A stretch of DNA of 64,000 nt from Ectocarpus siliculosus (lineage: Eukaryota > Sar > Phaeophyceae > Ectocarpales > Ectocarpaceae), in contig FN648505.1 in NCBI GenBank assembly GCA_000310025.1, positions 75,549 through 139,548 on the forward strand. The letters are read 5' to 3'. The translations under genes and the position numbers were made by a program. The notes below the pieces were generated by a model. It worked only from the letters and a program-made list of their open reading frames with translations, made no database searches and was not told where the DNA came from. Positions within the stretch are counted from its first letter, which is position 1. Every line of letters begins with the position of its first letter. This document shows, in pieces, positions 1 to 64,000 of this stretch.

Positions 1-1599
1 ATGGTTTATGAGATGATTGTAATGGTAGCGAAATATCACGAGGTGTGCGAGCCCCACCGTGCTCACTCCCCAACTATTCCTCAGCATCTCTCCTCTACAA
101 GTAAACTGAAGAAGAAGAAAGAAAATACAAGTCCCAGAAGCGGCATTTAGCAACATCGTCGACTTCGGTCACTGCCTCAGCAGACTTCGGTCTGCACAGA
201 CTTCGGTCTGAACATCACACAGACTTCTATCTGGAACTGCACAAAGGCTTAACTGCCTGCAGACGACCCTTGGGTACAGGGCACCTCGACACTACTACCC
301 ATTTCTACAAATGCAAGTTTTAAACCGTCAACCGCGGGGGACTTACGTCCTGCTGCCGGCCAGGAACGCGCTAACCGTGGGCGGAACACAGCAAGAGTGT
401 TTGTAGTCAACGTTGAAGGAGGGGATGTTCTGTCGCTACAACCGGTTTGAAAACCCAACTATCGAAGCGCTCTAAAATCGTTGCACATAACTGACTTGCC
501 CATGCAGGGCTACTGCGGTGCTGCTGCACTTCTGGTAACAGCTACACGATCGTGGCCATCTGTGTTTGGGCGAAAATGATTCCATATCGTGTTTTTGGCT
601 TAGCGAATTAGGCCACAGTGTTTCAATATGAAACTCAAACGACGGTGCCTGGTCGATAGTAACGAACTAAAATACAGTAGTACGGGTTATCCCCGACTGC
701 CGGCCACGAAATCTCCCCCAAGGCTGCGATAATATTCGCGAATGACACACACATCTTAACGACTTCGTTACCACCCCCCTTAGTTAGATGTATCAAGGGT
801 TTGGTTGTTCGCGTCACCGCAGCCCCGCCACAGGCGGCCTGCACCACTACGACGATGAATACGCCTATTGATCCGCCATCCCCGCACACTTGAAGTCACC
901 TGCATGTCAGGTCAACAGAGTACGGCGCTTCGTCACAAATAAGCTAGCAAAGTAGCTTTGGTAGTTGAGGAAGCGTACCGTATGCACACAACAACCAAAC
1001 AAGCTTATTTTGGAGGAGACCAATCGGTTATTCACGACATGAACGTTGCTAACGGAATGGCCACCGACCGTTTGTTCCAGACGTTCTACGGGTTGAAGAT
1101 GTAGCATAGGCGAGACGACATGCAGACAGGCACGTTTAGGTGTCATCCTGCGTATGGTACACACGTTCAACCGGAGAATATCCTTCAAACACAACAAACA
1201 AAAGGTACGGTTCACCTTCATAGGGTTTACGCCGGGGGCAGCCCGTGGCCTGCATTTACGGCAATTCATGATGTCAACACACCCTCCTATCCAACGTTCG
1301 CACGTCCCCCAACGACCATGCAGATCAAAGAGATCAAAGGGTACGCTCGACGCTATAATAGCAACCATCACCGAAATAAAAAAGTAGAGCAACAAACACC
1401 GCTGACAACGAATATGAAAGTCCATTCCTGCCCCCCTCCCACTTTGCCGAGTACATGTCCTTTTGTGTTTCAACTAGCCAGGCACTGACCCCTTAATGCG
1501 TACGAACGAGTGGGGTGTGAAGTGGTTGAAGCCCTTGTACTGCTCTACAACCATTCGGGATTTAGGACAAAATACTGTACGCAATCGAGACGGAACCGG
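1..1599. other. Non-coding stretch, no supported gene
   Basis: Several short open frames exist on both strands, but they overlap one another, lack recognisable domains and have no splice or composition pattern that favours one. The only structure seen is the group of small hairpins near 181-233, listed separately. Confidence 0.5.
181..233. repeat. Cluster of small TTCG-loop hairpins
   Basis: The 14-mer CAGACTTCGGTCTG occurs at 181-194 and 197-210, with a degenerate copy at 220-233. Each perfect copy is a 5 bp stem closed by a C-TTCG-G loop, which in RNA would be the very stable UUCG tetraloop. A partial version (GACTTCGGTC) lies just upstream near 160-170. Function unknown. Confidence 0.55.
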
Positions 1600-3070
1600 C
1601 AGACGTGCACTCCGACGCGATCCATCGACGACTTGAAAATGTACACTGGAAAAGTATCGCCTTCGCTGGTGCAGTGTTGAATCAACCCTTCAACCATGAA
1701 CGAACCCAAGCCAAAATATCATACTGAATGGACCAAACAAGGGATGAGTGTGCACAACTGGCAGAACTGCGGACCCGAGTGCAAACAGATCCGTCGATTG
1801 TACTGCACCCGAGACACGCAATGGCCGTCATGCAGCGTCACACACACGGCTAAGCAATCGAGACTGAAATTCGAACGACTTCCTACCAGAAAGCAGAAAG
1901 GCTCGCGTGTACTCCCACGGGATCAATCCACTTGAAAATGAATACTAGCAAAGAAACGCCTCCGCTGGTGCAGTGTGGAACCAACCCGTACACCATCAAG
2001 GCAAGGGAAAATAACACACTGAATGAACCAAACAAGGAATGGGTGTGCAGGACGTCGGACTCGAGCGCAGACCGATCCGTCGCTTGGACTGCAACCTAAG
2101 GGCACAACGACCTTGAGGGACGTCGCACACACTACGCGCAATCGACACTGAAATATGAATGACATCCTGCCAGAAAGCAGAAAGGTTCGCGTGTACTCCC
2201 ACGCGATCCATCGACGACTTGAAGAAGTATGCTAGAAAAGAAACGCCTTCGCTGGTGCAGTGCGGAAGCCACCTTTCAACCACGAACCCCACCCAAAATA
2301 TCATACTGAATGGACCAAACAAGGAATGAGTGTGCAGAACTATGGACTTGAGCGCAAACAGATCCGTCGATTGCACTGCACCCGAGACACGCAATTCATA
2401 TTGCAGCGTCACACACACGGCTAAGCAATTGAGACGGAAATACGAACGACAGTCTACCAGAAAGCAAAAAGGTCGCGTGTACTCCCTCCGGATCCATCGA
2501 CTTGGAAAATGTATACTAGAAAAGAAACGCCTTCGCTGGTGCAGTGTGGAACCAACCCGTACACCATCAAGGCAAGGAAAACACAAACTGGAAGGACCAA
2601 ACGAGGAATGGCAAACAAGGAATCGGTGGGCAGGACGGCGGACTCGAGGGCAAACCGATCCGTCGCTTGGACTGCAACCTAATAGCACAACGACCGTGAG
2701 GGACGTCGCACACACTACACGCAATCGACACTGAAAAAATAACGACATCCAGCCAGAAAGCAGAAAGGCTCGCGTGTACTCCCACACGATCCATCGACGA
2801 CTTGAAGAAGTATGCTAGAAAAGAAACGCCTTCGCTGGTGCAGTGCGGAAGCCACACTTCAACCACCAAGCAAAGGCAAAAAACATACTGAATGGACCAA
2901 ACAAGGAATGAGTGTGCAGAACTGCGGAACCGAGCACAAAAAGATCCATCGATTGTACTGCACACGCAATTCATATTTCAGCGTTACCCATGCGATAAGC
3001 AACCGAGACGGAAATACGGACGACAGCCTACCAGATAGAAGACGACTCGCGTGTGCTCTCAGGCAATAAC
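1600..3070. repeat. Satellite with alternating A-B-A-B-A units of about 290 bp
   Basis: About five diverged units of roughly 285-300 bp share the block containing GCTGGTGCAGTG (near 1665, 1962, 2250, 2533 and 2833). Two subtypes alternate. Type A (starting near 1680, 2265 and 2848) carries the ACTGAATGGACCAAACAAGG block and a 'CGATTG(T/C)ACTGCAC' block. Type B (near 1978 and 2550) carries CCGTACACCATCAAGG and 'TTGGACTGCAACCTAA'. The array is therefore a higher-order repeat with a ~585 bp dimer period. Open frames across it are by-products of the repeat. Confidence 0.75.
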
Positions 3071-3353
3071 CGACTTCGAAGGGCCTACGAGATAAAACGT
3101 CCTCGCCCGTACCGCAGAACCCAGCCGTTGCGCACGTCCCCACTCAAAAGACTGGACCTGGAAGAAACTGGGTGCTTCGCAGTGTAGCAGGTTCTGCCAG
3201 GTTATTTATCCCAAGCGAGGATGGGAAGGTAGACGTCCTACATGTTGATGGCCTTACGAGCCTCCCGGAGCTCTTGGTTAGCATCGGCATTGCTCAGCAG
3301 CCTACACTGCTTAGCCCATCTGGAAAGCACAGGGTGGTGATTGGGGCGTGGTC

Positions 3354-3447
3354 GTGTGATTGTTGAAGGAAAGTTGTGAATGCAGTGAATAAATACAGTC
3401 GTGTGATTGTTGAAGGAAAGTTGTGAATGTAGTGAATAAATACAGTG
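3354..3447. repeat. 47 bp tandem duplication (two copies)
   Basis: Two adjacent 47 bp copies (3354-3400 and 3401-3447) begin GTGTGATTGTTGAAGGAAAG and differ by one or two bases. The stretch between 3450 and 4100 around it shows no supported gene. Confidence 0.8.
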
Positions 3448-4613
3448 TACAGTAGGATGAGCGTACAAGCGCCCACTTCAGTGGAGAAAACAGTACGTGT
3501 ACATGCGTGTGCTTGGTGTTTGCCAGGGATGTATCAATGTTAGAAGAGCTACATACATACATGTGCCTAAGTAATGGGTTTCTTCCTTGGCAGCGGACAG
3601 TAGCCCCGCTAACTCACCAGGAAGCAAGAATTAGCGGGCGTCGTTGTTTTCTGTTGACGGAGCTAAAACCTTGATTGTACATAGTCTAGTATGCATGCCA
3701 GACGCGGAGTCTACATTAGTTACCAGGGTTTGACTGATGGGGGGGTTGGACCAACAGCAGGGTTTACAGGTGCATTTTGACGCACACGTGCGTGTATGAC
3801 CAGGAATTATGTTTGTAGCATAGTCTATATGGCTGTGGATGGACTCGGAATTGAGCAACTACGTACCACGCCTTCATGCACGGCAGGACGAACGCCCCTC
3901 GCTACGCATAGCCAGCTCGGACTGATTCGTGTACTAGTCTATGTGGTTGCGTCGAGAGACAAGTGCGTCGTAAGACGTCTGCAACTACTGTCGTAGTGCC
4001 TGTAGCGTGTTTCCTTGGGTTCAGTTCGGTCGGGATAAAGTCCGCGTGGTATGGCATACTCCACCCACTTCCTAGATGCATACGAATGAGGTTACTTAGG
4101 GACCTACCTCGATATGTTGGGAGCCTTGTAAAGGGGTAGAGTAGCGACGGAGTTGGTCAGGTTGGGTTTGCCGTTCATCCTGCGGCAGCTCTTCATGGCC
4201 TCGAAGGACGCGATGGTCGCGCGTAGGGTTCCCACGGTCGCCGACGGGGACTGCATCAACTCCAGTTGCTCCCGAAACCCATCTAGTTCTGGGTCTGGTC
4301 GCAAACATTATGGTTCCATTCGGAGGGCGTAAGTACATGGTGGACGAAGGATTTCGAATATCGGGTAGTATTCTGGGTGAACTGTGGTTTGCAGGTTGAA
4401 ATTATAGTTGCGCACGTGTCGATAGCCTTTCCTATTCACACCGGGGCTGAATCGTGTATTTCCCTCAACCCAACGAAGCACGGGGGGAGGGCGGCGACAA
4501 AAAACGATTTTTATACACAAAGTCTACGCGCTATCGAACCCGAACGGCGCGATCGTAAACGGGGTAGTCGAACGTGCACTGGGGTGTACTGCACCTGACC
4601 ATGTTACCCTCAC

Positions 4614-5601
4614 CTGGTACTCCCTGGGCGACTGCGGCGTTTCCAGGGGGCGCAACCGCCGCTGCAGCAGGGGGCGCCACCGCAGGGGCAGCAGGGGGCG
4701 CAACCGCTGGAGCAGGAGGGACAGCAATCGCTGGACCAGCAAGAGGCGCCACCGCCGCCACCCCAGCAGACGCAGCAACCTTGTTTGCACCAGCAGATAG
4801 TGGAATCGCTGGGCCAACCCCCAAATAGGACGATGACCCATGCGCAGTCGCGGGAGCTCCGCCAGGCGCGCCCTGAACCATTCCGTACGGTGCCAAAGCG
4901 GATGGGAGGGTGTCCAATGAAGACCCCCCAACAGAAGGAAGGAAGGTTGATACACCGGGCCCGTAAGGTGTGTTGGCTCCTAGCTGCCCCCTGTGCTGTC
5001 CGTGTGCCCCGCCGAGCTGATGATGAGGCCACTGGGCAGAACAGATGGCGTGGTAGTCGGCAAGGGAAACCCAAGGTTGGCTGCAGGCACCCGGGCCGAA
5101 TTCCGTTGGTGGCTGGTTGATGATCCCGGCCGCGCCGTTGTATCCAACGGCCATGTGCCCCATGGATCCCATCGGCTGTGGCGTAAAGGGAGCTCCTGTG
5201 CCCCGGTAGTGGCCATGAAGCTCGTGGTTGTTGCCGGTGCGCCTCGCTGCGGAATACGTGGGGTTGTGGCCGTTGCCGCCGCGGCCGTCTCCATCGCCTC
5301 CGGTGGTGGTGGTGGTGGTGCTGCTGGCGTTTGAGCGCCACGGGCCCGTTAGGAAGTCGCCTTGTCCGCTCTCAGTTGCAAGGTCGCAAACACCGGTCGG
5401 CACAGTCCAGGGTGTAGCCTCAGGAGCCTCAGACGAGCCCGTTAAATCTTCCACCATGCCGTCTGAGCTACCGTCGAACAGACCTCGGAGGTGGCCGTCG
5501 CCCGTGTAGATGTCGCCCTCGTCGACGACAGTCGTCGATGAATCGAATGAGTCGTTGACGCCGTTGGACGAGCTGCCAGCCTGGTCGTTGTTGTCCTCCA
5601 T
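4614..5601 (-). CDS. Hypothetical Ala/Pro/Gly-rich protein, first exon
   Basis: An open frame of about 330 codons starts at an ATG at 5601 (preceded in frame by a TTG). It is acidic and Ser/Thr-rich at the N terminus, has a run of six Thr near residue 90, a Gly/His/Asn-rich middle, and ends in a low-complexity Ala/Pro/Val tail with repeated 'APAVAPPAA' units. No catalytic motif or known domain is visible. A good donor context (CAG|GTGAGGG) lies at 4614/4613. A coding-looking segment at 4104-4300 on the same strand (ending ...LYKAPNISR then stop) may be the next exon. The frame itself stays open to 4531. Exon assignment is inference; the low-complexity tail may inflate the open frame by chance. 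Confidence 0.4.
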
Positions 5602-7164
5602 CCAATGCAACCTCTCCTTCAGCTGTGCAACCGTAAAGTAGTGTGAGACATGTTAGTATATGTTGAGGTCAACACCGTGTGTATTTGAATCAGGCACAGC
5701 CCTCGGGTTGTCATTAGCGTATGTAATTAGTCAGGGTTGTCCTTGACGCCACGTTTATTGTTGCGATGAAGGGGTACCGCTGCCGTGCCAACACTGCTTT
5801 GACATCGGGTCAGATTGCTCATTGGTAGTCCATGTCGTCCTCGGGATATGATATTGCCTGCCTGTATTTCGTTACCCGTTCAGGTTAACCATCAGCTACG
5901 CAATGTCAGGCCATGTCAAAAACTTGTCCAGCAGGTGCCGCGTATGCCTCTTGAGGATTGTACATGCTAGGGTTACGGCCAAAGCCGACGACGTGATTGG
6001 GTGGAGGGTGTTTTAGAAACCACAGGTATCGAAACAGATTGTCGATATCGCCCCGATACACTCAAACTGAGCGCGGACGAAATCAAGGCTCAAGGGTTGA
6101 AATTTTACCCCGTGAGCGTGCACACTTTGGGTCACTGTTAACGACGAAAAACAAACGAAAAAAACGGTTCCATGCTTTTTCGGATAGATATGGAGGCGTT
6201 GCTCCCCTGATCAGGGAAAGTAGCGAATTTATTCCCGGATCCGGGAATATGACACAAGGGTCGGGCAGGCGCACCGCGAATAGTTGGAACATCACTGAGA
6301 ACGCTAGCTAGACCTGCCAAACTCACGTCCAGGTCTGTTGTCGACATGGACAAGCAACAGAAGCCGCGTTCAGTCCGTTCTTGGTCCAAAATGAGATATT
6401 GCGTGGTGCTCTCTCGTCGTCATCTGCTACTGTTGGTGCTGGAGAAGGGTTTTCAATCACACATAGCTTACACGGAAACAGTACAACGAGTACGGCAGCA
6501 GCGCCAAGACCTGTAAGGCGCTGATTCCTTCGGTTGGGCTGTCTACATTATACTCACCCGGCGCCGTGCTTGTTCGTGGGTACTGGGGGCTTGGGTGCTG
6601 CTCAAAGAAGGTATGTGAGAGACGTGTTCCACCTCACCAAAGTGCCGTTGCTAAAGACGAGGCTAGATGATCGATCTGTTTTTTGGTCGGACACATCAAC
6701 ATCAATACACGGCACGCCACGCAGCAGTAGTAGAGCAACAGGGCTTCCGATACGCTAATTCTTTCGGATTGGTCATGTATGTAATGCTGGTCGTCAGCGC
6801 CGCTGCGGCGCTACGATTGTTGAGCTCGTCTACCTTTGGACAGGTGGTGGTCAAAGCCGGGAGTCGCAACCGTGAAAAATGAGCCGGCAAACTGAACAAA
6901 TCGCAAACAAGACCCAGGTTGCGACACTCTACCCTGCGCCTGTTGTTGCTGAGAGCTATAAACAGCAGGGCGGTTCGACGGGATCTTTTGTGTCCGATTA
7001 GGGTAATTGCGATTTTACCGCTGCTCTATGGTGAGCAAAACCAAGGCAACCTGTTGTGTGCTGAGCAAAATCGTGTATTCAGCAAAGTTAACGTAATTTT
7101 TTCGATGACATCACGAATAGAACAAGCATAATAAAACAAAGGTCGGTTTTCTTTTCGCCGTTCA
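5602..7164. other. Non-coding stretch with short palindromes
   Basis: No supported gene. Two perfect palindromes lie close together: CCCTGATCAGGG at 6205-6216 and ATTCCCGGATCCGGGAAT at 6231-6248. Both could form cruciforms or be dyad protein-binding sites, but nothing adjacent shows a role. Confidence 0.4.
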
Positions 7165-8600
7165 GGGTTTAAAATTCTGAAGCTTTAGCTTTAGTCTCAT
7201 CGTTCGATATCCGTGGGTGGAACTTTCATTCGCATCCCCAACCCCTGGCCCGACCCGGTCTCAAATAAATGCTGATCTCGGGCTACAGTTTAAATAGTAT
7301 CTCGTGGCGCCTCAAGTATGGTTCGGTAGGAAATCACAAACCATGACCCCTCCCCGAGTTTGAGCAGCTTGCACCTCCTGTGGCCGGCACGACTCGGCCT
7401 TGACTGTTCCTTGTCTGTTTCGCCGTTGGAACGGCCGGTTGAACAGCGAAAGAGGGTCCTGCTTGCTGCGCGCCACCATATTTTTTCAGTTCCTTTTGTG
7501 GTTTTCTTCCTGGGTGACGGTTTTACACCTGCGGTTGCCGCTGGTATTCCCGAAATATATATGCTGCAAAAGTCGTAAGGGTATCGTCTCTGTCGCTTGG
7601 GCTGCACTCTGTGCTCGCATAGGAGATGCGAATTACTCAATTATTTCTCTACTGTGTCGATATTGATGAAGAAACCAACGGCAGCACGGTTGAAGGTACA
7701 GCCAACAACAGACGGTCCGCCTTAGATATATTTTACTCTCTTGCTGCATAGTCTATGCATGGCATGGGTGGTAAAGCATCGTAAGCGTGTCGCACCTACC
7801 TTGAGTCTGCTGCGTAGTCGTAATTTGAGCGATGAGGCAGATGGCAGCACAATCTTATTTACGTAGTGAGGTATGATTACCAACTATCTGCTCGTTCGTG
7901 CAGCGGTGCGCATCTATCGCGACGGCAAGCGTATTGAGATAATATTATAGTTCGCCGTGGTGCTTCTATATACAGCAGTAGTCACGTTCTTTTTTGTTTC
8001 GCCACGCTTCAAACCACAAAGGAAAAAAAGTCTCCACAGTTCGGAAACGGCGATTTAGTTTTGTTAGTTATATTTTTTGTTGGTGTTGTTGCTGAGCGCA
8101 CATCGGATGTCGCCGTTCGTAACACGTCTTTGACAGCCTTCGGTGGGCCACAGGGACGAGAGTGAGTGTACTCTCGAGAGTTAATTCCTTGTCGACGTGC
8201 GATTCTTTTGGTCTACAGTACCTGTTTCCCTCTCGGCTGTCGCCGATCGGATCCCAACAACATCGAACGTCAACCGCAATCGTTTTGTTTCTTGCTGAGT
8301 GAGGCTACCCGTGTACCCGGCTGCTGCATGTGAGGCGATGGGCCCTGCCTCTTTACGTCAAAAAATGGGCATCGCCCCCACTGTTTGCTGCATTCCGTGC
8401 TGTGTGACAGCTTCCAGCGGTTCAGAGCGGCGACGGTGGCTTCTCTATGCTCTCTTTCCCGACCTCCCGGAAACCTGTCGCGTCCTGTTCGCTTGTCTCT
8501 GTTCTCCCTTCTTTCAATTTTTGAGCGATATTTTTAATGCTTTGCTTTTCGGGGTCCGCCGGTCACCCACCCACCTATTATTTCAGTTCTAATGTTTGTT
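7165..8600. repeat. Host repeat, copy 1 (uninterrupted)
   Basis: About 1.4 kb matching, with substantial divergence, the three segments 8640-8785, 23547-24154 and 33030-33690 taken in order. Shared anchors include GTCTCATCGTTCGA (start), TTGAACAGCGAAAGAGGGTC, the block around 'CAGCGGTGCGCATCTATCGC' (near 7901), and 'ACATCGAACGTCAACCGCA' near 8260. It holds no convincing ORF and is of unknown class. Its value is that it preserves approximate empty sites for the two large insertions in copy 2. Confidence 0.7.
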
Positions 8601-8639
8601 ACGAGGGGGTGTTCGCTTGCCATGTCTTTAAAACTGGGC

Positions 8640-8785
8640 CCACCTTTCGCAATCGTGAAGCTTTTCTGAAGTCTCATCGTTCGAGATCCGTTCGGTGGAG
8701 AACCGAAAATAAATCATGACCCGTCCCCGATCTTGAGCAGCAGTTTACGCCTCCTGTGGCCGGCAAGAGTCGACCTTCACTGTAC
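8640..8785. repeat. Host repeat copy 2, part 1 of 3
   Basis: Start of the second repeat copy, cut at 8785 by the Gypsy element. The last four bases, GTAC (8782-8785), are the left target-site duplication. The segment aligns to copy 1 around 7172-7405. Confidence 0.7.
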
Positions 8786-9094
8786 TGTAATGGTTTTTGA
8801 CCCCTTCCTTCAGAATCAATCACCTTTGAGCTGTGTGGAACTCTCTTGTCCGACCACAGTAGCAGGTTGTTGTTGCTTTCCGTTGTTCTCTTTCTCTTGA
8901 TTAACGCTTTCCAAGCCAACTCACAATATCCCACGCACACACGATCATAGATCGCCTGTACGCACACACTGAACAGAAGGGCACATGTCTCGGCATAAAG
9001 CCCTGATCTAGCATGACGTCACGTCTTAGCATCCGACGGCGCCAAATAACCATGATCAACCACGATCACATGTCTACCTCCAAATACCATAACA
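8786..9094 (-). repeat. 3' LTR of the Gypsy element
   Basis: 309 bp starting TGTAATGG and ending CCATAACA on the plus strand, so TG...CA termini on either strand. It appears identical to 23238-23546. Read on the minus strand it is the downstream LTR. Confidence 0.93.
9014..9021. promoter_or_regulatory. CRE-type palindrome TGACGTCA in the LTR
   Basis: Perfect 8 bp TGACGTCA, the classic bZIP (CREB/ATF) dyad, followed by a second CGTCA half-like site. The same site lies at 23466-23473 in the other LTR. In the transcribed direction it lies about 75 bp from the LTR 5' edge, a plausible enhancer position. Use as a promoter element is inference. Confidence 0.4.
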
Positions 9095-9984
9095 ATAGCC
9101 CACCCTGAGTGGACGTAGATGCAGATACAGAAGCAAACCTCGGAGGGACTCTAGTCAATCAAGAGGATTGCGGGATGGATCGAAGATACGACAACTCAAA
9201 ACCCTCACCCGCACCTCTCCGTTAACCAAACCAAAGAAGCGGAACCAAGAAAGAAGAAAACACAGAAGCCGGGGCGGCAAAGTCGGTGGATAAAATCGGT
9301 AAAAGGCACATGGGCGCGAAAAATAACCAAAACATCCGAACCGAAAAGACCATAACACGAAGTAACGAAATCGTGAAGAGAAAATCACAAACGATCTCGT
9401 ACGGATGAACCGATCGAATACGCAATCAAGTAAGCCAGAACCTTACGGGAAGGGGGGCTACGATGCGATCGAGTGCTGAAATGTAAACATAAAGAATAAG
9501 AAACGAAAACCGAGCCTGCAAAGGATCAAACGACATGGAAAACCGTTAGGGGTCGACCAAAATCGAGAAAAGCAGGAAAAGAGGGGGTTTCCGGGGAACG
9601 TAAACAACGGCCAAAGAAAAGGACAGGAACCAACGCCAAAAACAACGTTCGCATGTCACGATACAACGTGCTTGCGATCGGGGTGGGGCGAGGAAAACAA
9701 TCCTACGTGTACGTCAAGGCCAATTGTATGAAGAAAAATGCTAAAGAAAGTACCAAGATGGAACACGTTGGCCGTGGCATGCAATAGAAGCACTGACGGA
9801 ACGTTGGACCACAAAATATGCAAAGCAAACCATAGGGTGGGGAGTTAAATGATGCACCAAATTTGGGTGTCACCGCAACTAATGACGAACCTAGGTCGCA
9901 TTGAAAAATAGGTAAAGGGGAGCGAAAACTTTCGACAACCGACCGAGAAGTGACAAACGGGGCGCGAAAGTACGCAACACAAAA
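9095..9984 (-). other. Gypsy 3' untranslated region, distal part
   Basis: Between the hairpin array and the 3' LTR there is no supported gene. The bases next to the LTR, read on the coding strand, are G-rich (AGGGTGGG a few bases before the LTR) and are a weak polypurine-tract candidate for plus-strand priming. Confidence 0.4.
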
Positions 9985-10450
9985 GCAAGAGCCAGTCTCA
10001 AAGAGATTGAGAGGGCGAGCGGAAAGCATAAAGGAGCAATAGCCAGTCTCGAAATATTCGAGAGGGCGAGCTAGAAACATGCAGAAGCAATAGCCAGTCT
10101 CGAAATATTCGAGAGGGCGAGCTAGAAACATGCAGAAGCAATAGCCAGTCTCAAAAATCGATCGAGAGGGCGAGCTAGAAACATACAGAAGCAATAGCCA
10201 GTCTCGAAAATAGATCGAGAGGGCGAGCTAGAAACATACAGAAGCAATAGCCAGTCTCGAAAATAGATCGAGAGGGCGAGCTAGAAACATACAGAAGCAA
10301 TAGCCAGTCTCGAAAATAGATCGAGAGGGCGAGCTAGAAACATACAGAAGCAATAGCCAGTCTCGAAAATAGATCGAGAGGGCGAGCTAGAAACATACAG
10401 AAGCAATAGCCAGTCTCGAAAATAGATCGAGAGGGCGAGCTGGAAACATA
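9985..10450. repeat. 53 bp minisatellite with a stem-loop in each unit (about 9 copies)
   Basis: GCCAGTCTC recurs about every 53 bp (near 9991, 10041, 10093, 10144, 10197, 10250, 10303, 10356, 10409). Most units contain TCTCGA and TCGAGA around a short A/T-rich loop, giving a 6 bp stem. Some copies change the loop side (CTCGAAATATTCGAG), keeping the arms complementary. The array sits in the element's 3' untranslated region, between the last coding stop (10546) and the LTR, and is followed by a CA/TA-rich stretch at 10450-10530. Confidence 0.85.
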
Positions 10451-10545
10451 CAGACAAACATACATAAACACAAACATGTAACACACAAACATATACACAT
10501 ACATATACATACACATAAAACAAGGAAAACAATGCCACAGTGCTA

Positions 10546-11739
10546 TCAGGCATCTATAGCCGTACCACGCGACTCGTCTACATTGCGTAAGATACCTCGC
10601 ATGAAGGGACTACTTCGGTGCAGCTGAAGGCACCAAGAACCACAAACAGCTCCCAAAGCTGTCGTGTAGCGCGAAGGGGAGAGGGTGATCTTGACAGGTC
10701 CAGGGTCATCCAGGAAGCGAACGACGAAGACGTTTGTAGTCGGAGTATGTCCGGAGATTTTCCCTAGCCACCATAGAGCGTCTTGAGCCTTGTACCAGAA
10801 GTGTGCGCCTACAGGCAGCACGGTGTTGCGAAAACGGCGGGCCCAAACATCGCGGGGAACATATTCGTACCCGGGCGACGAGGACCGCTCGCCTTTGATG
10901 CGAGACAGTTCACGTTCCGCTGCGCCAATGCGCATGCGACGATACAGACGGTTAGTCTGCCGGTGTTGGTCGGGTGTACCAGCCCAATACAGAAGAATCT
11001 GTTTTCGGGAGTGTTGGAGGTCCATTTCTCGTTCCCACGAGGGCCGCAGAAGACCTTTCCAGTGGGTCTCGTACATGACTGCGATAACGCCGCCACGTCC
11101 TCGAACCGACTGGTGTCCCGTGATTTTCTCAACCTCGAGCCTGCGGACAGGCGCCGAAACATCGTCCGCGGTAACATGGTACGGCGGAGACTTCGTCGTG
11201 TAGTTGTTGAGAACATACTGCGTGAGGCCTGCAGGCAAGAACCGAGGCATGTCGTCACTATCGTGTGGGTTCGCACACGGTTTGCAACGAGCGACAGAAA
11301 CTCGGCGCTTGGCATCCACTCCGGGCATATCGGAGGGAAGATCCAAATACAGGAGCTTGTCAGCCACCGGGCTGCCATCGGGAGCCTTGTTGCAAGGACC
11401 GACTGCTAGGATTTTAAAAGGACCTGTCCAATTCAAGGACAGCTTCTTCTTGAGTACCTGGGAGTCAGCGTCTGCGCGGGCCTTGGAAGTGAGTTTGGCA
11501 CCTTGGCGGATGGTAGCCAAATAGTTGTAGACCCACACCCAACCACCGGTAGCGTAAACGGGTAGTTTATGTAAGGCATCAGACAGTTTCGAGTTCCGTT
11601 TTTCCATACGGGAAACTGTGAGTGCGTGTTGTTCACGCACTAGCTCGTAGGAGCGCCGTTGCCGATCGGCGGCAAGGTTGCAATACTCGAGCTGATCGCG
11701 GGCAAGCGACTGGTGACCACGTAGCGTAAATGTTGTCAA
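10546..11739 (-). CDS. Integrase C-terminal part with chromodomain-like and SH3/Tudor-like modules
   Basis: Frame of 397 codons that continues the integrase after a one-base frame change near 11738-11742 (a run of five A on the plus strand). Residues 1-50 complete the region following the integrase core. Residues ~96-155 look like the GPY/F module (WTGPFKIL at 104-111). Residues ~200-245 resemble a chromodomain (the 'YETHWKG' then 'PSWERE' pattern corresponds to the usual YLVKWKG...TWEP). Residues ~310-375 form a further module (WYKA..ALWWLGKI, then VRFLDDPGPVKITL) resembling SH3/Tudor folds in outline only. Chromodomains on integrases can direct insertion toward marked chromatin; the last module's role is unknown. 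Confidence 0.7.
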   Translation of the reverse strand: MTTFTLRGHQSLARDQLEYCNLAADRQRRSYELVREQHALTVSRMEKRNSKLSDALHKLPVYATGGWVWVYNYLATIRQGAKLTSKARADADSQVLKKKLSLNWTGPFKILAVGPCNKAPDGSPVADKLLYLDLPSDMPGVDAKRRVSVARCKPCANPHDSDDMPRFLPAGLTQYVLNNYTTKSPPYHVTADDVSAPVRRLEVEKITGHQSVRGRGGVIAVMYETHWKGLLRPSWEREMDLQHSRKQILLYWAGTPDQHRQTNRLYRRMRIGAAERELSRIKGERSSSPGYEYVPRDVWARRFRNTVLPVGAHFWYKAQDALWWLGKISGHTPTTNVFVVRFLDDPGPVKITLSPSRYTTALGAVCGSWCLQLHRSSPFMRGILRNVDESRGTAIDA

Positions 11740-12967
11740 AAACGGTCAGTGGAAACCTGGGAAGGCGCGCCATATGCACCTCATTGGGCGCCAATCCTGT
11801 TGCAGCGCTAACGGAGTTGTTGTACGCGAATTCAACATGAGGGAGATGAATGTCCCAATCATCTTGTCGTTCGTTCACAACCATCGCCAGCATCTGGGCC
11901 ATGGTGTGGTTCACGCGCTCAACTCCTCCGTTGCCGCTAGGGTGGTACGCGCTCGTCGTAATTTTTCGGACGCGTAGCAATTTTAGGATGGCAACCGACA
12001 GTTTGGAGCAAAACTGCAATCCATTGTCAGAAAGAATGCTGAGGGGGCATCCCCAAACAGGCATGTATTTATTGACAAGGACGTCAGCTGTACCTTCAGC
12101 TGTGAACTCGGCGTCAGTCACTGCGTACATATTGGCTCTCCGACTGAAACGGTCAGTGAATAGCAAAATATACGAGAAACCTCGCGGAGTTGTGGGAAGC
12201 GGACCAAAATAGTCGACGCTAATCGCGACCCCTGGTGCCGAAGGCAGAGGGATCGTGAGAATCGGCCAGCGAATAGTCTGGCGCGCAGTTTTGCGGGCCT
12301 GACATTTCAAACATCGCCGAATCCACCAACGAGTACTGATACTCATCCCAATCCACCAGTAAAACCTCTCAAGCAAGCTGAGCGTGCGAGCGGTACCAAG
12401 GTGGCAGAGGGCGTTGGCATGACAAGCTTGCATGACCCAAGGTCGCATTAACATGGGCACGTAAATACGAGTGGGTTCGTCATTCAACAGACGTGCAGCT
12501 CGTCCTCCGGGACGGTCAGAAGAGACCGGGGGCTTGGTATTCTTTCGTACCAAGAGGCAAAGGCCATCGTCAGTGACGAGGCGTCCTTTATCTGCAAGCT
12601 CTCGAATATCCTCCAACGAGGGTCTATGCCTGGAGTGATATGACACTCTGGCAAAGAAATCGACAGGTAGACTCTGAGGGCGTTTGAGGAGAATGTAGCG
12701 GATGGTGGCTTCACACACCGGCTCTTTCTGCTGTTCCCGCGCCCAATCTGCACGCGTGTAGCGTTCGACGGACTCACGGAATTCTAACTCTGCAGGATTG
12801 AGGACCATGGAATCCACTGCGGGCGTTGCCTTACCAGCTGCAGCAGCCGGTTGTGACAAACCCAACAGAGGACCCGTAGGGGCGTCGGTAACCGTCTCCG
12901 GCGGCGCTATAGGCACCGTTGGGACAGGTTCGACAGCAGGCTCAGGCGTGGTGGCAGCTGGTGTCAC
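11633..12967 (-). CDS. Integrase zinc-finger and catalytic core
   Basis: Frame of 444 codons; the first codon is GTG, overlapping the TGA of the preceding frame, so a separate start is unlikely. Residues 1-55 are a Pro/Ala/Thr linker. The HHCC zinc finger is at H183, H189, C219, C222. The DDE core is at D252 (in VDYFGP), D314 (in SDNG) and E350, with the usual 35-residue D-E spacing. The enzyme joins element cDNA to host DNA. After about residue 410 the frame leaves the conserved sequence, and the true continuation lies in the next frame (10546-11739). That break falls in a homopolymer inside the protein, so it is more likely a mutation or sequencing error than recoding. Confidence 0.88.
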   Translation of the reverse strand: MTPAATTPEPAVEPVPTVPIAPPETVTDAPTGPLLGLSQPAAAAGKATPAVDSMVLNPAELEFRESVERYTRADWAREQQKEPVCEATIRYILLKRPQSLPVDFFARVSYHSRHRPSLEDIRELADKGRLVTDDGLCLLVRKNTKPPVSSDRPGGRAARLLNDEPTRIYVPMLMRPWVMQACHANALCHLGTARTLSLLERFYWWIGMSISTRWWIRRCLKCQARKTARQTIRWPILTIPLPSAPGVAISVDYFGPLPTTPRGFSYILLFTDRFSRRANMYAVTDAEFTAEGTADVLVNKYMPVWGCPLSILSDNGLQFCSKLSVAILKLLRVRKITTSAYHPSGNGGVERVNHTMAQMLAMVVNERQDDWDIHLPHVEFAYNNSVSAATGLAPNEVHMARLPRFPLTVFDNIYATWSPVACPRSARVLQPCRRSATALLRASA

Positions 12968-13578
12968 TCGTGTTTGACGACGAGAAGCGCCTGCACGCGG
13001 AACGTGTGGGGGATCGACAAATCAGGACCGAAACCGTAGTTTACATCGGGTTGAGGCTGACCCGCAGCAGCCGCGGTTCGGCGACGCGTACGAGTAGAGA
13101 TCAGTTCCGACGGATCAATACGATGCGGTTGCAACCGAGAGGTCGAAGGCGGCGGCAATGAGTCGGCGGCATCCAAACGATCAGAGTGGGAGCCGGCGTC
13201 GACAGTTGCGGTCGCATGAGACACGACAGGGGGCAACCGAGAGTTATCGTCGGCGGTCTGTGTGTCGTGGACAGGGAGCGCAAATGCAGCTGTATCCGTG
13301 TGGGGTCGCGCAGACGGTCCGTAAACCGTGGCGGTGTCCCTATACAATGGTCTCATCGGAGACACAACAGGAGAAGCTGAAGACCGGAGTGCCGGCACAG
13401 CGCCCTGTATTTTCTGGGTTGCAGCGGAAGTAACCTCAGGCACAGCAAATACGGAGTGGTCGGTGCAAGACAATGCACGATCGTCCGCAAGGTGTCGCAA
13501 AGGTCCTCGCGCATTGACGTACGGAAAAACACGAGCGACGAATTCTCCTGCAGGAGCATCAAGGTCGTCAATCCTCAT
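12964..13578 (-). CDS. Linker ORF between RNase H and integrase
   Basis: 204 codons starting at ATG 13578, which overlaps the stop of the pol frame as ATGA. It ends in TGA overlapping the GTG that opens the integrase frame. Pro/Ser/Asp-rich with no recognised domain. Coding-like sequence appears to extend upstream of the ATG in this frame, so it may be an internal part of one polyprotein reached by a -1 frame change. Alternatives are termination-reinitiation or a simple indel. Confidence 0.5.
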   Translation of the reverse strand: MRIDDLDAPAGEFVARVFPYVNARGPLRHLADDRALSCTDHSVFAVPEVTSAATQKIQGAVPALRSSASPVVSPMRPLYRDTATVYGPSARPHTDTAAFALPVHDTQTADDNSRLPPVVSHATATVDAGSHSDRLDAADSLPPPSTSRLQPHRIDPSELISTRTRRRTAAAAGQPQPDVNYGFGPDLSIPHTFRVQALLVVKHE

Positions 13579-16500
13579 TCGAGGCCCGTGTTTGCGAAAA
13601 TCCGCAAAATCATCGGAAGTAAGGGGTAGCCCACCAAAGCGGTGTTCTCGCTCGGGGGCGCCAGCCCACCCAAACCAGCGCCAGGCGTGATTTGCCCGGG
13701 TGATGCGTGACCTGTCGCTCGGATCAGATACACACCAACGTCTTCTGGGGACGTCAAACGACTGTTACCGTTGATGTCGGCGGCAGTAGGCTCAATCGGC
13801 AGACGAGACAGCATGTCAGCGTTTCCGTTGGAGGCACCTCGTCGGTACTCCAACGTGTAGCTGTATGCTTCAAGGAACTCAATCCAGCGTTGGACGCGTG
13901 GGTTGTGCTCGCTGATTTTTGACAAACTTTCCAGCGCCTTATTGTCGGAATAGATGCGGAAGTGTGTGCTACGAAGGTATTCGCGGAGACGCTTGATCGC
14001 CCATACAACGGCTCCTGCTTCGAGATCGAGAGCGGTCCAGTTGCGTTCAGCGTCGAGCGTGGCTCTGCTGATGAAAACGATCGGCCGTACCGAGCCGTCT
14101 TTCTGCTCTTGCTCCAGCGCGGCGCCGAGACCGTCGGAGCTGGCGTCACAGCAAAGACGTAAAGGGCGTGTACCGTCCGCAATAGCGTCCCAATCAGGAA
14201 ACACTAAAATGGGCGGTTTCGCGAGCTCAGCCAGTAGGCTGCGAACAGTTGTTTCCATGTCGCTCGTGAAAGCGAAGGGAACACCTTTTTTGAGCAAGTG
14301 CGTAATGGACTTCACACGCTTGGCCATGTCTCTGAGGAAACGTCGGTAGTAGCTCAGACCACCCATGAGTGACCTGAGTTGCTTGACGGTCGTAGGCATG
14401 GGCATACCTGCCAGGGCGGCTACTTTACGGGCGTTGGGGAGGACACCTTTCGAAGATATGGTGTGCCCCAAGAAGTCAGCCTTGGTGGTACCGATGGTGG
14501 CTTTCGAGGGAGAAAGTTTGAGGTCGTACTTTCTCAACCGTTCGAAGAGCGTGCGCATATTACGGACATGCTGCAGTGGGCCTTCGTCAAAAACAACGAC
14601 GTCATCGAGGTATGCCTCGACTCCATCGAGTCCTTTGATTACTTCGTTAATCACTTTTACAAAGTGGCCTGCGGATTGGCTAGAACCCATCGGCATGCGG
14701 AGCCATTCGAACAAACGAGTGGGGGTCGCAAAAGCCGTAAGGGGGATAGTGTCCTTGTGGACAGTGATCTGGTGGAAAGAACCCGTGAAATCGAATAACG
14801 AGAAAATCGAACCTCTGTTGAGTTTCGTTAGAATCTCGTCGACTCGGGGGATGGGAAGTTGACCAAAGCTGCTGATATGGTTCAACTTTCGGTAGTTAAC
14901 CGTGATGCGTATTCCACCAGACTTCTTTGGTATAACCACGATGGGGCTGGAATAAGGAGAGGTCGAGTGCTGAATTAGGCCAGCAGCTAGATACTGGTCC
15001 AAAATGGCATCGACTTGCTTTGCAACCAAAGGATTCATACGGTACGGTTTGGACGTCACAGGGGGACAATCCGGAGGTACTTTGATCTCAAACGGCATCA
15101 GGGAACAGGACCCTAAATCCGTCGAGGATGTGGAAAACACGTCTTGGAAATCATGTAAAAGATCACCAAGTTCTGTGATGACCTCTGGTGACCAACCAGG
15201 ACCGTGTAAATCAAACTTAACCAACTTCAGGTGAGGCGGCAAGCGATTCCACAATGACTCAAAGCTAACTCTCTGATCAGCGCTCAACCGCTCCATCACA
15301 TGCTGTGGTGGCGGCGAGGGCGAAGTGTGAGCGGGGGCAGGGGCCGCAGGGGGTGATTTCCCTGGGTCCGGCACAGGAAGATCGGTGGATCGTAGGTTGT
15401 GCACGAAGGGATCGTGGCAACGCACCTGCGGATCGGCGGTCCTGTCCGCGTTATCCTCGGTAGAACCCAAAATAGGTCCAGGCACCGAACATGAAGTGTC
15501 AGCTTCGTCACTAAACTGTTGTTCTAAATGCTCTACCGGGACGCGCATCAGCGGGGCGGCAGCAGTACCGAGCAAGTCTCCTGGCTCAAGTTCTGCAGCG
15601 CCCGCGAGCGGCACAAACTGACGCCCGTCGGAGACAAAGATCTCTTCGTTCGACGAAACATCAGGCAACATGTCGACAAGGTATTGACCGGTCAGAGCCG
15701 GTGTACCGTTGGAACGCACCAAGTTGACTTCAATCATTTGGTGGTCGTCTGACAATGAAGTACCCGTTGGCCCTGCATAACGGAGCTGGAATTGGTCCGC
15801 CGGGGCTGTGAAATCGGGCACATACGCGACCGCAGCAGAATCATCCTGGTGGGCAAGCGTATATTCACCAAAAACGCGATTGTCCAGTGGCCTCGGAGGC
15901 AACATACGGTACGTGCGAGTGTTAAATCGCATGAAACTATCGCGTCCCAATAGGATGGGAAACTGCATGGTGTTTGCAGGGACGATGTGCGCCCAAACGG
16001 CAAGAGAAGCCGAAGGCGTATCACCGTGGAAAAATTGCACACTCAGACGGACTGTATCAGACGTCTGAAGAGACTCGGATTTACCAAAACCTCCCCAAGA
16101 ACGTGAGTTACCGTGCGATATGCAAGCCTCTGAGATGGCTCCCATGGCTTTGAGGGTACCGACAGCGTTGCTGTTGATGAACGTGGCCGGTGATCCTGAA
16201 TCGAGCAGAGCGGCGCAACCATATTGTGATTTGGCTGGCCCAGCGTGGATTTTGACTCGAGTCGTAAATGAAGCGTCGTCAACTGTAACAACACCACCTA
16301 CGAGGCAAGGACCATGCTCAGCGAGCAACGGTACACGATCTTCCTCATGATACTCAGCGGACGTAACCGCGAGAACTTCAGCGCTGTGATCCCTTGGAAC
16401 ATGCGCTGATTTTATGCGGTAACCTGACGACGGGGCGGCCTCCTCGGCGGCAGCCGTCGAAATACGCTCTTGCGTTGCAGGGTTAACCTCATGTATTGTA

Positions 16501-16955
16501 TTCCGGAGCTGAGCGTCGGACGAAACTGTGTGGTGGAAGTGTCGGCGTCGGCGCGTGCTCTCGGAGTAGGTCTCGAACAACCTGCAGGCTTTTGCCGAGC
16601 AGATTGGAGCCCCGCCATAAAGAGGGTTGGATTGCAGCAGGATCATCCGCGCGATGTCCAATGCCCCATATGGCATCGAATGGGCTAGCTTCGACGAGCA
16701 TTTTGTCGCCGGTGCCCAAAAGATGTTGTCGCATAGCGGGATTTTGCGAAAATTTGTAGTAGGAGGCGACACGCACCACGTTTTCACGCTCGCGCTCCCA
16801 AACAGCTTCATCAAACCCTTTAACTTGGCGTCCGTAACGCTTATGTTTAATCGGGTCAGAAACACGCATAATCCGCCGCAACGTATCTTGGTCGCCAAAG
16901 AGACGAGCCTTGGCAGCCGCGAAGAATTGTTCTCCACAAGAGTATTCCACACCAT
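13575..16955 (-). CDS. pol: Pol: aspartic protease, reverse transcriptase, RNase H
   Basis: Frame of 1126 codons. The first ~155 overlap the NADAR ORF and are probably not translated in this frame. Protease: DSG at residues 252-254 in LLDSGSPATF. RT: residues ~640-800, including IPKKSGGIR, the LFDFTGSFHQI motif A region and YLDD at 782-785. RNase H: starts at CCDASSDGLG (D937) and includes the YSDNKALE region, ending near DMLSRLP. The enzyme copies element RNA into cDNA inside Gag particles. Nothing in the catalytic motifs looks damaged. It lies in a +1 frame relative to the NADAR ORF and runs into the linker ORF through an ATGA overlap. Confidence 0.92.
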   Translation of the reverse strand: MVWNTLVENNSSRLPRLVSLATKIRCGGLCVFLTRLNISVTDAKLKGLMKLFGSASVKTWCVSPPTTNFRKIPLCDNIFWAPATKCSSKLAHSMPYGALDIARMILLQSNPLYGGAPICSAKACRLFETYSESTRRRRHFHHTVSSDAQLRNTIHEVNPATQERISTAAAEEAAPSSGYRIKSAHVPRDHSAEVLAVTSAEYHEEDRVPLLAEHGPCLVGGVVTVDDASFTTRVKIHAGPAKSQYGCAALLDSGSPATFINSNAVGTLKAMGAISEACISHGNSRSWGGFGKSESLQTSDTVRLSVQFFHGDTPSASLAVWAHIVPANTMQFPILLGRDSFMRFNTRTYRMLPPRPLDNRVFGEYTLAHQDDSAAVAYVPDFTAPADQFQLRYAGPTGTSLSDDHQMIEVNLVRSNGTPALTGQYLVDMLPDVSSNEEIFVSDGRQFVPLAGAAELEPGDLLGTAAAPLMRVPVEHLEQQFSDEADTSCSVPGPILGSTEDNADRTADPQVRCHDPFVHNLRSTDLPVPDPGKSPPAAPAPAHTSPSPPPQHVMERLSADQRVSFESLWNRLPPHLKLVKFDLHGPGWSPEVITELGDLLHDFQDVFSTSSTDLGSCSLMPFEIKVPPDCPPVTSKPYRMNPLVAKQVDAILDQYLAAGLIQHSTSPYSSPIVVIPKKSGGIRITVNYRKLNHISSFGQLPIPRVDEILTKLNRGSIFSLFDFTGSFHQITVHKDTIPLTAFATPTRLFEWLRMPMGSSQSAGHFVKVINEVIKGLDGVEAYLDDVVVFDEGPLQHVRNMRTLFERLRKYDLKLSPSKATIGTTKADFLGHTISSKGVLPNARKVAALAGMPMPTTVKQLRSLMGGLSYYRRFLRDMAKRVKSITHLLKKGVPFAFTSDMETTVRSLLAELAKPPILVFPDWDAIADGTRPLRLCCDASSDGLGAALEQEQKDGSVRPIVFISRATLDAERNWTALDLEAGAVVWAIKRLREYLRSTHFRIYSDNKALESLSKISEHNPRVQRWIEFLEAYSYTLEYRRGASNGNADMLSRLPIEPTAADINGNSRLTSPEDVGVYLIRATGHASPGQITPGAGLGGLAPPSENTALVGYPLLPMILRIFANTGLE

Positions 16956-17523
16956 CTACAGTAAAGACGGAGGGCGTCCATTGCGAGAAAAACGACGGGG
17001 CTTGCCAGAACAACACCATGTCAGGTGTGCAGTACTCCTTGCTCGGATCAAACGCTGGTGGTGAACACCTGGCGTCGGTCGGAGGAGGAGGGTAGATACG
17101 AATACCAGCTATAGCGGAGGAGGGGGATGTCTGTTTCCCCAAGTCCTCTACTCTTCCAACAGCGCAACCCGGTGGGGGTGTATAGTCTGTAGTGCTTTCG
17201 CTAGAATCCATCACGTTGGAGACATGACGGACCTCCCTTGACGAGGGTCGCGAGTTTTTCGCTGTTTGTTCAGCGAGGGGCGCAATCGGAGCGTCCTCCG
17301 AATACGGTGTTGTCAGCACCTCCGTGGTCGCGGTTGGGGACCGCTCAGTTTTGGTACTCCGCGAATCGCAAACCACGGGAAATCGACGCGTATTTCTTTC
17401 AACGCAATCGGTCATACTCGCTTCACCGTGCGGCGAGTGACTTTTATTACCGTCTCGAGTTTCCATCGGCTGTATCGCCGCAGGCTGTCGATGACCCGTA
17501 CGTAGTGGACATGTCCAAAGCAT
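16489..17523 (-). CDS. NADAR (YbiA-like, DUF1768) domain ORF inside the Gypsy element
   Basis: 344 codons from ATG 17523. Residues 1-165 are Ser/Thr/Pro-rich. Residues ~166-322 (16558-17028) carry the hallmarks of the NADAR/YbiA family in order: FFSQWTPSVFTVDGVEY, GEQFFAAAKARLFGD, a DP...K..GRQVKGFD..VW block, KFSQNP, LL.TGD..LVEASP.D.IWGIG, and WRGSNLLGKSLQ.VR. Domain length matches the free-standing family, and the conserved Glu and Trp positions are kept. Family knowledge: NADAR proteins cleave N-glycosidic bonds in riboflavin-pathway intermediates and remove ADP-ribose from guanine bases, including as antitoxins to DarT-type enzymes. The ORF overlaps the extension ORF upstream by 77 nt and pol downstream, each in a +1 frame. 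It is therefore probably a Gag-Pol polyprotein module, though separate translation from its ATG is possible. Confidence 0.88.
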   Translation of the reverse strand: MLWTCPLRTGHRQPAAIQPMETRDGNKSHSPHGEASMTDCVERNTRRFPVVCDSRSTKTERSPTATTEVLTTPYSEDAPIAPLAEQTAKNSRPSSREVRHVSNVMDSSESTTDYTPPPGCAVGRVEDLGKQTSPSSAIAGIRIYPPPPTDARCSPPAFDPSKEYCTPDMVLFWQAPSFFSQWTPSVFTVDGVEYSCGEQFFAAAKARLFGDQDTLRRIMRVSDPIKHKRYGRQVKGFDEAVWERERENVVRVASYYKFSQNPAMRQHLLGTGDKMLVEASPFDAIWGIGHRADDPAAIQPSLWRGSNLLGKSLQVVRDLLREHAPTPTLPPHSFVRRSAPEYNT

Positions 17524-18145
17524 CGCTCGAGGTGGCTAAACCCGGCGACACTTCATGTATTGTCGACAACGTAGGTGTCTTAACGGTCTTCCACGAGGAC
17601 GTCTGAGCGGACCTCTTGGGCATGCTCGACAATCCCGACCTTCCGTACCCGCACCTCAAACCGACCCTTGCATTCGTGTAGCCAACACGTAATGGTTCAG
17701 GCTGGTTTGCGGGCGGCAACGTGGTGTAATCGTGGGTTGTGCAAGCTGCTCGAGCTGTGTTAAAACTCGGGGAGCCGCCTTCAAGACAGGTCGCTCCTTG
17801 AGTTCCTAACCTTGGGGTATATTTACTGATGACAGCGCTGAAGCTGCCGCGTGTGCAAGCTGCTCGAGCTGTGTTAAAACTCGGGGAGCCGCCTTCAAGA
17901 CAGGTCGCTCCTTGAGTTCCTAACCTTGGGGTATATGCATTGACGACAGCGCTGAAGCTGCCGTGATCGGGAGTGTGGGCTACACCATCTTCACCCGATG
18001 AGGTCGAAGCACTACCGCTTGTAGCGGAAGTGTCGGTTGTAGGAACAGGAGTGGTACACTCGACCGTACCTACTATACGCGCATCCTGCGACACATATCT
18101 AGCTGCTCCCTGTTTTGCCATCGGCGGGTCGGGGAGTAACGACAA
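17447..18145 (-). CDS. Gag extension behind an in-frame UGA, with a 38-residue tandem repeat
   Basis: This frame is the same as Gag's, separated from it only by the UGA at 18161-18163 followed by CAG. The first in-frame ATG is at 18121, so readthrough is at least as plausible as new initiation. It has no known domain, is rich in Ser, Thr and Gly, and contains two near-identical 38-residue repeats (containing YTPRLGTQGATCLEGGSPSF). It ends at 17447 after overlapping the NADAR ORF. It may be a hinge between Gag and the NADAR module. Confidence 0.5.
   Translation of the reverse strand: MSLLPDPPMAKQGAARYVSQDARIVGTVECTTPVPTTDTSATSGSASTSSGEDGVAHTPDHGSFSAVVNAYTPRLGTQGATCLEGGSPSFNTARAACTRGSFSAVISKYTPRLGTQGATCLEGGSPSFNTARAACTTHDYTTLPPANQPEPLRVGYTNARVGLRCGYGRSGLSSMPKRSAQTSSWKTVKTPTLSTIHEVSPGLATSSDALDMSTTYGSSTACGDTADGNSRR
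17739..17966. repeat. 114 bp in-frame tandem duplication
   Basis: Two copies of a 114 bp unit (17739-17852 and 17853-17966) differ at few positions. The length is a multiple of three, so the duplication adds 38 residues without changing frame. Confidence 0.85.
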
Positions 18146-18160
18146 GCCGCCGTTGGGCTG

Positions 18161-21100
18161 TCAGTTACCAGCATTATACGTTCCAGGAGTGCGGGCATTT
18201 GGGTTGGAGTCTACGGGGAGTCGGCTGTTGATTCTTAACGCCGGCTGCGCGTGTGTGGCAGACGCTGGAGCAGTACCTGCATGAGGCTGGTATGCTACCA
18301 ATGTGTGCTGTTGGGCTGGTGCACTAGATTGCAGCAGGCCCTGTGGTGGCGGTTGATGCCACGTCTGAGTGTATTGTTGCGGGTTTGGAGCGTTACCAGC
18401 GTATTGAACTCTATGAGCTGGTCTGTGGGAACGGCGCCGGTTTTGTTGGCCATTCGAGTTGCGTGAGCCGTGTGTTGTGGCAGTCGCAGGCTTAGTCCTC
18501 CAGGACCGCAAGCGCTCTTGCCACAGGCGAAACATGTCATCACCATCAGTCAGTGCACCTAAATCTGGGTTCAGGACACCACTAGCATTGGTGAAAGGCT
18601 GTTCACAGTGTTTGATGGAGTGGCCAGACCCGTGACAGTTTAAACAACGGCCAGCATTCGCGCTGAACGCTTGTGCTCGGTCAGCTCTAGTCCTAAGGAG
18701 TGGTGTCCAAAGGGGGGGGAGTTGACGTTTGAAACCACTGGAAACAACAGCATGCACTGTCTCCCAATGATCATCGGTGGCCAGCGGCCAAGCATCGTAG
18801 CTAACACAAAACACATCATGAATTGGCTCTGCCTTAACACGCATGACCGATTTGCCACGTGCTCCCTGGGAGCTCCAAGGCTGCTGCGATTGCGTCGTCG
18901 AACGTCCTTGAGAACGACTACCGCCTTGCGAATGCAACGATAATCCACTAAGCGAGAGCGCAGCATATTGCTCGCCATTCTCTGCCTTAACCTTAGAGGT
19001 CGTGAACTCATTCAGCACTCGCCACATCTCATCCAGACTACTGTAGGGTTCTGCCGCGGTACGCTTTGCACCCGGAAAACAGTCAGACATCATCACAGAA
19101 AACTGGTCGTTGATCTTATTCCTTGTGATCCCGACAATCCAAGTCTCGTTAGGGCTAAAAAGACTGGAATAGTGCGTGATGTTGTTCACGGCAGTACGAT
19201 ACTGTCGCAAAAATTCTCCAAACGTAGTTCCGTTGGGAACACCGAACGCATTCAGCGTTGTCAAGGCGTCTCCACGGTCTTCATGCTTGAAGTGGGACGC
19301 GATCAGACGAAGAAGGTGCTTGAAAGCTTCTCCTCCGTTCATACCGTCGTCCATACGCTGCTTCACCTGCACAAACATACCATTGATAGAGCTGATAAGG
19401 TCACCAGTGGTTTGCTTGTTTGGGGATACGGCGCTAATGATGGCTTTCTTCAGCGGGTTTTCCCACCCGCGAACCCACGTATCGGATTTGTCAAAATCGA
19501 TGAAAGGGTCAGCCTGTTGCAAGACATCTAAGGCTGCAGCCTTGATAGAATCTAACAACTGCGGCACTGCCTGTTTCAGGTTTGCCGGCCAAGGGATCGA
19601 TGGTTGTATACGAATATCCCTAAACTTCGTCTTGATGTACTTCGCACTGATCTCTCTGATTCGTGCAGCTTCTGCAAGCGCGTCAGCCTTGTCTATCTCT
19701 ACTTGGCGAGCACGAGCAGTCGTTGACGACAACGGTTGGGCGTTATGGCCTACGAATGCACTGTTGCGTGACATCAATGAGTGGTCGCTGGCTGCGACAT
19801 CACCCAACAACGGTACTTGCCTGTCATCTCGCGGGGCTGTCAGGGGTTGGTCCAGACGCTCTTCCAGTGGAAGATCGGTGGTCAGGTGCGGTTGGTTTGC
19901 GTCAAAGATCTCCTCCGGGGAGTGATCCTCGTAGGCTGGTGCCTCCGAGCCGTCGCTGCTTCGGTGCCCGCGGCGGTGTCCGCGGCGGCGTGGGCTACAG
20001 CTCCTGCTATGACTCCGGCTACGACGGCGGCCACGACTCGTGTCCTCCTTGCTGACGCTTTTAGTCGCCGAAGGCTTGCGTTCCACAGCGACCTCCTCTC
20101 GGCGGCCGTTGGACCCAGAGCGCTTCTTGCCACGTTTGCCTCGATTCGATCTTTTGGAGCTGCTGGCGGCCACGGAAGCCGACGCGTCACTTTCGCTAGC
20201 TGCGGAAGAGCGCGACCCTCGCGAACCGCGTTGACGGTGACCGTTATGGTTACCACGTCCACGGTTGCTGGAAGAACCTCGACCACTACCACGACCACGG
20301 CTGCCACGGCTGTGGGAGCTGCTGCTGTCGGTAGCGCGCTCCTTCTTCACCTTGCGGTGAGTGACGACACGGAAATCGCCCGTCTGCTTGGCGAATGCTG
20401 CAGAGGCGCCAAACGTCGTTGGCAGAATCGAAGGGGGAAGGTACCAGTTGACCTCCGCCGGGCGGTAGCCACCTGTAAGGTTAGCGTAACCTCCTCTGAG
20501 CCCGTGCAGCAGACGCGTTACCGATTCGACTAACGGGGCGTCTACCGTAGGGGCATGAGCGACGTGATGCATGAATTCACGGAGAGTGACCGTAGGTCTC
20601 TCCGAGGTTTCTAACATCGTCGTCAGCACTGTAGCCGCCTTGGTGACTTGTATCCTGCATGCTTCCGTGAAGGCCTGCTGGTGTACGTGCGCGAAGTTAG
20701 ACACCGGAATGTCAAGGAACAATTCATCCCCCGTTCGGAGGCTGAGATCCGGCGGTCCTTGCGCCATTTGGCTGTATGACGGTTGGGCCGGGGGCGGTAC
20801 CACATAACCACCTCTAGCGATGGACAGTGGTGGTTTCAGCAACAGCCCTTGCTGCTGGTATGGCAGACCGTACCCCGCAGGGCCGGCGTGCTGGGGCTCG
20901 GAACCAAGCTTATTCGAGCCGGTGAGCGCCATGTGCTGCGAACCAAATCCTGAAGGACCGGTGAGCGGGTGCTCCGCACCAAACCCCTGTGGGTCGGTGG
21001 GAGAGTTTCGCGTCGAACCAAATCCCGTAGGATTGGTGAGCGAGGGGCTCTGCGAACCATACCCAGAAGGGTAAGTGCGAGCCTGCTTCCAACCATGCTC

Positions 21101-23116
21101 TTGCGAGCCGGTGAGCTGGTGGGGCGAAGCCTGAGCGGCTCCTCCCATACCGCTAAATTGTCGGGCGACGCTGGCCCGTGCGGCAGCAGCGGCGGTGGCC
21201 TGGTCGACGCACTCGGCCTGTCGCGCGCGTGTCTGCTCGCGCTGCTGTGTGAGCTGTCGGATTTGCTCATCCAACGTAGCACTTGCCTTGTTGGCAGCGC
21301 TCAAGGCCGCTTCAGCCTCTCTCGTTTGTGCAGCGACTTCCTCTTCCGCCAACGCTCGCGCTTTGGCATCCGCGTCACGCTTGGCCTCTTCGACATTGCG
21401 GAACATGATGTGCGTGTTGTCGAGCATGGACGCTTGCTCCTCGGCGTCCATTTTAGCCCACGCGGAAGGCTTCATCACACCCCTGAGGACTGCCGGCATC
21501 GGCTGCTCCTCTCGAGCAGTTGTGCCTCCCATATCGACGTCAGGCGTACCATCGGCAGCATCAGCTGCCTCAGGACCGCTCGCCACCAGCGGCTCGGCCA
21601 TATTGGTTACTCTCGATGCGGAACCTTTGGAGAGAGTACGAGGGAGGGTTGGGCCAGCAGGCGATATTGCGTTACCATGGGGAACAACTGGGTGTAGTCG
21701 TTTTGCGGTAATTTCCTTGGCAGGCACGGGAAGCCTTGGAGCGGCCGTTGACCGTGCTAGATCGAGAGCGTCAGATGGTGGTTTACCAGCTAGACGCCGT
21801 GACCGTCTAACAACAGGCATACTCGTAGTTTGCACGCGTGTGGGTGCAAATGGGAGAGGGGGGGCTGCTGTAGGGGTACGATCTTCGTCTACGGCGGGTA
21901 AAGATACACTAGATACAGGTTCTACGTCTCTGCCTGCAATTGCATCGGTACTAACAGGGGCAGAAGCGTGGTTCCCAGTCGGAACATATTCGCTGTCTGT
22001 GTATTCACGTGATTGTGGACGCGGGTACACAAGTGCCGCGTCGCGTGCACCATGCGCGGCACCAGGCGGGGCAGGGTTGCTGGAAGCAAATGCGCCGCTG
22101 GTGGCTTGCGGTGTCTCACCATCAGCGGATCTCAGGGTATCCGACTGCTGTGAGGTCGCAGTGGTTCTCAAACTCTGACAGCGAGAACCGTCTCCATCCA
22201 TCTCCGAAACATTTGTGGTGTTCTCGGAATGCGATAAAGAAGGGGTGTCGGCATGCAGCCGAGAGAACGTTTTGATAGTTTCTCGGGGGCTTGCGACAGC
22301 GAGACCAGGGGCAGAATCGCTCGAGGCGACCGCTCCGCTGGTGCGTTCTGACGTGCGTTCGACGGAGCCACTAACTCCTATCGAGTGCGTGTGTGAGGCA
22401 TCGATCAAACTTGTAGAGTGAGAGCCAACACTATCCACATTCGGCACATATCCGCGCTCGGAATGGGATGCAGCCGGGCTGGCGTCGGAATAATTCAAAC
22501 TCTGAGGTTCAAACATGCCGACAGCGACAGCTGGGCTACCAGGGGCAGGAGTACTAGACTCGACCGCGCCACTGGGGGCGTCCGACACGCGCACAATGGA
22601 GCTGTGAGCTTCATTCGTGTGCGTGCGTGAGGCTTCAATCAAACTCGGAGAGCGAGAGCCTTCACCATCCAATTTCGGCACATTGCTGTGTTCGGAATTG
22701 GATGCGGGGTGTGAGTGTGCGCGTTGAACCACCGAGCGCATCTGCATTTCTGCAGGTGTCTCAAGGCGGTGTGCCACATCTGATGACCAGCGGCGAGCTG
22801 AATCACGAGAGGGCACAGACCTGGAGCGCGGCGCGCGACCAAGGCCTTCAGTGTGCGATCGTGCAACATCATCTTCCTGAGAGTCTACGTCTGCTAACGT
22901 GCGTTCGAACTGCGATCGCGATCGTGGCTGCTGCTGCTGCTGCTGAAAAGTCCGACCGCGAACATGCAAGAAGGCATTCGGCGAATCCTTATCAACACGG
23001 AGCGAGCTACGCGAAGCATGCGAATCATCATCATCAGGAGTGTTGTGCGGCGACAAAGGGAACGGGGTCGAAGCAGCAGAGTCGCTGCTACCTCGCGGCT
23101 CATCAGGAGCCGACAT
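18161..23116 (-). CDS. gag: Very large Gag polyprotein
   Basis: 1651 codons from ATG 23116, 121 bp inside the 5' LTR; far longer than usual Ty3/Gypsy Gag (roughly 300-500). Residues ~139-315 hold three imperfect 78-residue Ser/His-rich repeats. ~563-640 is an Ala/Glu/Arg coiled-coil-like segment. ~660-740 has Gly-Phe/Tyr-Gly repeats. ~930-1060 is rich in RG, then SR dipeptides (RRRSRSHSRSCSPRRR), typical of RNA binding. ~1140-1395 is helical and capsid-like (WENPLKKAI, FKHLLRLIASHF, FGEFLRQYRTAV). A CCHC zinc knuckle (C-X2-C-X4-H-X4-C) is at 1491-1504, followed by a Gln/Pro-rich tail. It should package element RNA into particles. The function of the N-terminal ~900 residues is unknown. Confidence 0.85.
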   Translation of the reverse strand: MSAPDEPRGSSDSAASTPFPLSPHNTPDDDDSHASRSSLRVDKDSPNAFLHVRGRTFQQQQQQPRSRSQFERTLADVDSQEDDVARSHTEGLGRAPRSRSVPSRDSARRWSSDVAHRLETPAEMQMRSVVQRAHSHPASNSEHSNVPKLDGEGSRSPSLIEASRTHTNEAHSSIVRVSDAPSGAVESSTPAPGSPAVAVGMFEPQSLNYSDASPAASHSERGYVPNVDSVGSHSTSLIDASHTHSIGVSGSVERTSERTSGAVASSDSAPGLAVASPRETIKTFSRLHADTPSLSHSENTTNVSEMDGDGSRCQSLRTTATSQQSDTLRSADGETPQATSGAFASSNPAPPGAAHGARDAALVYPRPQSREYTDSEYVPTGNHASAPVSTDAIAGRDVEPVSSVSLPAVDEDRTPTAAPPLPFAPTRVQTTSMPVVRRSRRLAGKPPSDALDLARSTAAPRLPVPAKEITAKRLHPVVPHGNAISPAGPTLPRTLSKGSASRVTNMAEPLVASGPEAADAADGTPDVDMGGTTAREEQPMPAVLRGVMKPSAWAKMDAEEQASMLDNTHIMFRNVEEAKRDADAKARALAEEEVAAQTREAEAALSAANKASATLDEQIRQLTQQREQTRARQAECVDQATAAAAARASVARQFSGMGGAAQASPHQLTGSQEHGWKQARTYPSGYGSQSPSLTNPTGFGSTRNSPTDPQGFGAEHPLTGPSGFGSQHMALTGSNKLGSEPQHAGPAGYGLPYQQQGLLLKPPLSIARGGYVVPPPAQPSYSQMAQGPPDLSLRTGDELFLDIPVSNFAHVHQQAFTEACRIQVTKAATVLTTMLETSERPTVTLREFMHHVAHAPTVDAPLVESVTRLLHGLRGGYANLTGGYRPAEVNWYLPPSILPTTFGASAAFAKQTGDFRVVTHRKVKKERATDSSSSHSRGSRGRGSGRGSSSNRGRGNHNGHRQRGSRGSRSSAASESDASASVAASSSKRSNRGKRGKKRSGSNGRREEVAVERKPSATKSVSKEDTSRGRRRSRSHSRSCSPRRRGHRRGHRSSDGSEAPAYEDHSPEEIFDANQPHLTTDLPLEERLDQPLTAPRDDRQVPLLGDVAASDHSLMSRNSAFVGHNAQPLSSTTARARQVEIDKADALAEAARIREISAKYIKTKFRDIRIQPSIPWPANLKQAVPQLLDSIKAAALDVLQQADPFIDFDKSDTWVRGWENPLKKAIISAVSPNKQTTGDLISSINGMFVQVKQRMDDGMNGGEAFKHLLRLIASHFKHEDRGDALTTLNAFGVPNGTTFGEFLRQYRTAVNNITHYSSLFSPNETWIVGITRNKINDQFSVMMSDCFPGAKRTAAEPYSSLDEMWRVLNEFTTSKVKAENGEQYAALSLSGLSLHSQGGSRSQGRSTTQSQQPWSSQGARGKSVMRVKAEPIHDVFCVSYDAWPLATDDHWETVHAVVSSGFKRQLPPLWTPLLRTRADRAQAFSANAGRCLNCHGSGHSIKHCEQPFTNASGVLNPDLGALTDGDDMFRLWQERLRSWRTKPATATTHGSRNSNGQQNRRRSHRPAHRVQYAGNAPNPQQYTQTWHQPPPQGLLQSSAPAQQHTLVAYQPHAGTAPASATHAQPALRINSRLPVDSNPNARTPGTYNAGN

Positions 23117-23224
23117 GCTGAAGCAGGGCCAAGGCTGTTGCCCTGCCGCTATTCAGCAGACGACTGCAAAAAAGCGAAAAAATCAAAATCAATTGAACGC
23201 AAGAATCAAGCAACACGACCAAAA

Positions 23225-23236
23225 CCAACAACGCCA
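23225..23236 (-). other. Primer-binding-site candidate
   Basis: One base inside the 5' LTR, the coding strand reads TGGCGTTGTTGG. TGG at this position fits pairing with a tRNA 3' CCA end (tRNA 3' end would be ...CAACGCCA). The tRNA identity cannot be told from this window. Confidence 0.5.
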
Positions 23237-23237
23237 G

Positions 23238-23546
23238 TGTAATGGTTTTTGACCCCTTCCTTCAGAATCAATCACCTTTGAGCTGTGTGGAACTCTCTTG
23301 TCCGACCACAGTAGCAGGTTGTTGTTGCTTTCCGTTGTTCTCTTTCTCTTGATTAACGCTTTCCAAGCCAACTCACAATATCCCACGCACACACGATCAT
23401 AGATCGCCTGTACGCACACACTGAACAGAAGGGCACATGTCTCGGCATAAAGCCCTGATCTAGCATGACGTCACGTCTTAGCATCCGACGGCGCCAAATA
23501 ACCATGATCAACCACGATCACATGTCTACCTCCAAATACCATAACA
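23238..23546 (-). repeat. 5' LTR of the Gypsy element
   Basis: 309 bp, appears identical to 8786-9094, with TG/CA ends and a copy of the TGACGTCA dyad at 23466-23473. It is followed at 23547 by the second GTAC of the target duplication. It should carry the promoter for the minus-strand transcript. Confidence 0.93.
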
Positions 23547-24154
23547 GTACCTTGTCTGTTTCGCCATGGGAATGGCTGGTTGAACAGCGAAAGAGGGTCC
23601 TGCGTGCTTTGCGCCACAACCTTTCTTTTTTTGCGTTTGTGATTTTCTTCCTGAGTTACCGTTGTACACAACATGCGGCTGCTGCTGTACACATACATGC
23701 GGTTGCTGCAGTATCTCGGTAGAGAGAGATCGGAACGGTTTTGATGTGAAGACAACAATAATATGCCCGGAATGTGCTGCAAATGTCGCAAAGTTATTGT
23801 CTCTGTCGTTTTGGGCTGCACCCGTTGCTCGCGTCCGCTCGTTATCCATGAAGAGCAACGGCAGCACAGCTGAAGAGACAGATAACAACAGACGGTCCGC
23901 CTTAGTAATTTTTTGTTGTTGCTGCGCTGCATGCATGGGTGGTATGCATCGTTAAGCGCGTTGTTCTGGCTTACCTTGAGTCTGCTGCGTACTCGTAATT
24001 TGATCGATGAGGTAGGCAGGACAATCGTATTGATTGACGTAGTGAGGTATGATGACCAACAGTCAGTCTGCTCGTTCGTGCAGCGGTGCGCATCTATCGC
24101 GGACGGCAAGCGTATTGAGATGATGGTTCGTCCGTGGTGCTACAATCATGTTCG
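23547..24154. repeat. Host repeat copy 2, part 2 of 3
   Basis: Joins part 1 across the Gypsy insertion; begins with the duplicated GTAC, then CTTGTCTGTTTCGCC as in copy 1 near 7411. It ends at the Ngaro element. Nothing in it looks coding. Confidence 0.75.
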
Positions 24155-24354
24155 TTTATTGTTTTCCTTTCGAATTGCCTTCATCATTATTTTTCCACGG
24201 CCGAAGGAAAGAGAGAGGTGCCAACTGCTTCTCTCTCTTTCCTCCGAGCGGCAACCACAAATTCTCTTTTTCTCGGTGCAGGGGCTAATCTTACTGCCCG
24301 CAGTAGTCTCAGATGACCAAGTCCCCAAAATGGTACCCTACCATTTTCTTCGCC
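24155..24354 (-). repeat. Terminal repeat B2
   Basis: 200 bp matching 24712-24911 with an offset of 557 and one visible mismatch. It forms the 3' end of the element on the coding strand. Confidence 0.9.
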
Positions 24355-24417
24355 CGTTAGCAACTGCAACGGTCCTTGCCTCCCCCCACCTTCGAAAGGA
24401 AAGGGGTGGGTGGGCGG

Positions 24418-24714
24418 GAAAGACCAAACTTGTTTGCCGCTCCTCCAGCTGGCAAACCACTCGAAGCCCTCACAGTGTCCACCTCGCTCCTTGTCTCTGC
24501 GTTGCTCTCTCTAGACTAGTCCTCGTAAGACTTTGTGTGAACACCTAGCTTCGATAGAGTGCCGAGGTGGTGGCTACTCCCCTGCTCCCGCTTGGGAGGG
24601 GACCCCGTATTTCCGTAGCAATTTATGCATACCCTAACAACGACGTTACAAATTCGACTACTTTCAATAAACCTTGATTTGTTTCCGTCTGCTCCTACAA
24701 CAAATCTCCCCTTT
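24418..24714 (-). repeat. Internal repeat A2
   Basis: 297 bp copy of A1 (32733-33029, offset 8315), no difference seen. It overlaps B1 by TTT (24712-24714), which re-creates the junction expected in a circular intermediate. Confidence 0.9.
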
Positions 24715-24911
24715 ATTGTTTTCCTTTCGAATTGCCTTCATCATTATTTTTCCACGGCCGAAGGAAAGAGAGAGGTGCCAACTGCTTCTCTCTCTTTCCT
24801 CCGAGCGGCAACCACAAATTCTCTTTTTCTCGGTGCAGGGGCTCATCTTACTGCCCGCAGTAGTCTCAGATGACCAAGTCCCCAAAATGGTACCCTACCA
24901 TTTTCTTCGCC
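24712..24911 (-). repeat. Internal repeat B1
   Basis: 200 bp copy of B2, directly downstream of the recombinase stop on the coding strand (the ORF ends at 24933). Confidence 0.9.
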
Positions 24912-24932
24912 AACCTCGAGGTCATCCTGCTA

Positions 24933-25961
24933 CTACTCGTTCGGTGATATTAGCCTCCTCTTATGCCTACCCCACACCGTGCCTTCTCCTGGCTGCCGCT
25001 CGACTCCCTTATCCTTGTCCCCAAGTATACGTGACACCATTCGCGAGTCTTCCGTGTTGTCTACTGTATACGGTTTGTACGCATCAGACTTCCACCTTCC
25101 TGCTCTCTGGATTACTCTTTCCGAAACATTGCCTCCAGCCGCCAAGGTGGAAGCCCCTCCAATTCGGAGCGAATGTAACGCAAAGTCTTTTGGATTTCGC
25201 CCTGACTTCTCGACAATCTCTCTCAACGCCCGAAGGGCTTGGTCATACTTCAGAACCTTCACTGCACGGCCGCTACGGTATGATGATAGCGGCGCATCAT
25301 CGGGTAACGTTGCATGACATGACAACAGCTCCAACATCAGCGCAACTGCTCCGCCGTCTGCTCTGTACCCCGATTGTGGGCCGTTAATCTCATCCCGCGT
25401 ACGAGCCCTGACCGACCCCGTCTGGTCCTGGTCACCCTTGTGTCCTCTAAAGTGCACCTCTATCTTATCCGCTTCTCGCCATCGGACATACTCCAACTGT
25501 TCCTCCCCAGAGAAAAACGCAACATCCCGTCTCGTGAGACAATGTACTGGATGCCCGACCCCGGAACTGTCAGCAAACATTTCGTCCGACCGAGTGATCA
25601 AGAAATAGCTTAAGCTCAAACATAACCACATCACGCGTCCTCCTATTCCCCAAGTGGGAATCATGCTCTCACCCCCTCGCAACATCCTCCAAGTGATCGG
25701 CAATCGAACTCGTTGACGTACCCCGGCGACCGCGTGGGACCTAGAAATGCCCCGAAGTGCACACTTCAGCAACGGCGACGACGTGACTATCTCTACATGT
25801 GCTTCCACCCTGTGGTGGTACTGCACCGCTGCCAACTTCCCCGATATAGTCCCGGCCTGGTTTCCTTCCGACTCGAAACACCACGCCGCAAAGTCAATCA
25901 AGGCCCACACCATCTCTGTGTGCGGTGACTCTGCGCTCAAGAACTTTTCGTAACCCATCAT
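24933..25961 (-). CDS. Tyrosine recombinase (integrase) of the Ngaro-like element
   Basis: 342 codons, uninterrupted. Catalytic set in order: R124 (in TRSDE), K175 (in RGHKGD), H263 and R266 (in HSLRIGG), W290 (in GRWKSD) and Y298. This is the complete R-K-HxxR-W-Y series of DIRS/Ngaro recombinases, with the usual ~32-residue spacing from the second Arg to the Tyr. The enzyme would insert a circular cDNA by strand exchange. Its ATG at 25961 overlaps the TGA of the RT-RNase H frame (ATGA), suggesting coupled reinitiation. No inactivating change is seen. Confidence 0.9.
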   Translation of the reverse strand: MMGYEKFLSAESPHTEMVWALIDFAAWCFESEGNQAGTISGKLAAVQYHHRVEAHVEIVTSSPLLKCALRGISRSHAVAGVRQRVRLPITWRMLRGGESMIPTWGIGGRVMWLCLSLSYFLITRSDEMFADSSGVGHPVHCLTRRDVAFFSGEEQLEYVRWREADKIEVHFRGHKGDQDQTGSVRARTRDEINGPQSGYRADGGAVALMLELLSCHATLPDDAPLSSYRSGRAVKVLKYDQALRALREIVEKSGRNPKDFALHSLRIGGASTLAAGGNVSERVIQRAGRWKSDAYKPYTVDNTEDSRMVSRILGDKDKGVERQPGEGTVWGRHKRRLISPNE

Positions 25962-27466
25962 CCTGCGAAAGACACACCAAGACCGGAAACCTGACGCGTA
26001 AATGCGTTGAGACGAATTCGCAACTGATCGTCCGATGAGCTTGAGGCCAAGACCGCGGAAGTAATGTCCGTGGCTTCTTGGCCCAAGAGTTGTTCCTGCC
26101 AGCGAATATCGGGCCGGTAGGCGTGCAAGTTAACAGCGATTTCATCACGCGTCCATCTCGAAATACCGTCAGCCAAAGTATTATGCACGCCTCGGATATG
26201 CTTGGCCCGAAACCGCCAACCGCTGCGCATCTCTAAGCACCCTAGCATACGCATAAGTGCTCCCGATCTAGGCTCTTGCGCCCCCCTGCATTTGTTGACC
26301 CAGTGTACAGCACTCATGTTATCTCCCCTCATCAAGATACTCTGCCCCGGGTACTCTGGCCGCGTCCCGGCGTGAACAGTCAACGCCCACGCCGTCAGCA
26401 CCATGCCTAGCAGCTCGAACACGTTCACCGACAAATCGTCCCTAGATTCCACGCGGGTGCGAAGGCGAACTCGAACGTCTTCTTCGTAATCTACCCGCCA
26501 CCATTGGCCCGTCTCCAAGCAATATCCTCCCATGCCATCCCCGCTCGCATCACTTACTAGAGTCAGGGAAGGCGGCTGCATAAAACAAGAGAACAGGGGA
26601 GCTCCCAATCTAGTGACACCATCGGCTCCCGTGGCCATCTCTACGACGAGTCGCCAAAAACCTAAATCATCGTGGAACTCCGGACCCAACTCCACGCGCC
26701 CATACCGTTTCGTGCGACGGTCAACAACCCCTGACGTGGTTGTGTCTTTCGCCGTGAGTGGCGCTAGCTTCAGCTGGTTCAGAATTCGGCACACGAAAAA
26801 CTTGCCAGGCCGGATTACCTCACACAAGTGTAACAGCTTGCCTAGCAAAGATCGTACATCCTTGACTGACGCCGACTGTCGGTCTGTTGGCCACTCTGCC
26901 AGGAGCTCTCGCAGCTGTGCTATTTTCGCTAGTGGAACCGAAATAGTCATGGCCACTGTGTCTATCATCCAGCCCAACATCTCCACGCGCGTATCCCATG
27001 GGGTGGTTTTCTCCTGAGCAAACAGCGGGGGCTCTCCGGAGTCACGGTTACCGAACAAACGAAAGCTGTCAGATGCGAACGATTGGGACGCTCGAATGCA
27101 TCGCCTTCCACCTAGGAAACTCTCCAACTCGACAAATAACGCGTCATCGACATATGTCCTCACCCAAAACTTGTCCCGGAGCCTCCCTCCGGAACCCGGG
27201 GGAAAAACGCACTCGGGAGGCAACTTGGCACGGACCTCGTGTTCTCTTGCCGGCACTACATGTACATGACTTGTGGCTTCGCGTCCCTCACGCGTGATTT
27301 CAGCACTCGAAAAAGACGTGTTGTTGTGTGCGTGTTCCACAGCTGCTGCACATACACCCCACAACGATGGCGAACTAGTCCACCCAAATTGCAGGCATCG
27401 ATCTATTATTACAGAGTTCTCGAACATATAACTGAAAACCGGTGACTTTTTCACCTCCACCGGCAC
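25958..27466 (-). CDS. Reverse transcriptase (palm, YVDD) and RNase H
   Basis: 502 codons. The frame opens inside the RT palm just after motif A; its first codon is GTG and is not a real start. LQFGWTSSP (26-34) is motif B-like and YVDD is at 105-108 (motif C). RNase H occupies ~300-440 with D306 (VSDASGDG), E351, D382 (RGDNMSAV) and D433 (LADGISRW), so the four acidic residues are present. The N-terminal RT half lies in the overlapping frame 27451-28194. The final stop overlaps the recombinase ATG. It makes cDNA from the element RNA. Confidence 0.88.
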   Translation of the reverse strand: MPVEVKKSPVFSYMFENSVIIDRCLQFGWTSSPSLWGVCAAAVEHAHNNTSFSSAEITREGREATSHVHVVPAREHEVRAKLPPECVFPPGSGGRLRDKFWVRTYVDDALFVELESFLGGRRCIRASQSFASDSFRLFGNRDSGEPPLFAQEKTTPWDTRVEMLGWMIDTVAMTISVPLAKIAQLRELLAEWPTDRQSASVKDVRSLLGKLLHLCEVIRPGKFFVCRILNQLKLAPLTAKDTTTSGVVDRRTKRYGRVELGPEFHDDLGFWRLVVEMATGADGVTRLGAPLFSCFMQPPSLTLVSDASGDGMGGYCLETGQWWRVDYEEDVRVRLRTRVESRDDLSVNVFELLGMVLTAWALTVHAGTRPEYPGQSILMRGDNMSAVHWVNKCRGAQEPRSGALMRMLGCLEMRSGWRFRAKHIRGVHNTLADGISRWTRDEIAVNLHAYRPDIRWQEQLLGQEATDITSAVLASSSSDDQLRIRLNAFTRQVSGLGVSFAG

Positions 27467-28194
27467 CTGACGGTATGCACTCTTAGTTCCATCTTTGCTA
27501 GCAGTATGCGGGGAGGAACCGCAACATCACGCACGCCCAGCTTATGCAAATATAAAATGCGCCAGATGACCTCCCGAAGGACATGTCCGGTCTTACATTC
27601 CGGAATTGCTGACGTGTCGGTGTCGTCGTTGACGCCTCGCCCGGCGACAGCGTTGGTCAAATCGTGACATATTCTGACCTTCGACGCCGACGCAGCAACT
27701 GTTATCGGTGACACGCGAATGCCCGGAATGCGACTAGCCGCCTCCCGCGGAAATACAAACGCTCGACCGGCCAGAACGTCCTCCACAATTTTTTTCCTGA
27801 TCTCCACCGAGAATCTACTAGTCGAACTGTGGTTTCCGTACTCTATGGCAGCCCGCATCTCTCCTTGTCCGGTGACCGCTACAGGGGCTCCCTCGCTGAC
27901 AATTTGAATCAACAGATCGATATTTGGAAATTCCTTCACGGTACCGAACCACCGCCGAACTTGTGCGGCTTCAACTCGCGGGCAAGGCAGTGTACGCAAT
28001 GTTTCAAGCATGCATTCGAAATGCCCATCATTCCTGTCCAGCCATTCCAAATTCAAATCTGCTAAAGTGCCAAATGATCTTCGGATGGATTGAGAGTCGG
28101 TGGCCTGTGCTAACTGCTGTAATGCCACGGCGCATTCATCAAGGCTCTCAATCCCACCTTGCTGTCTCCTCGGCGCCGTCCTCGTCGGCTCCAT
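27451..28194 (-). CDS. N-terminal half of the Ngaro reverse transcriptase (frame-broken)
   Basis: Frame from ATG 28194. It carries an N-terminal helical region, then RT fingers: RIPGIRVSPITV and KVRICHDLTNAV (motif 1/2-like), reaching LLAKM at motif A. There the frame is lost: the expected motif A continuation (KSAYRQVPVE pattern) is found one base out of frame, in 25958-27466. The break near 27487-27491 falls at the codon for the motif A catalytic acidic residue. A single lost base, a sequencing error, or a -1 recoding event would each explain it. Confidence 0.75.
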   Translation of the reverse strand: MEPTRTAPRRQQGGIESLDECAVALQQLAQATDSQSIRRSFGTLADLNLEWLDRNDGHFECMLETLRTLPCPRVEAAQVRRWFGTVKEFPNIDLLIQIVSEGAPVAVTGQGEMRAAIEYGNHSSTSRFSVEIRKKIVEDVLAGRAFVFPREAASRIPGIRVSPITVAASASKVRICHDLTNAVAGRGVNDDTDTSAIPECKTGHVLREVIWRILYLHKLGVRDVAVPPRILLAKMELRVHTVRCRWR

Positions 28195-28269
28195 CACAGC
28201 ACCCTCGGCGGAAGGCGCGCGCGGGTAGCTCGTCGAGGTTGGCCCTGTCGCATGACAGAGCCCGTGTCC

Positions 28270-29761
28270 CTAGTGGCTCTTGGCTCCGCCTCCACCGCGG
28301 CCGCCGCCACCGTTAGAAGATCTGTTGCGGACTCCCCCGCGATCGGTACTACTGCCGCTGGTGCCGTCGCCCCGGCCCCCTTTGCTCCCCCCGCCACTGC
28401 CGTAAGCATCCTTGCCGCGACCCCCAGCCCGTTTGCCACCGCGTTTGTTAGGATCGATAGCATGGACCCATCGGCAATCGCGGGCCGATCGACGGCATCC
28501 TTCCTCCGAGTTGAAGGCGAAGCAATACTGATTCCCGCCCTTCCTCGCGGCTGTCGCGGCCTTTGACTTGCCCGAACCTGATGTGGACGACTGCCGCTGC
28601 TGTGGCTGGTTGGATAAGTTGCGGAGGCCGCCAGCGTTGACGTATGCCGTTAGGTCGGGCCACGCCGGCGTGACGACGGCGGGAAATTGGGCGGCGGTCG
28701 GCGGTGACACGTGTATTTTGGCGAACGTCGTCGCCGCGTCGAAAAGCTCCCCCGCCCAGCAATTGAGGGTCATCGTTGACCAGTCCGGCCATCATGTCGT
28801 AGTTTTCGGCGCTGCGCAGCTTGCTGCGAAACTCGTTGCAGTGCCGTCGCAACATCTTCAGCCCTCGGTCCAGGCCTTTGACCAGGACCTCTACGCGTTG
28901 GAGGCCCTCGTCGGACATGACGCCCTTCGATATTATCGTCTGGATGGCTTCGATCAAAATCTCAAGGTGCTCTGGCAGGGAGATCCCTTCCCCGCTGGTG
29001 TCGTCCCCGTTCGGCACAAACATACGCATATCGAAGTCGGACAGATTGTTCAGCATCTCCACCACCGGAGCTGACACGTGAGCTACACTTCGCAGGGCGG
29101 CCTGCATGTTCGTCTTCGACATTCCGACGAACGGAGGCCGCTCCGTGGTGATGAGCCAGGGCTTGATGGCGGCGGGGTTGCGCCACGCTTTCAGGTCCTC
29201 CTTGAAAGCGACCTGCTGAATGTGTCCGGATGAAACGTTCATCGTCACCGTCGCTCGTCCCGCTCCCGCTGACGGCGCAACCGTCCCCACAATGGCCACC
29301 TCGCCGTTCTCCGCGCGAGCTCCCGCTCCCGCGGCGCCCGCCTCCGGCGGATCGGAATCGGGACCCCGACGGACAACGTCGTCGATCTCGGCCTGGAGCT
29401 GTTGGATCGCGCCGTTCCTGCTGGCGACGACTTCCTGGAGGTGTTCGATGACGTCGTCGCGTTCCGCGGTCTGGCGCCGTAGCTCCTCCAACTCACGGTG
29501 GAAACCGTCCATAGTGGCGCGGTCAGTGCCTCCGTCGCCCCCGTCTCTGGGGGACGACCGTGCCCGTGACGGGCGGCCCGCTCCCCGCTCAGGCGTACGC
29601 ACTACCGCCCGGGAAGGCCGCCGTGACATGGAGCGCCCATTGGACTTTGCTGCCGCCGCGGCCCTCGACGTAGACCGCCCAGCAGACCTGGCCGCCCCCC
29701 GCGCACCAGTCCGCCCTCTTCCTGCCGTTCGCCCTTGGCGCGACCTCGTTTCAATAGCCAT
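28270..29761 (-). CDS. Gag-like protein of the Ngaro-like element, with one frame break
   Basis: Starts at ATG 29761. Residues 1-80 are very basic and Ser/Arg/Ala-rich. A coiled-coil-like stretch (ELEELRRQTAERDD...) follows, then a helical capsid-like part. At a run of five C (plus strand 28749-28753) the conserved reading moves by one base into the frame ending at 28270. That second part holds a CCCH-type zinc finger (C-X8-C-X6-C-X3-H in CFAFNSEEGC/RDCRWVH) and a Gly/Arg/Ser-rich tail likely to bind RNA. Without the frame change, the first frame runs on to 28448. A homopolymer indel is the simplest explanation. Confidence 0.72.
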
Positions 29762-29939
29762 CTAAAGCGGTTACAACATGCACGACCCGCGGTTTCGGAA
29801 TGCTCAACATTTTGTTGCCTCACAAAATGACTGGTGAACGTGTGTGTACATGCAGTTGTTTCGACACATGCTCGACTGCGAGAATCGCCCAAGGCGACAC
29901 CTCGAGGGGTACTGCTGTTGTGGCAACAAGCTCACCAAC

Positions 29940-31720
29940 CACGTCCGTCACACACCATTGATGTGTGTGGTTCCGGCATATACCCTGTCTGCGTGGATCG
30001 CTCCTCAAGCGACAACCCTGGTGCGTAATGCTGTTAACAACAAGCCTACCAACCACATGCGACACACACTATTTATGTGTGTGGTTCCGGCCACAGGTAC
30101 TCTGTATTTATGCGTGAATCGCTCCTCGAGCAACAACCTTGATAAGTAGCGCTGTTTAACAAACAAGCCTACCCACCACGGCCGCCACACACTATCTATG
30201 TGTGTCGTCCCGGCATTTATGCCCTCTCTACACAAGCGTGAATTGCCTCGCAGGCAACAACCCCGGTAAATGGCACAGTTGGAACAACGAGCCCCCGCCC
30301 ACGGCCGCCACACACTATTTATGTGTGTGGTTCCGGCATGTGTACTCTGTATTTATGCGTGAATCGCTCCTCGAGCAACAACCTTGGTAAGTAGCGCTGT
30401 TTAACAAACAAGCCTACCCACCACGGCCGCCACACACTATTGATGTGTGTGGTCCCGGCATTCATGCCCTCTGTGCACAAGCGTGAATTGCCTCTCGAGC
30501 AACAACCTTGGTGAGTAGCGCTGTTGGAACAACAAGCCCACCCACCACGGCCGCCACACACTATTGATGTGTGTGGTCCCGGCATATGTACTCTGTATTT
30601 ATGCGTGGATCGCTCCTCGAGCAACAACCCTGGTAAGTAGCGCTGTTTAACAAACAAGTCACCTACCACGGCCGCCACCCACTATGTATGTGTGTGGTCC
30701 CGGCATATGTACTCTGTATTTATGCGTGAATTGCTCCTCGAGCAACAACCTTGGTAAGTAGCGCTGTTTAACAAACAAGCCTACCCACCACGGCCGCCAC
30801 ACACTATTTATGTGTGTGGTCCCGGCATGTGTACTCTGTATTTATGCGTGGATCGCTCCTCGAGCAACAACCTTGGTAAGTAGCGCTGTTTAACAAACAA
30901 GCCTACCCACCACGGCCGCCACACACTATTGATGTGTGTGGTCCCGGCATTCATACCCTCTGTGCACAAGCGTGAATTGCCTCTCAAGCAACAACCTTGG
31001 TGAGTAGCGCTGTTGGAACAACAAGCCCACCCACCACGGCCGCCACACACTATTTATGTGTGTGGTCCCGGCATATGTACTCTGTATTTATGCGTGGATC
31101 GCTCCTCGAGCAACAACCCTGGTGAGTAGCGCTGTTTAACAAACAAGTCACCCACCACGGCCGCCACACACTATTTATGTGTGTGGTCCCGGCATATGTA
31201 CTCTGTATTTATGCGTGAATTGCTCCTCGAGCAACAACCCTGGTAAGTAGCGCTGTTTAACAAACAAGTCTACCCACCACGGCCGCCACACACTATTTAT
31301 GTGTGTGGTCCCGGCATATGTACTCTGTATGTTATGCGTGAATCGCTTCCAAGCAACCACCTTGATAAGTAGTGCTGTTACCAAACAAGCCTGCCACCCA
31401 CGGCCGCCACCCACTATTGATGTGTGTGGTTCCGGTGTATGTACTCTGTTGTTAGGCGTGAATCGCTCCTTGAGCAACAACCCTGGTAAGTAGCGATGTT
31501 TAACAAACAAGCCTGCCACCCACGGCCGCCACCACTCTGGATGTGTGTGGATCCGGTACAGTATGTGCACTCTGTATGTACGCGCCACACCCTATGTATG
31601 CGTGTGGTTCCGGCATGGATCTCGGTGTCGTGAATTATATGTGGCACTATTGATAATCAAACGTTTCCACCATCACAGCCGCCGCGCACTATTTGTGTGT
31701 GTGGACCCTGCATTGCTGTA
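29940..31720. repeat. About 15 copies of a 122 bp unit with a conserved hairpin
   Basis: Units repeat every ~122 bp. Most contain CCACACAC, a 7-nt A/T-rich loop (TATTTAT or TATTGAT) and GTGTGTGG, an 8 bp perfect stem; GCCG/CGGC arms extend it beyond a small bulge. Recognisable copies start near 29951, 30063, 30187, 30308, 30430, 30556, 30677, 30800, 30921, 31046, 31167, 31289, 31412 and 31530, with degenerate ones to 31850. Other shared blocks are TGCGTGAATCGCTCCTCGAG and GTAAGTAGCGCTGTTTAAC. The array fills the leader between A1 and Gag of the Ngaro-like element. Confidence 0.88.
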
Positions 31721-31849
31721 ACTCTATTTCGTAATGCCTGTGGAGCGTAGGGTAATTGCCCGAGTTTAACATCCCTTACTAGGTATGTATCACTGTTGTT
31801 GACAATCGCTCCCCCCCTCCCTTACCACCGCCGCCAAACACTTTTTATG

Positions 31850-32732
31850 TGTTTTGGTTCCGGCAGATTTGTATCTGCGTGAATTGCGCTAGACGACAAC
31901 CCTGGTAAGCGGCGCGTATCTGAGACCAAATGTGAACCAGATGATTCCATGTTACGCATTGTACTGCTACTCAGAGCCTCTGTGAGTCGGATTCATGACT
32001 TCCAGCATAATGCATATGCATATTGTATGCACATCCACAACGACCATCAATTGGTTTTACCAAACAGCAATTGGTTTGTATACGTGCGCTGCTGGGCTGT
32101 GATCATTTCATGCATGCAATTATGTCGTATGCCAGATGATCCGTATATCTCAGCTGATATGTCTCGGCATGGTATCAGTACACAGCAGCCCATCATCCAG
32201 CATGCCGCACCGAACCAAGGACCCTGGTGATACAGTAGCGTACTTTGAACAAGTAAACAACCAAAAAAACAATTGTTTCCATGTGTTGCCTCGTGATATT
32301 TCGGTGTGTTGCCCTCGTAATTGACATCCATCTCAGCTTGCATGCACTGTGCCGTGTATCCGCGACCATCTCTGCGCCGTAATGGCTACGTGCCTGCGAG
32401 GACACCGGTCGCGTTTTGTACGTCAGCTGGCGAATTGGCGTGTGCCTCCATGTATGCACCCATGCTCAAATTAAAATTCCCGCCGCCTGCGATCACCCCA
32501 GCAACCCAACGGCAGAGGTGGAACAATCGCGACTGGATCGCTACCAGTATTACACCCAACGTGCATCGGATCCTATCGACCCACACATATCGACCCACTC
32601 GTACCGTTCAGTGGTGTGCACACGCGTCGGTACTCCCGGCGTTCCTCTAGCACCGCGATGGAGCAGCGCTCTCCCTCGTACAACTGCTGCTGCTGTTGGG
32701 CGGCCCTCTCGGGTCCCCACGGCTCGCTGATT
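31850..32732. other. Remainder of the Ngaro leader
   Basis: Between the hairpin array and A1 no gene can be supported. Short open frames on both strands overlap and carry no motif. Confidence 0.45.
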
Positions 32733-33029
32733 GAAAGACCAAACTTGTTTGCCGCTCCTCCAGCTGGCAAACCACTCGAAGCCCTCACAGTGTCCACCTC
32801 GCTCCTTGTCTCTGCGTTGCTCTCTCTAGACTAGTCCTCGTAAGACTTTGTGTGAACACCTAGCTTCGATAGAGTGCCGAGGTGGTGGCTACTCCCCTGC
32901 TCCCGCTTGGGAGGGGACCCCGTATTTCCGTAGCAATTTATGCATACCCTAACAACGACGTTACAAATTCGACTACTTTCAATAAACCTTGATTTGTTTC
33001 CGTCTGCTCCTACAACAAATCTCCCCTTT
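32733..33029 (-). repeat. Terminal repeat A1
   Basis: 297 bp, apparently identical to A2. It is the 5' end of the element on the coding strand, where transcription should begin. Confidence 0.9.
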
Positions 33030-33241
33030 TATTTCTAACTTCCTACCACAAAAGATAGTCCACAGTTTGCAAACGGCGACTACATTTGTTTGTTGTGTTG
33101 TTTGTTGTTGCTGAGCCCACATCAGATATCACCGTTCGAGACACATCATGCCTGACAGCCTGCGGTGGACCAGAGGGACGAGAGTGAGTGTCTTTCGAGA
33201 GTTAATGCGTTGTCTCTCTCCGCTCTCCTCTTTTAGTCTAC

Positions 33242-33332
<91 letters not shown>

Positions 33333-33690
33333 TCTCGCCTTTCGCCGGTGGGGTTATGACAACATCGAACGTCAACCGCAGTCGTTTTGCTTCTCGCTGA
33401 GGTTAGAGGCTCCCCGTTCATCCGGCTGCTGCATGTGAAGCGATGGGCGCTGCCTCTTTATGTCAAGCAATGAACTTGGGGCCCTAGCTAATGTTTGCTG
33501 TATATGCAGTGCTATAGGAGAGCTTCCAGTAGTTCAGGGCGAGCAGCGACGGTGGTTTTACTGCGCTCTCTTTTGCCTCTTCCCTGAAGCCTGTCGCGGC
33601 TGGCTCTCTTGTTCTCGCTTCTTTCTTTTTGATGGTTTTCATGCTTTGATAATTGTTTTTGGGGTCTCCCGGTTCCTATGTGCTCATGGG
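33030..33690. repeat. Host repeat copy 2, part 3 of 3
   Basis: Continues copy 2 after the Ngaro insertion and aligns with copy 1 from about 8000 to 8570 (GTTGTTGCTGAGC, ACATCGAACGTCAACCGCA and AGCGACGGTGG blocks). It contains a long (TC)n run absent from copy 1. Confidence 0.7.
33249..33328. repeat. (TC)n microsatellite
   Basis: About 80 bp of near-perfect TC dinucleotides. Arg-Glu or Ser-Leu open frames here are artefacts of the repeat. Confidence 0.95.
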
Positions 33691-36600
33691 GCGTCTTCTT
33701 GGTGTCTACCTTGATTGTTACCCGCTAAAACAACCCGAAAGCTTAACGCAGGCAACGCGACGATACTCGTCGAGTTGCCATACAAAATGAAGATATGAGC
33801 TTCCGTTAATAACCACCCTTCCTTACCTCCTTGTGGAACATTTGCCGGGCTCGTGGGACAGGGAACTGCAAGAAAGGCTGGGGGCCGAAGAGGTGCGTTT
33901 AATTCTCCAAAGACCACCCATTCCCTGTGCATACACACCTATTACAGTAGCTTTCACTGCGAGAAGATTATATGCACTGTACAGTACATTTTTCGTGTGA
34001 ATTATGCAAGAATGCCCCGCTGATTGGCGCAAGAATGCCACACTGCCGCCCGGGGGTGTGCTTCGAACCCTCACCTGATCAATAGAGAGGTCGTCGATCC
34101 TGACGTCGTTCCTACCCTGGGTGCCTGTTGCATCCTATATTTTCGTTGAGAGTGCGCAGGGTAGAGCGACAGTGGAAATTTGAGGGCTGCAACTGCTTGC
34201 AAAAGCTGCGTTTGGTGTGGCTATCATCGCGTCAGACACAGGTATGCATATTATAGTCGCAAGCACGCCTGCCTCTAGAATGGGCAACGTACTGGCAATA
34301 AGATCATGTTGTGTTCGGAAATAGTTTCTGGCGGAAAACATACGATGGTTCAGACCGCAACAAATCACATTCATTCGAGGGGCCTGCATCGCAACATACC
34401 ACCGACATTATGCCTCCTGGCCCCGGGAAATTGCCGGTACCATTTGTGCCTGGCGCACGCGGTCGATCCGTCTGCTCTCTCGGTTAGTTCTGACTCGACA
34501 GTTATTCTAATCCACATTGCCAAAGAGCCTGAACTTCTGGTAGGTTTGCTTTGCGCATTAGTTGTTGTTGTTCTTCACATTAAAAACCGTTCCGATCTCT
34601 CTCTACCCAGTACCTTCGTATGCCCGTACTGATCCTACACTTGACGCGGTCGATTCCCGTCCCGTGGTCACAGGCTAACTTCCCCTGAGAAGGTACGCTC
34701 ATACAAACTTGCCGCGAGAGGTCCGCAAGTCGATAGAAATCAACGACAGATATTCTGGAGTCCTCCGCTCCCTTTGCGCGCTATGCGAGGTAACAAATGA
34801 GACTAGGAGTCAGCATCACGGGCCAGAGAGACGTGGAAATATTCATAGTACATTCATTCGGGGTATATCTGAAAGGGTCAACTAAATGCTGGAATTTTGC
34901 TGACTATACGGGGACGTCTACATACATACGCTGGGAAACGTTGTAACTCACTTTGTAATTAGGTTTTCATAACTCAAAAAGGTCCCCATTAATTTCTGTG
35001 CTCGGAATACAGCAGTTTATTGCAGCAGCAACGGTTGTGAAGGTGAGCCGAAATATGTCAAAGTTGTCGTGTGAAGGGGCTCCGGGGCACTTCTAGACAG
35101 AAAGTTGTCTATTGTTCGTGGCCACTGGCAAGTAGAGGGTGTTCGTCGTGGTAAAGTCGTTCCTTGGATATATTAGTCGCTCTAAACCAGAGCGGTCTAC
35201 TTAACCCAGAGGGGGTGCTTTGGGCTCCTCCCGACCGCTTGGTCTAACCATTTCTAGGCTACAACTATTCTTCGAAAGCATCTGGAAAAGGTGCCGTCGC
35301 GATAGGAGCGTCTCCCGTGATTCCCTAGCTAAGAAACCTGACATGACTTGTTCGCCTGTTACCCTTCTGAACCAAGGATTCTTCCAACACAACTGACTTC
35401 TGGATGAAGAATCCTTACTGACAGTATCGGTATCCTATAAGCAAACTTCCATAACTCATACTCTAACTTCCATACGTCATAGATTTCCTCTTAAACAAAT
35501 ACAGAAGCCACCATTTTTTTACAGCAGTATGGACCAGGCATCGACCACCCAAGAACGTTTGTCTACGGCGACGACCATGACTGCATAGGATGCAAACCTC
35601 TTGCAACGACGAAGCACCATACTTGAATGCGTTGCGGATATCCGTGCGTGTGTCGTGCACCTGTCACGTAATGCTGCCGACCAAGAGCTGCGCGTATTGC
35701 AGGTGCCGGTACGCGGGAAAACGTTACTACTGCTGTACTAAAAGGAAAACGTAACGAACGGTGTCCATGACAGAATTGCTGTTATGCTCGAATCAGAGCG
35801 GAGCATCTCCTGACGCTAGCACAGCACTTTGCAACACGCGCTCTCTGTTGCGATTGTTGCACAATTACATACGAGAAACAGATACACAATATCCGCTAGG
35901 ACGGGAAGAGAGCGCAGGCGCTGTGCAGCACGCTATCTACTCTACCCCTGTCTGCGTCAGTCTACCAAAGGCTAACATATATCGAAGAAAACAGCCATCT
36001 AGGAGGTAAGGCATATGGAGAAGGTGCCGTCGCGATAGGAGCGTCATCTGAGTGGAACAGCGTGGTCGATGTGGAACGTGGAAAAACAAAATGTCACAGG
36101 AGCCGGTTCGCCGTCGCATGTGGTGTACCTCCTCCGTAGTCTTTGGGCGCTCCGGACGAAAGAGGAAACTCTGTAGCAAGGCTGTTCGCGGGGGCCATGT
36201 AGTTATCGCCTCGCGCCATTGCTGTACTGGCGAATTCTCTCTCGCATGTTCTCATAGATCACAGTTCGAACATCATTAGAATATGAGATTTGTCGACATG
36301 CATATTTGCTTCGGAGTCTTCGCACCCAGGGAATCGGAAAGCCAGACACGCAGGGATGGTTTCAGTAGCTGGCGGCTTGGTTTAACGCGTCACCTGCTGT
36401 CAATGCGGTCACGAATAATCGAACTTGGAAACCACCACAAATCGAATGTTGAGGTCCCCCCCAATTTCGTATCCATCGCAACAAAATACGTGCGTGCAAT
36501 TTGATTGTTTGTTGCTCTAATGGAAGCGCGTCGGTGGGGAAGGCACACCGCAGTACCCATGAAACAAGGCGGTGCAGCTTACACAATGCCGCGTTTACTT

Positions 36601-38774
36601 GTGGCATTATGCCGGTCCCGTCGACCGCTGCACATTATCTCATGGTTGTTCAGACATCTTCACGTGAAATTCAAATCGACCTTTTCCACTGTTCGCATTT
36701 CACCTCCACTCAACACACATACGGAAAGGTCCATGTTGTTCCTTCGACCTTCTATTCACTCCTCGACCCATCTTCGGCTAGCGGTCCCACTGTGAGGGGC
36801 GGCGCCCTTCAATATCCTAGTTTATATCGAGCCAAAAGTCTGCACAAGGGAATCACTCACGGTAAATCCACCTCTCACCTTGCGTTTCCCGGCCTTATGT
36901 TTCGTGGCGACGGATGTCCCGGATGCCTTGCCCTTCCCGGATGCCTTGCCCTTGTCAGCGGCCTTGTGTCCATGAGTCAAGGCAGCCTTGGCACGACATG
37001 TACATTACGTGAATAGGCGATAGACAGGGGCATAGTGTAAGTCTGAGTGCTTTACGGTTGGAAATTATAAAAAAACGCTGCCACATTCGGTGTTCGATGA
37101 ACCAATTCGCGCCCGTAGTAACGACGAGGCACTTTGCAAATCATCTCACTTCATATCAGGGAGTTCTATGAGGCTGTTCGTACAGCATCATGCATTACCT
37201 TGTCGTGTTGAAGCGGAGCATGTGAAATCCCACGAAAAAGGATAGTGCTTCCCCGGGGAAATGTGGCCGTTTCATTTCTCGTTCGGGACAACCCATTTCC
37301 GAAACGCACTGTAGAAAACCTGCATTTATTCTAGTCCCAGACTATCCTCGCGCCCATCTGCTTGACTTTACGGGCGGTGTGCCGGGACAAGCCTCAGGCC
37401 CTTGCCGTAGGATTGGGGACATGGACCGCACCCGACGAACTCCCACACGCATCCATTATACACTTTACCGTGTGGCGATACGGCTACAGATCGGATGGAA
37501 AACCTGTTGTGTTGGAGTCACCTGCAGACGGGCATCATGGTTGTCGAGTGGAGATGCTCCTTTGCTGTTCGTAGGAGTTCCGGTTGACTGGGGGTTGAAA
37601 CATTACGGGACGACGTGAGGGATAGCCGTCGCGATGGCCAATGTGCGTCAAGATGGCCAATTTAACAATGATTCCTTTTCTTCACATATTCGTTGGGAGC
37701 CCAGTAACAAATTATATCGGAGCACGTAGAGCGATACACTTCGGCTCTCCTTTGAGCATCTCAGGGTGTGTCATGTCGTCCAAAACTTGGTTAGGGAATA
37801 ATAGCGTTAGTGGAAATCGGGGATATGGTCTGATCTGCTAACCTCACATTGAAACCTTTCCTCTAGACCGCCTCCACGGATCGATGTTGTTGATAATTCC
37901 GCCGCGCAACAAGTTTTGGGAAACTAGGGGAAATGATTGGCCCACCTCCCCCAATGGGGCGGGCGGCCAGACTGCATGGGAATTAGCATATTTTTATAAT
38001 GGTCGGTCTTGTTAAATTTTGGTGAGTAGATGCCATGGGCGAAAGCCGAAAAAGATCGTGTGGAGGTGTTTCAAATGGAACTGCCGAAAATGATTGGTCT
38101 CTTCTTGCACAGTGTTGTGTGCTCCGACGAGCTTTGATGGCATCGGCATTTGCAGCTCGATATTCCCGCCATTGGGCAACACGACGTTGACGCCGCTTTT
38201 GCTGCTAATTGCCCGAACATTGACGTCTACACGGTCCGCGTCTTTTGACAAAGAACGTAACCACAACATAACTAACCGTATTATTATTAAGCAGGTGGTA
38301 AACAAAGGCAGATTGTTCGGGCGGACGAGAAAGAGTATTCGTGTGATTGTTGAATGTAAGCCGGTTTGTGATGGGTTCCAGTCATTAATGTTGAGTTGTC
38401 ACGGTTTTTCTTCGCGTTAATTTGCATTGCATGTGTAGATCTGTAGGTTTCGAGATGCTCATCATAAAACACTCGTGCGTCGGTGCAAAAGGTGGTGAGA
38501 ACGTACCCACGAAGACGGTGCCATGGACAAGTCAGTGGGGGGCAAAAATTCTCCTTCAACCGAGAGGAAGATTCCAAATGGTCTCCAGTATTCACATTTT
38601 CAGACTCGGCGCTCGCTGTAAATACCAGGGGGTAGAGCTTTACAGCATCGCGCATATTTCACTGAGCGATTTCCGCAGGAAGGAGAAACACACCCACAGC
38701 GTTTTGTGGGTTCATTGGACAATGTTCGCAAGGTCGTTTACCAGAAGTACATGTATACAGCAGTGTACATATGA
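33691..38774. other. Long stretch without a supported gene
   Basis: Many short open frames on both strands, none with a domain or convincing splice context. A 42 bp segment near 34565-34606 is the reverse complement of 23717-23758 in the host repeat, so fragments of that repeat are dispersed here. AGGTGCCGTCGCGATAGGAGCGTC occurs twice (near 35289 and 36021), another dispersed short repeat. Confidence 0.45.
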
Positions 38775-39060
38775 CCGGTCGCCTCGGTGGTCTAGCTGGT
38801 ACCCTCGCAGCCTAGTAAGGGCCAGGTAATGGGTTCGAGTCCCGGCCAAGTGATATATTTTCATCACTACATAAATCCTGGTCTACGTCGGAAGCGACGC
38901 GCCGCCAAGCTTGTTGGTAGTAACCTAGATCGACTTCATAAGTCACGAGGAAAGGGATTGCTGTACCCTTCTCGCGATAAAAATGTCTCAGGCAGGAAAC
39001 GCAGGAGGGGGTCCGACCCCCCCCCTTCTATGTGACCGCGGCTGGGTCGTCTAGATAGCA
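38775..39060 (+). repeat. tRNA-derived SINE-like unit, copy 1
   Basis: A box TGGTCTAGCTGG at 38788-38799 and B box GGTTCGAGTCC at 38832-38842 have RNA polymerase III promoter sequence and spacing. The flanks do not fold into a complete tRNA, so this is a SINE head and not a tRNA gene. The body shares blocks with copy 2 (CCCTTCTCGC, CAGGAA, TGTGACC). Confidence 0.6.
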
Positions 39061-39130
39061 GAAGTGGAGGATGGGGGCCAGAGGGGCAGACGACAGAGGT
39101 AGAAAAAACATATATACACATATAAACGGG

Positions 39131-39440
39131 ACGCCGGTCGCCCTGGTGGTCTAGTTGGTATCCTCGACACCTTCTGGAGGTTAGATCAGGGGTGGTTCGA
39201 ATCCCGGCGTAAGCAAGCTTTTCTTGCAAAGTGAGTTTTGGTCTCGCTTCCACTCCTGGCCTGTTGAATAGCGCTAGTTCGTGTGTACACCGAGGGAAGA
39301 GAGTGCTGAACTCTTCTCGCATTTCATATCGAAGGCAACGTACCGCAGGAAGGGAGGGTAGAGAGGCTCTCCTGTGTGACCACGGGTTGGAGTGAACGGC
39401 ACTAGTGCTGTGAGCGCTGATTTGAAGTGAAGACATATAA
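39131..39440 (+). repeat. tRNA-derived SINE-like unit, copy 2
   Basis: A box TGGTCTAGTTGG at 39147-39158, B box GGTTCGAATCC at 39194-39204; ACGCCGG and CCGGCGT can pair as an acceptor-like stem around the head. The body from about 39240 to 39420 matches the reverse complement of 55430-55621. It ends in an A/T-rich tail. Confidence 0.65.
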
Positions 39441-40460
39441 AATAAAAATGTATATACGTATGTCGAGGTTTGGGACATCTACATATGTGCGAGTGTATTT
39501 TGGCCATTGTCCTGATGTGGACTCGGCGCTAGCCGAACAAGCGAGCGTAGGGTACATGTAGTCCAGCACGTGATTTTTCGGCCAATAACAGCAGCACGGT
39601 GAAGTGGATATACATAGTGTTTAAGGGGCCATACCTCAATGTTCACTAAAGATCGGTTCCACCAGCACTTCGTATGGTGTAGCGTGGTGGTGGTGACAGT
39701 TCCAGCCTTCCGGCTAGATGACGATGTTTGATTCTTATGAGTCGACTGGGTGGTATTCCGTGTATCGTTTTTGCAAGATTTTGTGGTTCGTGGACTTCTG
39801 CTTTTCCTACTTGCAAATTATGTTCTGAGTGATGAATGAATATTATTGTCATGTCCGCCGCTCGCTGCGGTGGATCACAAGACAAGTGTGATATATTGTA
39901 GTTCTACAGATAGGTCATGTAAGGACACGAGGAGTAGCGTTGTTTTTTGTTGACAGCAGCAGTGGTATGCCTCTGTAGGTTGTTGTTGTTGTTGCTGTTT
40001 GCGGCACATATATGTCTGAGGCAAAGTTGGAAGAACAGGTCTGACGATGCCGTAGAAAGGAACTTGGACAGGGAATTCTTTGGGATTGATTGTGTGTTGT
40101 TGTACGCCCAAAGTTTCTGCTAGTGCTTTGAGTTTTCGAACATGCATTGCATGCACATCTTCTCACGGAACTGCAAAATGTGTTTTTTCTTCTTCTGCAA
40201 TACTGTCAACGATGCTGTAGTGTTAGAGGCCTACACTATCATTCATGACAGGTGAACGTATTTTCCAGCTTGGCGCCGTTGGTGTCCTGTGCACAGTTTT
40301 CACCCAACCAACCTTCCTTCCTTTGAGCGTCATGCTGAGCTGAAGGTGAGGGAGGCTGGCGCCCGAGCCTGGAGACCTTGTATATATAACATTATTTTTC
40401 GGAGAAATTTGCCAATAGATCGTGTGGAGCTTGTAACATGCACTCTTCGGTACTCCACAG
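39441..40460. other. No supported gene
   Basis: Contains simple GTT/CAA-rich runs around 39970-40000 and unrelated short open frames only. Confidence 0.4.
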
Positions 40461-40809
40461 ACAGGTGGACGTCCATCCCCCTTCCCCAAAATGTCGGATG
40501 CCCGCGCCCCCTTGTGGAGACCTTGACAAGGTCGAACACCTTGGAGAAGACAACCAAGGCCTCGACAGGCGAGCAATCGCGCCNNNNNNNNNNNNNNNNN
40601 NNNNNNNNNNNNNNNNNNNNNNNNNNNNNNNNNNNNNNNNNNNNNNNNNNNNNNNNNNNNNNNNNNACAACCAAGGCCTCGACAGGGGAGAAATCGAGGT
40701 ATTTTTTAGGCCTTGGTTGTCTTCTCCAAGGTGTTCGACCTTGTCAAGGTCTCCACAAGGGGGCGAGGGCATCCGACATTTTGGGGAAGGGGGGTCGACC
40801 TCCACCTGT
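40461..40809. repeat. Fold-back (inverted repeat) enclosing an assembly gap
   Basis: The left arm 40461-40562 and right arm 40708-40809 are reverse complements over about 102 bp with few mismatches (for example ACCTTGACAAGGTCGAACAC on the left and its complement on the right). Between them lie 83 undetermined bases (40584-40666) and a direct repeat of ACAACCAAGGCCTCGACAGG (40550-40569 and 40667-40686). This pattern suggests nested palindromic repeats that failed to assemble. Confidence 0.8.
40584..40666. other. Assembly gap (83 N)
   Basis: Run of undetermined bases. Any reading frame crossing it is not evidence of a gene. Confidence 0.99.
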
Positions 40810-42569
40810 GTCTTCCCGTGCAAATCAGGACGCGGTGGTATCGGCTGATTATCCTCGGGCGAATGGCTGCCACAGGTGCTGCACGCTACCTGTTGAGGCG
40901 ACATATACATTGGCACGATCATCAGGTGTCTCGCCCCGAAATTTACGGCGACAGATAAGATACCCTTCTTCCCGCCCCAACAAATCTTCTCCCCTTCTTC
41001 TTCTTCTTTCCTTCCTCCCGGACACTCACCACCATCCGTCCTGGATGTTGGCCCCCAGCCCCAGTGGGGGGCGGGGGGCCAATCCTTAACCCTAACCCTA
41101 GTCACATTATACTCATTATATCACATTAAAGATTCCGCGAACGTGCAGGAGAAATTTAGCTCCGGCGCTAAGAAGGCTCTGTTTCGGCGCTCTCGGCCGC
41201 TCATAGAGCCGCATTTCGTCTCTCAGGAATCTTTCGGGCGCTTCTTGATGATTCCGCATGCCGCTCCCTCCCTACGTGTGTATGTAGACTATGCATATAG
41301 TCTTCATCTCGCTCTGCGTCTGCCTCGGACGCGTCTGCCTCGGTCGCTCGCGGTTGGTTCCGGGCGTCACTTTCCTCTGCTCCCTCTCCCCCTTTCACAC
41401 TCTGCCTTCACACACCACCACCAGTTTGTCTCTCGGTGTTCCCATGCCGGGGTATACGATATGTTCCACTCCTTCAAACATTCCGTGCGCTTTATTTGCT
41501 GTCATTTCCTCTCCGGTCCCCTCTCATGTAGTATGTCTCTTCACTCTGGGTCGCTCGCTCGTGGAACCTTTCGCCCTTTTCCTCTGCTCTCCACCGATAC
41601 CCACATGACATTGCATGCCAGTCTCTTTCTCCCTCGTACGCACCAGCCTGTCTGTCTCCGCTCTCACATGTCCGTATACATATTCTTCATTTAGTACCAT
41701 CTCTCATCTCGTCCTGGATCATTAAAGCCTATTCTGATTGGTTCCGTCCTTTCATCGTTCCGCCTCGGTTCTCACATTCCATATACTAATACTCCACTGA
41801 CTTGTGGTTCCGTCTCGCCTGCTCGTGGCAACGGAACGAACCGGGTAGCGGACGCCTCAATCGATCTGGCGCGGTGAAAGGTTCAGTCCGCTCTCGTCAG
41901 ACCCGCCCATTCATCATATACAATTCAGCGAAATACGGTCACCACAATCTGCTATTTTTATTTTATCACACGGAATACATGATGAGGGGCAGTTCTTTTC
42001 TCACTCGCCGCACTCTCCGTGATCTCTCCCGCCCGTTAAGCGTAAACTATAAGCTGCTGATGACGCCAGCATAGCAGTACAGTAGCTCGAACGATTTGGT
42101 CGGTTTGTTGCTCAGTCCTTTTTATATCGCTGGGGCCACCCATCTCGTCGCAGTTGTGTGGCTCACGTACGTTTTGCATACCGCAGCAGTCCAGGTATAT
42201 TTGGCCGAGCAATTAGCTCCGCGCGCCGCACGACATTAGACTTTTGTTTGCCGTGCTACAGCTTGTTGCTGCAACACGTGCAGATATCACTTAGTTGATG
42301 ATACAACGTTGAACCAAGCGAGTGGACGCCGTGCGTGCTTCTGGCGGTGAGATCGAGGCCTATAGAACGGCAGCGAAAGCCGCCAGCACTACCACTCTCC
42401 GATAGAAATCAACCACAGATATACTGGAATCCTCCACTCCCTCTTCGCGCCCTCTTCGCGCCATGCGAGGTATCAACTGAGACTAGCAGTCACTATCTAT
42501 CATGGGCCGGAGAGAAAGAGGTACACCCCGTTGGTTCAATCTTGGTACTTCACAACGCAAGCAGAGACA
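40810..42569. other. No supported gene
   Basis: Pyrimidine-rich, low-information sequence with short open frames. Two telomere-like CCCTAA units occur near 41088-41099, too few to be more than chance. Confidence 0.4.
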
Positions 42570-42720
42570 AGGACATCTGGCACAGAAAAGGAGAGAAAAA
42601 GAGAGAAAAAAAAAGGAAAAAGAGAAAACAAAAAGGAGAAAAAATATGAATGGAAACCGTAAGGAGAAGAGGAATATAATGAAAATAAAATGAAAAAGGG
42701 CGAGGAGAAAGATGGACCAG
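42570..42720. repeat. Polypurine tract
   Basis: About 150 bases dominated by A and G on the plus strand (AGAAAAGGAGAGAAAAAGAG and similar). Such mirror-like tracts can adopt triplex structures; no biological role is shown here. Confidence 0.7.
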
Positions 42721-42901
42721 GCCGAAAATAACAAGAAGTATGAGGCAGAACAAGGCACACGGTGGAGAGACCACTACGAACCAGCAAACGCGCAAACATG
42801 GCCACCAACCAGCGATACATTGTAATGGTACGAAATCACTACTACTGTGGGGTTGGTGCAATGGTGCAGCGTTGGGGGGGGGGGAATTGGCGAAAAGAAA
42901 T

Positions 42902-43940
42902 TCAATCCGGCACGTGTCGTGCCACTCGGTCCGTCTCTTCTCGTTTGCTTTCTTCCCTCGCCGTCTCGTCCGTCTCCTGCCGCCCTCCCGCCCCATTGGT
43001 TGTTGGCTTGTGGTTTCGTTTGAGCGCTCGTCGTCGGCTGGCCTCTTCTTCCTTCTCGCGCCAGGAGGTCATGAACCTCTCAGCTCCCTGCAGCACCGCC
43101 GCATGCCAGGGTACTCCCTCCTGCACCTTCGCGGCTTCCGTCCACCTTAACTTCGGTGCCGTGTCTTTCGGTACTGGAATTCCGAGATAACTTGTGTCGG
43201 CTATCGTAGATCCGTGGTCGGCCCCGAATGCCTTCAGATCGTCGAGCACACACTTCGGCCAGTTCTGTTCCTGTCACCCCCTACGTAGCTTCTCCCCCCC
43301 CCGCCAGCTCGCCGAGCATCAGTCGTTTCGGGAGTCGCCCGTCCGGCTGCCTTGCCAGTGCTCCCGCGAACAGTAGGCGTCGTTGTCGGATCGTGGCTTC
43401 AACGCTCTGGCATTCGACCCTCTTCAGCGTCTGGGCGTACGAGAGCTGCCGGTAGGTGTCTTTCTTGCGCTTGTACCCGATAACTCGAAGGAGAAGTCGT
43501 TGGTGTGTCGACCGCAGCGTCTGATAGTGGACGCTGAGTGGTGACCATGTCATGCAGCCGTACAGCAGTGCCTTCATCGCCTCCGCCTGGGGGAGGCGGA
43601 TCTTGAGTCGGAATGGCGCTTTCGGTCTGTCGAAGAGCTCCTGGCCATATCACCTGAGGCACGCCCACGCTCCTCTGCTCCTGTAGCTGATCTCCCGGGT
43701 GAGGTCGCCATGTTCGTTGATTTGGCCACCGAGGTACCGGAACTCGGTCGTCTGGGCGTATTTCTGTCCCGCGGCTTCGATAGTCAGTGGTGGAGGAGGC
43801 GGGGGGGCTGTAATGTTGCAGTCGGCTTGTCCTTCGCGCGCATCAGGAGCGTCTCCGTCTTCTTCTCCGACACCGTTAGCCCGAACTCTCCGAACACCTC
43901 AACGATGATGGTCATCATTCTCGCCAGTCCTTCTGTAGTA
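42902..43940 (-). pseudogene. LINE (non-LTR) reverse transcriptase, C-terminal relic
   Basis: Several frames together resemble the last third of a LINE ORF2. Near 43910-43830 there is VSEKKTETLLM (the region after the RT palm). At 43281-43577 comes KALLYGCMTWSPL followed by HQRLLLRVIGYKRKKD and ATIRQRRLLFAGALARQ..GRLPKRLM, the usual post-RT thumb/connection pattern of endonuclease-type LINEs. At 42902-43249 a basic, Glu-rich tail follows. Frames change at least twice, and neither the catalytic YxDD nor the endonuclease domain is present in the window. The clade cannot be assigned. Confidence 0.65.
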
Positions 43941-44043
43941 GTATGTATGCATACAGGTTTTGTTTCTCCGTTTTTCCGATTCTCCGCCTCGTTTTTACTT
44001 TCGACGGGCTCTCTCTGTCCCCCCCTCTCTATCTCCCCCTCTC

Positions 44044-44047
<4 letters not shown>

Positions 44048-44121
<74 letters not shown>
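44048..44121. repeat. (CT)n microsatellite
   Basis: About 74 bp of CT dinucleotides beside the LINE relic. Confidence 0.95.
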
Positions 44122-44123
<2 letters not shown>

Positions 44124-44575
44124 GGATGCACTTGACAACGGTTCGCGTTTGGTTTGGTTATGGGTAAAACTTGCTGCGTGCAGCAGCTATCACATACCTA
44201 GTTCGTCTACGTGACATGTCGCGTGCAAACCCGAATTCGCTCCTTTCGACCCCCGAACCAACTAGAGTACTGCTGTATGTATGTACAACAGCACGCAGAT
44301 TCGATCCGGCGTAGATATGTTGTCTGCAGCGTGTCCGCGCTGTAAACCCGGGTCCATTTCCGCCACATTCCCAGCGTCGAACCTCACGATTGCCCGCCAC
44401 TTCTTCTGCGGTAATCTCGGATTTGAGACGCATCTAGATTTCGGAACGAAATCGGGAAGAGTCAGATATTCCAGAAAGGATGTTGGAAAATGACCCCACC
44501 TAGTTTTGTCCCCGTTTTCTATCCCGAAATACGCCGTAGCTATCGAGGAGAAGGGATATATTTGAGAGTCGTAAC

Positions 44576-45454
44576 ATGCCGCCTCGCAACACGCGGCGCT
44601 CCATGGCGGCGGCTTCGGCGGCTGCTTCTCCTACAACGTCTTCCTCAGCGGCGGCGCCTGCTTCCTCAGCGGCTGCTGCCCCGGCGGCGGCTGCCGCGGC
44701 CCCAGCGGCTGCCAGCGCGCTGATGGGACCGCTTTCCCCGCCTCCACCTGGGCTACCTCCCCGGCACGACCGCCAGATGGTCGCGTTTGTGGACGCGACC
44801 AAGGCGGCCTACGCTCTGCCGTGCTACACGGCGCTGGTGCCGGGAGCAGGGGCAACGCTGGACCTTGGGCGGGTGTTCGACCGCAACCGGCTCGGTTGCG
44901 ATCAGGGCACTGTGGAGGAATTGGTCCTCCGTTTTGGTGAGGTGGCCACTCGGCTGCCGCCCCTTGCCGGGGCGGAGACCTACACGGCAGTTTTGGCGCG
45001 CGCCAGGAAGGTGGCCACTTCGCGGGCGGGCGACAAGTCCGTTGCCTATCGCCAGGCCGAGGCGAAGAAGCTCCTTGCTGAGTACACTGTGGAACTCGCG
45101 CTCCGCCATGGCCGCCTCCTGCAGTCAGAAGGCTATGTGCTGCTGGAAGCAGTAGAGGACGTTGTTCTGCCTGCTCACTTCGGAGGTTCGGCAGCGCGGT
45201 CCGCGACGGCAGCGCCACCGGCGTCTGCTGCCGCCCCGGCCGCCGCCCCGGCGACGTACATATCTGATGCGGAGCTGGCGCAGCGAATGCAAGCACAGAT
45301 TGACCTGAGTGGGGGGCCGAGCGACAGCAGCGGGAGGGCGGAGAGCCCGAACGAGAGGGACGACCGCGAGCTGATCGCTCTGCTGACTCGAGCGCACGCA
45401 AAACCAGAGGTGCGCTGCTCAATATTCAATATTAAAAAAAAAAAAAATGCCTAG
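44576..45454 (+). CDS. Hypothetical Ala-rich protein
   Basis: 292 codons from the ATG at 44576. Residues 1-50 are almost only Ala, Ser and Pro. Residues ~65-205 form a more normal helical region (for example TVEELVLRFGEVATRL and KKLLAEYTVELALRHGRLLQ). A second Ala/Pro stretch and an acidic Ser-rich tail follow, and the frame ends in a poly-A-like stretch at 45432-45486. No known domain. It lies on the same strand as the tyrosine-recombinase relic 2.4 kb downstream and might be an accessory or Gag-like protein of that element, but no link is shown. Confidence 0.4.
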   Translation: MPPRNTRRSMAAASAAASPTTSSSAAAPASSAAAAPAAAAAAPAAASALMGPLSPPPPGLPPRHDRQMVAFVDATKAAYALPCYTALVPGAGATLDLGRVFDRNRLGCDQGTVEELVLRFGEVATRLPPLAGAETYTAVLARARKVATSRAGDKSVAYRQAEAKKLLAEYTVELALRHGRLLQSEGYVLLEAVEDVVLPAHFGGSAARSATAAPPASAAAPAAAPATYISDAELAQRMQAQIDLSGGPSDSSGRAESPNERDDRELIALLTRAHAKPEVRCSIFNIKKKKNA

Positions 45455-46489
45455 TGTTGAAAGTGTTAAAAAAAAAAGAAAAAAAAGGGGGCACATTTCT
45501 GTTGTTGTTGTTGTTGTTGTTGTTGCTGTTAGGTTGTGCGAATCCTCACGCCCTCTCGTGCATCTGAGTACGAGCTACACGCGCTTCTCTTTAGAGGACT
45601 ACGTAAAAGGTCTTGTCGTACCATACTGACTGGTGGTTCACACTTCGATGTCGGGGGTGCATGTGTACCGTATGCACGTCGGAAGATTTTCGAAGCCCTC
45701 CTTGGCACGGATCTACATGTACATATATGTATTATACGGACACTAACAGAATGCGTGTCCACAACAACCAACCATGGCTATCTGGTGTTTCATGTTGCCA
45801 CTCTATTGATAAAGGCCTGCCGCTGTTGCCCGGTCCTCACATCATGGAAGTATGTCATACCTTATTGAGTCAAAGTCCAACAAAAATCCGTGCTACCGCC
45901 GATCTGTACTTGCACGCTGGTGCACGTTGACTGGTTGCACATGCACGTTGCTCCACACGTAAAACACACACACACACACTGATTGCACTTGCACGTTTCT
46001 CCACACACACGCCGCTGCTTGTTACACTCGCTTGCGTCGCTGTGGCACCAACGGTGTGGACTGCTCGAAACATCATGAATGATTGGTTACTGCATACATA
46101 CATATGTATGTACGTAGCCCGTCCATAGTTCCGCCATCTGTGGTGGCAGCTGCGGCAACACACACGCACCGCTTGTTGTTGTCCGTGACTACGGTTACAC
46201 CTTCTGGCTGTTACCGCGGTGCGGTCATTTCACAGATGCCCGCTGCACACTCACATACAGTTGAGGGGTTGTCTACTGGCTGCTATATTCCCACAATACT
46301 CTCAATAATACTGAAGACTTTGAGAAAATACTTCGGATTTTATCGACTCGGAGGATTTAGTATTTACTTCAAACTCTACTCATGAGTACTCAGCTACTCG
46401 AGTATAATTACTCAACCTGGAGAACATCCGTCTCAAGGGTTTTAGGAAGTATTTCAAACCTACAGGATGGCTAGAAATCCCTGCAAGAC
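45455..46489. other. No supported gene; A-rich runs and GTT repeats
   Basis: Begins with two A-rich runs (to 45486) and a GTT microsatellite (45497-45530). The rest contains only short overlapping open frames. Confidence 0.45.
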
Positions 46490-47825
46490 ACGCTAATGTT
46501 TTGCCCGCAGCAGACCCTGCCTATAGCATACGCCGATATGCTTGCGACCGTCGGTAGATTTGTTTGTTGAAAAAAAAAAAAAAATGGCTGTTACACGCCA
46601 TCGTGTAGCCATCATTGCACAAGCAGTTGCCTCATGACGAAATCCCTGCGAGACACGCCAATGTTTTGCCCGCAGCAGACTCTGCCTTTAGCATACGCCG
46701 CCGTGCTTGCGACCGTCGGTAGATTTGTTGGTCACAAATGTTGGCTGTTACACGCCTTTGTATAGCCACCATTGCACAAGCAGTTGCCTCATGACGAAAT
46801 CCCTGCGAGACACGCTGATGTTTGGCCCGCAGCAGACTCTGCCTATAGCATACGCCGATATGCTTGCGACCGTCGGTAGATTTGTGTGTTACAATTGCTG
46901 GCTGTTACACGCCATTGTGTAGCCATCATTGCACAAGCAGTTGCCTCATGACGAAATCCCTGCGAGACGCGCCGATGTTTTGCCCGCAGCAGACTCTGCC
47001 TTCAGCATACGCCGCTATGCTTTCGACCGTCGGTAGATTTGTTTGTTACAAATGGTGGCTGTTACACGCCATTGTGTAGCCATCATTGCATAAGCGGTTG
47101 CCTCATGACGAAATCCTTGCGAGACACGCCGATGTTTTCCCCGCAGCAGACTCTGCCTTTAGCATACGCCGCTATGCTTGCGACCGTCGGTAGATTTGTT
47201 TGTCACAATGGCTGGCTGTTACACGCCATTGTATAGCCACCATTGCACAAGCAGTTGCCTCATGACGAAATCCCTGCGAGACACGACGATGTTTGGCCCG
47301 CAGCAGACTCTGCCTATAGCATACGCCGATATGCTTGCGACCGTCGGTAGATTTGTTGGTCACAAATGTTGGCTGTTACACGCCATTGTATAGCCATCAT
47401 TGCACAAGCAGTTGCCTCATGACGAAATCCTTGCGAGACACGCCGATGTTTTCCCCGCAGCAGACTCTGCCTTTAGCATACGCCGCTATGCTTGCGACCG
47501 TCGGTAGATTTGTTTGTCACAATGGCTGGCTGTTACACGCCATTGTATAGCCACCATTGCACAAGCAGTTGCCTCATGACGAAATCCCTGCGAGACACGA
47601 TGATGTTTGGCCCGCAGCAGACTCTGCCTATAGCATACGCCGATATTCTTGCGACCGTCGGTAGATTTGTTGGTCACAAATGTTGGCTGTTACACGCCAT
47701 TGTATAGCCATCATTGCACAAGCAGTTGCCTCATGACGAAATCCCTGCGAGACACGCCGATGTTTTTCCCGCAGTAGACTCTGCCTTAGCATACGCCGCT
47801 ATGCTTGCGACTGTCGGTTGATCTG
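46490..47825. repeat. 157 bp satellite, about 9 copies
   Basis: The block GCATACGCCG(C/A)TATGCTTGCG recurs at 46526, 46691, 46848 and then every ~157 bp to about 47790. The first interval is 165 bp because of an inserted A-run near 46570. Each unit contains GCATA...TATGC, a 5 bp stem around a 6-nt loop. Because 157 is not a multiple of three, the similar 71-codon frames on both strands are artefacts. The last unit runs into the recombinase relic. Confidence 0.9.
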
Positions 47826-48952
47826 TTTGGTGTTTGTCACTGCTGTACACAGCCGGATGTGCTTGAACAACGTCGGGGTTGGAAGCAGGCGTCGGACCGA
47901 GACGTGTTTGACTATCTCTGCTTCTTGGACACACAAGGTAGTGGTACCAAGTGGGTGCACGACAGGGTATGCCCTGGTGTCGGCACGACTCACGGCCGCG
48001 ATTGTCTTCCAAACTCGCCATGTGCTAAGCGGTATGCCGCCGCGTCCATGCAGAAAGGGATCGTGTCCAAGCTGAAGATGGCGATGCAAGAACAGTTGGG
48101 AAAAGACAGCAGCTGGGACCCTGCCACGCGCTCGGGCAACCCCTGTTGTAGTCCTCTCGTCGACTCCTACCTCGTCTTCACGGGGGAGGAACAAAAACGT
48201 GTGGGTGTCGCTGTCAACCAGGCAGAGGCTATGTTACCGCACGTCCTCATCGACCTGTTGAGGGAAATGCGCTCTCGGGCGCAGACTGCGTCCTCTTTGG
48301 CGGAACGTATTGAGCTCACTCGGGACGTCGCTTTGTTTTCGCTGGCGTTCGCCTCCATGCGGCGAGGCCATGATCTCTCCTTCACTATGGGATCGCAAGT
48401 TCTGCGGTAGCCCGCGGGGCAGGGTCTGATTTTCAACTTCGAGTTTGGCAAGACCCTCCGCGACTCTGTTGATGCCGTGGTCGTGCGTCCGGACGTCGCT
48501 TGCCCGTCTATTTGTGCGGTAAGCAATGTTACGGCCGACATCAGTGCGGCGGAGCGTATTGGCTGGGATTTGTCCCAAGGGCATCTAATCTGTTTCCTAT
48601 CGTTCTGCTGGATGGAACTCGGGGCTGCGCTCCGCTTACGGCGGTTCAGATGACGGCTGCCCCACAAGGGCATCTGCGAGCGGCGGGACTGCCGCACCGC
48701 TACACTATGCACTCGTTCCGCGTCGGAGGTTCTGTAGCGCAGTCGCTTGACGGAACGGCGATGGACTCTATCATGAAAATTGCCGGGTGGCGTACGGAGA
48801 GTGTAGCGAAGCGATATGTTGGCGCCACTATTAGTGTGGGGGCAACGGGTTCCAAGAGGATCCGTAGCGAGCTGTACGCAGACTCAAACCCGTTGCCGTT
48901 GTCGGCTGACTTCACATGCGATTTCTCTGCGTGTGCTCGCCGCAAAAAATAA
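47805..48952 (+). pseudogene. Broken tyrosine recombinase (Crypton-like or DIRS-like)
   Basis: Two open parts. The first (47805-48410) holds the N-terminal core-binding part (SKLKMAMQEQLG) and the first catalytic Arg in SMRRGHDLSF (R186/R187). It is cut by a TAG at 48408-48410, beyond which the same frame continues to look coding to about 48590. The second (48500-48952, other frame) carries H71 and R74 in HSFRVGG, W97 in IAGWRTE and Y106 in KRYVGAT, with the normal R-to-Y spacing. One nonsense codon and one frame change near 48590 therefore separate a full R...HxxR-W-Y set. No RT lies next to it, which favours a Crypton-type DNA element, but the 5' end is replaced by the 157 bp satellite. Confidence 0.72.
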
Positions 48953-49279
48953 AGAAAGTTTGGGTGGGCGAGACCTAGCTTACGGCCCTGGTGGGTATTG
49001 CCGATTACCACTGCGGAAGGTATGGTTTCGTTTGCAGCCTTGTACGCAGGTCTCGAGCTTCTCAATGTTGAAGCGCGACGGTGATGGCCGTGATGATTTC
49101 GGTGATGGTGCAGGCGGTAGGGTGCCTGCGCTGGCGGCAGAATACAATTATTGGGGAGATGGATGTAAGAGCGTGTACATGTCATAAGGCCTAGATGATA
49201 CCGTATAACGTAAATTTAAAGCAGAAGAAAGAGGTTGTTGGGGAGGAGGTAATGTGGAGGCATGAAAGTGGATGTTTAT

Positions 49280-49860
49280 CTGAGCATAAAAAAATCGTTT
49301 AGCTGCGATGATTTCTTCGACACGGAATAGTTCTCAGAATGTTGTTGGAGGTCGAATATGCGGTGGTAAGTACGTCCATGAGTCCATGTCTTTTTTTTAA
49401 TACCGCCTGCACCTAACGCAGTGAATCCGAAAAGCCCGTTGTACCTTCTTTGAGCAGAATGAGTTTATTTAGTAGTTTCAAACAGCGCCATAAGATGGTG
49501 GGGGATAGATTTGAGAGGATGGATACACGACTTGCCTTTGTTACAACAATTTATTCTCTTTTCTTCTTTCCAAAGTTGAGCATTGCAGTGAGAACATGTG
49601 ATATTTTGTGGATCATCCAAATCCGTGTGTTTTAGCTCGAAACGTGCCGAGGGGAAGTCGAATGATTGCGAGTCAATGTCTTGCACTCCAAGGCAGATTT
49701 GGTTATTAGCATCACCGCGATGGCTGTCTAGACTGGGTGCCGGTAACCTTGGTGCACGATTCCTCATTTGGCTAAAATGTTGACGTATCACATCGAGTTC
49801 AGGGGTCTGAGTCGTGTGGTGTGTTATTGTTGGCATTGCGACGTCGACGTTCCGCTAAGA
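49280..49860 (-). pseudogene. Helitron Rep-helicase N-terminal fragment
   Basis: The frame 49836-49465 ends with CSHCNAQLWKEEKR, then CCNKGK, HPLKSIPHHLMALFE: the C-x2-C...C-C...P..L..L zinc-region pattern at the N terminus of Helitron helicase-like proteins. After an in-frame TAA (49465-49467) the same frame continues with NGLFGFTALGAG and GRTYHRIFDLQ, which match the usual FAFTS.GA and GQ.YHRIG.L blocks. Basic Arg/Thr/Gln-rich sequence upstream, to about 50146, may be the protein's N terminus. The Rep HUH and helicase motifs are absent, so this is a truncated copy. Confidence 0.65.
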
Positions 49861-50339
49861 TTTCAGCTTACGCGTTATCCGGACAGGTTTGTGGTGTTCG
49901 AGTTTCAGGCGTCGTTCGTGGTTGGGTGAGCGATCTTCGTTGGGTATTTCGACGAGCTGCAGGTGTTCGTCGAGTTGGAGTTGTTTGTACGTTCCTTGAG
50001 GGAGTGTTACTCTGGCTGGGTGTGGAACTTTGGTGTGGATTGTGACGTGCAGTATGTGATGATCGTGTTTGGCGATTGTGAGATACGGCTGCTGAACGAG
50101 TTACCCGATGAATTGTCGTCGGCCGACATCGATGATTGTCAGACATGGGGTGATATATTTACTCTATTGATAGTTGGCGAAAGCCAGTTGAAGGTGGCAA
50201 CAATGTGCCTTGAGTAACTTGAGACGTTTACTTTTTTCTGAAATGGAAACACGCGTCTTACTTCAGAGGTCGGCGTGGGTAGTTCCCAGGTCGCGGTGTT
50301 CGTCGGTCTTGTTGAGGATCTCGTTGATGGTCTGGTCCC

Positions 50340-51276
50340 ACAGGTGGCGGGCGCACTGGTAGTGCAGCGGCGGGGAGTCTCAATCCTTGAAGATCAGGTC
50401 GTCCTCGACGATCTCGCCCGTGCACCTGTCGGCCAGGTCTTCCTCGTTAGTTGCTGCGTCGGAACACTCGCAGTGCACCTTTGCAGTGGATATCGGATAG
50501 GTGACAGGGGAAAATATAAGGAATAAATGTCACATGGTTTTCCCATACTAAAAAATGTTATTTTTTCTATGACGTCGACCGTTGAACACGGTGTACTTTT
50601 GTGACTTATGGGTAACTAATTTACAGCAGCAGTCGGATGCATCCGCGCACCCATATCTAGGTAACTACGCATGGTCACTACATAATCACGTTCCGATGTA
50701 AACGGGTGTACACATGATTTACCCCGATAAGGCTGGCGGGGGCGACGGTGACGTGCTTGAACTTCTTGCCGTCCGAAGACTTGGCACCAGCGCAAAGACT
50801 CCACACCGCGTGGATATTTTTCCACTCTGACAACAACAGCAAGCAAAAAGGGCATTGTTGTGGAGAGATGTAGCGGTTGCGGTTGCGATGCAGTTTCATG
50901 CCAGGCCTTCATGCAACACCTGAACAACATTCGGGCACACATCAGGCGGAAATTTACTTGATATAATTAAAGAGAGAAATTGCTTTTACCTTTCTTTGTA
51001 GCCGCGGCTGTTGACCTGGTCGGTTGGGATCCCGACCGAAGGAGTACCTCCCACCGGGGCGAGGCAGAGCTGGCACGGCTTGGGATACGTTGTCGACGGG
51101 GTGAGGATGGTGCAGGATACGCTAGAACTGTCCTCGTCGCGGTTGTTGTTACGGTCGCAAGGGGCAAACTTGCCTTTACCGTCGCGCTTGTTAATGAGCT
51201 TAAGGTGACCGCCGTCGCAGTCGGGCCCGGGGCAAGGCCAGTTGGGGTCGCCCTGTTGTACAGGACGGCGGTACAC
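50340..51276 (-). CDS. Possible Cys-rich protein, fragmentary exons
   Basis: Three minus-strand segments look coding but are separated by stops or gaps. 51276-50986 has paired Cys (CPGPDCDGGHLKL, CDRN, CQLC), a zinc-ribbon-like look, and ends at a possible GT donor. 50850-50710 has KNIHAVWSLCAGAKSSDGKK. 50480-50300 has HCECSDAATNEEDLADRC and HYQCARHLWDQTINEIL with an in-frame stop. They may be exons of one gene with introns, or a decayed mobile-element accessory gene. No function can be named. Confidence 0.3.
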
Positions 51277-53335
51277 TCGACTACGACTCGCTGACTGGGT
51301 GGACTTACGCTTTGCTTGGGGAGCTACGGGGGAGGGCGTTCATGTTGTGTTGCAGCTCAAGGTCGATGCGGGGATGAGAGGAGAGGATGTCGAAAGTGAG
51401 AGTGACCGGGATGTGCACAGACTAACTTCTGAAAGACTTCTAGCAAATGTTCAAACTTCTGACGAACTTCCAGCAATTATCCCATCAAATGGTTTACACA
51501 ACACAGGTGGCCCAGGTGCACATTATTTGCACCATTGTACAACGCCGAAAAAAAAGCACTCTATTTTCAGTTAATACAACGTCCCAGGTTGCTGAGCCCC
51601 GTGGCATAACCTGGTCAGGTTGCTTACCCCGGTGGCATAACCTGGCCGGGTTAGGTAAGCACACACAGCATAACCTCGTGGGTTAGAGAAAGCCTTGGCT
51701 CACAACGTCGCCAGATTGTGCCCTCTGATCATGCAACGTTGTTCTGCCCCTCGGGACAAACGTTCGCAGCCGGATAACAAGTACCAGGTTTGTGTTCTTT
51801 TGTATTAATTCGTCGGTCGTTAATGCGTTAGCGCGTAGTTGCACATATGCAGATTCCCGTGCGTCAACACCGTGGTGAGCGCATGACACCCCGGTAAAAA
51901 ACAAATTATACAAGAGCCTATTCTGCAGAAACAAATGAACGACGCCTCAAACCAAGGTCCCAGCAACCACAATCGTGGCCCGTGCTTCGTTTAGGGCACG
52001 CACAACGCAAAATAGATTGTACGTGTACCGCGAGATAATTACGGCGGAACGAGGGCGGACAAAGAACCGTGATGACGTACAAAAAATAATAATATGCATA
52101 CCTAGCCCCACACAGCCATGAGCGGCTCCACACAAGTTTTTCGACAGGCTCACCACTTCTCGACCTCATGTACAAATAACCAATTGCACCAAGGAAGCCA
52201 AGAGAAGAAAAAAAGTATATTATGCTAAAGTCGGTACGAGTGAGGAAACACGCCCCGGTAGAAACTTCTCCGCATATACTATACGGTCCGGAGATTGACC
52301 GACTACCCAAGAAAAAAAAAAAACACAGCAGTTGGCCTTGACAAAACGACCCCAATCGTGCCCCTTCGGCGACGTGTGAGCACGTCACAGATGCCAGCGA
52401 ATCGAAACAAACGGTGGTCGCTAACGCGGGCTTAAAGTCACCGCCCGAGGTTGAAGCTTTCAACAACCGTTAACACCCTTAAAGCTGCAGCCCCCGCCCC
52501 CCCAGCCGCCCTCCCTGGACCACTTTTCCCCAACTCACCCAGGCTCCACACAAAATCCCGACCAACCTGTACCACCCGAACAATTGGACTTTCCGCAACG
52601 CAAACAAGCAACGGCGCAGGCCATCGTCAACACCCATTCCGTCCGCACATACGATATAGTCTGGACATTGACCGAAAACACAAAAAGCATAGGGCGTTGA
52701 CATGCCCCCCTTCCCCACCCGTCGAAAAAAAGTGGGGCGACGGTAGCGCCAGACCGATGCCAGAGAACCGAAGAAACACACGCCGGTCGTCTCGCCGGCC
52801 TTTTGAAGAAGATGTTCGCCACGCCGTTGTCGCGCTGACGTTAACTCTTCCCTCACGTGACTGAAAAACATACAGGCAGTTCAAAACAAGCAAACCGGGG
52901 ACGGTGTCATCGATCGGCCCATTTGGTTTTGAGTAGAAACGACAGGGTTTTACAGACGGTCGGCCGATCACCGTGAACATCAGTGTCGATAAAGGACTTG
53001 GCCTTGGGCTACCAAAGAACTCGGGAAGTTCAAACAAGTGGATATGTGTTACATATGTAGCATACTAAAGGGCAGTACTGTCAATAACTGGTGTCGTCAG
53101 CCACCCAAAAGCTCCAAAGGATTATTCTTGTCTCGCGAAATTGAAGAGTTGGATTACACTGAACTAAAGGTCGTGGCGAAGCAGATAATCGCCAACGAAT
53201 GCACATACCCAACCCCCTAGCCTTGAGACACCTCGAGACACCCTACGTACCTTTCTACCGCCACTGTGGAAAAACAAGTTGAACGAACAGGATGCACTGC
53301 ACAAGACAACATCGGTTCTCCCCTAGATGAATCTT
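51277..53335. other. No supported gene
   Basis: Short open frames on both strands without domains. A GGT(T)GCATAACCTGG-like unit repeats three times around 51580-51690. Confidence 0.4.
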
Positions 53336-53755
53336 CTAGTCCTCCGTCTCAGTGTCGCCGGCACCCGTCCCTTCTTCGTACTCCGACTCGGTGTCGGCGT
53401 TTTCCTGGTCGTTCTGGACGGACCCTTCATCGCTTCTCTCCTCTCCGTCGCTGCTCTCCTCTCCGTCGCTGCTCTCCTCTCCGGCGCTGCTCTCCTCTCC
53501 GGCGCTGCTCTCCTCTCCGGCGCTGCTCTCCTCGTCGACGCCGCCACCGCCAGCGTCAGCGCCAGGGCCAGCGCCAGCGTCACCGCCAGCATCGTCGCCA
53601 CCCAGAACGCCGTTGGTGTAGTTGAAAGGAAAAAACAAATCCTCGGCGACTTCCAGCGAGCATTCGTTAGCTGCCGGCAGTTCGCCCCGAGCTTCCTGGG
53701 CGAAGTCGAGCATAATGACCTTGAACCTGTGATGCATATGGGTTGGGCGAGGCAA
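53336..53755 (-). CDS. Possible exon with acidic Ser-Glu-Glu-Ser repeats
   Basis: About 139 codons. The N-terminal part looks ordinary (RFKVIMLDFAQEARGELPAA), followed by a Gly/Ala/Asp stretch and six GEESS(A/D) repeats, ending in an acidic tail. An M-H-H start context exists near 53740, but it may be an internal or last exon. Repeat-driven open frames also occur on the other strand at the same place, so confidence is low. Confidence 0.35.
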   Translation of the reverse strand: MPRPTHMHHRFKVIMLDFAQEARGELPAANECSLEVAEDLFFPFNYTNGVLGGDDAGGDAGAGPGADAGGGGVDEESSAGEESSAGEESSAGEESSDGEESSDGEERSDEGSVQNDQENADTESEYEEGTGAGDTETED

Positions 53756-54975
53756 CCGAACAAGCGTCAGCGGTAAGAATGCTGAGCCGAAAAATCTAGT
53801 TGCGGAAGGACAAGTCCGCCGTTGCTACACCGCTGCACCCTTCTTGGATGTAGCCTCAGGACATACACGACTCAAAACCTACCTCGTGATAACCCTCCAC
53901 TACCACGAGTGTCAACACGCACTTGCTCAACAACAGACTACGAAAAGTGTACAGAGGCAACAAGGTTCGAGGGGCGAAGGCTATGTTCCACGAGTAGTTT
54001 GGCTCCAAGTCCGAAGGCGATAGTGAGCAGTGCGGCGATCTCCCCAAAGTGACTTAGATCTGCTTCTATCAAGTCACCCGGAGGCCGAGACAACCCGGAC
54101 TACACATGTCTCGACGAGGCGGAGCAACCGTGTCAAAAAACACACGAGCAATGAGAGTCGCAGCAAGCAAATGCCAGCGAACTAAGGTAGAGAAGGCGAA
54201 CATTGGAACTCAAACCGGGCCAGGAGCCTGCATATTCGGAGGGACAAAACAGAACATCGTCACGCCAAACTTCGGCTCGGAAACGCTCTCAGCACATGCC
54301 CAACTCACCATGTCATAAAAATCGATACTCCGAGCAGCCGAAGACGTCATACCACGGTTCTTGCGTCCCGATAGAAGGGGTCCCGGAGCCGCCGAGAGCG
54401 GTGGCGTAGTGCTTGGCCGGTGAAAGCACCGGAGCCAGGGCCATATTGGCTAGCGCGGTCTTCATCTTATCAGGCTGTAGACGACACACAGGACGGCGGT
54501 ATGCAGGGGAAGAGGACGCTAGACGCTGTTGACATCGACTCTTGCGGGATGGAGTGAACACCCCACGTTGCCTCGAGTGCCAGAAAAGAAAGCGACACGA
54601 CCGATACGCTGCTATCCTCTGTGCAAACTGGTCCAAAGCGCTGAAATCTAAGTGCCTCAAACATGGCTCGGACAAACAGTTAGGCACCACCGCGACCCAT
54701 GCAAACAGATCCCCTCGCCCTAGAGACGCAAACAGACAAGTTAGACTTGACTAGACTGACATTTACCGGCCACACCGCTGTATCCGAGTCAGGCTCGCTC
54801 ACAAGCATCACACCGAAACACAGTCCTATATGTGTGCCATCACGAAGGCCCCGGGCAACGCTTAATTTTGTTACATTTGGGGGGGGGGGGGCTCTGGGTT
54901 AGGGTTTGTCCCTAGTCACCATCGTTTTGTTGCGATGCCGTCAAGCAGTGGAGTACACGGGTAGCCAGAGGGCAG
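53756..54975. other. No supported gene
   Basis: Overlapping short frames only. A G-run near 54880 followed by a single GGGTTAGGG is not a telomere. Confidence 0.4.
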
Positions 54976-55790
54976 GTTGTGGGTGGGTTGTGGGCATCCA
55001 CAAGGTAGGGGCAGGTTGTAGAGGGGGGTTGGGAGGAGGCCCCAACCTTGGCCAAACGGCTTAGTTGTGCAAGGACGGATGCGGAAGGTTGGGAGGCAGC
55101 CACAACGTCAGGCCACACCTCCTGGTTGTGCAAGCACAGATCACACAGGTTGGGAGGCATCCACAATCTTAGGCCACACCTCTTAGTTGTGCAAGCACCG
55201 ATCACACAGGTTGGGGGGCAGCCACAACCTGTATCCAGACCTCCTGGTTGTGAAAGCACCTGTGGCGCAGGTTGGGAGGCAGCCACAACTTTAGGTCAGA
55301 CCGATGTTGTTGTACTTTCCCCGATCATAATGGTTGGGGGGTAGCCACAACCTGTATCCAGACCTCCTGATTGTGAAAGCACCGGTGCGCGCAGGTTGGG
55401 AGGCAGCCACAACTTTTTTCTTTTTTTTTTGTTCTTCACTTCAAATCAGCGCTCACAGCACTAGTGCCGTTTATTCCAACCCGTGGTCACACAGAAGAGC
55501 CTCTCTCCACCCTCCCCTCCTGCGGTACTTCGCCTTCAATTTTTAATGCGAGAAGAGTTCAGCACTCTCTTCCCTCTGTGTACACACGAACTAGCGCTAT
55601 CCACTTGGCCAGGAGCGGAAGCAACTTTAGGCCAGACCGATGTTGTTGTACTTTCCCCGATCATAATGGTTGGGGGGTAGCCACAACCTTAGGCCACAGA
55701 CCTCCTGGTTGTGAAAGCACCGATGGTGCAGGGTGGGAAACATCCACAATCTCAGGCTGGCCGTGAAGGCACGCGGGTGGATGCGATAGA
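54976..55790. repeat. 61 bp G-rich minisatellite, interrupted by a SINE fragment
   Basis: GGTTGGGAGGCAGCCACAAC-type units begin near 55027, 55087, 55148, 55209, 55270, 55332, 55394, 55664 and 55727. The unit starting at 55394 is split after CCACAAC (55413) and resumes at 55622. Confidence 0.88.
55414..55621 (-). repeat. 5'-truncated SINE-like fragment
   Basis: About 208 bp whose reverse complement matches the body of the unit at 39240-39430, ending in a poly-A-like tail (TTTTTTC then T10 on the plus strand at 55414-55430). CAAC occurs at both edges (55410-55413 and 55622-55625), as for a short target duplication. The tRNA-like head is missing. Truncation at the 5' end with an A tail fits LINE-type retroposition. 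Confidence 0.68.
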
Positions 55791-57889
55791 ATGTATCACG
55801 TGGTGGGTGTGGAACTAGAAACAAAAGAACGACAGCTAGAAACAATGTGGCACTCGGGTGTATGGCTTGACGATTGCATTACCAAGATAATACGCACATA
55901 CGAAATAAAGTAAACCGTCAAGTACATGCAGCAATAGTAAAGTCTGTCGCGACCGCTCGCTGTGAAGACTTCCAACAGATATTTACCTAATATATGCATA
56001 TGCCTTTCAATTGAAAAAATTACTACCAGTTCCGTGCACTAGCCCAGCAGTCACAGCGTGAACGTTAGTTTCGTTGAGGACGGGGTTCAAACCCACAAAC
56101 ACCTCGCATGCTATCGTTTTTTTCTTTTTTCCGTCGCCGGTCTCACGACCCTCGCAATTTTTTGGACACAGACGTGGCGGCGTTCTTCCATACCTTACAT
56201 GTATGGCTTTCCCTTGAAAGAATGAAAAGGTTAGATATTTTTGCGGCTGCCCACCATGCTTGACCTTCAAGTCTTCAGACGCAGGTCCGAAACCCGGCAG
56301 ATCGCGTGTAAACTGATCTTTCATTTTATTACCATTTATTGAGAAAATGTCTAGCCGTTCATCGGCGACCGTTCGTTGTTGTTCTTTCCTCCGGCTGGGC
56401 TTTCTACATACAGGCTGAAATACCCAGCGATCGAGGGGCAAATAAAAAGGAATTGTTCCACACGTAGAGGTATTTTTTTCTACATATCAAGGAGGGCCGC
56501 CGGTATCTAGTTCCTATAAATAAAGAAAAGCGATAAATAAGGTCGTTACTACCAGCAACAATAACATTGTCTGCTTTGAGCGCGATGGATCAAATGAAGA
56601 AGGCACCGCATCCAGTCGACGAGGTTAAATTTTCCCTTAACGGCAAACAAACAAAAATCCCAACACACGTGCGTCACGGAGCAGCAGTGGCTGAACCCGT
56701 GTTAGCCTTGCAAAGCAAGGGGAGTCACACACACCAAAAATATGTAAGTGCAACATTACAATCCACAGATGAACAATCCACGGTATTGAGGAGTAGCAAC
56801 CGCCTCTCTTTCGTGAGACGCTGAAATAGACAAAACCAAAATCAGAAAGAGAAACCGCCAGGTGAGAGTGGAGTCTATTGAAGCCGTCGACAAAAGAACG
56901 CAACAAATAGCGTTTGTGACAAGGAACAACGGGGTTGTCGCCCACGAAGTTTGAACGAGCTCCTACGAGCACCAAAAGCAGGGAAAACAATTGAGGTAGA
57001 TTCACATTGCCACCGGTACGAATTTATATCCTGCTGAGACAAGGGTCCGCCGGTATGTGTGGGCATGCCATCTCGTATCGTATCCCCGCCGCAACGTCTG
57101 GCAAACAAACCAACGCAGGGACACACGGCTGCAACGGCGCGAAACGCAAACCTCGGGCGCAAGCTCTCTCTCCCACCTACCCTGTCCCCGGCTCCGTCGC
57201 AAGGTACCTATGGCCTACGATCCGTAAGTGTTCTCCCTTTACCACCTCCCACCCAAATCCCCCGTCTCCGCGATGATCTTTTCGCCCGCCTCTCCATCTG
57301 CCGTCAACAATGGAACCGCCCACGCACCCCCTGTCGCTTAACCCCTCTGCGTCCATGCTCGGCTCGAACAGGCACCGAACGCGAGGCGAGCCCACCACAT
57401 CTCGGCTGATGCATGAGAGTAAACGGCAAGAGCGTCGGGGGCGATGGGGCGGAAGCAGAGGGGGTCGGCTTTCGAAGTGACCACAGCACTAGAAGTTGCG
57501 TTGGAGAAGCGGTGTTTTGCAGTCCATATCCGGGGGCTCTGAGGGTTGGAGGGGGTGGGAGTCGATCGGTAGCGTGGGACACATTGGGTAGTAAGTGGTG
57601 CCACGAAATGTGTGTATAGACCCATACTGTGACCAACGTCTGCACTGGCAGGGCGCATCCTTGATATTACCGCCCCACTCAACAGCAATTTTTTTCCCGC
57701 CAACCAGTGGCATGGAAATCACCCCCGTAATTCGGACATCCGTTTTTCCAGCTGTGAGCGCGGAGGCGACGAAGAGATCTAGGTAACGCATGCAAGGGGT
57801 CTGCCCGCGCCTCTCGCATTCGGCCGATGGTTTCACACAAAATACCCCCGCGCCCCCGTCGCTCGATAAAACATGCTAAAACACGTACC
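55791..57889. other. No supported gene
   Basis: One 144-codon minus-strand frame (56007-56441) and several smaller ones lack any recognisable motif. Confidence 0.4.
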
Positions 57890-58998
57890 TCACGCGACCG
57901 GGCCGCGTCCGAAGCTGTGGAAGTACTTGTTGAGGAGATAATGAGCGCTCTGGGTAGGGGTGCACCTCCATTCGCCCTTGTTGCCCTCTTCTCGAAGCAA
58001 GCAGCACGAAGAAGCCCCAGTCGTGGCACACGCATGCACCATGTGGACCATAGAGCGGATGCACGACGCAGGGAAAAACTTGACAGACCTGCGAAGGTAG
58101 AAGACGTCGCAGCCCGTTGGGTGGTTGACCTTGCGCCCTTGGCCCCTCCCGGCAGTAACGTACTCTTGCACCGCAACCCAGACCGTCCACTCCCCTCCTT
58201 CTTGAACCTCGCCGTCTACGAGATGCCTGCTGTCATTCCCTTCGTGCTCGAAAAAATAGGCGATTCTCCCGAGGGTTGTGGCTGCCTGTACGCGCTCCCC
58301 GGAACGGCGAGCATTGACATCAACGTAGAGTTCAACGTCGTTCGCTCTCGACGTTTCCTGGATCATCCATGTGTTGCCGAACTTGGCGGCGTCCTTTACT
58401 GGACCGCCGCGTAGAGTGTCTGTGCCTGCGCTAGCCTCCTCCGGCGCGTTTCCCCAATGGTTGAAGCAAGTCACAGAACCGTTGTGCAGGCCCGGACTAC
58501 CTCGCCAGCAGAACGCACACACGTCGTCGTTGCAGAGCGGTCCGGACTCTTCCCGGCCGCAGCCGAGCTTGTCTTTGTACTGCGCCTCATGTTGTACTGC
58601 GGTCGGAAGCGTTTCTCGGACAACAGATTGCCAGTCAGCTCCGTCTACTCCCGTGAGTGGTGCCTCCGTCCCGACAAGGTCTTCATCCCACTCCACATAA
58701 CCCCATGGTCGCCCCGCCGACAGCGTGTCCGACAAGGCGGGCGCGAGCAACAGGACGGAGAATAAGTCCTGGAGGGTCTGACGGCAGAGGTCGCCTGCCG
58801 TGACCGTTCGCCTCTCCCACTTGCTTCCGGTCCAACCCGAGGCTGTCCACTCGATTGCGTCCGCCAGCGCTTTGATAGCTAAGCTGTCGTTCGTAGCACG
58901 CCAAATATGCCGGGCGTTGTCTCGTCCACTCGCCGAAGGAGCCGATGCTTTCAGTTCCTTGTTCTTGGCCTCTCCGACATTGCAATTCGTCACAACGC
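57890..58998 (-). CDS. Transposase-like gene, 3' terminal exon
   Basis: About 368 codons read from an acceptor-like CTCGCAG at 58999 to the stop at 57890. It contains NCNVGEAKNKELKA (similar in look to the 'N.EA.HK..K' segment of large plant/fungal DNA-transposon proteins). A Cys/His-containing middle and a C-terminal block follow: VDVNARRSGERV, IAYFFEHEG, CDVFYLRRSVKFFPASC, SMVHMVHAC. Many transposon proteins end with a comparable 'YFF...V....VHMVH/VHLIP' domain. Family assignment (En/Spm-like, KDZ-like or other) is uncertain. No terminal inverted repeats were found. Confidence 0.42.
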
Positions 58999-60259
58999 CT
59001 GCGAGTCAGACGACGAACGTTTGGGCGCCAGAAACATTGAGGGACATGGTCAGTTAAATGGGTTGTGCATCCGCCGAATTTATGCCAACGCGCGGCAAGG
59101 GTTAGGATCGGCGAAAAAATACATCGAGGACTCGCCGAGCGCCATGTCTTCAAAGCACCATCGGAACTCATTAGGGTTAGGGCACGAAGGCTGTCGGAGT
59201 GTATGCATGGGGAGTGTACGCGTGAGGAGGCGTGGGGCAGGCACGCAGCGGGCCTCACCGACGCAGGTGGCAATGTGGTTTTATTTCGCCACACAATGGT
59301 CTGGCGGCCATCACAAGCGAAGCACATTGTGGTTCGTTTGACTGGTCGAGGGGCGCTCAGGTGGGAGGTATGCTGTGAATCTCGGCGCATGCAATACGGA
59401 AAATTCGACGGAACGCTTGACAGAGGTGACACCTAAAGTACGCTCGATACCTTCCCTTGGTTGGGCGGTGGTTCGCAATTCGATGGTTCGCAATTCGATT
59501 GTCTTGTTGTTCATTTGCGCAAAACGTCCATTGTTGACGAATCTCTCATGTAACCGTCCTCCTATGCGACCCCGGCTGCTACGTGGGACAAACAGACAAA
59601 TGTTGGCAACATGGTGCCAGAGTAGATGGGACAGACACACGCACCCCGGGGACAAGTTACAGCACGGGGTCGTGCCAACTAGGTGCACTCGAACGCGAGG
59701 GAGTTCGCGCAAACAGGACCCGCGTGTGCACGTATGATATCGCGCAGAAGGGTAACCGTCTCCGAACTCACGAACTCACGAACTCACGAACTCACCGTTA
59801 ACGACCACATTGCGAGCGATGTGAAGCCCTTTGTGGATGGTGCCGAGAGCAACCCCCATCACTCGAGTGGCCTGCTTGACCTGTCGACACCGCGTTCGCG
59901 AGAGAATCCCATAATTTTAACGAATCGGTAACTTCAAGCTGCTTAGGTACACATACCTCGACTGCCGTAGTGTAGGGGTTTCTGAGGCCTACCGATATTA
60001 TGCCATCTAACCTGTCGTCGGGGTGTGTACAGAGAAACGAGCGGGCAAGAGGGGGGGTCCCAAGTGCGTCGCCGTCGGGCGAACGGGCTGTCGTCGGGTA
60101 TCGCGTGTCTGTTCAAATCACAAAGGGGCCCCTAATTTCTTCCGTGTCGCCCATCCCGGTGTCTGGCGGGATCCCGCAATCGTCGCATGTCTACTGGTCG
60201 CACGCAAACTTCGCAGGCCTGAAGGGATTGTAGACAGCAAAATGCGCGTTGCTCCGTAC

Positions 60260-60430
60260 CTGCTCTAGCTGAGACTTTTGCAAAGCACGCAAGCCTTCCG
60301 CAGTAAATGAAGGTGAGCGTACCACGAAACAGCTCCAGCTGCAAGCCTTGACGAGGTCTTGGAATGCATTGCACACAGCCGCCTTGCCAGCGGGGGTGCC
60401 GGGGTCCACACTGATGCGATCTGCCACCTC
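60260..60430 (-). CDS. Transposase-like gene, internal exon candidate
   Basis: Coding-like segment containing VADRISVDPGTPAGKAA and FQDLVKACSWS, ending at a donor-like GAGCAG|GTACGG. The upstream limit is uncertain, with acceptor-like TTACAG near 60430. Helical character is similar to the region of large transposases between the catalytic core and the C-terminal domain. Confidence 0.3.
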
Positions 60431-60798
60431 TGTAACGACCATGGTCCGAACATAGCGGCCCTGATTACAGCATATGGGATGAAGGAGGTGGCGATGAACC
60501 CATAGTCGCATCTCCATAGTGAGGCATACATTGATTCGCGATTCGCGGAGTTGGGTTTTAAATCGGAGGAGAGGAGGCGGTCCAAAAGTTGTCCGGTGTC
60601 GCCCTGTTCTGCAGCACTCCCCTCCATATTTCGCCTATGGCGGCATCGCCAAGAAACAACGTAAACATGGAGTGACCACGTGTTTACACAATGCCCCTTT
60701 TGAATTGCAATATACGGTCGAAATCGTAGGCACATGTCCACCCACGCCACCTCGTTGGCTATATTCCATTGTATATCTTTGCCCACCAGCCGACTCAC

Positions 60799-61038
60799 CA
60801 GATTGTCCGGACTGGAGAAGATTGGCGCGAGGAGGAAGGGGAAGCTACTGGAAACGAGCCACAACTGTTGACCAGTCAACGCCGACCACCCTCCAGCACT
60901 GGTGATGTCGGCCATCGGCGAAACGTTCGGGGGCAGCATCCGGCACCATGCAAACCGAGCACGCACAATCTCGGAACCAGCGGGATCAAGAGCATCCATC
61001 ACAAAGCCCATGATCTTCTTGCCCGAGTTAAGCGCAGA
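60799..61038 (-). CDS. Transposase-like gene, internal exon
   Basis: 80 codons between an acceptor (GACGCAG at 61039) and a strong donor (CTG|GTGAGT at 60799/60798). It contains KKIMGFVMDALDPAGSEI and WSALTGQQLWLVSSSFPFLL, which look like the 'W....W.....LP.LL' segment of large DNA-transposon proteins. Confidence 0.4.
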
Positions 61039-61311
61039 CTGCGTCAGCAGTAACATCAAAGGTTTGGGGGTGGGGGTCAGAGTCAAGTTAGCTGGTAGGT
61101 TACCTGGGTTTAATGACAATTCGCCCGTCAGGGCACATGCTCATGTTGGGAACAAATTAAAGAAGGGATGTGATCACGTTTGTGATTGTAGGAGACCTGG
61201 GAAACGAGATCCACCACACGTCCAATGTGGACTTGCCCGTCTGCCTGACCTATACCACATGATTGAGCCTGGCATCTCGATTAGACCGAACCAATTACGG
61301 CATCTGTGTAC

Positions 61312-61622
61312 CTGGTGCAAAATGTCCATGCCGCATCCCTCAACCCGGTCGAAAGCGACCTCGTCCTGGGGGTTGGGATACCGGGGCACGACCACGCCCA
61401 GAGCTCGTGACAGCTTATCCCGGTCCTGCTTCTTTTCCGTGGCGGCAACGCGGCTGAGGTCCTCCCTGAGTCCATCCGCTGTCCGGGCGTTCTTGACAAT
61501 GTCGTACTTCGGGTTACCGAGGTCCCTCCTAGGAACTACGCATGCCTGGCACGCTCTTTCCGTTTTGGCGTTGTGGTGCTTCTGGTTCGTCCACAAGCTG
61601 TGCAAAGGGGAGTCGAGGTTCG
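61312..61622 (-). CDS. Transposase-like gene, internal exon
   Basis: About 311 nt between an acceptor (CCTGACAG at 61623) and a donor (CACCAG|GTACAC at 61312/61311). It carries CQACVVPRRDLGNPKYD and ends DRVEGCGMDILHQ, a pattern like the '...GMDLLH' catalytic-core segment of large DNA transposases. A Cys cluster HSCPVCDCKQC just upstream (about 61720-61760) may belong to the previous exon. Confidence 0.42.
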
Positions 61623-62785
61623 CTGTCAGGAGACCTAGTCTCACCAACGCCTCTTAAAAGAGGGGCAGAGCAGGGTAGAGGGGGCGGTTGGGGCGGGCGT
61701 TGTTGGTGTTCGGTATCTGTACATTGTTTGCAGTCGCACACAGGGCAGGAATGAGTCGTTTGCCGGACGCTTTTGCATGTTCGACGTGAAGTCCGAACCA
61801 TGTGCGCATTCTTGTTTCCATAACAACCCCCAGCCTTGTTGTTTCATTCGCCGGGGGGTATCATCGAGCGAAAGAACGACCCCCCCCCCGCCTCCTGACG
61901 CAGCGTGCGAAAATACACTATGGCGTCGATCCTGAGGCTGCTCAGGTCGAATATACCCAGACGACGGCACAAACGTCAGCCCCATCTACGCTGCCGTTAT
62001 CTGCCGTTGTTGCATCGTGCGCAGGACGGCTAATTTGATGCACTCCCGAACAACCCTCGCGCCCTGATATTCTATCACCCAATCCTACCTTCTGCATACA
62101 GTTTCGACTGGCCGTGCGGGCCGAGAACGTCTGCCGAGGGAGGGGAGACGGGGGGGGGGTGTACTCATAGTCGTGCATGCCGTAGTCGTTGACCATTGAC
62201 CTCGCATCTCTACAAAGCCGGGACGGAGCACGCCGGGTTCTCACCGGACCAGGCTCTCACATCACCAAGCGCGAAGCGCCGTGAGGTATTCGGCGAGTCG
62301 CATGAAGGGTGAGCTGCATCCTGCTAAGGGTGTTCGGCATCTTGTGCTTACTTCCTTGCGTACGGATGACAGCTACGTATGACTTAATTTATTTTCTGGT
62401 GCTTTCACTTCCAGAGACAGTTGTAAGCACTGTGTAACTGCCTCGAGGAAGCTTGACCATTTTAACACAACGTGGTGCGATCATCCCCCGTTGCGCGGAG
62501 TGAGGGTTCTCGACCCCGCACAACATGATCTACTCGACCACCATTATGGTTACCGCCAAAAAAAAAACCGAGGTAAAAAAAAACAAACGGTAACCTGGTT
62601 GCCGAGTTCACGAAGTGAATTGGCTTGTTTTACAACGTCGTTGCCAAGCGACGAAAACCCAATCCCGATGGCAAACACCGAGTGGGGGGGAGACGGGGGG
62701 GGGGGGGATGATATAGATCTCCGCCAACCTCTACACCACATTGAACCTCCGTTGCCCTTTACGATTTGTATATCGCAAAACTCAC

Positions 62786-63997
62786 CGTCACGGTTTGCTT
62801 GTCTCCGATCGAAAACTCTGCCTTGCACCCATTCTGAAGACGGCGAATGATTTTCATGAGAGGCAAGATGTCCAACTCCCACGCCGCGCCCGGCAACCCG
62901 AGCGTAGCCAGAAACCAAGATCGAAGACGTCGTAGAAGAGTCGGCGACAAGCACCCCAACCCGACGAAAGTCGCATTCACGCTGTACTTCCTTCCGCTCA
63001 GACTAAAGTAATTGAAGGCGTCCGAGCTGCACGCAAGGCCCGCGGAGAACACAGGCAGCCCCGCTAGGTTCTCGTGAACTCCGCTCGCTCTCCGATCGAA
63101 GAACCAATCGTGGTATCCCTGTTTCCTCCAAGGTGCCATCGCCAACCGCAGCTCGTTGGTCCGGGGGGTCTGTTGAACGAAGCCTTCCCCGTAATAAGCA
63201 GGCACAGCGTCATCGTCCGATGGTTCTGATGTATCACCAGGTTCAAGGACCGAACAAAGCCCCGAAATCGCCCCGACCCGTATTTCCAATGGGTCGTTCG
63301 TGAGCTCCCAGACTTGCTCGTACTTCTCCTCGCGTCGACGCTTGGTTGCGAACGAATGGCCCACCTCACGCCTCGTCAGGAGACGATTGACACGGACAAC
63401 GAGATGACCCTCGCTGCTACCCATGCTCTTCTCCGGGCTGCTGCTTCTGCCATCGGGGTCCACCGCTTCCCCTGCGGTTTTTCTCTTTCCCTTCTGAGTC
63501 ACACTAGCCGCCAAAGTCTCCGCGTAGGCTTTCCCCTTCCAGGTTCGCCCTCTGGCACGGCCGCTTCTCCGGCATTGGGCCTGAATGGTTATCCCTGCGG
63601 CTCCGCCGTCGATGCTACTGTCCTCGCTTCTGCTGCTGGTGTTGTCCGAGCTGCCGCTGCTGCTGCCACCGTCCTCACTGCTGCCACCATCCTCACTGCT
63701 TCCACCGTCCTCACTGCTGCCACCATCCTCACTGCTTCCACCGTCCTCACTGCTGCCACCGTCCTCACTGCTGCCACCGTCCTCACTGCTGCCATCGTCC
63801 TCACTGCTGCTGCAGCTGCTGCTGCTGCTGGACTCGCTACTGCTATCTTCTTCATCCTGGAGCCCCAGCCGTTCCGCCAAGTCCGGCCCCCCTCCTGCAA
63901 GCTGAAGATCTCTTCTGTCTCGTTTCTGAAGGTTCCGCCAGAGAATAGCAGCTAACCTGCATGGCTGGGGCGTGCCGCAGTCAGGCACGCGGGCCAT
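62786..63997 (-). CDS. Transposase-like gene, 5' exon with Ser/Asp/Gly repeats
   Basis: About 404 codons from ATG 63997, close to the window edge, so an earlier exon cannot be excluded. Residues ~50-130 hold an acidic Ser-rich run with seven or more exact EDGGSS repeats. ~150-230 is basic (RSGRARGRTWKGKAYAETL, KRRREEKYEQVW). The rest is a folded-looking domain (YHDWFFDRRASGVHENLAG, FNYFSLSGRKYSVN). A donor GTGAGT lies at 62785. No known domain; linked to the downstream exons only by strand, order and splice signals. Confidence 0.42.
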
Positions 63998-64000
63998 GAT

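Follow-up and report, generated by a model that had tools for sequence, protein, structure and literature searches.

Structure of the element

The window analysed here is a stretch of 64,000 nucleotides of Ectocarpus siliculosus contig FN648505.1, and its minus strand carries, at positions 8786-23546, a Ty3/Gypsy element with a NADAR domain between Gag and protease. The element is bounded by two 309 bp LTRs with TG...CA ends, the 5' LTR at 23238-23546 and the 3' LTR at 8786-9094 (both, like all features below, on the minus strand), which the first-pass annotation had called apparently identical and which agree at 309 of 309 bases. The LTR flanks read GTACT and GTACC, and this agreement at four of five positions only suggests a target-site duplication. 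A Gag ORF of 1651 amino acids (18161-23116) has a CCHC zinc knuckle close to its end, recognised by eye; the Pfam scan returned no match in this ORF, knuckle included. The Gag stop codon is TGA followed by C (18161-18163), a candidate readthrough site, after which the same frame stays open for the next 238 codons.

Downstream of Gag lie an N-terminal extension of Pol (17447-18145), which is joined to NADAR in copy L020, and a NADAR-bearing ORF of 344 amino acids (16489-17523), in which all six of the family motif blocks described earlier are present; the Pfam match to the domain itself, of YbiA type, spans 16561-17010. The Pol ORF (13575-16955) contains the protease motif DSGSPATF, seen by eye where Pfam gave no protease match, followed by the reverse transcriptase core (RVT_1, 14457-14933), which served as the query for the genome RT search, and RNase H (RT_RNaseH, 13863-14171). 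The integrase zinc-binding domain (H2C2, 12287-12460) and integrase core (rve, 11939-12238) were matched by Pfam within an ORF at 11633-12967, and past them is a weak chromodomain-like match (10984-11136), whose score of 17.5 bits (E 0.0039) falls short of the Pfam cut-off, 25.1. The LTRs, Gag and the order protease, RT, RNase H, integrase are those of a Ty3/Gypsy (Metaviridae) element, with the protease and the Gag knuckle identified by eye, and the proposed placement of NADAR between Gag and protease is strongly supported.

Copy L020 has one uninterrupted Pol of 2175 codons, in the order NADAR, RT, integrase, with RNase H between RT and integrase. Because Pol of the window copy is split across several frames, as against the intact Pol of L020, the window copy looks broken despite its identical LTRs, or the assembly contains indel errors. 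This frame-broken state was absent from the first-pass annotation.

A YbiA-type NADAR with its active-site residues in place

The NADAR assignment was borne out by the Pfam profile PF08719, which matched ORF residues 172-321 with an E-value of 2.3e-47 and 161.7 bits (cut-off 35.1), covering profile positions 2-163 of 163. Sequence matches to the structures 8bau_A and 2b3w_A were also obtained, and the 8bau_A alignment, with the numbering of PMC11543638, was used to map the active site by hand, giving E198, K205, K228, R232, W242, R246, E278, D283 and W286 in the numbering of the 344-residue ORF. Nine positions of 8bau contact ADP-ribose or act in catalysis, and their counterparts are kept in 106, 101, 105, 107, 106, 105, 107, 107 and 109 of 109 stop-free copies, with 92 of these copies having all nine intact together; loss of the catalytic residues in all related copies, which the first-pass annotation had said would refute its reading, is thus not seen. 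The window NADAR carries the mark of the YbiA subfamily, Glu at the E125 position, which is Asp in BC4488 and His in phage (numbering of PMC11543638). Its closest named stand-alone relatives are YbiA proteins of Nannocystis and Nannocystaceae, at 54-57% identity.

Copy number, linkage to reverse transcriptase and selection

At least 150 NADAR matches were found in the genome, 150 having been scored among 230 candidates. Among the matches listed, the RT of the window's element lies downstream on the same strand in 122 of 150, with a NADAR-to-RT spacing of 1500-1749 bp in 115 of those 122, and none of the RTs listed lies within 6 kb upstream of a NADAR or on the opposite strand. All 144 NADARs that were fetched fall within, or match, the same Gypsy clusters, and no stand-alone host NADAR gene was present among these 144 copies (150 of 230 candidates scored).

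The comparison of dN/dS across copies that the first-pass annotation had called for gave within-cluster medians of 0.16-0.52. Between clusters (up to six copies per cluster, excluding cluster 5, a single decayed copy), pS was 0.52-0.86 and pN 0.15-0.36, so that synonymous change was two to five times amino-acid change, and NADAR and RT distances were closely correlated (Mantel r 0.973, 23 copies). At the level of sequence, these comparisons show that NADAR is under purifying selection and co-inherited with RT; it has probably been in Pol since before the subfamilies split. Two copies depart from this pattern: L151 (pS 0.22, pN 0.21 when compared with the closest cluster) differs at four of nine active-site residues and L130 at two of nine, and both were removed before tree construction.

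A rival reading takes the domain for a passenger, or for something inserted by chance into the window copy. In its favour, 28 of the 150 RT matches have no NADAR upstream among the NADAR matches listed, although at least four of these 28 have a NADAR fragment there. Against this stand the fixed spacing, dN/dS well below 1, the deep co-divergence with RT and the confinement of the 144 fetched NADARs to the same Gypsy clusters, and we regard a passenger as extremely unlikely; a single-copy artefact is rejected by the copy number, RT linkage, selection and NADAR-RT co-divergence. Exchange of NADAR between subfamilies was also considered for the pairs L032-L095 and L021-L077, in which the RTs are close and the NADARs farther apart. 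It was set aside because synonymous divergence is alike in the two domains (0.69/0.65 and 0.50/0.66), and the RT is read as more constrained rather than the NADAR as swapped.

Candidate readthrough and proposed function

In eight copies from four subfamilies, Gag ends at a single in-frame TGA followed by C, with no further stop before NADAR. This recurrent UGA-C at the Gag end suggests readthrough into Pol. NADAR would then be produced solely within Gag-Pol, and we propose that it would therefore be packed in the particle beside RT and integrase, where it would most likely free guanine in the genomic RNA or new cDNA of ADP-ribose or of a related N-ribosyl adduct. Reverse transcription and integration would in this way be shielded from host ADP-ribosylation or damage.

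The best explanation of the locus, which taken as a whole seems to us evenly poised, is that the window element belongs to a Ty3/Gypsy family that is old but has also inserted recently, and that the Pol polyprotein of this family carries a packaged YbiA-type ADP-ribose N-glycosidase that clears ADP-ribose from element RNA or cDNA. Reversal of ADP-ribosylation on the element's nucleic acid would fit the intact active site, and N-glycosidase chemistry is likely on the basis of the residues retained; beyond this, we infer the enzymatic activity itself, the readthrough, the packaging, the target and substrate, and the host opponent. In favour of this reading, NADAR relatives take ADP-ribose off guanine and serve as antitoxins (PMC11543638, PMC11125620), and NADAR is found in further retroelement polyproteins. 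Against it count that guanine-ADPr activity alone did not confer antitoxin function (PMC11125620), that NADARs elsewhere also act on riboflavin intermediates, that most NADARs of the other retroelements lack the K75 and R93 equivalents, and that the window copy is frame-broken. NADAR roles in eukaryotes and outside DarT operons are termed unclear (PMC11125620).

The search for a host transferase with PF01129 (ART) gave no matches here and none in the control genomes either, which makes it uninformative, and PF00644 (PARP) gave four short matches only; no host nucleic-acid ADP-ribosyltransferase was identified with these two profiles. A scan of the element's seven larger sense-strand ORFs gave no match to a DarT-type ADP-ribosyltransferase.

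Since each catalytic or ADP-ribose-contact residue is kept in 101-109 of the 109 stop-free copies, it is improbable that NADAR is a non-catalytic structural or nucleic-acid- or protein-binding module of Gag-Pol, even if a role of the domain in an RNP may not need catalysis and the SNA-3 mutations possibly act via folding, according to their authors (PMC9303266). A housekeeping role to the host's benefit, as a riboflavin-intermediate N-glycosidase of YbiA type, is in keeping with the top NCBIfam model for the ORF, TIGR02464, riboflavin biosynthesis intermediates N-glycosidase (149.4 bits, cut-off 73.7), and NADARs elsewhere are also active on riboflavin intermediates (PMC11125620). Such a role would give no evident reason for carriage in Pol or for recruitment by several retroelement orders, and we consider it very unlikely.

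NADAR in other retroelements

NADAR domains were also found in polyproteins of other retroelements. In the Gypsy polyprotein P0013, NADAR lies between RNase H and integrase, immediately ahead of an adjoining Tpt1/KptA RNA 2'-phosphotransferase, and in the Copia polyprotein P0014 it lies ahead of integrase. P0005 and P0006 (the latter by eye) are DIRS/Ngaro-like polyproteins with NADAR and a cytosine-5 methyltransferase, and P0009-P0012 combine NADAR with weak tyrosine-recombinase matches, SET or kinase/NUDIX domains. Pfam RT is present in P0006, P0013 and P0014, and gave no match in P0005 or P0009-P0012. P0009-P0012 may not be retroelements, because they have no Pfam RT and every tyrosine-recombinase match in P0009-P0011 scores under the Pfam cut-off. 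In the ten NADARs P0005-P0014, the equivalents of E43 and K50 are present in all ten, E125 in nine, K75 in three and R93 in one; R93 varies among stand-alone enzymes too (25 of 40). The NADAR of P0005 may be inactive because it has no Glu at the E125 position. In addition, oyster Tx1 LINEs reportedly carry NADAR.

The arrangement in P0013 raises the alternative that NADAR serves RNA repair or processing, in which case its substrates would be small ADP-ribose derivatives or the termini of the RNA intermediate, and not bases that the host has attacked. KptA, and possibly NADAR, have been tied to viral RNA repair (PMC9503650), and RNA processing has been proposed for the Ectocarpus elements (PMC12477816). 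No Tpt1 match, however, was obtained in those ORFs of the window's family that were scanned, and the demonstrated biochemical activity of NADAR includes guanine-ADPr (PMC11543638). We rate this alternative as rather unlikely.

More broadly, eukaryotic retroelements could have captured NADAR on several occasions as a general module for counter-defence or repair (at the front of Pol in brown-algal Gypsy, in the separate Gypsy P0013, in Copia, in DIRS/Ngaro-like elements and perhaps in the P0009-P0012 family, besides the oyster LINEs), which we advance as a tentative and somewhat doubtful extension; if true, many eukaryotes would ADP-ribosylate retroelement nucleic acid defensively. In a tree from which P0005 had been excluded, an AU test did not reject descent of all retroelement NADARs from one origin (p 0.319), a result attributed to the shortness of the domain and to several long branches, and the algal group had a support of only 84. 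It is accordingly the different orders of element and the different positions of NADAR, and not the tree, that argue for independent capture. When P0005 was included it grouped with the algal Gypsy sequences, its branch being 3.54 changes per site long, and this placement was treated as long-branch attraction.

Comparison with known systems

The first-pass annotation knew of no described case, which has been overtaken: NADAR-bearing Ectocarpus Gypsy elements have been known since 2025, in a lineage whose Pol begins with a YbiA-type NADAR at its N-terminus, e.g. Gypsy-12_Ec32 (PMC12477816, Genome Biol 2025). The window family shares with it the Gypsy type, the YbiA-type NADAR at that position and a bacterial-looking NADAR, no difference being shown; the published lineage has a putative chromodomain past integrase, where the window's match, at 17.5 bits, is below the cut-off. 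By word search, the main text of that paper makes no mention of catalysis, an active site, a stop codon, readthrough or synonymous change, and its one use of 'purifying' is unrelated; it was the sole report of NADAR in retroelements among the open-access papers listed. A polyprotein of Ectocarpus sp. CCAP 1310/34 (P0004) is 92% identical over 145 amino acids to a copy in the window's genome. As far as the searched literature reaches, the selection, active-site and UGA evidence is new, as are the occurrences of NADAR in Copia, next to Tpt1/KptA in Gypsy, and together with a cytosine methyltransferase in a DIRS/Ngaro-like polyprotein.

Retroelements seldom keep extra enzymes for long. In the window's family such an enzyme has persisted across deep divergence without loss of its active site, and NADARs also occur in retroelements of very different build, which makes it testable whether eukaryotic cells ADP-ribosylate retroelement RNA or cDNA and the elements undo it.

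Beyond retroelements, DarT1-associated and stand-alone NADARs (P. nicotianae 8bau, E. coli C7; PMC11543638) belong to the same sequence family and share its ADP-ribose-binding and catalytic positions, whereas the window NADAR lies within a retrotransposon polyprotein, is of YbiA type with Glu at E125, and has no DarT found adjacent. The myxobacterial YbiA proteins (Nannocystis), although the closest named relatives, are stand-alone bacterial enzymes; Chondromyces YbiA is the antitoxin to YarT (PMC11125620). Finally, nidoviruses and other RNA viruses likewise carry NADAR in a polymerase-containing polyprotein (PMC9503650), but theirs are RNA-dependent RNA polymerase viruses, whereas the carrier in the window is a retroelement.

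The NADAR domain of the Gypsy element

The Gypsy element at 8786-23546 on the minus strand is bounded by two LTRs identical at 309 of 309 bases, and its domains run in Gypsy order from Gag through NADAR, RT and RNase H to integrase, with a protease motif and a Gag zinc knuckle spotted by eye. The open reading frame at 16489-17523 (minus strand) contains a full NADAR domain, matching PF08719 in a Pfam profile search (E 2.3e-47) and TIGR02464 in NCBIfam (149.4 bits). The first-pass annotation had described a full-length NADAR domain in this frame, captured between Gag and Pol of a Ty3/Gypsy element with apparently identical LTRs, and had called for the PF08719 search; profile matches, LTR comparison and domain order bear this description out. 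Its statement that no described case was known to it has been overtaken: a 2025 Ectocarpus study (PMC12477816) reports a Gypsy lineage with a YbiA-type NADAR at the N-terminus of Pol, so that a NADAR-bearing Gypsy element is not new in itself. Residue conservation, selection, co-divergence of NADAR and RT, the UGA results and further element types are added here; no earlier report of them appeared among the open-licence papers listed.

Pol is split across several frames in the window copy and forms a single frame of 2175 codons in a sibling copy, L020. The broken frames together with identical LTRs indicate either a defective copy that was recently inserted or assembly indels. Tandem arrays occur in the window at 46585-47826, 29899-31556 and 10056-10532 (repeat units of 157 bp, about 122 bp and 53 bp, respectively), the last of them within the Gypsy element between integrase and the 3' LTR.

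Copies across the genome

A search of the whole 189-Mb genome yielded at least 150 NADAR matches (best 150 of 230 candidates scored) and at least 150 matches to the window RT (best 150 of 422 candidates). Among the matches listed, 122 of 150 NADARs are followed within 6 kb by an RT of the same orientation, with a spacing of 1500-1749 bp in 115 of these pairs, whereas the 6 kb upstream and the opposite strand are free of listed RTs. Conversely, 122 of the 150 listed RTs have a listed NADAR upstream, and at least four of the remaining 28 are preceded by a NADAR fragment outside the listed NADAR matches. These numbers contradict the possibility, raised in the first-pass annotation, that a single copy carries the domain. 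One open frame can span both domains, as on contigs C14 (2175 aa), C237 (2537), C476 (2015) and C23 (2580). Two NADAR matches, C3:3913787-3914242 and C489:435177-435536, are placed by the search in uninterrupted frames of 10887 aa and 6365 aa, respectively, which greatly exceed the length of Pol.

From 144 retrieved copies of the 150 listed matches, 109 were stop-free and at least 140 aa long, 95 of them with an RT. These 109 form eight clusters at 20% divergence that track RT identity classes, except that RTs of 57-62% are common to clusters 6, 7 and 8 and those of 63-69% to clusters 3, 4 and 5. The other 35 copies are 79-100% identical to cluster members over the aligned part.

Active site and selection

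The best solved relative of the window domain is 8bau_A (E 3.7e-18), the P. nicotianae NADAR in complex with ADP-ribose, described in PMC11543638. Residues named there were mapped through the 8bau_A alignment, with a chain offset of two, and all nine are identical in the window domain: E43 (E198 of the window frame), K50 (K205), K75 (K228), R79 (R232), W89 (W242), R93 (R246), E125 (E278), D130 (D283) and W133 (W286). Across the 109 stop-free copies they are retained in 106, 101, 105, 107, 106, 105, 107, 107 and 109 copies, respectively, and 92 copies have the full set, contradicting the loss of catalytic residues that the same annotation had considered. According to the same paper, K75 makes no direct ADP-ribose contact in the structure, and the equivalent E. 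coli residue is important for the antitoxin effect. Because a glutamate occupies the E125 position, sequence puts the window domain in the YbiA subfamily.

Pairwise Nei-Gojobori counts gave median dN/dS values of 0.16-0.52 inside clusters (pairs with dS >0.02 only), the comparison that the annotation had suggested. Between clusters (up to six copies each; cluster 5, which consists of one decayed copy, was excluded), pN was 0.15-0.36 and pS 0.52-0.86, in many cases too high to be corrected. The choice of stop-free copies biases toward constraint, but this cannot account for synonymous change being two to five times higher at between-cluster depth. Across 23 copies that contain both domains, NADAR protein distances correlate with those of RT (Mantel r 0.973, p 0.0001), and over 15 pairs their pS values are mostly near-equal, such as 0.69/0.65 and 0.81/0.81, with a largest gap of 0.16 (0.50/0.66). 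NADAR therefore predates the subfamily split and has been co-inherited with RT ever since.

In total, the NADAR of this Gypsy family is real, conserved and described in kind before. In intact copies it is probably a working ADP-ribose N-glycosidase; the RNA or cDNA of the element itself as its substrate is an evenly balanced proposal.

The Gag-Pol junction

Gag and Pol share one frame with a TGA between them. Of 20 ten-kb loci inspected, a candidate junction, chosen by eye, was read in 17; in 15 of them it marks where the Gag frame ends, always as TGA followed by C, and nine of these come from near-identical cluster-2 copies, leaving four independent observations. The remaining two are stops elsewhere, a TAA in locus L009 and a TGA-C within other sequence in L023. 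In eight copies (L011, L012, L014, L019, L020, L021, L025 and L026), belonging to clusters 2, 6 and 8 plus L019, a relative of cluster 1 with a stop within its own NADAR, no further in-frame stop separates the TGA from NADAR, and the residues flanking it vary between copies. UGA-C is a leaky stop context, and readthrough of a leaky Gag stop would be the simplest reading of this arrangement. NADAR would then be produced at Pol rather than Gag levels and packaged. A UGA between gag and pol is also described for Candida Tca2 (PMC2194720).

NADAR in other elements

Protein searches with the L020 NADAR returned six large proteins and searches with one of these, P0006, returned nine including itself, giving 14 distinct proteins (P0001-P0014). 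P0001-P0004 are Gypsy polyproteins resembling that of the window. P0013, a Gypsy polyprotein of 2335 aa from a 10,114-bp ENA contig, runs from protease through RT, RNase H, NADAR and a Tpt1/KptA RNA 2'-phosphotransferase to integrase. In P0014, a Copia polyprotein of 2178 aa from a 9,259-bp ENA contig, NADAR is close to the N-terminus and is followed by integrase, Tudor and RT. P0006 combines NADAR with RT; inspection by eye alone also suggests a C5-methyltransferase motif and an end resembling a tyrosine recombinase. In P0005, NADAR is accompanied by a C5 methyltransferase, with no RT match in Pfam. P0009-P0012 are one family with no RT match in Pfam; tyrosine-recombinase matches fall under the Pfam cut-off in P0009, P0010 and P0011, and P0012 has none in Pfam. 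SET domains occur in P0010 and P0011, and P0011 (3927 aa) combines NADAR, deoxynucleoside kinase, NUDIX, SET and the weak recombinase match, possibly an element carrying its own nucleotide-supply enzymes. P0007 and P0008 are large proteins of the abalone Haliotis in which NADAR-like domains are repeated many times in tandem, and RT is absent from their precomputed Pfam list.

A second window element (24155-33029, minus strand) has exact repeats at 24418-24714/32733-33029 and 24155-24286/24712-24843, the latter pair reaching about 200 bp at near identity, in a layout like that of split direct repeats. It also contains the 122-bp-period array and, judged by eye, frames resembling RNase H/RT and, with HSLRIGGAS...GRW, a tyrosine recombinase. 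It is probably an Ngaro (DIRS) element; its four scanned frames gave no Pfam match above cut-off. P0005 matches its recombinase (E 2.8e-23) and, weakly, its RT/RNase H-like part (E 6e-4).

Origin of the algal NADAR

In the NADAR tree, the algal Gypsy sequences group together, P0013 groups with Haliotis, and P0014 and the recombinase families fall elsewhere; the tree test did not reject monophyly of the retroelement NADARs as a whole. The nearest stand-alone-length proteins include short ENA proteins (identity up to 69%), some of which branch within the group of algal Gypsy sequences and probably derive from fragmented elements of this kind. A stand-alone-length NADAR also occurs in the heterokont alga Chrysoparadoxa australica (53%). 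The nearest named stand-alone relatives are from Nannocystis and Nannocystaceae (54-57%), in agreement with the bacterial affinity of the Ectocarpus Gypsy NADAR reported in PMC12477816.
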